A stretch of 26,661 nucleotides of DNA from a virus. Location: IMG/VR virus record IMGVR_UViG_3300007623_000304, positions 1-26,661 of that record; one strand, 5' to 3'. This document shows positions 1-26,661 of this stretch, piece by piece. Below the pieces are notes generated by a model. The model was not told where the DNA came from, did no database searches, and saw only the letters and a list, made by a program, of their open reading frames with translations. The position numbers were made by a program, and so were the translations under genes. The stretch's first letter is position 1, and each line of letters starts with the position of its first letter.

Positions 1-1
1 G

Positions 2-88
2 GAAGCATTAGACTTACAAATTGGAGATACTTTAGAATATACACACGTATCCCAAGATAGATTTATAATGAAAAAGGTATCACAATGA
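2..88 (+). CDS. 3' end of an unidentified upstream gene (partial)
   Basis: An open frame enters from the left edge and stops with a TGA that overlaps the ATG of the next gene (ATGA), the usual coupling in this genome. Only 28 residues are visible; they include a short IGDTLEY stretch followed by a basic FIMKK run. There is too little to assign a family. The overlap indicates that it is co-transcribed with the oxygenase gene that follows. Confidence 0.6.
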   Translation, partial: EALDLQIGDTLEYTHVSQDRFIMKKVSQ

Positions 89-762
89 CTGAAGTAGTGA
101 TTCGTAATAAAGAAATGTTGGATGTGCTTAATAGTTTCTCTGAAGAGATGCTATCTAAGCCATCATACAACGATGAGAAGTATTGGACGTATAGAATCCC
201 CGAAGATATCGAAATGGGAGAATTCTTTTGCTCCGAGGAATACTTAAAAGAATGTTTAAGTAGAGAAGAACTAGTAGGGGCGCCAGATAGATACTTCGCT
301 CAACCTATTTCTAATATGGTTCGTAAAGACCCTGAATTATGGGAAGATTTTATGCAGAAAGTGAAGTACGATTTCGCTTCAGAAATCGGTGCGCATACTT
401 CTGCTTTACTATCATACTATCCTCCAGGAGGCTATGTTGGTTGGCATACTAATTATGATGCCAGTGCGTACCAAGTGTTGTTTACTTGGTCAGAAAACGG
501 TGACGGCTATTTTCGATACTATGATAAAGAAAGAGATGAAATAGTTACTATTGAAGACGTTCCAGGATGGCAGTGTCGCCATTACTATTTCGGAGCAGAG
601 AATGAAAAAGATCTTCACTGTTGGCATTCTGCTTATAATGGAAGTGGTCAGAGAATTACGCTTGCGTATAAATTTGTGAATAATGGTAGCGTGAATAACC
701 CAGAAGATGTTCAGGCTAGACTCCTGAGAGATTTATTAATTGAAGATATTGAGAGTGAATAG
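85..762 (+). CDS. 2OG-Fe(II) oxygenase family protein
   Basis: A 225-residue protein with the layout of a small prolyl-hydroxylase-like 2-oxoglutarate/Fe(II) dioxygenase. The core runs from about residue 105 to 197: an SYYPPGG strand, the GWHTNYD segment carrying the likely first iron ligand (His121, with Asp125 or Asn123 nearby), and a distal WHSAY segment (His181) followed by Arg190 in QRITLAYKF, the likely 2OG-binding arginine. The HxxxD spacing is looser than the textbook HxD. Such enzymes hydroxylate proteins, small molecules or nucleic acids; the substrate cannot be read from the sequence. The gene overlaps the preceding ORF by four bases and is followed directly by glutaredoxin. Confidence 0.75.
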   Translation: MTEVVIRNKEMLDVLNSFSEEMLSKPSYNDEKYWTYRIPEDIEMGEFFCSEEYLKECLSREELVGAPDRYFAQPISNMVRKDPELWEDFMQKVKYDFASEIGAHTSALLSYYPPGGYVGWHTNYDASAYQVLFTWSENGDGYFRYYDKERDEIVTIEDVPGWQCRHYYFGAENEKDLHCWHSAYNGSGQRITLAYKFVNNGSVNNPEDVQARLLRDLLIEDIESE

Positions 763-763
763 T

Positions 764-1006
764 ATGGGATATATTGTTGTTGGGTCTAAGCAATGCGCTT
801 ATTGTAAGAGCGCAGTAACCCTATTGGAAAATAAAGCATTAAACTACAAATACGTGGATATGCAAGAGCTAACTCATGCCGAGTATAATGAATTACTCGA
901 TGTCGCTAAAGTACCATTTAGGACTGTCCCGCAAATCTTTTATAAAGATATTGATGGGGTTATGAGTTATATTGGTGGATTTACTGATTTACAAGCTACG
1001 TTTTAA
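764..1006 (+). CDS. grx: Glutaredoxin
   Basis: An 80-residue thioredoxin-fold protein of normal phage glutaredoxin length. Residues 11-14 are the redox pair C-A-Y-C, residues 54-56 are the TVP cis-proline loop, and GG at 71-72 is the conserved turn before the last helix. Phage glutaredoxins usually act as reductants for ribonucleotide reductase or protein disulfides. I chose the ATG at 764, with GAGAG eight bases upstream; an in-frame TTG at 740 would overlap the oxygenase and add residues unlike the family. It sits one base after the upstream stop, so it is probably translationally coupled. Confidence 0.9.
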   Translation: MGYIVVGSKQCAYCKSAVTLLENKALNYKYVDMQELTHAEYNELLDVAKVPFRTVPQIFYKDIDGVMSYIGGFTDLQATF

Positions 1007-1016
1007 GGAGAACTAT

Positions 1017-1280
1017 ATGATGAACACACTTACACCTGAAGATAAAAAACGTTTACATGGCGCGATCAAAGAGTTATCTGATTCTATGACTCGAGTTGAC
1101 GCAGAGAAAGATCTCCAACGAGATATTATTCAAACAACCTTTGAGACTCTAGGAGTCGATAAGAAAAAGATTCGCAAACTGGCTAATATCTACCACAAAC
1201 AAAATGCGGTAGAAGTTAGAACTGAAGCTGAAGACGTGTTTGAATTATATGAGGAGATCTTCCAAAATGACGAAGCGTAA
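1017..1280 (+). CDS. dsbA: DsbA-like double-stranded DNA-binding protein (T4 DsbA family)
   Basis: An 87-residue protein that recalls T4 DsbA (89 aa), a dsDNA-binding protein implicated in late transcription. Matching features are an early LHGA/IHGE-like segment, the central LGVDKKKIRKLANIYHKQN (T4: LGVD...LLALYHKDN) and a C-terminal acidic TEAEDVFELYEEIF (T4: TEEVVELYDTVF). The start is ATG 1017 (or 1020) behind a strong AAGGAG at 1005-1010; the longer reading from 972 would lie inside glutaredoxin. The last 14 bases overlap the next gene. The assignment rests on remembered similarity, not a search. It is unrelated to the disulfide oxidoreductase of the same name. Confidence 0.75.
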   Translation: MMNTLTPEDKKRLHGAIKELSDSMTRVDAEKDLQRDIIQTTFETLGVDKKKIRKLANIYHKQNAVEVRTEAEDVFELYEEIFQNDEA

Positions 1281-1713
1281 TAATACTGTTGACACAGACC
1301 ACGATTATCCCGAAGTAGACGCTTATATTATCCCACTAAAGCATGAAACTGTGGAAGAATATAAGTTATGGTCAACTATGAATGATGAGCTAAAGACGTA
1401 TAACGTAGATGACTATGTTGCTCCGGAAACTCCTGATTACAAGTATAACGAAGCAGAACTAATCGCTGAGTTGAAGCGTTATGTTGATGCTACCTATGAC
1501 GAGCATTATTCTCACGGTAAGATTCAAGCAACCGAAGAGATTATTGATGACGGATGGGGCGAAGGTTTCTGTATCGGTAATGCTAAGAAATACTTGAAGC
1601 GTTACGGTAAGAAAGGCGAAACTCCTGCTGAATGGCGAAAAGATCTAATTAAAGTCCTACACTATGGGTTAATAATGTTGTATGTACACGACCAAAAGTA
1701 CGGTACTAAATAA
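1267..1713 (+). CDS. DUF3310-like protein (T7 gp1.7-type nucleotide kinase relative?)
   Basis: 148 residues from ATG 1267, which has GAGGAG at 1250-1255; upstream ATGs in frame lie inside dsbA. The C-terminal half (about 78-140) contains an SHGKIQATE segment, FCIGNAKKYLKRYGKK and then DLIKVLHYG, resembling the DUF3310 signature (a GN.xKYL.RxxxK motif followed by a DLxKA helix) also found in phage T7 gp1.7, a dTMP/dGMP kinase. The first 60 residues are acidic and low in recognisable motifs. If the relationship holds, it would act in nucleotide metabolism; this is an inference. Confidence 0.5.
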   Translation: MTKRNNTVDTDHDYPEVDAYIIPLKHETVEEYKLWSTMNDELKTYNVDDYVAPETPDYKYNEAELIAELKRYVDATYDEHYSHGKIQATEEIIDDGWGEGFCIGNAKKYLKRYGKKGETPAEWRKDLIKVLHYGLIMLYVHDQKYGTK

Positions 1714-1734
1714 CTGTTTTAACCGATAGGAAGC

Positions 1735-2529
1735 ATGATGTTACTACTAACAAACGGCTGTAGTTTTGTTTGGGGAGACGAACTAGATGGGTGGGATAAT
1801 GAACCACCCACTCATTGGCCATTAACATTCACCCACCTATTATCCGAAAAAATGGGTTGCGAGTACGTTAATCTAGGTACATGTGGTGGCGGTAATGATA
1901 AAATATTCCGAGACACTATAAATTACCTAATTGACCCTAATAAAGAAACCCCTACTCATATGGTTTTAATTTGGTCTGCTTTCCAAAGGGCAGAAGTTGT
2001 AGAATATATACCAGATCATTATATGGTAGAAAATAATATAAAACGTTGGGACGATTGTACTCAGTTTTCTCCTATGAGAAACGGTAACATATATTCTAAG
2101 GATAAGCGATTAACTTTTAAGAAGTATAATGATGAAGCTTATGATTCTAGAACTGATATTTTGCATACCATTTCTAAAATGCAAGCAATTCAAATAATAT
2201 GTGATAACTTAGGGATTAAGCTTATTCAAGGGGCTTTTCATCATAGAATGTGGGTTAATATTATGGCAGTGCTTCAAGATCTTAATGATAAAGATTCTTA
2301 CGACCCTGATAGAGTAATACCAGAATTAACTCAATATAAAGAAAAACTAACTTGGATGATCAGCACTCTACCGAGAACGTCAAGGGTTGGTTTGGGTACA
2401 AGGTTTAAAGATCTATACTCAATGGCCAAATCTCTAGGTGATATAAAAGAATATGGTCATCCTGGAGAAAAAACTCAGGAAGTTTTTGCTGACATGTTAT
2501 ACGAAATGTTCACCAAGGAACTTAATTAA
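1735..2529 (+). CDS. SGNH/GDSL-type hydrolase-like phage protein
   Basis: 264 residues with the block pattern of SGNH hydrolases: NGCSFVWGDEL near the start (Ser10 as candidate nucleophile), CGGGND at about 50-55 supplying Gly and Asn, an IWSAFQR strand, and a C-terminal YGHPGEKTQ (His242) matching the block V histidine. Proteins of this type are common and poorly characterised in marine T4-like phages. Family members are esterases or acetylhydrolases acting on lipids or glycans; the substrate here is unknown. Two consecutive ATGs (1735, 1738) are preceded by AGGAAG. A late promoter box begins one base after its stop. Confidence 0.55.
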   Translation: MMLLLTNGCSFVWGDELDGWDNEPPTHWPLTFTHLLSEKMGCEYVNLGTCGGGNDKIFRDTINYLIDPNKETPTHMVLIWSAFQRAEVVEYIPDHYMVENNIKRWDDCTQFSPMRNGNIYSKDKRLTFKKYNDEAYDSRTDILHTISKMQAIQIICDNLGIKLIQGAFHHRMWVNIMAVLQDLNDKDSYDPDRVIPELTQYKEKLTWMISTLPRTSRVGLGTRFKDLYSMAKSLGDIKEYGHPGEKTQEVFADMLYEMFTKELN

Positions 2530-2537
2530 TATAAATA
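2530..2537 (+). promoter_or_regulatory. T4-type late promoter box (TATAAATA)
   Basis: A perfect TATAAATA octamer immediately follows the stop of the SGNH-like gene and lies five bases before the ATG at 2543. T4 late transcripts start roughly six bases beyond the octamer, so the predicted 5' end is essentially at the start codon. Confidence 0.6.
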
Positions 2538-2542
2538 ATCGT

Positions 2543-3208
2543 ATGAAAACATTTAATCAATTTTTACAGGAAGGTGTCAACGACCCTTCCATTTTTAAAG
2601 CAGTTTTCCTAGCAGGTGGACCAGGAAGTGGTAAATCATTTGTTGTAGGTAAAACAGCTTTAACTGCGCTCGGCTTTAAGGTAGTGAACTCTGACGACGC
2701 TTTCGAAAATGCTATGAAGAAAGCTGGTATGGAAATGGACCCAGAGAATATCTTTTCTGTTAAAGGTCAAGAGTTGCGGGGACAAGCAAAGGCTCTAACT
2801 GGTAGAAAACTTGAGATGTACATTAAGGGGCGTCTTGGCTTAGTCATTGACGGTACTGGTAAGAACTTTGAAAAGATCTCGAAACAAAAAGCTAAACTCG
2901 AAGAGTTGGGTTATGAGTGTGCTATGATCTTTGTCAACACAGATAAAGAAACTGCCCTTGCTCGTAACCGTAAACGCGCTCGTTCATTACCAGATGACCA
3001 AGTGGTTGCTATGTGGAATGAAGTCCAAGGTAATATCGGAAAGTTCCAGCAAACGTTTAAGCAAAACTTAATTGTAGTTGATAACTCTGACGGAAGTGAT
3101 GCTGACCAGCAGACAATTCGCGCATATCGTGAAGTTTCTAAGTGGGCTAAACATCCACCTAAAAACGGTAAAGCCCAGAAATGGATTCGCTCACAAAAGA
3201 AAAAATAA
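2543..3208 (+). CDS. P-loop kinase (zeta-toxin/polynucleotide-kinase-like) with capsid-targeting-like N-terminus
   Basis: 221 residues from ATG 2543. Residues 25-32 are a Walker A (GGPGSGKS); VVNSDD follows after strand 2, GLVIDGTGKN looks like the Walker B/substrate region, and ARNRKRAR about residue 135-145 is an Arg-rich lid, all as in zeta-toxin/polynucleotide-kinase-type kinases. The first ten residues, MKTFNQFLQE, closely resemble the T4 internal-protein capsid-targeting sequence (MKTYQEFIAE), with an L-Q-E|G site as cut by the T4 head protease. There is no Shine-Dalgarno before this ATG, and a late promoter box sits five bases upstream. In-frame codons back to 2453 lie inside the preceding gene and would bury the motif. 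The substrate (nucleic acid 5' end or nucleotide) is not determined. Confidence 0.75.
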   Translation: MKTFNQFLQEGVNDPSIFKAVFLAGGPGSGKSFVVGKTALTALGFKVVNSDDAFENAMKKAGMEMDPENIFSVKGQELRGQAKALTGRKLEMYIKGRLGLVIDGTGKNFEKISKQKAKLEELGYECAMIFVNTDKETALARNRKRARSLPDDQVVAMWNEVQGNIGKFQQTFKQNLIVVDNSDGSDADQQTIRAYREVSKWAKHPPKNGKAQKWIRSQKKK

Positions 3209-3831
3209 AAGAACATTATATACAGAAAGGTTGGGTTCATATAAGTTCTTATCACAACATCCCTGATTCAGATAAAGTTATGGATCAGGGAATTCCTCTA
3301 AGACAAAATTATTATCTCTATTCTAATTGGTTAGGTATCTCTTGCGCTTCTAGATTTTCTAGTGTATTAGCGAAGGCATATACAAGTCAAAAAATGTACG
3401 ACCTTTCTCGTTTATTGATAGGCGAAAACGTTAATTTGTTCAACGATCAAATCGTTATAAAAATGCCTAACGACTCTATGACATTCGAACCTCACTACGA
3501 TAACCTATATGGTCCAAACAAAGATAATAAAGTTCATACAGTAAATTGTTGTTGGATACTTAGCGATTACGATAAGACCAACGGTACGCTAGAAGTACAA
3601 AACCGAGATAACGGTAAATGGGTAACATTATATCCCAAGAAAGGTGATATTGTAGCTATATGTGGCGATACTTATCATAGGAGCGGAGAGAATAAAGGGG
3701 AAGAACCTAGAGGGCTGTACGCTTGCGTGTATACAGAATCTCCCATTTACTTAGAAAATTTTTACTACCAGTCATTCTACAAAGTATGTATGGTCGGCAT
3801 GCCAACGAGCAAAGAAACTAAAGAAATTTAG
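3181..3831 (+). CDS. PhyH-like 2OG-Fe(II) oxygenase
   Basis: 216 residues with a phytanoyl-CoA-dioxygenase (PhyH) pattern: an N-terminal helix ending in YIQKGWVHIS, an H-Y-D iron-binding pair (His105, Asp107), KKGDIVAICGDTYHRSG carrying the distal His166, and Arg177 in EEPRGLYACVY as the likely 2OG ligand. Phage members of this family often have unknown or small-molecule substrates. It starts inside the kinase gene (28-base overlap, other frame) with no strong ribosome site, so coupling is likely. The start is supported because the family normally begins with this helix. It is the second of three 2OG-dependent oxygenases in the window. Confidence 0.75.
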   Translation: MDSLTKEKIKEHYIQKGWVHISSYHNIPDSDKVMDQGIPLRQNYYLYSNWLGISCASRFSSVLAKAYTSQKMYDLSRLLIGENVNLFNDQIVIKMPNDSMTFEPHYDNLYGPNKDNKVHTVNCCWILSDYDKTNGTLEVQNRDNGKWVTLYPKKGDIVAICGDTYHRSGENKGEEPRGLYACVYTESPIYLENFYYQSFYKVCMVGMPTSKETKEI

Positions 3832-3840
3832 TAAAAAGTG

Positions 3841-3869
3841 TTTACTTTTGTTTTGATATCAACTATACT
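3841..3869 (+). promoter_or_regulatory. Early-type sigma70 promoter (TTTACT-17-TATACT)
   Basis: The -35 element TTTACT (preceded by G, as in T4 early promoters), a 17-bp spacer beginning TTTGTTTT, and the -10 element TATACT. It lies in a 67-base gap after the PhyH-like gene and heads the small ORFs at 3899 and 4045. TGTAAATT follows the -10, as in its sister promoters. Confidence 0.85.
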
Positions 3870-3898
3870 AGGCTTGTAAATTGGTTGAGGAATAAAAA

Positions 3899-4045
3899 AT
3901 GCTTAGAATTATTACTGCCCTAATCCTTCTCTTGGGAATCCAGATTCCTGATGAAGCTCCTATGATTACTATTTTGATATATGTACCTCTAATCGCTTTA
4001 CTTGCCTCTGGTATTTCAGCAGAAAAGAAGAGAGGAAGAATCTAA
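3899..4045 (+). CDS. Small membrane protein of unknown function
   Basis: A 48-residue ORF directly behind an early-type promoter, with GAGG at 3887-3890 eight bases before ATG. The protein has two hydrophobic stretches (RIITALILLLGI and MITILIYVPLIALLA) separated by a short acidic IPDEAP turn and ends with a basic EKKRGRI tail, suggesting a small inner-membrane hairpin. Its TAA overlaps the next ATG (TAATG). The dedicated promoter and coupling make it a credible gene despite its size. Function is unknown. Confidence 0.65.
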   Translation: MLRIITALILLLGIQIPDEAPMITILIYVPLIALLASGISAEKKRGRI

Positions 4046-4269
4046 TGACCCCACAAGAACAAGCAGACTACAAACGCCAATGGATGATGACTAATCCGTA
4101 CGAAGTCAACTTTCATAGCGATCTTCATAGGAAGGCTATCGCTTGGTGTAAAGAAAACGTTGCGCCTGAATCATATGTTCTCCATAAGTGGTCTAGCGTA
4201 TATATCCACACCATGTATTTCGAGAACAGCGCTGACGCAATAAACTTCAAAAAAAGTATAGTTTTTTAA
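4045..4269 (+). CDS. Small hypothetical protein
   Basis: 74 residues, rich in aromatic and charged residues, with a C-terminal VYIHTMYFENSADAINFKK segment of a type often seen at the ends of small phage proteins. GAGGAAG lies about seven bases before the ATG, and the start overlaps the preceding stop. No catalytic motif or membrane segment is visible. It is probably an early host-takeover or accessory gene by position; function is unknown. Confidence 0.65.
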   Translation: MTPQEQADYKRQWMMTNPYEVNFHSDLHRKAIAWCKENVAPESYVLHKWSSVYIHTMYFENSADAINFKKSIVF

Positions 4270-4278
4270 AGAAAACGC

Positions 4279-4307
4279 TTTACTTTTGTTTTGATATCAT
4301 CTATACT
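4279..4307 (+). promoter_or_regulatory. Early-type sigma70 promoter (TTTACT-17-TATACT)
   Basis: TTTACT, 17-bp spacer, TATACT, nearly identical to the promoter at 3841 (shared TTTGTTTTGATATCA in the spacer). It drives the gene at 4338 through a leader that is repeated at the next promoter. Confidence 0.9.
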
Positions 4308-4340
4308 ACATGTGTAAATTAAGTTGAGGACTATATTATG
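4302..4340 (+). repeat. Repeated -10/leader/start module, copy 1 (copy 2 at 4712-4750)
   Basis: From the -10 element through the ATG, this 39-base stretch matches 4712-4750 at all but one position (A versus T in GAGGACT/GAGGTCT). It contains TATACT, TGTGTAAATT, the ribosome site GAGG and TATATTATG. Shorter versions occur at 3864, 10236, 17771 and 21871. It appears to be a modular promoter-plus-leader cassette. Confidence 0.85.
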
Positions 4341-4649
4341 AAATACGCTAACAAAATTGGTTACAGTGACGTTAATCCTTATGAAGTTACTCGTGTAGTA
4401 TCTGACAAGACTATTGAAGTTCGCCCTATGCGTGCCGAGCGCGATAAGTCTGTTGAGTTAGATTTCCGTGTAGGCGGTTTCTCTGCTCACTGCGCTAACC
4501 AAGATGACCAAAAGTGGTTCATTACCTCTATTGAAGATGCTCCTGTGATTCGTATTCGCCTTAACAAACACGGTGTCTGGAAAGATAAGCACGGTAGTCG
4601 TTACAGCCTTGCTGACGCTCCTCGTAAATTTTATGACTATAACTTCTAA
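4338..4649 (+). CDS. Conserved small phage protein of unknown function
   Basis: 103 residues behind a strong early-type promoter and GAGG ribosome site. It starts with YANKIGYSDVNPYEV, continues with an alternating beta-rich region and ends in RKFYDYNF. I recall similar small proteins with the N-terminal YANKIGYSD...PYEV and the IRIRLNKxGxW segment in many phages and some bacteria, but no assigned function. It is hydrophilic, with no membrane segment. Early expression is inferred from the promoter. Confidence 0.75.
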   Translation: MKYANKIGYSDVNPYEVTRVVSDKTIEVRPMRAERDKSVELDFRVGGFSAHCANQDDQKWFITSIEDAPVIRIRLNKHGVWKDKHGSRYSLADAPRKFYDYNF

Positions 4650-4688
4650 GAGGGTTCGAAAAAAAATAAAAAAAAGTCAAAAAAGGTG

Positions 4689-4717
4689 TTTACTTTTGTT
4701 TTTGTAACAGTTATACT
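4689..4717 (+). promoter_or_regulatory. Early-type sigma70 promoter (TTTACT-17-TATACT) with upstream A-tracts
   Basis: TTTACT, 17-bp spacer, TATACT. Upstream, 4660-4686 is dominated by A runs, which could act as an UP element. It drives the gene at 4748. Confidence 0.9.
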
Positions 4718-4750
4718 ACATGTGTAAATTAAGTTGAGGTCTATATTATG
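4712..4750 (+). repeat. Repeated -10/leader/start module, copy 2 (copy 1 at 4302-4340)
   Basis: Near-exact second copy of the -10, leader, GAGG ribosome site and TATATTATG start context found at 4302-4340. The two copies lie 410 bases apart in front of unrelated proteins. Confidence 0.85.
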
Positions 4751-5002
4751 AAAAATGAAATTTTGATTGAAGTGTTGAAAGAAGAGATCGCCCATACTGT
4801 TGCTGAAGCTCGTAAACATTTTACTAATAACTGGGCACACTATGGTGCTGTCGAGTATGTCCTCGAATCACTTGAAAACGACATCTATGAGCGTATCGAA
4901 GATCATAAAGATCGCGTTACTGCTTTGGACATGATCTTCACTAACGGTAAGAAATGGGTTAGTGAAGCGATTGATTCTGAACTTGATATGATTGTACTGT
5001 AA
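4748..5002 (+). CDS. Small hypothetical protein
   Basis: An 84-residue, largely helical, acidic protein (EVLKEEIAHTVAEARKHF, then EYVLESLENDIYERIEDH) with no recognisable domain. GAGG lies eight bases upstream of ATG within the repeated leader. It heads a short unit with 5014 and 5226 (gaps of 11 and -4 bases). Early expression is likely from the promoter at 4689. Confidence 0.7.
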   Translation: MKNEILIEVLKEEIAHTVAEARKHFTNNWAHYGAVEYVLESLENDIYERIEDHKDRVTALDMIFTNGKKWVSEAIDSELDMIVL

Positions 5003-5013
5003 GGAGTAATATT

Positions 5014-5229
5014 ATGAATAAGCAAGATTTCTTTGCATTGTTAGGCGCTTTTGATTGGACTTACGAGTACAGTGATGATCATAACGTTTGGAAAAAAGGC
5101 TCAAAGCATGAGTCTGAAATTAAAGAAGTTCTAAAACAACAGCCTGAACTTCAAGAGATGTATGATGCGTTCTACTCTTATATCTGGGTAGACAGAAACA
5201 ATAAACCTAAATTAGAGGATTTTGTATGA
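5014..5229 (+). CDS. Small hypothetical protein
   Basis: 71 residues with AAGGAG ten bases upstream. The N-terminal half is aromatic (DFFALLGAFDWTYEYSDD), and a KEVLKQQPELQEMYDAFYSY helix follows. The C-terminus overlaps the next start by four bases (ATGA). I do not recognise the family; the protein is soluble and acidic. Confidence 0.7.
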   Translation: MNKQDFFALLGAFDWTYEYSDDHNVWKKGSKHESEIKEVLKQQPELQEMYDAFYSYIWVDRNNKPKLEDFV

Positions 5230-5420
5230 TTGCTAAAATAACACTATACTCTGTTTGTATCGCATTAATCGTTACCGCTACTGTTGAACGTGCTACAAAC
5301 GGATACGTACCCACTCCATTACTTATGGCGGCTATGGTTTCTGTATTTACGTTGATGATAGATATAGGGCACTTGACTACTAACTGTAACAGTTACCTAA
5401 AGAAATTAAAAAACAACTAA
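5226..5420 (+). CDS. Small two-helix membrane protein
   Basis: 64 residues with two hydrophobic segments, about 4-20 (ITLYSVCIALIVTATV) and 31-50 (PLLMAAMVSVFTLMIDIG), joined by a short loop and followed by a basic tail (YLKKLKNN). Both ends are predicted to be cytoplasmic by the positive-inside rule. The ATG overlaps the stop of the previous gene. Function is unknown; it is one of four small membrane ORFs in the window. Confidence 0.7.
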   Translation: MIAKITLYSVCIALIVTATVERATNGYVPTPLLMAAMVSVFTLMIDIGHLTTNCNSYLKKLKNN

Positions 5421-5428
5421 GGAATAAT

Positions 5429-6076
5429 ATGAAAGTAGAATTGATTGAATCCGCTGGTGGAGATCTAAGCATTGTCAACTCGGCACGAGTTTCATTCGAT
5501 AAAGAAAGCGAATACGTTGACGGTACTCTAGATGAACGAGACGCTAAGTTGGTAAACTATCTTGCCAAACACCAACACATGACTCCATTCCGACATAACT
5601 TTATCCAATTACGTTGTTCTGTACCGTTGTTTTTAGCTCGCCAGCTTATGAAGCACCAAGCAGGTTTAACGTGGAATGAAGTGAGTCGTAGATACGTTGA
5701 TGATATTCCAGAGTTCCATTACCCTACAGAGTGGCGTAGTCGTCCAGATAAGAGTATTAAACAGGGTAGTGGTGGCGTACATGAGAAATCAGAAGCTTTT
5801 AAAGTCTCATACGAAGATATAGTTAATAAAGCTAAAGAGTTATATGAAACTATGGTCAACGAAGGTGTAGCACCAGAGATGGCTCGTATGGTATTGCCAC
5901 AAAGTATGATGGTTGACTTTATTTGGACAGGTAACTTATTGGCGTTCTCTCATGTTTATAACCTACGAGCAGGAGAAGGCGCTCAAGAAGAAGCAAGGGA
6001 ATTCGCTGAACTATTAGATAAAGCGATCGCACCAGTTTTCCCTGTGGGTTGGGAGTGTTTAAAAAACGTAAAATAG
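5429..6076 (+). CDS. thyX: FAD-dependent thymidylate synthase ThyX
   Basis: 215 residues, normal ThyX length. It converts dUMP to dTMP using methylenetetrahydrofolate, FAD and NADPH. The signature region is RQLMKHQAGLTWNEVSRRY at about 71-89: the usual RHR is K-H-Q (75-77), while the downstream NExSxRY is intact. MTPFRHN (51-57), which precedes it, is also typical. The dCMP deaminase gene at 20853 would supply dUMP. It follows the preceding small ORF by eight bases, with AAGGAA as ribosome site. The KHQ variant seems tolerated in marine phage ThyX proteins, as far as I recall. Confidence 0.9.
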   Translation: MKVELIESAGGDLSIVNSARVSFDKESEYVDGTLDERDAKLVNYLAKHQHMTPFRHNFIQLRCSVPLFLARQLMKHQAGLTWNEVSRRYVDDIPEFHYPTEWRSRPDKSIKQGSGGVHEKSEAFKVSYEDIVNKAKELYETMVNEGVAPEMARMVLPQSMMVDFIWTGNLLAFSHVYNLRAGEGAQEEAREFAELLDKAIAPVFPVGWECLKNVK

Positions 6077-6086
6077 AGAGGTTATT

Positions 6087-6176
6087 ATGGGGTTGATGGA
6101 AGAAATTTTGTTATCTGTTGTATTAATCGCATTAGTAGCCTATAATATTTGGCTAAAGGATATGAATAATGAGTGA
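6087..6176 (+). CDS. Very small single-pass membrane protein
   Basis: A 29-residue ORF with GAGAGG at 6076-6081 just upstream of ATG 6087. Residues 7-23 (ILLSVVLIALVAYNIWL) form one hydrophobic helix followed by a charged tail. It fills the gap between thyX and the next gene and overlaps that gene by eight bases. Support comes from placement, ribosome site and composition, not similarity. Confidence 0.5.
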   Translation: MGLMEEILLSVVLIALVAYNIWLKDMNNE

Positions 6177-6576
6177 TCCAATTTTTGATTTAGAGCAACA
6201 AATTATGGAGTGTTGGAGTGTCATTGAAGATATCGACACCGTAACTGAATGGTTTATGGAAGACCCCAAATGGAAAGATATGGACGTTAAATTACAAGAC
6301 GCCATGATGAACAAATACTTTAGTATCAAAGAGCTATACGAATTGAAGTTCGATAAGTTGTTTGCTAAATTCGAATTGGTATCTCAAGAATATCATAGGA
6401 AATCTAGAGAGTTTGAAGAGGCTGATTTTCCTATGAAATTAGATGGCTCTCGTGATAAGTTCTTTGATAATATGGTAAAGGTTCGTGAAAGTATAGATTC
6501 ATCATCTCGGAGACTAAATGACGCCACTCCTGAAGAATGGGACTATGCCTTTAAAGCTGCGAAGGAATCTTGCTAA
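6169..6576 (+). CDS. Hypothetical helical phage protein
   Basis: 135 residues, strongly acidic and predicted all-helical. The start, DPIFDLEQQIMECWSVIEDIDTV, is a type I recall from conserved hypothetical proteins of T4-like phages. A second helical region with coiled-coil-like spacing is LYELKFDKLFAKFELVSQEYHRKSREFEE. There are no catalytic or metal motifs. It is coupled on both sides (overlaps at 6169 and TAATG at 6576). Confidence 0.7.
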   Translation: MSDPIFDLEQQIMECWSVIEDIDTVTEWFMEDPKWKDMDVKLQDAMMNKYFSIKELYELKFDKLFAKFELVSQEYHRKSREFEEADFPMKLDGSRDKFFDNMVKVRESIDSSSRRLNDATPEEWDYAFKAAKESC

Positions 6577-6938
6577 TGAATATCATGGAAGAATTCGCTG
6601 GCGAATCTCCCGCATGCGAGTATCCTAAGATTTGTATCTGTACTGGCGATACTACATACTGGCGAGAAGTTCCTCTCGAGGATATCGATATTATACGAAA
6701 GATAGTATCGAGGACTAAAGTAACTGCTAAGGTAGCACCCATCAAAGAGCTAGTGTTAGATGAGCTACAATACGTTGCTGAAACGAAAGATGAGGAAGTT
6801 GGTTTATATGAGCGAGAGTGGAGATTTATTGTGGAAACTCTAGAGCAGAAAGCTTCTGCGAAGGGTACTCGTAATAAAGAAAGGATCTCAGACCTTGCTT
6901 ATGATTTATCTAAGTACGTTAAGAAGGAAATGAAGTAA
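6576..6938 (+). CDS. Hypothetical protein
   Basis: 120 residues from ATG 6576, which overlaps the previous stop (TAATG) and has GAAGGAAT eight bases upstream; a TTG at 6570 is also in frame but less well placed. Three cysteines near the N-terminus (CEYPKICICTG) could bind metal but do not match a zinc-finger spacing I know. The C-terminal half is helical and basic (KASAKGTRNKERISDLAYDLSKYVKKEMK). Function is unknown. Confidence 0.65.
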   Translation: MNIMEEFAGESPACEYPKICICTGDTTYWREVPLEDIDIIRKIVSRTKVTAKVAPIKELVLDELQYVAETKDEEVGLYEREWRFIVETLEQKASAKGTRNKERISDLAYDLSKYVKKEMK

Positions 6939-7120
6939 TGGCGACGTATACTTATCGCTGTGACAAATGTGGTCATGAGTTTGACGCTGTTCAGCGAATG
7001 TCTGATGACCCGCTAAAAAAATGCCCCAAGTGTGAAGAAGAATCTCTTAAGAAGGTTATCACTGGTGGCGCTGGATTTCAATTGAAAGGAAAAGGATGGT
7101 TTAAAAGTGGCGGATACTAG
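6938..7120 (+). CDS. FmdB-type zinc-ribbon protein
   Basis: A 60-residue protein made of one zinc ribbon: YRCDKCGHEFDAVQ with Cys8 and Cys11, then KCPKCEE with Cys29 and Cys32. This is the FmdB/CxxC_CxxC_SSSS regulatory-protein pattern, followed by a GGAGFQLKGKGWFKSGGY tail typical of the family. Bacterial relatives are annotated as putative regulators but are poorly defined; many marine phages carry one. It overlaps the next gene by 14 bases. Confidence 0.85.
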   Translation: MATYTYRCDKCGHEFDAVQRMSDDPLKKCPKCEEESLKKVITGGAGFQLKGKGWFKSGGY

Positions 7121-7439
7121 AACAAATGAGTCAGAAGCGATTATAGGTTTGTGTCAAAGCATTAAGCAATGGCACCATGACCGCAACCTTATCGATGGCG
7201 CTGACGATAAAACGCAGTTTGCTAAACTCATTCAAGAGTGTGGTGAGTTAAGCGACAATATTTGTAAGGGTAAGGACATTCGAGATGACATTGGCGATAT
7301 CGTAGTTGTATTACTTAATATAACCGAACGTGCTGGAGTCAGCTTGGAAGAGTGCTTAGAAGTTGCCTATAACGATATTAAAGATCGTAAGGGTAGAATG
7401 GTAGATGGCGTTTTTGTCAAAGAAGCTGACGATTTATAA
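7107..7439 (+). CDS. MazG-like nucleotide pyrophosphohydrolase
   Basis: 110 residues beginning with GTG at 7107; no in-frame ATG exists before the conserved core, and GGATGG lies about eight bases upstream. The all-alpha NTP-PPase signature is present: E44-x-x-E47 in KLIQECGELSD and D61-x-x-D64 in RDDIGDIVVVLL, the metal-binding acidic residues of MazG-type enzymes. Such enzymes hydrolyse (d)NTPs to NMP and PPi; phage copies may adjust nucleotide or ppGpp pools. It is the last gene before the late promoter and tRNA. Confidence 0.85.
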   Translation: MADTRTNESEAIIGLCQSIKQWHHDRNLIDGADDKTQFAKLIQECGELSDNICKGKDIRDDIGDIVVVLLNITERAGVSLEECLEVAYNDIKDRKGRMVDGVFVKEADDL

Positions 7440-7441
7440 AG

Positions 7442-7449
7442 TATAAATA
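7442..7449 (+). promoter_or_regulatory. T4-type late promoter box (TATAAATA)
   Basis: Perfect TATAAATA two bases after the MazG-like stop. Predicted transcription would begin near 7455 and include tRNA-Asn, the peroxiredoxin and the two putative structural genes, ending at the terminator at 9980. Confidence 0.8.
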
Positions 7450-7478
7450 GGTTTGTTAAAAAAACGTAAAATTATTAT

Positions 7479-7554
7479 TCCGACTTAGCTCAGTTGGTAG
7501 AGCAAGGGACTGTTAATCCCTGGGTCGCTGGTTCGAGCCCAGCAGTCGGAGCCA
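7479..7554 (+). tRNA. tRNA-Asn (anticodon GTT)
   Basis: A complete cloverleaf: acceptor TCCGACT/AGTCGGA, D arm AGCTCAGTTGGTAGAGC, anticodon stem AGGGA/TCCCT around loop CTGTTAA (anticodon GTT), and T arm GCTGG-TTCGAGC-CCAGC. CCA is encoded at 7552-7554, as in gammaproteobacterial and phage tRNA genes. It probably supplements host tRNA for Asn codons in late genes. Confidence 0.95.
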
Positions 7555-7575
7555 CTATATTATAGGAATTATATT

Positions 7576-8085
7576 ATGATGTTACCAGATGTAATGTTTT
7601 ATTTAAGAGAGCGTGACGAATCATTAGGTACAGAGAATCCATTTAAGTGGGTTTATAAAACGACTAATGATTTATTTTCAGGTAAGAAAGTGTTGATATT
7701 TGGACTTCCAGGAGCATTCACTCCCACTTGTTCAAATTCACAGCTACCCAATTATGAGAAGTTGTTTGAACAATTCCAAGCGAAAGGCATTGAAGAGGTT
7801 TGGTGTACTTCAGTAAATGATTCCTTTGTCATGTATCAATGGGCGAAAGCTCAGGGTATATCTAATGTAAAGATGCTCCCAGACGGGAACGGTGACTTCG
7901 CAGCAGCTATGGGAATGCTTGTTACTAAATCTAACTTAGGATTCGGTAAGCGTTCTTGGAGATATGCCGCTGTGGTTGATAATTTGGAAGTAGTTAATTT
8001 ATTTGAAGAACGAGGTTTTATGGACAATTGTCCTACTGACCCATATGAAGTATCTGCTCCGGAATACGTTTTAGAAAATATCTAA
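7576..8085 (+). CDS. Peroxiredoxin, Prx5-like
   Basis: 169 residues with the Prx5 hallmark PGAFTPTCS at 45-53, Cys52 being the peroxidatic cysteine, and a DGNGDFAAAMGM segment as in the family. It reduces H2O2 or alkyl peroxides, normally using glutaredoxin or thioredoxin; the phage glutaredoxin at 764 is a possible partner. Two adjacent ATGs (7576, 7579) follow AGGAA and the common TATATTATG context. Having it in a late transcription unit next to structural genes is unusual. It is one of three redox genes in the window. Confidence 0.9.
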   Translation: MMLPDVMFYLRERDESLGTENPFKWVYKTTNDLFSGKKVLIFGLPGAFTPTCSNSQLPNYEKLFEQFQAKGIEEVWCTSVNDSFVMYQWAKAQGISNVKMLPDGNGDFAAAMGMLVTKSNLGFGKRSWRYAAVVDNLEVVNLFEERGFMDNCPTDPYEVSAPEYVLENI

Positions 8086-8115
8086 AATAATAGCTTAGAA
8101 TTAAGAGAGAAAACT

Positions 8116-8631
8116 ATGGCTCAGTTTAACAATATCCGATCATTTTCTACAGAGATAGATTTCTCTGCCCCTGATAAATGGTACATGGAAGAATTCACTA
8201 TAGGTGGACCGTTAGAATTTACAGTAAAGGATGTAGACAAAGAGACTAACTCTTCTGTTTACGTTCGCCTAATAGCTAACGGTACTCACATTCCAACCTT
8301 TGTTGGGATGAAACCTCGTGGGGATTCAGAACCATTTTTTAATTCATACAACAAAGTAAATATTGTAGAATTCTTCTACGATGGCGCTGACGTTTGGTAT
8401 GTAATCCATAATGAACTTATGCCTGTGTATGCTTCTTACACTGAAGAGTTGAAGCCAGTTATTCGTCATACAGGAACAATAACTCAAGACGAAACTTGGG
8501 TGGCAACTGTAGTTCATATTATTGAGAATGACTTGGTTATCGAACAAGGTGTAACAGTTACTATAGAAGAAGGTGCTACTGTAGTCACTCCGATCTTAGA
8601 TGGTGTTGCTAGCATCTCTGCAGGAGTGTAA
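8116..8631 (+). CDS. Putative virion structural protein sharing a domain with its neighbour
   Basis: 171 residues. The first about 110 residues parallel the N-terminus of the next protein: an FST.I opening, the segment SVYVRLI...HIPTFVGMK, then VNIVEFFYDG...WYVI. The remainder has a repetitive beta pattern (IIENDLVIEQGVTVTIEEGATV), reminiscent of beta-helix tail or fibre proteins. It lies in a late unit two bases before its larger relative. No enzyme motif is present. A tail-fibre or head-decoration role is an inference. Confidence 0.55.
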   Translation: MAQFNNIRSFSTEIDFSAPDKWYMEEFTIGGPLEFTVKDVDKETNSSVYVRLIANGTHIPTFVGMKPRGDSEPFFNSYNKVNIVEFFYDGADVWYVIHNELMPVYASYTEELKPVIRHTGTITQDETWVATVVHIIENDLVIEQGVTVTIEEGATVVTPILDGVASISAGV

Positions 8632-8633
8632 CT

Positions 8634-9968
8634 ATGAGTGCGATTGCTCCATTTTCTACTTCTATTAGCCTGAAATCGCCACACCCTGTTTCTATGGGTG
8701 ATTATATGGTGATGTCGCCGACAACGTTCACTCTAGTAGAACAAGATAAGTCTGTTAAGGGTAGCGTATATGTCCGATTGATCGGAGATGATATGCATAC
8801 TCCGGAGTTCGTCGGGTTTAAACAGCACCCAAGGTCTTTCCCATACGATAAAGCGATGAATGCGGTAAACCTAGTCAAATTTACCTTTGATGGGTACGAA
8901 GCATACTATCAAATATTCGCGCCTAATAAAGAATTGGTGGATTCTTCTTCTATTGTAGTAGGCTCTACTTTGTCTGGAACTACAGTAAGTGTTGACACTA
9001 CAGAGAAGTTTTCTGTTGACGAAACCGTTACTTTAGGTTATCTTGGACCAAGTGCTTCTTTCTCGGACATGACAGTTGCGGGATATATTACCAACAACTT
9101 CCTCCCTTCATATACGTATGTTGATCAGTTATACAATATGATTTTGTGGAAAGGTGGTAAGCTAGGAAGTTTATTGGCTCGCTACGAAAGAAATACTCCA
9201 GAGATCGGAGACGATTCCTACATTTGGATGATGTTCGAACTTAACGTTCCTTATGACTTTAGCGGTGGTGTTACGTTCTTAGATTCAGCATATGGTAGTT
9301 CTTATGACAGCCCTAGAATCTATCAAACTAACCTTGATATCGACCCGCAAGAGCGATATGTTATGATCTCTAGGGAAGTAGCTCAGCTTGGAGCCCTTGC
9401 GCTAGACCCTGTAACAAAACGTCACCAATATAGCTCGCATTCTATAGGTGAGATAACTAGCACTGGTACTGGTATAACAGGTACTTACTGGTTCGACAAT
9501 GGCTGGAAGATGCTACGTTCTACTGATACTACCATATATGTTATCGATAATACTGGTGTTATGTCTGAACCGTATAAGTTCTCGGATACTGACACAGCTA
9601 CTTATCCAGTGGCTAACCAAAACCCGACTACGCAGTCTATCCCTACTTTCATGCCTAATATGGTAAACGTTCAGTTTAACGGTAATGGTAAGAAACTTCA
9701 GTGGGCAACTACAGGTGTTGGTGGCGGTATTTGGGAAATAGAGTTGGCTCAATCCTATACGCTAAACTCTTATGTTGGTAGTCCTGTTCGCGTAGACAAC
9801 CAACCTTGGCCAGCTAACTTCCACGTTGCTGGGTTTGACTATGATAATAATAGTCATTCTTGGGCTGTTGTTGGCGGTTGGATCGAAGATGGCTCGGAAG
9901 AGCAAGAAGGACGTGTATACATGTTTGAAATGGAATCAGGCACTTTTGCTGGTCTATCTGCTGTATAA
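8634..9968 (+). CDS. Putative virion structural/tail-associated protein
   Basis: 444 residues. The N-terminal about 105 residues repeat the domain of the preceding protein (SVYVRLI..DMHTPEFVGFK, then VNLVKFTFDG). The rest is Gly/Ser/Thr/aromatic-rich with repeated beta segments (for example GGIWEIELAQ, HSWAVVGGWIEDG, GRVYMFEMES), compatible with a beta-propeller or fibre-like fold. Composition and late-unit position suggest a secreted or particle-surface protein. The transcription unit ends just after it at a strong terminator. Receptor binding is possible but not shown. Confidence 0.55.
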   Translation: MSAIAPFSTSISLKSPHPVSMGDYMVMSPTTFTLVEQDKSVKGSVYVRLIGDDMHTPEFVGFKQHPRSFPYDKAMNAVNLVKFTFDGYEAYYQIFAPNKELVDSSSIVVGSTLSGTTVSVDTTEKFSVDETVTLGYLGPSASFSDMTVAGYITNNFLPSYTYVDQLYNMILWKGGKLGSLLARYERNTPEIGDDSYIWMMFELNVPYDFSGGVTFLDSAYGSSYDSPRIYQTNLDIDPQERYVMISREVAQLGALALDPVTKRHQYSSHSIGEITSTGTGITGTYWFDNGWKMLRSTDTTIYVIDNTGVMSEPYKFSDTDTATYPVANQNPTTQSIPTFMPNMVNVQFNGNGKKLQWATTGVGGGIWEIELAQSYTLNSYVGSPVRVDNQPWPANFHVAGFDYDNNSHSWAVVGGWIEDGSEEQEGRVYMFEMESGTFAGLSAV

Positions 9969-9979
9969 CGTTAAACACT

Positions 9980-10006
9980 GTGCGGGTGAAACTCCCGCAC
10001 TTTTTT
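9980..10006 (+). terminator. Rho-independent terminator
   Basis: A perfect 7-bp stem GTGCGGG/CCCGCAC with a 7-base loop (TGAAACT) followed by TTTTTT. It begins 11 bases after the stop of the 8634 gene and closes the late unit that starts at 7442. Confidence 0.93.
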
Positions 10007-10030
10007 ATTATTTAAACTAAGGAAATATGT

Positions 10031-10195
10031 ATGAAACTCGGTGATATACTAAAAGCCGCCATGGAAGAAAAGAAAGCTAATGACGGCAAAGGTAAACTTT
10101 CTCAGAAACAACGTGTAGAAACTAAACAAAGTTTCAAAGGAAATGCGAACGTTGCTTCTAAGCGAATAGATCGAGGCGCTTCCCGAGGCGGTTAA
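10031..10195 (+). CDS. Small basic hypothetical protein
   Basis: A 54-residue ORF with AAGGAAA at 10019-10025 upstream of ATG 10031. The sequence opens MKLGDILKAAMEEKK, then becomes strongly basic, and ends SKRIDRGASRGG. It lies after a terminator with no obvious promoter of its own, so readthrough or a weak promoter must serve it. Composition suggests nucleic-acid binding or an unstructured virion component; no family is recognised. Confidence 0.6.
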   Translation: MKLGDILKAAMEEKKANDGKGKLSQKQRVETKQSFKGNANVASKRIDRGASRGG

Positions 10196-10212
10196 AAAAG
10201 TTTAAAAAAAGC

Positions 10213-10241
10213 TTTACTTTTCATAATTAATGTTTTAGAAT
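10213..10241 (+). promoter_or_regulatory. Early-type sigma70 promoter (TTTACT-17-TAGAAT)
   Basis: TTTACT, 17-bp spacer, TAGAAT, then the family leader CTGTAAATTGAGTTG. It drives the cytochrome c peroxidase gene alone; AAAAAAAG tracts lie upstream. Confidence 0.8.
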
Positions 10242-10276
10242 AACTGTAAATTGAGTTGTTATTAAAAGGTTATATT

Positions 10277-11653
10277 ATGAAAAGAAATATTCTTTCTACA
10301 GTTATTGCTAGTTTGGTACTAACTGCTTGTGGTGAAGGGAATGCTCCTTCTGTAGCTTCCCTTTCTCCTGAACCTTCTCCTGATTTGTCTGCCCCTAAAG
10401 TTACGGTGTACGATGAGTTACGTGAAGTTATAGGAGATACCGATTCTTTGATGTTCCCGACATCTATTTACGATATCCCTGCTGATCCCAGCAACCCTAT
10501 TACTCCAGAGAAGGTAGAACTGGGTAAATTTCTTTTCCACGAAACTGGTGCTACTAAAGGTAACACAGAGCTAGTCGACACTTGGTCTTGCGCCACATGT
10601 CACTCTGCTAAATTCGGATTCCGTGACGCTATTCGTCAAAGTATTGGTGAAGGTGGTTTAGGGTTCGGCGAGAATCGTGTTCTTGCTTATGATGGTATTG
10701 ACTCTGACTCTCCTCCAATTTCTACTCCAACTTCTCTTAACTTGGCGTATCAAGAGGTGACTCTATGGAATGGTATGGCAGGTAATCAGATTGGTGGTGC
10801 TATTAATGGTGTATTGCCTGAAGAAGTATTAGCGCCAGAAGGTACTCCAAAAACCAATAACCTGTTCCAACTCGGTGGTGCTGAGACTCAGGTTCTATTC
10901 GCTAATGGTGCTCACCGTAAATCTCTCGGTTTAGCTGATGGTATTGTACGTACTAACGAAACGTATAATCATATGCTAGATCTAGCATTCCCCGAAGGTT
11001 ACGACAACCAACTAGTAGCAGTAGCTAAAGCAATTGCTGCGTACGAGCGTACTAAACTCGCTACTGAAGCTCCTTTCCAAGCATGGTTGGCTGGAGATGA
11101 TAGTGCTATGACCGAGCAACAAGCTGCTGGAGCTAAACTATTCTTCGGAGAAGCTGGTTGTTCAGGGTGTCACCAAGGACCAGCCCTAGCCACTGATGTA
11201 GGCTCTTCGGATGAAGATACGTTTATGGCTATCGGGTTTGCTGACCTAGATTACAATAACACTATTGTAGGCATGATCGATGATGCTACTCGTAAAGGAC
11301 GTGGTGGGTTTACTGGTAACGATTGGGACAATTATCGCTTTAAAGTTCCTACGTTGTATAACTTAGCTGATGTCAATTTCTATGGTCACGGTGGTTCATT
11401 TACTAGCGTCCGCGAAGTTATTGAATATAAAAACGCAGCAATTCCCCAAGCGGATATTCCTGCTGAATACTTAGACTATAGATTCGTTCCGTTAAACCTT
11501 ACAGAAGAACAGATTACAGACTTGACTGCGTTCGTAGAGGAAGCTCTTAGAGATCCTAATTTAGAGCGTTATCAACCTGCTGCGTTGCCTACTGGTAACT
11601 GTATAATTAATGCGGACGATCAGTCTAAGATAGATTTGGGATGTAATAATTAA
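10277..11653 (+). CDS. Di-heme cytochrome c peroxidase (CcpA/MauG family) lipoprotein
   Basis: 458 residues from ATG 10277 with AAAAGG seven bases upstream; the longer TTG reading would spoil the signal peptide. Residues 1-18 form a lipoprotein signal with lipobox LTAC (Cys18), then a Ser/Pro-rich linker. Two c-type heme sites are intact: CATCH (105-109) and CSGCH (295-299). The C-terminal RFKVPTLYNLADVNFYGHGGSF around 354-375 matches the conserved KVPTLRN...H.GS segment of bacterial di-heme peroxidases. The predicted role is reduction of H2O2 to water in the periplasm with electrons from cytochrome c, membrane-anchored and needing host heme attachment. A full-length copy behind a phage early-type promoter argues that it belongs to this genome. 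Confidence 0.92.
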   Translation: MKRNILSTVIASLVLTACGEGNAPSVASLSPEPSPDLSAPKVTVYDELREVIGDTDSLMFPTSIYDIPADPSNPITPEKVELGKFLFHETGATKGNTELVDTWSCATCHSAKFGFRDAIRQSIGEGGLGFGENRVLAYDGIDSDSPPISTPTSLNLAYQEVTLWNGMAGNQIGGAINGVLPEEVLAPEGTPKTNNLFQLGGAETQVLFANGAHRKSLGLADGIVRTNETYNHMLDLAFPEGYDNQLVAVAKAIAAYERTKLATEAPFQAWLAGDDSAMTEQQAAGAKLFFGEAGCSGCHQGPALATDVGSSDEDTFMAIGFADLDYNNTIVGMIDDATRKGRGGFTGNDWDNYRFKVPTLYNLADVNFYGHGGSFTSVREVIEYKNAAIPQADIPAEYLDYRFVPLNLTEEQITDLTAFVEEALRDPNLERYQPAALPTGNCIINADDQSKIDLGCNN

Positions 11654-11657
11654 TACG

Positions 11658-11665
11658 TATAAATA
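11658..11665 (+). promoter_or_regulatory. T4-type late promoter box (TATAAATA)
   Basis: Perfect TATAAATA five bases after the peroxidase stop. It would drive the small ORF at 11758 through a leader of about 85 bases that is T-rich and otherwise featureless. Confidence 0.75.
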
Positions 11666-11757
11666 ATAAGGTTGTTATTTTATTATTATCATATATTCTA
11701 TTTCTGATCTGCCTGATTCTTTTTAACCAAGTAACAAATCAAGACGAGGAAATTACG

Positions 11758-11934
11758 ATGGAGATTATTATCGTAAGATACGTTCGTAATGATGACTTGG
11801 CAGAGCCTATGGTGAAGAGTTTTTGCTCTCCGTTTGCGGCTTATAAATTTACTCAAGATTTGGCGCTCGACCCGAGTGTTATTTCTATAGAATCCCACTG
11901 GGATGAAATAGAAGATTTTGGGGTGTACGCTTAG
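11758..11934 (+). CDS. Small hypothetical protein
   Basis: A 58-residue ORF with GAGGA eight bases upstream of ATG. The sequence MEIIIVRYVRNDDLAEP...SFCSPFAAYKFTQDL ends with an acidic WDEIEDFGVYA tail, a soluble mixed alpha/beta-looking protein. It is the only gene between a late promoter and a terminator and so forms its own late unit. No family is recognised. Confidence 0.65.
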   Translation: MEIIIVRYVRNDDLAEPMVKSFCSPFAAYKFTQDLALDPSVISIESHWDEIEDFGVYA

Positions 11935-11940
11935 TAGTGA

Positions 11941-11968
11941 GGGGGAGGGGAAACTCTCCCCCATTTTT
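11941..11968 (+). terminator. Rho-independent terminator
   Basis: A perfect 7-bp GC stem GGGGGAG/CTCCCCC with an 8-base loop (GGGAAACT), followed by ATTTTT. It starts seven bases after the stop of the 58-residue ORF and separates it from the tRNA-Ala unit. Confidence 0.92.
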
Positions 11969-11970
11969 GA

Positions 11971-11978
11971 TATAAATA
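11971..11978 (+). promoter_or_regulatory. T4-type late promoter box (TATAAATA)
   Basis: Perfect TATAAATA directly after the terminator T-tract and 15 bases before the tRNA-Ala gene, so predicted initiation would fall just ahead of the mature tRNA 5' end. The surrounding A/T richness makes chance occurrence possible. Confidence 0.6.
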
Positions 11979-11993
11979 TATCATACCTAATAT

Positions 11994-12069
11994 GGGGAAT
12001 TAGCTCAGTTGGGAGAGCGCCTGCCTTGCACGCAGGAGGTCAGCGGTTCGACCCCGCTATTCTCCACCA
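11994..12069 (+). tRNA. tRNA-Ala (anticodon TGC)
   Basis: Cloverleaf with acceptor GGGGAAT/ATTCTCC (one G-U pair), D arm AGCTCAGTTGGGAGAGC, anticodon stem CCTGC/GCAGG around loop CTTGCAC (anticodon TGC), and T arm AGCGG-TTCGACC-CCGCT. CCA is encoded at 12067-12069. Confidence 0.95.
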
Positions 12070-12237
12070 ATTTTATATCACAGCGAAATAAACGCTGTAT
12101 ATATACTAGTCCCAGTGTGGTGCGAAGGGTCTCATTCCCCTTATAAAATAACTGAATGAGTGGTGCCCAGAGGAAGGCAAGCGGTTTAGTTGTTCCCACA
12201 AAACAACAAGCGGATGAGAGTTCCGCCAATTCTTTTC
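12070..12237 (+). ncRNA. Candidate structured non-coding RNA downstream of tRNA-Ala
   Basis: No + strand ORF fits here, but four inverted repeats do. ACAGCG/CGCTGT at 12080-12098 has a 7-base loop. CTCATTC at 12131-12137 pairs with GAATGAG at 12154-12160. GTTGTT/AACAAC at 12189-12207 has a 7-base loop. GCGGA/TCCGC at 12210-12226 also has a 7-base loop. The stretch sits between tRNA-Ala and the next promoter, a position resembling the stable RNAs of unknown function beside the T4 tRNA cluster. It could also be remnants of decayed tRNAs or simple processing signals. No known RNA family is recognised. Confidence 0.35.
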
Positions 12238-12246
12238 AAAAAATAC

Positions 12247-12275
12247 TTTACTTTCTTTTTAAATCATAGTAGACT
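12247..12275 (+). promoter_or_regulatory. Early-type sigma70 promoter (TTTACT-17-TAGACT)
   Basis: TTTACT, 17-bp spacer, TAGACT, upstream of the gene at 12305. A TATAAT at 12281-12286 is an alternative -10 but has no matching -35 at the right distance. Confidence 0.7.
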
Positions 12276-12304
12276 TTCTCTATAATTATGGTGAGGGTGA
12301 AACT

Positions 12305-12862
12305 ATGTTTATCAAATGGGTTAGAGTATTCGACGACGAAGGCAACAAAATCAAATACACCGACGAGTATGTCGGTTTCGAGCAGAAAAATTCAGAAGGG
12401 TATTGGCAAGGTGGCTGTTACTTATATGCCTATGACCCATCACATACAATAGCGGAAAGTTCTCCTAATCACCTAGACGAACGTGTACTGTATATCGGTG
12501 TAGCTGGTAGCAGTACTGCTCGAGGCTTGGTATCGCGAACTAGAGACTTTGCTGGGACGGTGTTAGTAGGGTATAAGCAGAAAAATCCTTATGCTAACGG
12601 AATCCTGTTCCGAGGCAAATATGGCGAGGAGAACCGTAAACACATCTATGCTGCCTACATGCCCATGGGGTTTGGTGAGGAAGTAAAGATTCCAGCGCAT
12701 AACCAAGAGACGGCTCTAATCAAAGAGTACTGCGAAAACTATGGAAGACTTCCTCCTTGTGACGGTGACATCTGCCACGTACTTAATGTGTCAGAAATCG
12801 TAAAGGTTATGACGCCCAAGCAAAAAGAAAATGTTTTGAAAAAAATTCAAGAAATAACTTGA
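12305..12862 (+). CDS. GIY-YIG-like domain protein
   Basis: 185 residues. The pattern CYLYAY (38-43), VLYIGVAG (61-68), SRTRDF (78-82) and a later QETALIKEYCENYGRLPPCDG with Glu135 resembles the GIY-YIG nuclease core: two short strands, then a conserved Arg and a metal-binding Glu. Residues 85-130 form an unusual insertion. Free-standing phage proteins of this type are often homing or repair nucleases, but some are degenerate. The start ATG follows GAGGG. It ends exactly over the -35 of the next promoter. Confidence 0.5.
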   Translation: MFIKWVRVFDDEGNKIKYTDEYVGFEQKNSEGYWQGGCYLYAYDPSHTIAESSPNHLDERVLYIGVAGSSTARGLVSRTRDFAGTVLVGYKQKNPYANGILFRGKYGEENRKHIYAAYMPMGFGEEVKIPAHNQETALIKEYCENYGRLPPCDGDICHVLNVSEIVKVMTPKQKENVLKKIQEIT

Positions 12863-12887
12863 CTTTTGTTTTCATTAGATATATAAT
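12859..12887 (+). promoter_or_regulatory. Early-type sigma70 promoter (TTGACT-17-TATAAT)
   Basis: TTGACT overlaps the TGA stop of the GIY-YIG-like gene; a 17-bp spacer and perfect TATAAT follow. It drives the DUF932 gene at 12922. Confidence 0.9.
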
Positions 12888-12921
12888 GTATACATAACGT
12901 TGATGAATTGAGGAATATATT

Positions 12922-13869
12922 ATGAGTATGAATAACGTTTTACAAATCGAAACTTCAGCTGTTGCTGGTGGTTGCCCATGGGGTATCGGTTCTTCGGTAT
13001 CTTCTGACCTAACACCTAAACAGATGATGGAGAAGGCTGGAGTAGACTGGAGAGTCGAAAAAGTTCCTACATTCGTAGACTTCCGAGGTGAAAAAATACC
13101 TACTGGTAAAGAGGCTCTCGTACGCGACAGCGACGGTGCTGTGTTGACTCAAGTGGGTGGTAACTGGAATCCTTGCCAGAACGAAGAAGCATTTAACTTC
13201 TTTAATGAGTACTGCCTAGCAGGTGACATGGAAATGAACGCTGCTGGTTCGTTGAAAGGTGGCAAGATGGTTTGGGCTTTGGCTAAGATCAAAGAGTCGT
13301 TTGACGTTCTCGGTAAAGATCAAGTGGATAGCTACTTGTTGTTCTCTAATCCCCACGAGTATGGTAAGTCTATCGACATTCGCTTTACTCCTATTCGTGT
13401 GACCTGTATGAACACTTTAGCTTTAGCACTAAATACTAAAGCAGTATCTTCTGCTAAGATTAACCATCGTAAAGCCTTTGACCCTGAAGAAGTTAAAATC
13501 ACTCTTGGTCTAGCTCACGAGAAGTTTGACAAGTTTAAAGAAATGTCTGAGTTACTATCTACTAAGCGTTTTAAAATGGATGATCTAATCACCTACTACA
13601 ACGCTCTATTCCCTGCTGGCGGTGAAGTTAAAACCGTGAACGACTTAGCACCTAACGCTAAGAAAGCGTTCGAAGTGTTGGAGACTCAACCTGGAGCAGA
13701 ATATGGTCGCGGTACTTGGTGGCAAGCTTTCAACTCGGTCACTTACTTGACTGACCACCAATTGGGTCGTTCTGCGGACTCTCGTATGACTTCGGCTTGG
13801 TATGGTTATAACCAAGGTCGTAAACAACGTGCTGCTGAGTTGGCGGTAGAAATGGCGGTTGCTGCGTAA
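12922..13869 (+). CDS. DUF932 family protein (phage/plasmid-like TIGR03299 type)
   Basis: 315 residues, typical of the DUF932 family in size and organisation: a WRVEKVP...F segment (43-51), LTQVGGNWNPCQNEEAFNFF, a central SIDIRFTPIRVTCMNTLALAL, and a C-terminal STWW-like GRGTWWQAFNSVTYLTDH. The family is widespread on phages and plasmids, and its biochemical function is not established. It starts at ATG 12922 (MSMNN; 12928 also possible) after GAGGA. The highest-consensus early promoter of the neighbourhood suggests abundant expression. Confidence 0.85.
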   Translation: MSMNNVLQIETSAVAGGCPWGIGSSVSSDLTPKQMMEKAGVDWRVEKVPTFVDFRGEKIPTGKEALVRDSDGAVLTQVGGNWNPCQNEEAFNFFNEYCLAGDMEMNAAGSLKGGKMVWALAKIKESFDVLGKDQVDSYLLFSNPHEYGKSIDIRFTPIRVTCMNTLALALNTKAVSSAKINHRKAFDPEEVKITLGLAHEKFDKFKEMSELLSTKRFKMDDLITYYNALFPAGGEVKTVNDLAPNAKKAFEVLETQPGAEYGRGTWWQAFNSVTYLTDHQLGRSADSRMTSAWYGYNQGRKQRAAELAVEMAVAA

Positions 13870-14204
13870 TGAAACGTTTAGTCGAGTTATTCCCAGAATT
13901 ATCAGAACATCTCGACTCAGATAGGCTCTCTGCTATAGAGAGCCTATATCCTCATATAGCTAAGAAATTCGATCTACTCTACGGATACCAAGAGTTCAAT
14001 AATTATATTGAGAACGATTTATGGTGTCACGAGTACACTCCAGAACGTCCTGTTAGGCAGGGATTTCCTCTTAACGTTCTTATAGAATTGGATGTTATTT
14101 TGCGAAGCCATATACGCCAATTCCCCTTTCTACAAAGTGAAACTGCTACTAGAGAAGCCGACCCATGGGCAGGCAACTGGCAACTTTCTAGAGATTTAGA
14201 TTAA
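13869..14204 (+). CDS. Hypothetical protein
   Basis: 111 residues, coupled to DUF932 by TAATG. It is rich in Leu, Glu and aromatic residues (LVELFPELSEHLDSDRL, then YGYQEFNNYIENDLW), with no recognised motif. It closes a two-gene unit; a strong promoter begins nine bases after its stop. Confidence 0.65.
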   Translation: MKRLVELFPELSEHLDSDRLSAIESLYPHIAKKFDLLYGYQEFNNYIENDLWCHEYTPERPVRQGFPLNVLIELDVILRSHIRQFPFLQSETATREADPWAGNWQLSRDLD

Positions 14205-14212
14205 AAAATAAC

Positions 14213-14241
14213 TTGACAATATATGAAATATGGGTTATAAT
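14213..14241 (+). promoter_or_regulatory. Perfect-consensus sigma70 promoter (TTGACA-17-TATAAT)
   Basis: Both hexamers match the sigma70 consensus exactly with a 17-bp spacer. The spacer lacks the TTTGTTTT block of the other early promoters. It drives the TET/JBP-like oxygenase and the three genes after it, ending near 17740. Confidence 0.95.
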
Positions 14242-14267
14242 ATATCCTGTAACCTTGGGAGTATAGT

Positions 14268-15713
14268 ATGGAAGAAATTAAATTCGGTAATTATGTGTGG
14301 CAAAAATACAAAGGTGACGAAGGTCAAGATGTATATGTCGCACAATTTATGATCAAAGACGAAGATGTAATTGGTCGCTATGTCGACGATTCCTCGTATG
14401 ACATTCTAGTTGATAACGACGCAGATTTTTATCTACCACCAGAATGCGATATGGTACAAGAAGCAACTTGTAACCGTGAATGTATCGGGTGTATTGATGA
14501 GTCTCGTGTTGCGTTTAAATTCCGTAAAAACGTATTCAGCGCTGAAGAACAGCAAGGTGCGTTCGAAGGATTATATGGTGCTGCGGTAGAATCTAATAAT
14601 CGCGGTATGGCTGCTGGTCCACGTTCCGAAACTCAGAACGTTGGTGGTGGTGAAGGTCGAGATTGGCTAACTCCGTTCCAAGCGGATATCTTAGACCACT
14701 ACATTAAGAACCAACCACAGAATCTAGATGGCTCTGATCCAGTAGAAGAAATTATTACCAAGCATGCTATAAAGCAATATGAAACTCGTGGTTCAGTTTG
14801 GTTACGTAAAAAAGTAGAGAAAGAGTTCGGTGACTATCGCAACTTCTTCCCCAAAGCGATGGATAAGCTTGCTGAACTAAGTGTTAGTGAAGCTCGTGCC
14901 TATGCGTTGAAGTTACGTAAAGACTTCGTTTCTGATACCTCTTATGCTACTGCTATTTGGTCAGGTATCGCTGGTTTCTATGGTCGTTATCCTCGTATTC
15001 CATATGGTCGCGCAACAGCATTTACCGACCACAACCGTGAGACGTTCGAGAAGTGTTATCCCTTTGCGCGTAAACTAGATAAAGAGATGGCTCGATTACT
15101 CCCTAATCGTTATGCTGCTCAGAAAGCGTTTGCCGACCGTTTGGATAATCGTTTCCTTATTGGTGAAGATACTACGTTCACCACTATTACGGTAAACACT
15201 ACCTCTGCCGACCGTAATGCTCGTATGGCGTGTCACCGCGATGCTGGCTCGTTGAACGAAGGTTTCTCTAACTTGACAGTAATTACTAAAGAAGGTAAAA
15301 ACTGGAAAGGTGGCTACTTGGTTGCTCCGGAAGTTCGCGCTGCGATTAACGTTCGTCCTGGAGACCTTTTGCTAATCGACAATATGCGTGTCATTCACGG
15401 TAATACTCCTATTGAAGCACCAGATTCTGGTCCAGAGGATTTCCTTCGTATGTCGTTAGTATTCTATTTCCGTGAGGATATGGATAAGCTTGGCTCTTGG
15501 GAATACGAAACACTCCGTCGTCAGTTTGTTGATGATCGTCGCTTGAACAAAGACCACCCAGAGTGGCGTGAATATTGGAATGGCGTCTCTCCTAATATGT
15601 GGGATAGTGAAGAGTGGTACGAATACTGCCGAACTAATGGTGGTGAGGATATGTTGGCTGAGTATCATCCTGAAGCTTTGAAAGAAGTCGCCAGCCTCGA
15701 GGACTTTTTCTAA
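14268..15713 (+). CDS. TET/JBP-like DNA base dioxygenase
   Basis: 481 residues. The catalytic core at about 300-405 has the TET/JBP layout: strand TTITVN, then MACHRDAGSLNEGFSNL with the H-x-D pair His323/Asp325, GGYLVAPE, RPGDLLLIDNMRVIHGNTPI with His377, and LRMSLVFYFRE with Arg394 as 2OG ligand. JBP enzymes hydroxylate thymine and TET enzymes oxidise 5-methylcytosine in DNA; phage members are linked to DNA hypermodification. The N-terminal third is unassigned and carries three close cysteines (68, 72, 75). ATG 14268 follows GGGAG and a perfect promoter. Thymine as substrate is an inference from its neighbours. Confidence 0.85.
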   Translation: MEEIKFGNYVWQKYKGDEGQDVYVAQFMIKDEDVIGRYVDDSSYDILVDNDADFYLPPECDMVQEATCNRECIGCIDESRVAFKFRKNVFSAEEQQGAFEGLYGAAVESNNRGMAAGPRSETQNVGGGEGRDWLTPFQADILDHYIKNQPQNLDGSDPVEEIITKHAIKQYETRGSVWLRKKVEKEFGDYRNFFPKAMDKLAELSVSEARAYALKLRKDFVSDTSYATAIWSGIAGFYGRYPRIPYGRATAFTDHNRETFEKCYPFARKLDKEMARLLPNRYAAQKAFADRLDNRFLIGEDTTFTTITVNTTSADRNARMACHRDAGSLNEGFSNLTVITKEGKNWKGGYLVAPEVRAAINVRPGDLLLIDNMRVIHGNTPIEAPDSGPEDFLRMSLVFYFREDMDKLGSWEYETLRRQFVDDRRLNKDHPEWREYWNGVSPNMWDSEEWYEYCRTNGGEDMLAEYHPEALKEVASLEDFF

Positions 15714-16336
15714 TGTGTGGAGTACTTGGTGCTTCTATTCAAAACGTTACAGCTGCGGATCTAGACACGATTCGCAAGCTGTTTTATGAATCACAAATCA
15801 GAGGTAAACACGCTACTGGCGTGACTTACTATAAAGACGGTTCTCTAGTTACTATTAAAGAACCTACTTCGGCTGAAGAGTTTATTAAGTTACACGACCC
15901 TGCTGATTGGGTAGATGGCGATACTCTAACCTTTATCGGGCACTGTCGCTATAGCACTTCTGACTTACGTTACAATCAACCTATTGCGGACGATACGTTA
16001 TCTTTGGTACATAATGGTGTTATTTCTCAAGAGCTCCCTGATAACTGGGAAAGCTTATACGGATTTAAAACCGAAACTAAGAACGATAGTGAGTTGTTGT
16101 TCCATACGTTGAAAGAAGGTCACGAACCTGAGTACTGGGAAGACGCATCTATTTCAGCAATTTGGTTGACGGATACGGGTAGTATAAGCTACAATAGAAA
16201 TGGTAAACGTCCTTTATGGATCTATCAGTCTGCTCGTAGAATTATCCTTGCCAGTACTGAGGATGTATTGAAAAGATCTGGAATTACTTCGGGTGTATAT
16301 AAGGTTTCTTTTGAAGGAAACGATTTACAGCCATAG
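15713..16336 (+). CDS. Class II glutamine amidotransferase
   Basis: 207 residues starting MCGVLG, so processing of Met exposes the Cys nucleophile of N-terminal-nucleophile amidotransferases. Further support is RGKHATGVTYY (residues about 30-40), the IGHCRYSTSD segment and LVHNGVIS, all corresponding to the glutaminase domain of GlmS/PurF-type enzymes. No synthetase domain is fused, so it must pass ammonia or a modified glutamine to a partner. It is coupled to the oxygenase by TAATG and followed by the amidoligase, suggesting amide or amine addition to a modified base. Confidence 0.88.
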   Translation: MCGVLGASIQNVTAADLDTIRKLFYESQIRGKHATGVTYYKDGSLVTIKEPTSAEEFIKLHDPADWVDGDTLTFIGHCRYSTSDLRYNQPIADDTLSLVHNGVISQELPDNWESLYGFKTETKNDSELLFHTLKEGHEPEYWEDASISAIWLTDTGSISYNRNGKRPLWIYQSARRIILASTEDVLKRSGITSGVYKVSFEGNDLQP

Positions 16337-16347
16337 GAGATTAAATT

Positions 16348-17220
16348 ATGTATGATAAGAAAGACTTTACTTGGGGATATGAGATTGAATGGGGAGATAT
16401 TCCTCGTGACATGGAAATTCCAGAACATTTAGGCGCATGGGAATATGCTGAAACGGATATTGTAAATATCCACGAACCTTATCAGTATGTTGCTTGCGAC
16501 CCCATGGGTGTTGAACCTCCTATGGGCGGTGAGATTAATACCAAACCAACTGCTACTTGGCAAGAGCAAGTCGATCGAGTAATGGAGTTACACGACATGT
16601 TTGTTGATGCTGGGTATAATCCATCAGCTTCTGTGGTGAACCATGGTCACCTACACGTATTTGTCCCAGGAATAAAAGACGATATTAATGCTCTAAAGAA
16701 ACTAATTGCTTACATTAAGGCTAACCAAGAAGAAACTATCGAAGCGTTGTATCAGTACCACGACTATCGTACTATCAAAGAGTGTAAAGGCGCGAAGCAA
16801 TACCTCAAGTGGGATGGTGGTCGTCCTATGCCAGACTATATGTGTGATAATATTATTAACCTAGCCGAAGACTTTGACCACTTTATCAAACTCCACGCTG
16901 CTGGTAAAGATGGCGTTTCTATGGGACGTCCTTTCCGATTCGCGATTAATACTTACTGTATGAAGCATACTGGTACTATCGAGTTCCGTTGCTTCCGCTC
17001 TAGCACTAACCGTAAACAGATTGAAGACCAGTTTAAGTTCGCAGAAGCATTTATTGATGCTGCCCTTAATGATGGTCCAAGCGTTTCTGAAATCTTGGCT
17101 GCTTATGATTACGAATTCCCTCCGTTCGTTTGGAATCAACGCGAATATGCGGGTTGGAATAATACTAAGTATGATAAGTCAAGAGGTGATAAGAAACGTG
17201 AATTCCATGAAGTTGCGTAA
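16348..17220 (+). CDS. Amidoligase (carboxylate-amine ligase, glutamine-synthetase fold)
   Basis: 290 residues with the phage amidoligase pattern: WGYEIEW (9-15) with paired Glu at the metal/ATP site, GGEINTKP (60-67), NHGHLHVFV (98-106) with the H-x-H-x-H cluster, and TIEFRCFRSS (210-219), equivalent to the arginine-bearing strand of the GCS-like fold. Such enzymes join a carboxylate to an amine using ATP. Homologues occur in phage DNA-modification clusters. GAGA upstream of ATG 16348 acts as ribosome site. Its C-terminal codons overlap the acetyltransferase start. Confidence 0.8.
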   Translation: MYDKKDFTWGYEIEWGDIPRDMEIPEHLGAWEYAETDIVNIHEPYQYVACDPMGVEPPMGGEINTKPTATWQEQVDRVMELHDMFVDAGYNPSASVVNHGHLHVFVPGIKDDINALKKLIAYIKANQEETIEALYQYHDYRTIKECKGAKQYLKWDGGRPMPDYMCDNIINLAEDFDHFIKLHAAGKDGVSMGRPFRFAINTYCMKHTGTIEFRCFRSSTNRKQIEDQFKFAEAFIDAALNDGPSVSEILAAYDYEFPPFVWNQREYAGWNNTKYDKSRGDKKREFHEVA

Positions 17221-17740
17221 AACAACAGCCGAGGAATTTATCTCGGCTATTTCTGATGATCCTGCAGATAAGTTCGCTAAGACTTTTGTAGCTAAAGCGA
17301 ATATGCAGGATCAGTGGGAGTACTGTATTGGACTTTGGGAAGGTAATGAGTTGGCTGGGGCAATTATCACCACTCACTCTAAACGTTTGCCCAAGGTTGC
17401 TAACCTACAGCTGCTCCATACTTTCGCTAAACACCGTCGCAAAGGTGTTGCTAAAATACTCACAGAGGATTCTTTTAAAGCTGCCAAAGAAGCTGGTGTC
17501 AAATACTATCGCGTATCCTGTGAAGTTCCTGCCGTTCCTTTCTACGAGAAAATTGGCTTTGTAATGCTCGGTGAACAAAAGAGCAAATGCCAGTTGACTA
17601 TGTGTAGAATCAACAATACTATTGAAGACAGCTGGTATGATATAGAAGATCCAGTCATCTATGGAGCCGTCCACAAAAAAGGTAAGGGTGGTTGTGTTAA
17701 AGTCTTTCTTGAACCAGAAGGTTTATCAAATTTCTTTTAA
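17207..17740 (+). CDS. GNAT-family N-acetyltransferase
   Basis: 177 residues from ATG 17207 (MKLRKTTAEEF); the earlier in-frame starts lie inside the amidoligase. Motif A is present as LLHTFAKHRRKGVAKIL with R-R-K-G-V-A (77-82) for acetyl-CoA pyrophosphate binding, and PFYEKIGFVMLGE (111-123) is the classic C-terminal GNAT strand. The extension after residue 130 is not typical. It overlaps the amidoligase by 14 bases and is the last gene of the unit. It could acylate an amino group introduced on a base; a protein or small-molecule substrate is also possible. Confidence 0.85.
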   Translation: MKLRKTTAEEFISAISDDPADKFAKTFVAKANMQDQWEYCIGLWEGNELAGAIITTHSKRLPKVANLQLLHTFAKHRRKGVAKILTEDSFKAAKEAGVKYYRVSCEVPAVPFYEKIGFVMLGEQKSKCQLTMCRINNTIEDSWYDIEDPVIYGAVHKKGKGGCVKVFLEPEGLSNFF

Positions 17741-17747
17741 AAAGATG

Positions 17748-17776
17748 TTTACTTTTACGAAGAGGTGTAGTAGAAT
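17748..17776 (+). promoter_or_regulatory. Early-type sigma70 promoter (TTTACT-17-TAGAAT)
   Basis: TTTACT, 17-bp spacer, TAGAAT, followed by ATTGAGGACTATATTATG as in the sister leaders. It starts the second modification unit (17812-21839). Confidence 0.85.
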
Positions 17777-17811
17777 AAGTGTGTTGATGTTGATTAATTG
17801 AGGACTATATT

Positions 17812-19110
17812 ATGAATTCATACCTATACGCTTTAGAGAATACCATTAACGGAAAGAAATACATTGGGGTAAAAACCGAACGAGGAAAGGATATTCGCGA
17901 TTACGTTTCATCAAGCAATAACCCAGAACTAGAAAAGGCGTATAACGAGGGAGAAATCAACCGTTTAATTATTTTCAAAGGGGAAGAAGACGAAGCGAGA
18001 GCAGCAGAATATTTTGCGTTGAAGTACATGTTTGGTACTTTACCCCAAGAGAAGTTTTATAATTTATCATTTAATGCTAGTAAGGGTTCTGATATAGACA
18101 CAAAACTAAAGGCTAAGATTGTAAACTATATTGACGGTAATCCTTTAGATGAAACCATAGACTTAGCTTCTTGTTCAAATACCATTGCCCGTAAAATTCG
18201 CGATTCAGTTAAAGCGGGTGAGTACATCACAACTTGGGTTGATATTAACAAGGTTTTAACTTACGGCAAGTCTCAAGTTAGACAAGAGCAGTACGGTAAA
18301 GTTCAGGAAATTGTAGGGAAGATAAAGTCCGACCCAGTTAAGGCTAAAGAGACAATGTCCGGAATAACGGTAGCAGTTATGAAAGACGGTAAGAACATTA
18401 TTTTAGACGGAAACACTAGGTTACGGGCAGCAACTCTCGTTGGGTGGGAGAAGGTTCCTGCTATATACATAGACGTTGAAGAGTTTGGCGACCCTAAAAG
18501 ACTTAGACGTACATTTAGCCTATACGGTTCATTTAGTAACGACCAAGACTTTGTAGTTACTTCACCGAATACTGCGGGTGATATCAGAGGTGTTATCTTA
18601 GAACTACTTGAAGAGAACGAAGAATATTTTGTTTACCCTATTAAAGACAAACGAGGTCAATCAGAACGCATAGAATATATTTGCGCTCAATTACACGGGT
18701 TACAAGGATTTAAGCCCAAGGTTCAAGCTAAAAATGCTATACAATCTATTATAGATCAAGATGAGATAACAAAGTATACCAACAAAAAACTTATTAAGAG
18801 AACTGATAACGAGGTTTTAAAATACGCAGTTCACAAATATGAACTTAATAACATCCCTTTTGTAAAAGCTAAGGTATCGAAGTATAAAGAAGTTGGTTGG
18901 TATGCGCTTCGTCACGAGAAAGAGCAAGCTAAGAAAAAACACACGAAACCAACTAAAGCCGCGATTGTACTTTACTATTCTTCAGTTGAAGAGTATATTA
19001 AAGCTACCCGAGAAGGTTGGGTTGAAGATATTATAGAGACAATAGAACACCACAACCTTCAAGATGATATTATTGTAGAAGTTCTCCCCGCCTTTGAAGA
19101 TGCAGCATAA
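17812..19110 (+). CDS. GIY-YIG / ParB-like nuclease fusion protein
   Basis: 432 residues with two recognisable domains. Residues 1-90 look like a GIY-YIG module: SYLYALENTINGKKYIGVKT, then SSNNPELEKAYNEG and EDEARAAEYFALKYM with the likely metal-binding Glu. Residues about 140-225 are a ParB-like domain: VDINKVLTYGKSQVR, VAVMKDGKNIILDGNTRLRAA (ILDGNxRLxA motif) and GWEKVPAIYIDVEE. The C-terminal 200 residues are Lys-rich and unassigned. ParB-like proteins recur in phage base-modification clusters and may act as nucleases, ATPases or DNA-loading factors. It ends with a one-base overlap onto the next gene. Confidence 0.72.
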   Translation: MNSYLYALENTINGKKYIGVKTERGKDIRDYVSSSNNPELEKAYNEGEINRLIIFKGEEDEARAAEYFALKYMFGTLPQEKFYNLSFNASKGSDIDTKLKAKIVNYIDGNPLDETIDLASCSNTIARKIRDSVKAGEYITTWVDINKVLTYGKSQVRQEQYGKVQEIVGKIKSDPVKAKETMSGITVAVMKDGKNIILDGNTRLRAATLVGWEKVPAIYIDVEEFGDPKRLRRTFSLYGSFSNDQDFVVTSPNTAGDIRGVILELLEENEEYFVYPIKDKRGQSERIEYICAQLHGLQGFKPKVQAKNAIQSIIDQDEITKYTNKKLIKRTDNEVLKYAVHKYELNNIPFVKAKVSKYKEVGWYALRHEKEQAKKKHTKPTKAAIVLYYSSVEEYIKATREGWVEDIIETIEHHNLQDDIIVEVLPAFEDAA

Positions 19111-20129
19111 TGGATTATAGATTACAAGAAAATAGACGAGAGTCTTTTATAAAATGGTACGCATGGTCGCTTCAATATAAAGATTGCGACCCTGCGGTTT
19201 GGATGACTAACTACCTTAATCAGAGATACGAGCACAACTCTGAACAGCGTTTGTGGTTCGCTTGGTTATATGGTAACACTTATTATCTACCCACTGCGTT
19301 TATTCTACTCAACGAGTTCCCTGACTTTGAGCTGGCGACTTATGATAGAATGAATGAGTGGAACACCGAGAACTATAAGCGCCTTCGCTATCAGAACGAT
19401 ACTAAATGGTCTAAAGGTCATCTACCTGATATGTTTAAATCTTACGCAGAGTTCGTAGGAGATAAAACACAGGAAGAGGCTCTTTCCGAGCATTATGGTG
19501 ATACTGAAGAGCAAACGTTCGATAACCTATATGGTGTTATTAAGGATAAGTTCTACAAGTTCGGTCGATACTCTGCTTGGTTTTATCTACAGCACCTATA
19601 CTCAACGTGTAACGTTCCCGCTGTACCTAGTACGCTATTGTTTAATGATTACTCTGGCAGTCGCTCGCATCGTAACGGTTTCTGTTTCGCTTTGGGTAAA
19701 GACGATTGGTATGATAAGAAACTAAGCGCATCAGAGTATGAATGGCTAGAGAGTCAAGCTAAAGAATTGTTGATTGAAATGCAAGATCGATTTAAAAGCT
19801 TGACTTCTGACATAAATCCGTATACAATGGAAACAGCTTTGTGTGCTTATAAGAAGGTCTATCGCATTCGAGACGGCAGATACCTTGGCTATTATAACGA
19901 TCGTGTTGCTGAAGAGATTCGTCGCGTAGAGCAAGACTCTTGGGATGGTATAGAATGGCGTGTACTTTGGGACGCTCGTAACGAAACCTTGGATAAAGAA
20001 CTGTCTGTTTCCAAGATGATAGATAAAGGTAAAATGAGCGCATTTGTTGATGAAGGAAAAATAGCCAGACTTGACTGGATGTTTAAAGAAGACAAAGAAG
20101 TCACTTTTGGACTTGAGGAATTTATGTAA
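19110..20129 (+). CDS. aGPT-PPlase-like DNA base hypermodification protein
   Basis: 339 residues, predicted all-helical, resembling the alpha-glutamyl/putrescinyl-thymine pyrophosphorylase group (clade 2 by my reading). Supporting segments are EQRLWFAWLYGNTYYLPTAFIL, NEFPDFELATYDRMNEWN, FGRYSAWFYLQHLY and the late NPYTMETALCAYKK. In phages with 5-hydroxymethyluracil DNA, members of this group act with a P-loop kinase to activate or substitute the hydroxymethyl group, with amino acid or polyamine as the added moiety. It is flanked by the ParB-like fusion and a kinase, with one-base overlaps on both sides. The family call is from memory of the pattern and needs a profile search. Confidence 0.65.
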   Translation: MDYRLQENRRESFIKWYAWSLQYKDCDPAVWMTNYLNQRYEHNSEQRLWFAWLYGNTYYLPTAFILLNEFPDFELATYDRMNEWNTENYKRLRYQNDTKWSKGHLPDMFKSYAEFVGDKTQEEALSEHYGDTEEQTFDNLYGVIKDKFYKFGRYSAWFYLQHLYSTCNVPAVPSTLLFNDYSGSRSHRNGFCFALGKDDWYDKKLSASEYEWLESQAKELLIEMQDRFKSLTSDINPYTMETALCAYKKVYRIRDGRYLGYYNDRVAEEIRRVEQDSWDGIEWRVLWDARNETLDKELSVSKMIDKGKMSAFVDEGKIARLDWMFKEDKEVTFGLEEFM

Positions 20130-20671
20130 TGAAATTGATATATTTGATTGGACTTCCAGGGACGGGCAAGTCAACTGTTATGAAGTCTCTTATGAAAACA
20201 CTTGGTGAGTTTACCCCAGAGCGTCCGATAGATCTACTGGACTCTCACGTGAACGGTAATATTCGCATTCTAGGTAAGTATGAAGAAGGTGAAACGTTCT
20301 CAGGAACAGACCGCCTTTCTATGGCAGTAGCACCTAAAGCGGTGGAGTACTTTAGCACAAAACCTAACGAGGTGGTCATAGGAGAAGGTGATAGGCTAAA
20401 TAATAAACGTTTCTTTGATACTTTTGATGATAAGGTTATTATACATCTAACTGTATCGGATGAAGAACGACAACGAAGATATGCTGAACGTGGTTCCGAT
20501 CAATCTGACAAATTTATCCAAACTGTCGCGACGAAGTGTAGAAATATCGTTGAAGAATATGGAGATAAAATGACGCTATTTGGCGAAGAGGAAGGCTGTA
20601 TCGTTGAGATGCGTCACGAAACTCTAGAAGATACCGCAAATGTGGTTAACAAAATATTGGAGGTAATTTAA
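20129..20671 (+). CDS. P-loop kinase, candidate 5-hydroxymethyluracil DNA kinase
   Basis: 180 residues. Walker A is GLPGTGKS (8-15); GTDRLSMAV at about 65-73 and VVIGEGDRLNNKRFF are the substrate and Walker B-like regions, and ERQRRYAERGSDQS is an arginine lid. Kinases with this GEGDRL/TDRLSM pattern accompany aGPT-PPlase genes in hypermodified phages, where they phosphorylate 5-hydroxymethyluracil in DNA. The gene overlaps the aGPT-PPlase-like gene by one base and has GAGGAA upstream. A generic nucleotide kinase is the main alternative; the gene context favours the DNA kinase. Confidence 0.65.
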   Translation: MKLIYLIGLPGTGKSTVMKSLMKTLGEFTPERPIDLLDSHVNGNIRILGKYEEGETFSGTDRLSMAVAPKAVEYFSTKPNEVVIGEGDRLNNKRFFDTFDDKVIIHLTVSDEERQRRYAERGSDQSDKFIQTVATKCRNIVEEYGDKMTLFGEEEGCIVEMRHETLEDTANVVNKILEVI

Positions 20672-20866
20672 ATGTCTTTAGATTGGATGCATACTTTATT
20701 AATCATGGTTATAACTATGCTTACAGCTTATGTTTTCTTTTTATCATATAGAATTAATAAGATTTGTTTACAACTTCGTACTGTAACCAGTGTTGTAAAA
20801 GCAGAGTTCTTCCATGGAGAACGTGATTATGATTACACTCACTTGAGTGACGATGAAGATGAATAA
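20672..20866 (+). CDS. Small single-pass membrane protein
   Basis: 64 residues starting directly after the kinase stop, with GGAGG at 20659-20663. Residues 7-27 (TLLIMVITMLTAYVFFLSYRI) form one membrane helix; the C-terminus is highly acidic (YDYTHLSDDEDE). It overlaps the dCMP deaminase gene. Function is unknown. Its place inside the modification/nucleotide unit may be coincidental. Confidence 0.65.
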   Translation: MSLDWMHTLLIMVITMLTAYVFFLSYRINKICLQLRTVTSVVKAEFFHGERDYDYTHLSDDEDE

Positions 20867-21260
20867 ATGGGACGTTGCTCATATGGAAGCTGCGGAAGTT
20901 TACTCTAAGCTTTCTTCCGCTAAGAGGTTACAAGTTGGAGCGGTAATAGTTAAGGATAATCGTATTATTTCTATCGGGTATAACGGAATGCCTTCTGGTT
21001 GGGATAACGTTTGCGAGTTCGATAACTTTGTAACACGACCCGAAGTTCTACACGCAGAGACTAACGCAATCGCTAAGGTTGCTAAGAGCTCTGAATCCTG
21101 TGAAGGTTCTACTTTATACACCACACACCAACCCTGCCTTGATTGCGCTAAATTGATCTATCAGTCTGGTATAAACCGTGTTGTGTACAAGCATCCGTAT
21201 CGTTGTAATGAAGGGGTATTTTTTCTAAACAAGTGTGGAGTTGAAGTAGAAAAACAATAG
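20853..21260 (+). CDS. cd: dCMP deaminase
   Basis: About 135 residues from ATG 20853 (20859 also possible; GTG 20847 is less likely). The zinc site is complete: LHAETNAI (His67, Glu69) and PCLDC (Cys95, Cys98). GYNGMPSGWDNVC is the dCMP-deaminase-type substrate segment. It converts dCMP to dUMP, the substrate for ThyX at 5429, so the phage can make dTMP from cytidine nucleotides. It is shorter than T4 Cd (about 193 aa). It overlaps the membrane protein gene by 14 bases. Confidence 0.9.
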   Translation: MKMNKWDVAHMEAAEVYSKLSSAKRLQVGAVIVKDNRIISIGYNGMPSGWDNVCEFDNFVTRPEVLHAETNAIAKVAKSSESCEGSTLYTTHQPCLDCAKLIYQSGINRVVYKHPYRCNEGVFFLNKCGVEVEKQ

Positions 21261-21839
21261 ATGAAGATATTAATAATAGCACACGCTAGATCTGGCAGCA
21301 CAAATTTAGCTAATGCTATTTGTAACCTTACTGGTGATACACTTTACTTTGAGCCGTTCAACTCCCAGAGAAGCCATAGAGAAGACAACTGGTTGAATTC
21401 TCCTCCGAAAGATATACCAGAAAATTGTGTAGTTAAGACGATAATTTTTCAAAATAAAACGTGGGTTAGAGAAAGAGCCAAAGATTTTGACCTTGTTATA
21501 TTTCTTTCTAGGGCTAATATTAGAGAAGTCTTTATAAGTGCTCAGAATGCATATAACAAAAATAATTATCATGGTATATACATTAACGACGCAGAACCTA
21601 CTGATGATATGATGAGGTTTGTTTCCATACAGTATAAAATGCTTACGCATATGAATATGCTTTTGAGTAAAGACTCTCTTGTGAATTCTCGCTTCGTTTG
21701 GTACGAAGATATTTTCTGTGAAGAAGTAGAACACTCTCTTTCCTCTATAAGGAATTTAGGTATAGATTGCTCGCAAGAAAAATTCACTAACGTTTGGAAG
21801 AAATGGTTATCTCCTAAAAAAAGATTGAGAATTATTTAA
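21261..21839 (+). CDS. Sulfotransferase-like protein
   Basis: 192 residues starting one base after the dCMP deaminase stop. HARSGSTNLANAI (8-20) matches the PAPS 5'-phosphosulfate loop of sulfotransferases, and FLSRANIREVFISAQNAY (81-98) matches the 3'-phosphate-binding segment with Arg84 and Ser93. Cytosolic sulfotransferases transfer sulfate from PAPS to hydroxyl or amino groups. The substrate is unknown; a cell-surface glycan, a small molecule or a modified base are all possible. It is somewhat short, and the last gene of the unit begun at 17748. Confidence 0.7.
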   Translation: MKILIIAHARSGSTNLANAICNLTGDTLYFEPFNSQRSHREDNWLNSPPKDIPENCVVKTIIFQNKTWVRERAKDFDLVIFLSRANIREVFISAQNAYNKNNYHGIYINDAEPTDDMMRFVSIQYKMLTHMNMLLSKDSLVNSRFVWYEDIFCEEVEHSLSSIRNLGIDCSQEKFTNVWKKWLSPKKRLRII

Positions 21840-21847
21840 AAAAAGTG

Positions 21848-21876
21848 TTGACTTTTGTTTTCATAACAGTTATACT
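21848..21876 (+). promoter_or_regulatory. Early-type sigma70 promoter (TTGACT-17-TATACT)
   Basis: TTGACT, 17-bp spacer with TTTGTTTT, TATACT, then CTGTAAATTGAGTTGGAG. It drives 21907 and probably the exonuclease at 22125. Confidence 0.9.
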
Positions 21877-21906
21877 TCCTCTGTAAATTGAGTTGGAGTA
21901 GAGATT

Positions 21907-22116
21907 ATGAAAGTTTATGTCGTTATGGGTAGTGAAGATGGTTACTGTGGAACTTATACTTCTAAGAAGAAAGCTGTAGCTTATGGTGTAGACTACATCT
22001 TGGCTGGTGGTGACGCTACTGTAGAAGGCATTGAAACCAACGTTTATGAGCATGGAATTTACATGTATGGACCAAACGGTTCTAACGTTGAAATTATTAT
22101 TGACCAAACTCGCTAA
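21907..22116 (+). CDS. Small hypothetical protein
   Basis: 69 residues behind an early-type promoter, with GGAG at 21895-21898. The sequence MKVYVVMGSEDGYCGTYTSKKKAVAYG and VYEHGIYMYG suggests a small alpha/beta fold similar to other early phage orphan proteins. There is no membrane helix or enzyme motif. Eight bases separate it from the exonuclease gene. Confidence 0.7.
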   Translation: MKVYVVMGSEDGYCGTYTSKKKAVAYGVDYILAGGDATVEGIETNVYEHGIYMYGPNGSNVEIIIDQTR

Positions 22117-22124
22117 GGATTATT

Positions 22125-22808
22125 ATGGCTTTTATTCATGAAACCGTTGAGCTATTAGAGCTAGACGCTGTGACTCGTGATGATGGTGTTCGTCATTACG
22201 CTACTCCAAAGGGACATTTTCCCTCAATTACTACAACGCTAAGTATTCTCTCTAGAGACGTCATTGAAAAATGGAAAGCTCGTGTTGGTGAAGAAGAAGC
22301 CGCAAGGGTTTCTTATCGCGCTTCTGTTCGCGGTACAGCTGTACACGAAATTATTGAGAAATACATTGATAACGTAGAAGGATTTAAAGATGGTTACACA
22401 CCTGATATTATTAACTCTTTTCTTGCTGTCAAGCCTATTCTCGATAATCGCATCGGGAGAGTATTTGCTCAAGAGGCACCGCTCTATTCTGCACATTTGG
22501 GTGTTGCTGGTCGCGTGGACTGTGTCGCTGAGTTTGATGGTAAGCGTTCTATTATAGATTTTAAAACCTCTAAGAAACCTAAACCAAAAGCTTGGATCAC
22601 AAACTACTTTATGCAGGAAACTGCATATGCTATTATGTGGGAAGAGCGTACTGGTCAACCCATTGAGCAACTAGTGACTATTATCTCCGTAGATGGCGAG
22701 AATGAGCCACAGGTGTTTATAGAACACCGAGATAACTGGTCTGGTAAGCTTATCGAAACTATCAAGCAATACTATGAGGAGAATAATCTCGTTCATCCAT
22801 CATTATAA
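22125..22808 (+). CDS. PD-(D/E)XK exonuclease (RecB/Cas4/MGME1-like)
   Basis: 227 residues with the full RecB-like nuclease signature: YRASVRGTAVHEIIEKY (His74), EAPLYS (Glu117), GVAGRVDCVAEFDGKRSIIDFKTSKKPKPK with Asp132, Asp145 and Lys147, then QETAYAIMWEERTG (the Q-x-x-x-Y motif). Similar single-domain nucleases in marine T4-like phages are annotated as exonucleases and may degrade host DNA or process recombination ends. The start follows AAGGAT. A late promoter box overlaps its stop codon. Confidence 0.85.
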   Translation: MAFIHETVELLELDAVTRDDGVRHYATPKGHFPSITTTLSILSRDVIEKWKARVGEEEAARVSYRASVRGTAVHEIIEKYIDNVEGFKDGYTPDIINSFLAVKPILDNRIGRVFAQEAPLYSAHLGVAGRVDCVAEFDGKRSIIDFKTSKKPKPKAWITNYFMQETAYAIMWEERTGQPIEQLVTIISVDGENEPQVFIEHRDNWSGKLIETIKQYYEENNLVHPSL

Positions 22809-22811
22809 ATA
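22804..22811 (+). promoter_or_regulatory. T4-type late promoter box (TATAAATA)
   Basis: Perfect TATAAATA overlapping the TAA stop of the exonuclease gene. The predicted start near 22817 leaves a 24-base leader containing AAAAGG before ATG 22841. It heads the block of capsid-targeted candidates. Confidence 0.85.
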
Positions 22812-22840
22812 GTACCATAATTAATTAAAAGGTACTTAAA

Positions 22841-24199
22841 ATGATGCGGTTTTCAGGATTTATTGCTAAAGAAGAGAAGATGATTAACGAATCATCTGCT
22901 CCTTGGATGGGTGTAGAGCATTTACCTAATAACACTCACCAAGATCTTCGTAGATTTCTAGAGCTATTACTTAAATACGATCAACGTCATATTTACCTTA
23001 AAACCAAACACGACTATACCAAGTTAAGCAAGCGTTTGACTGTCAAAATAACTGACCCAGCTATTATGAAGAAGATCTCTACCGATAAAAGGTTTTCTGA
23101 ATATAACCTAGTCAGGAATACTGAAGGGTTTGTGACAAACGCTATTGTAAACGTTGAGCTATATGCCTCTGCTGGTTTGCGTGGTTCTGGTCGTTTGAAT
23201 AAAGTTGGTGATAAGAAAAACAACCCAACTAACGATCAACAAGAATCAGGTACTATCTATTACTTCCAACAAATGATGATGGGTAAGAAGCCGACTGTAG
23301 CAGAGATCAGTGCTAAGGTCGGTTTTGAATTTGACTCCGAATGGTATCATAACTTTGTTGAGCAGTGGGAAGCATTTTATGGACACTTCGGCAATATAGT
23401 AGGCGCTAAGATCTATCTTGACTCTGGTAAAAACGACTCTAACATTCTTATTGAAACAGCCAAGCGTTTGGGTCTAAAAGACTCTAAAGATAACTGGAAC
23501 CCAGCAGACATTTGGGTTATGACCATTAGTAAACGAGAAATTGTAGCGCAAACCAAGAATATGGTAAGCTTGGCTGAGTTTAACTCTTGGTTGAGAGATA
23601 AGTTTATGAACCGTGAAATTATCGGTGTTTCTCTCAAGAAAGTTTCTAAAGGTAAGAAGGGCAAGTTCTCTATTGTTAATGAGAAGAAAAACGAATTGCC
23701 TCAAGTCGACCTAAGATTAAAGCGTGTACTGTTTACCGCATTCGGAGCAACTAACTTTATCTTTGAAACTACTGGTAATATCCAAGGGTTTAATATTCGA
23801 GTTGGCGCTAAAGCTAAGAAGGCTAAGACTGAAGCGGATATTAACATATTCTCGGAAGGACGTATGGCTGGGACTTCTGTACAGTTAGGTGCTGTGTCTG
23901 CTAAGATCGTACGAGCTGAAGCCGAAGCTAATGGTTTCGATATTACTGCTGATAAAAAAGCCATATTTGCTGACCCGTTGGGATATATTAACAAGACGTT
24001 GCCTAAGATCACTAGATTCTCTGAAGTGGTTTACATAGACAAGCCTATCCCTGACGATGAAATCGAACTTAAAATGTCAGCATATTTAACGTACTTCATG
24101 GCACTGTACTTGAGTTTCACTCCAGAACAATTGAAGAAATTTTACTATTCTGCAGCTAAGATGAACGACTTCTCATCTATACACTGTAAACTGTCATAG
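22841..24199 (+). CDS. Unknown protein with capsid-targeting-like N-terminus
   Basis: 452 residues; ATG 22841 (or 22844) sits eight bases after AAAAGG. The N-terminus MRFSGFIAKEE resembles a T4 capsid-targeting sequence, and I-N-E|S at about residues 16-19 is a possible head-protease site. The body is lysine-rich; a conserved-looking NWNPADIWVMT...LREKF-like...EIIGVSLKKVSKGKKGKF segment (about 220-275) reminds me of nuclease-like proteins of mobile elements, but I cannot place it. There is no Walker motif or membrane helix. Late expression is likely from the box at 22804. Confidence 0.6.
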   Translation: MMRFSGFIAKEEKMINESSAPWMGVEHLPNNTHQDLRRFLELLLKYDQRHIYLKTKHDYTKLSKRLTVKITDPAIMKKISTDKRFSEYNLVRNTEGFVTNAIVNVELYASAGLRGSGRLNKVGDKKNNPTNDQQESGTIYYFQQMMMGKKPTVAEISAKVGFEFDSEWYHNFVEQWEAFYGHFGNIVGAKIYLDSGKNDSNILIETAKRLGLKDSKDNWNPADIWVMTISKREIVAQTKNMVSLAEFNSWLRDKFMNREIIGVSLKKVSKGKKGKFSIVNEKKNELPQVDLRLKRVLFTAFGATNFIFETTGNIQGFNIRVGAKAKKAKTEADINIFSEGRMAGTSVQLGAVSAKIVRAEAEANGFDITADKKAIFADPLGYINKTLPKITRFSEVVYIDKPIPDDEIELKMSAYLTYFMALYLSFTPEQLKKFYYSAAKMNDFSSIHCKLS

Positions 24200-24207
24200 G
24201 ATTCGCA

Positions 24208-25431
24208 ATGAAATTTAGAGAATTTATTACCGAACAAAAAAACACTCACATGACTCATATTGAAGACAAGGTGATCTATGGTGGTGTTGACGGTACTCGC
24301 CAAGCTATTAATGCCTTGCGTTCACTACGCGATATGTTAGCTGGTAAGCATAAAGGTAAGATCTCTGTTAAGTGGGATGGAGCTCCTGCTATTTTCTGTG
24401 GTACTGATCCAAGTGACGGTAAGTTCTTTGTAGCGAAGAAAGGTATCTTTAACAAGAACCCAAAGGTGTTTAAGACAGAAGAAGATATTGACCTAGACGA
24501 GATGAGTCCTGCGCTAACGGCTAAAATGAAAGACGCTTTGAAGTATCTCCCTGAGTTGGGTATCAAAGGTGTCATTCAAGGGGACTTCTTGTTCAGCAAG
24601 TCTGACTTAACAACCAAAACTATTGACGGAACGAAATACGTAGTATTCCATCCTAACACAATCGCTTATGCTGTTCCTGTAGAACAAGCGAGCGAAATCC
24701 TATCTGCTAAAATCGGTATTGTATGGCACACCTCGTATAAGGGTAATTCTTTTGAAACTATGTCAGCGGACTATGGCGTAGATGTAAAGGCGTTAAAGAA
24801 ATCTAAAAACGTTTGGTCTCAAGACGCTATGTTACAAGACGTTTCAAAGGCAACTATGACCGAGAAAGAAACTGCTGAGGTTACTTCTTTACTATCTCAA
24901 GCAGGTAAACTATTCAATAAAGTATCTGGTTCAACCTTGCGTCAACTAGAAGCTAACTCGGAATTGTCTAAACTAATAGAGCAATTCAACAACAAACACG
25001 TTCGTGAAGGTATCGTGATAAAAGATACTCGCAAACACGTTACAAATTTGATTAAATTTATTAATGATAAATACCAAAAGGAAATTGATAAGTTAAAGAC
25101 AGAAAAGGGTAAGGCTGGCAAAGCTGCTAAACGAGATGCGGTTTTAGCTTTCTTTTCAGAGTCAAATAAGGTATCATTAGTCAATCTATTCGAGTTACAA
25201 CGTGTTTTGGTTTTGGCTAAATTAAAACTTATAAATAAACTTAATGAACTTAAAAGTATTGAAACTTTCGTAAAAACTTCTAACGGTTACAAAGTAACTG
25301 GTGAAGAAGGTTACGTGGCTATCGATACTGTTGGTGGTGACGCGGTGAAACTGGTTGATCGTATGGAGTTCTCGTACAACAACTTTTCTCCCGATATATT
25401 AAAAGGCTGGGACTCTCCGAGTCGCGGCTGA
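24208..25431 (+). CDS. Nucleotidyltransferase/ligase-like protein with capsid-targeting-like N-terminus
   Basis: 407 residues. The covalent nucleotidyltransferase motifs are visible in order: KISVKWDGAPAIF with the candidate adenylated Lys55 (K-x-D-G), FVAKKGIF (74-81), GVIQGDFLF (121-129, motif III-like), and REGIVIKDT (266-274, motif IV), with LIKF shortly after as a possible motif V. This is the layout of ATP-dependent DNA/RNA ligases. The first residues MKFREFITE|Q fit a T4-type capsid-targeting sequence with an I-T-E cut site. The C-terminal 130 residues (ending near FSYNNFSPDILKGW) are unassigned. AGGA precedes ATG. Ligase activity is not proven. Confidence 0.65.
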   Translation: MKFREFITEQKNTHMTHIEDKVIYGGVDGTRQAINALRSLRDMLAGKHKGKISVKWDGAPAIFCGTDPSDGKFFVAKKGIFNKNPKVFKTEEDIDLDEMSPALTAKMKDALKYLPELGIKGVIQGDFLFSKSDLTTKTIDGTKYVVFHPNTIAYAVPVEQASEILSAKIGIVWHTSYKGNSFETMSADYGVDVKALKKSKNVWSQDAMLQDVSKATMTEKETAEVTSLLSQAGKLFNKVSGSTLRQLEANSELSKLIEQFNNKHVREGIVIKDTRKHVTNLIKFINDKYQKEIDKLKTEKGKAGKAAKRDAVLAFFSESNKVSLVNLFELQRVLVLAKLKLINKLNELKSIETFVKTSNGYKVTGEEGYVAIDTVGGDAVKLVDRMEFSYNNFSPDILKGWDSPSRG

Positions 25432-25462
25432 TGGGTTGAACCAAATTAAAAAGGAACTAACG

Positions 25463-25879
25463 ATGGCAAAGCCATTATCATTCAAAGAATTTACAGTTAC
25501 TGATCGCCCACAAGACGGTAACGAACAAGTAGAGACAGAAGCTCTTGATGTAACTCAACGTCGCAAGAGAGCTCAGATCATGAAGCGTAATAAAGCCAAG
25601 ATTGCTATTGGTCGTCGTCGCGCAGAGCGAAAGATCGCTAACATGGAAAAACTCAAAAAGCGTGCACGCAAACATGCCCGTAACGAGATTCTTAAGAGAC
25701 TCACTAAAGATATTCCTAAAGCAGAATTGTCAGTTGCCCGTAAAAAAGAACTGGAAAAGCGTTTAGAAAAACCTGTTGTACAAAAACGTATTGCTCGTTC
25801 TGCTAAGAAAATGTTACCTTCTATCCGTAAAGCTGAAATGGAAAGAAAACGTAATAAGAACAAAGGTGAGGCAAAATGA
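25463..25879 (+). CDS. Highly basic head/core-like protein
   Basis: 138 residues from ATG 25463 with AAGGAAC at 25451-25457; the TTG reading from 25436 is less likely. It starts MAKPLSFKEFTVTD, again with the F-x-x-F signature of capsid-targeted proteins, although the I/L-x-E site is replaced by V-T-D (V-E-T-E|A at about 25-28 is an alternative). The rest is a long Arg/Lys-rich helix (for example QRRKRAQIMKRNKAKIAIGRRR). It may be an internal DNA-binding or prohead-core protein. The stop overlaps the next ATG. Confidence 0.6.
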   Translation: MAKPLSFKEFTVTDRPQDGNEQVETEALDVTQRRKRAQIMKRNKAKIAIGRRRAERKIANMEKLKKRARKHARNEILKRLTKDIPKAELSVARKKELEKRLEKPVVQKRIARSAKKMLPSIRKAEMERKRNKNKGEAK

Positions 25880-26661
25880 TTAAGAATTTTAGTGATTATC
25901 TAGTAGAAGAACAACGCGAAGTATTCTTTACCTTTGGGCGTATGAATCCTCCTACTATCGGACACGGTAAAGTATTAGATACGCTTGCTTCTAAATCAGG
26001 CAAGAACGATTATAAAGTCTATGTTTCACAAACACAAGACGCTAAAAAGAATCCTCTTTCTTATTCTGACAAAGTAAAGGGCATTCGTAAAATGTTCCCT
26101 AAACACGCTCGTAACGTTATGGTAGATAAAAACGTTAAGACTGCTATTAATGCTATGGTCGCTCTTTATGACCAAGGCTATAAGCGTGTTACTATGGTTG
26201 TCGGCTCAGATCGAGTCACCGAATTCCAAACGTTATTGAACAAATATAATGGCGAAAAGGCTCGTCATGGGTTCTATAACTTCGAACGTATTTCAGTTAT
26301 CTCTGCAGGAGAGCGCGACCCAGACGCTGATGGCGTTGAAGGTATGTCTGCTTCCAAACAGCGCGAGAATGCTTCTAACAACGATTTCGTAGCATTTAGT
26401 CAAGGCGTACCGAAGTCTATGTCAAACTCTGATGCGCGTAAACTATTTAACGATGTACGCAAAGGCATGGGTCTACAGGAAATGACTGAGTTCCGTAATC
26501 ACCTTGAACTAAAGCCTGTTTCTGAAACAAGAGAGAAGTTTGTACAAGGCGAACTATTCTCTGTTGGCGATGAAGTAGTTATTAAAGAGAGCGACGAAGT
26601 AGGTGTTATCTCTACTCTCGGTGCCAACTACGTTATTGTTGAGACAGCCGAAGGTAAGAAA
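25876..26661 (+). CDS. Cytidylyltransferase-fold (NMNAT-like) protein with capsid-targeting-like N-terminus (partial)
   Basis: 262 codons are visible and the gene runs off the window. After MIKNFSDYLVE|E (L-V-E cut site), FFTFGRMNPPTIGHGKVLD carries the TxGH nucleotidyltransferase motif (27-30), MVVGSDRVTEF (about 108-118) is the second conserved strand, and GMSASKQRENA corresponds to the ISxTxxR motif. Such enzymes transfer AMP or CMP to a phosphate, for example in NAD synthesis. The last visible 35 residues (GDEVVIKESDEVGVIS...YVIVE) look like a KOW/SH3-type barrel. The ATG overlaps the previous stop (ATGA), with AGGTGAG as ribosome site. Confidence 0.7.
   Translation, partial: MIKNFSDYLVEEQREVFFTFGRMNPPTIGHGKVLDTLASKSGKNDYKVYVSQTQDAKKNPLSYSDKVKGIRKMFPKHARNVMVDKNVKTAINAMVALYDQGYKRVTMVVGSDRVTEFQTLLNKYNGEKARHGFYNFERISVISAGERDPDADGVEGMSASKQRENASNNDFVAFSQGVPKSMSNSDARKLFNDVRKGMGLQEMTEFRNHLELKPVSETREKFVQGELFSVGDEVVIKESDEVGVISTLGANYVIVETAEGKK

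Follow-up and report, generated by a model that had tools for sequence, protein, structure and literature searches.

The operon analysed here is probably a phage thymine-hypermodification system, to judge by the families and linkage of its genes. Its core comprises four genes, encoding a TET/JBP-type dioxygenase (TET), a glutamine amidotransferase (GAT), an amino acid:DNA transferase (ADDT) and a P-loop kinase, and an amidoligase and a GNAT acyltransferase form an exchangeable tailoring module. The operon lies in a viral sequence of 26,661 nucleotides, the whole of which is hereafter called the window.

The core and the exchangeable genes

All seven open reading frames claimed by an earlier sequence-only reading were found, all on the plus strand and nearly contiguous (Table 1), and the same set recurs across hundreds of viral contigs (at least 362 with the amidoligase and at least 599 with the ADDT), which places it beyond chance and confirms the seven genes as a genuine, coherent set. 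Because the window, at 26.7 kb, is only a fragment, absent genes are not judgeable within it, and gene absence was judged only in relatives, none of them certified complete. A search of phage records returned no near-identical record for the window; the sole match among genome contigs, 3.6 kb long and part of an Actinomycetota MAG, does not settle the host. Identity as a defence system was considered and set aside, PADLOC having matched only the kinase, through weak P-loop hits, and none of the other six proteins.

Table 1. Genes and upstream signals of the operon (positions in the window).
Feature	Length (aa)	Position	Strand	Basis or remark
Sigma-70-type promoter, perfect TTGACA-17-TATAAT		14213..14241	+	Before dioxygenase gene
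TET/JBP-type Fe(II)/2-oxoglutarate dioxygenase (TET)	481	14268..15713	+	Pfam Tet_JBP
Stand-alone class II (Ntn) glutamine amidotransferase/glutaminase (GAT)	207	15713..16336	+	GATase_6
Putative amidoligase, GS-fold carboxylate-amine ligase	290	16348..17220	+	Predicted structure, motifs; Pfam sub-threshold
GNAT N-acyltransferase	~177	17207..17740	+	Acetyltransf_10; exchangeable tailoring enzyme
Weak promoter-like site, TTTACT-17-TAGAAT, 9/12		17748..17776	+	Before second unit
Leader/ribosome-binding motif TTGAGGACTATATTATG		17798..17814	+	Common to genes at 4338, 4748 and 12922
GIY-YIG nuclease domain + ParB/sulfiredoxin-fold domain fusion	432	17812..19110	+	PHROG, ParB_N, Foldseek
ADDT (amino acid:DNA transferase, aGPT-PPlase family)	339	19110..20129	+	PF18724
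P-loop kinase, Pfam Ploopntkinase3	180	20129..20671	+	PF18751

Across the 24 ADDT-centred loci with sufficient flank, TET, GAT and kinase were each present in every one. Around the amidoligase, GAT was found in 51/51 loci, a GNAT in 49/50 (located 3′ of the amidoligase), ADDT and kinase in 23/23 each and TET in 16/16, and the remaining genes of the window in 0–3 of 16. The tailoring genes next to the 24 ADDTs were the amidoligase plus GNAT (11 loci), a different GNAT alone (10) or the amidoligase plus an LMW phosphatase (3). Within a set of related loci from which only identical ADDTs were removed, TET, GAT, ADDT and kinase co-diverge (Mantel p ≤ 0.002), most tightly GAT with ADDT (rho 0.86, which demonstrates co-inheritance and not physical coupling), and the divergence of the amidoligase is uncoupled from this core (rho about 0). 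The single seven-enzyme pathway first proposed for the operon thus gives way to a core of four genes only; the amidoligase, GNAT and ParB-nuclease are exchangeable among loci.

These variants also bear on the role of the GAT. It occurs without an amidoligase in 10 of the 24 ADDT loci, one of them on a contig of 170.6 kb that lacks any amidoligase, and no GAT was detected in phage Simon, which has an amidoligase, with a custom GAT profile (used because PF13522 overlooks some cassette GATs). Since each occurs without the other, the GAT probably does more than supply the amidoligase with ammonia, and we disfavour so limited a role.

Enzyme families and operon layout

The families previously assigned to TET, GAT, GNAT, ADDT and kinase all scored above their Pfam cut-offs. 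TET matched Tet_JBP at 57 bits (cut-off 34.9), with its iron triad (H323-x-D325, H377) and 2-oxoglutarate arginine (R394) invariant among 58 aligned homologues, and the GAT matched GATase_6 at 42.6 bits (cut-off 27) with a conserved catalytic set of C2 (the N-terminal Cys nucleophile), R79, N101-G102 (oxyanion) and D125. The GNAT, whose start is most likely the ATG at 17207 (correcting the earlier call), matched Acetyltransf_10 at 49.1 bits (cut-off 23.6). Neither the ADDT nor the kinase fell into an unrelated family: the ADDT matched PF18724 at 61.3 bits (cut-off 26.2; model positions 17–228 of 232), with relatives in 376 phage records, including Salmonella, Klebsiella and Shigella phages (~28% over >90% of the length), and the kinase matched PF18751 at 67.9 bits (cut-off 27), with G8, P10, G13 and K14 of its Walker A motif (G8xP10xxG13K14) invariant. 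When compared with the 5hmdU DNA kinase models (PF18748/PF18723), the window kinase gave no PF18748 and no HMUDK_hel match. That it belongs to Ploopntkinase3 and not to the HMUDK models, which carry the name of the characterised enzyme, was counted against our best explanation; we propose that it is a 5hmU-DNA kinase by role, though not filed as HMUDK.

The remaining two assignments, weak by profile, were upheld by predicted structure. For the amidoligase, the Amidoligase_2 score (PF12224, 16.7 bits) was below the cut-off of 22, but the predicted structure (AlphaFold, pLDDT 90.5) supports a glutamine-synthetase (GS) fold: nearly all top Foldseek matches were GS, gamma-GCS or YbdK carboxylate-amine ligases (best E 5.6e-3, prob up to 0.97), weak singly and consistent jointly. 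The GxExE, GGExN, HxH and TxExR motifs are invariant, as are E12, E14, E62, H101, H103, E212 and R214, the acidic metal ligands among them, across seven divergent members. We accordingly propose that it is a GS-fold carboxylate-amine ligase serving as an exchangeable tailoring enzyme. Sequence searches found no solved-structure relative of either the amidoligase or the ADDT, and querying with the amidoligases of Simon and Vibrio revealed no further loci.

For the GIY-YIG/ParB fusion, the ParB_N match was likewise sub-threshold (20.8 bits, cut-off 26.3), but the predicted fold, matching ParB/Noc CTPases and sulfiredoxin in Foldseek, and the match of residues 1–123 to a GIY-YIG homing-endonuclease PHROG both agree with the claim. 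No relative was found in the phage collection. The fusion occupies its slot in 14/23 loci, and elsewhere the slot is empty or holds an HNH-like or some other protein; a weak profile match of the HNH-like proteins to the GIY-ParB family (prob 22%, E 0.00095, centred on a DGNTR motif) suggests that they may be ParB-like. Because the occupant varies between loci, the GIY-YIG/ParB protein is probably not a biosynthetic enzyme, and we disfavour a biosynthetic step for it; it would instead be an accessory, a nuclease plus a ParB clamp or CTPase.

The operon had also been read as two promoter-headed units. The promoter of the first is perfect, whereas the 9/12 site before 17812 is, taken alone, at chance level. 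Sites of at least 11/12 nevertheless precede TET in 17/53 loci of relatives and the GIY-ParB gene in 13/26, and since this recurrence is far above the rate in shuffled sequence (0.4%), the two-unit layout is plausible. The leader motif has 4 matches against 0.19 expected.

Substrate base and proposed chemistry

Thymine is the most likely substrate, with the TET/JBP protein hydroxylating it in DNA, since no ThyA-type dUMP hydroxymethylase was found in 16 cassette records and no C5-cytosine methyltransferase in 20 (up to 170 kb), and ThyX was present in 11 of 13 long ones. Nor was a C5-methyltransferase found in C48C1, DLP6 or Cr30; the control for this search was positive in 10/14 genomes. Of the "thymine or cytosine" derivative first suggested we therefore retain thymine. 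A cytosine pathway, in which TET would turn 5mC into 5hmC in DNA for the kinase, ADDT and tailoring enzymes to build upon, is very improbable and was rejected: TET/JBP domains accept either base, characterised phage TETs reportedly act on 5mC, and host-derived 5mC is a possible source that was counted against the thymine reading, but the methyltransferase searches were negative, ThyX is common in the cassette genomes, and the relatives of the ADDT and kinase are tied to thymine.

The chemical steps and their sequence, together with the nucleophile and the structure of the final base, are inferred as follows. TET would hydroxylate the 5-methyl group of thymine in replicated phage DNA, yielding 5-hydroxymethyluracil, to whose hydroxymethyl group the kinase would add a phosphate. 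The ADDT would then swap this phosphate for a nucleophile bearing nitrogen. This is most likely ammonia, or a group derived from it, that the dedicated GAT as nitrogen donor takes from glutamine, and the product would be 5-aminomethyl-U or a close relative. Precedents for the ADDT family reportedly use amino acids, not ammonia, which counts against this step. Finally, exchangeable enzymes would cap the amine or side chain, here the GS-fold amidoligase, which would use ATP to join a carboxylate to an amine, and the GNAT acyltransferase; the resulting base, bulky and carrying an amide, would block host nucleases. The earlier reading of a base-hypermodification operon is thereby upheld, the likely sequence of steps being hydroxylation, activation by the kinase, transfer of nitrogen and tailoring with acyl or amide groups. 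In known systems, 5hmdU is phosphorylated by 5hmdU kinase and then altered by amine transferases (PMC6449724), and a DNA base of a phage receives its amide from an ATP-dependent ligase (PMC12783734).

As a tentative and more specific scheme, GAT and ADDT may act together as a two-component enzyme, aminating phosphorylated 5hmU-DNA directly with glutamine ammonia, after which the GS-fold ligase would couple a free carboxylic acid (e.g., gamma-glutamyl) on intact DNA to make an undescribed N-acyl-aminomethyl-U, the cassette variants making at least three bases. The ligase step, put forward as tentatively as the rest, would be a glutamine-synthetase-like reaction on a nucleobase. It is also conceivable, though doubtful, that the ADDT installs an amino acid (M6/ViI-type), whose carboxylate the amidoligase and GAT then amidate with glutamine ammonia, as a split amidotransferase on DNA. 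The family name and precedent of the ADDT, the GAT adjoining the amidoligase in all 51 amidoligase-centred cassette loci and the amidation of a base carboxylate by asparagine-synthetase-like ligases in other phages (PMC12783734) speak for this alternative; the ADDT loci with a GAT and no amidoligase (including the 170.6 kb contig), the converse case of Simon and the co-divergence of the GAT with the ADDT, not with the amidoligase, speak against it.

Very improbable is a division into two unrelated modules, with TET, ADDT and kinase modifying DNA, and GAT, amidoligase and GNAT modifying host peptides or the cell surface. Amidoligase-GAT-GNAT sets are reportedly predicted to modify peptides or surfaces, a prediction from 2009 cited in PMC7824862, and the history of the amidoligase is indeed uncoupled from the core, but the GAT, present in every ADDT locus, is the core's tightest partner. 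Moreover, an amidoligase of the same subfamily sits in the independent thymine-hypermodification operon of Simon, and other relatives occur in Ottawa within a TET+kinase set and in Vibrio 2.275.O within a 7-deazaguanine cluster. We rejected a separate peptide or surface module on this linkage and these contexts.

Relation to known systems and significance

Phages M6 (Pseudomonas), ViI (Salmonella) and phiW-14 (Delftia) share the 5hmU intermediate, DNA-level kinase, ADDT/aGPT-PPlase and later tailoring with the proposed pathway, but make 5hmdU as a nucleotide that is then incorporated (PMC6449724), whereas in the window TET/JBP would hydroxylate in DNA. Further differences are ThyX in place of the ThyA type (in relatives), another kinase family, a GAT in the core and the GS-fold amidoligase. 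Among M6/ViI-type traits, kinase and ADDT are clustered in 24/24 loci, and the ThyA-family dUMP hydroxymethylase occurs in 0/16. The M6-like Simon operon carries a homologous amidoligase and an LMW phosphatase next to its ADDT, a pair it has in common with three of our loci (L203, L237, L244), as well as an HMUDK_hel protein (146 bits), an FAD oxidoreductase and a ThyA-type enzyme.

The core idea is not wholly new, as sets of ParB, TET, aGPT-PPlase and kinase are already annotated as thymidine-hypermodification systems (PMC11955845); the variation here lies in the amidoligase and in a core that includes a GAT. The complete cassette was seen in none of the cultured phages that the analysis found. 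The five-gene THM set of Rhodococcus phage Tonitrus, likened here by annotation and not by sequence, shares a ParB-like nuclease domain, tet-like JBP, aGPT-PPlase2 and 5hmU kinase, with GAT, amidoligase and GNAT not reported (PMC11955845). Caulobacter phage Cr30 has TET (39% identical), ADDT (26%) and kinase (33%) within 10 kb, but its genes are scattered, no GAT or amidoligase was detected, and it has a ThyA-family gene and a TAGT-like glycosyltransferase. The cluster of Arthrobacter phage Ottawa (genes 65–75) shares Amidoligase_2 (117 bits), GATase_6 (53 bits), ParB genes, a Tet_JBP-like protein and Ploopntkinase3 (136 bits), but its amidoligase is of another subfamily and no ADDT was found. 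The CmoA/CmoX/CmoY 5-carboxymethylcytosine-glycine system of Synechococcus phage S-B43 likewise forms an ATP-dependent amide on a phage DNA base, with nearby ParBc proteins and glutamine-hydrolysing variants, but it acts on cytosine through Cx-SAM methyltransferase chemistry and an asparagine-synthetase-type ligase (PMC12783734). Finally, phages C48C1 and DLP6 and three contigs (L011, L015, L016) have an orthologous TET (49–68% identical in the isolates) followed by glycosyltransferase-like or sugar-nucleotide genes, not kinase and ADDT.

The cassette, widespread and conserved, most likely begins and ends its chemistry unlike the thymine-modifying viruses studied so far, and the modified base probably hides viral DNA from bacterial defences. 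If this is right, the cassette would be among the commoner DNA-modification cassettes of environmental phages (hundreds of contigs). The thymine derivative that it would then yield is undescribed, and the route to it would have hydroxylation in DNA first, a dedicated glutaminase, and a swappable ligase, acyltransferase or phosphatase last. With the core genes defined, the pathway can be rebuilt stepwise. A GS-fold amide ligase would join DNA chemistry, a modular toolbox to write amide-bearing bases would become available, and the nuclease resistance of a large group of uncultured phages would be explained.

Gene content and assignments in the window

The window spans the whole of an IMG/VR virus record (26,661 bases), itself a piece of a larger phage, and carries the seven genes claimed by the sequence-only reading as ORFs on one strand, almost end to end. 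Pfam matches to Tet_JBP (dioxygenase, TET, 57 bits), GATase_6 (glutamine amidotransferase, GAT, 42.6 bits), Acetyltransf_10 (GNAT, 49.1 bits), ADDT (amino acid:DNA transferase, aGPT-PPlase family, 61.3 bits) and Ploopntkinase3 (kinase, 67.9 bits) all exceeded curated cut-offs, bearing out the earlier TET/JBP, aGPT-PPlase and kinase assignments. The amidoligase (Amidoligase_2, 16.7 bits, cut-off 22) and the fusion protein (ParB_N, 20.8 bits, cut-off 26.3) fell below them. Since catalytic residues are kept among cassette relatives in the dioxygenase (H323-x-D325, H377, R394), GAT (C2, R79, N101-G102, D125) and kinase (Walker A), these are, judging from sequence, conserved enzymes rather than decayed genes.

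Of two proposed promoter-headed units, the first has a perfect consensus match (TTGACA-17-TATAAT) 5' of TET; the site heading the second matches at 9/12 positions in the window and is weak, though 13/26 relatives have a strong one (>=11/12). Sites of at least 11/12 precede TET in 17/53 relatives vs. 0.4% in shuffles, relatives being non-independent observations in these promoter counts. Separately, a near-identical leader, TTGAGGACTATATTATG, stands at four gene starts (chance expectation 0.19 matches) and is possibly a shared translational-control element.

Positions of features in the window and in other phages
Record	Positions	Feature
Window	14,268-20,671	Seven-gene run
Window	17207	Most likely GNAT start (ATG), overlapping the end of the amidoligase
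Window	3181-3831 and 21261-21839	Second 2OG-oxygenase (PhyH-like) and weak sulfotransferase-like protein
Window	10256-11653	Di-haem cytochrome c peroxidase/MauG-like protein, apparent lipoprotein signal; 48% homologue in phage C48C1
Window	4324-4340, 4734-4750, 12908-12924, 17798-17814	Leader
Vibrio phage 2.275.O (L111)	11866-16126	Amidoligase homologue and GAT-like protein within a 7-deazaguanine cluster
Arthrobacter phage Ottawa (L116)	7402-14904	Amidoligase_2 set
DLP6, KU682439	27179-28525	TET/JBP dioxygenase labelled 'SNF2 DNA repair protein', likely a misannotation
Cr30, KF301602	59353-60681	As for DLP6
S-CBWM1, MG450654	3729-5165	As for DLP6

Co-inherited and exchangeable genes

Judged by gene content, the cassette is real and common. 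Viral contigs hold at least 362 amidoligase and at least 599 ADDT relatives. In the surroundings of 55 distinct amidoligase genes, each count being restricted to sufficiently long contigs, GAT lay upstream in 51/51 loci and GNAT downstream in 49/50, with ADDT in 23/23, kinase in 23/23 and TET in 16/16, while eleven other window genes occurred in just 0-3 of 16 over the same span. The usual order is TET-GAT-amidoligase-GNAT-(GIY-ParB)-ADDT-kinase, TET sitting between ADDT and kinase in some loci.

A survey centred on ADDT, free of amidoligase selection bias, gave 24 distinct loci whose flanks were long enough. All 24 had TET, GAT and kinase, and 14/24 had the amidoligase. The GAT-ADDT interval held amidoligase and GNAT, with or without the GIY-ParB gene (11/24), a lone GNAT of another kind (10/24, sampled members verified as GNAT), or amidoligase and a low-molecular-weight phosphatase (3/24); one 170.6 kb contig of the lone-GNAT type had no amidoligase anywhere. 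Distances among TET, GAT, ADDT and kinase correlate (rho 0.68-0.86, Mantel p<=0.002, 67 loci), most strongly for GAT-ADDT (0.86), though these two are often non-adjacent; amidoligase distances show no correlation with those of the four (rho -0.09 to 0.02, 45 loci). From this locus content and these correlations, the predicted pathway is a co-inherited four-gene core (TET, GAT, ADDT, kinase) plus interchangeable finishing enzymes; the earlier seven-gene set thus keeps its linkage but not its unity.

At L001, L011, L015 and L016 the genes downstream of an orthologous TET are not kinase/ADDT but encode glycosyltransferase-like or nucleotidyltransferase-like proteins or UDP-galactopyranose mutase, which suggests that the entire chemistry downstream of TET was swapped.

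The GIY-ParB slot is also variable. The 432-aa protein, detected in 14/23 loci, combines a GIY-YIG-type N-terminus (homing endonuclease PHROG) with a ParB/Noc/sulfiredoxin fold in its structure model, as the fusion call had anticipated. Elsewhere the slot holds a ~480-510 aa protein with DHxxP HNH-like and DGNTR motifs (the HNH-like proteins matching the GIY-ParB profile weakly), is taken by some other protein, or is empty. Proteins with a ParB domain are also seen alongside other DNA-modification genes of phages (PMC12783734, PMC11955845). The GIY-ParB protein may plausibly be a nuclease that spares DNA carrying the modification, or an element of the homing type.

The amidoligase and its other contexts

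The amidoligase was modelled with confidence (pLDDT 90.5), and almost all PDB matches of the model are glutamine synthetases, gamma-glutamylcysteine synthetases and YbdK, each weak (best E 5.6e-3) but together consistent. Even in homologues of only 25% identity, the acidic/basic residues of motifs G10xE12xE14, G61E62xN64, H101xH103 and T210xE212xR214 do not vary. By these matches and motifs the protein is a GS-fold carboxylate-amine ligase, upholding the earlier call in fold, though outside the Pfam family by its cut-off.

In phage Simon (60.9 kb, unannotated), a homologue with 25% identity sits within an M6-like thymine-hypermodification operon. After it come a low-molecular-weight phosphatase, a P-loop protein that matches HMUDK below threshold and a protein matching HMUDK_hel (146 bits), with ADDT, FAD oxidoreductase and ThyA-type genes nearby. 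Vibrio phage 2.275.O has a homologue inside a 7-deazaguanine cluster with a below-cut-off GATase_6-like protein, hinting at an amide-modified deazaguanine. Cultured Arthrobacter phage Ottawa shares with the cassette an amidoligase (Amidoligase_2), GAT, ParB-like genes (three), a Tet_JBP-like protein and a Ploopntkinase3 kinase but lacks ADDT, possibly an ADDT-free relative. These contexts argue that the amidoligase acts in base modification. The phosphatase lies directly 3' of the amidoligase in Simon (L110) and in L203, L237 and L244, the three ADDT-centred loci with this pair: two unrelated phage groups.

Substrate and candidate chemistry

Profile searches found no C5-methyltransferase in 20 records with the cassette (some fragmentary, sizes reaching 170 kb), nor in the isolates C48C1, DLP6 and Cr30, with 10/14 control genomes positive. 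ThyA-family enzymes (candidate dUMP or dCMP hydroxymethylases) were absent from 16 cassette records, only Cr30 having one, and ThyX, which makes dTMP, is present in the window and 11/13 long records. Cassette phages therefore seem to synthesise normal thymine and to carry out its hydroxylation at the DNA level; of the earlier 'thymine (or cytosine)' we retain thymine and reject cytosine, subject to fragmentary records and host-made 5mC.

Families, residues, linkage, co-divergence and absence of alternatives are direct observations, and we infer the chemical steps; families and linkage agree with the order proposed earlier (hydroxylation, kinase, amine transfer, amidation/acylation). TET would convert thymine to 5hmU within DNA, and the kinase would phosphorylate it, a step established in M6, ViI and phiW-14 type phages (PMC6449724), whose 5hmdU kinases form a sibling family to the window's. 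ADDT would then swap phosphate for nitrogen. GAT belongs to the core and co-varies with ADDT, and GAT and amidoligase are each found without the other; we therefore favour GAT supplying ammonia to this step and amidoligase/GNAT acylating its product. Amino-acid transfer followed by amidation of that amino acid's carboxylate is a less likely but credible alternative. For making an amide on a phage DNA base with the use of ATP, CmoY is a direct precedent (PMC12783734).

Tonitrus phage has ParB, TET, aGPT-PPlase2 and kinase in common with the cassette, annotated as a thymidine-hypermodification set (PMC11955845). Text searches gave no relevant match for an amidoligase/carboxylate-amine ligase in this context; an earlier computational mention of parts is possible. 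Combinatorial thymidine tailoring is a known principle, reported by Lee et al. in 2022.
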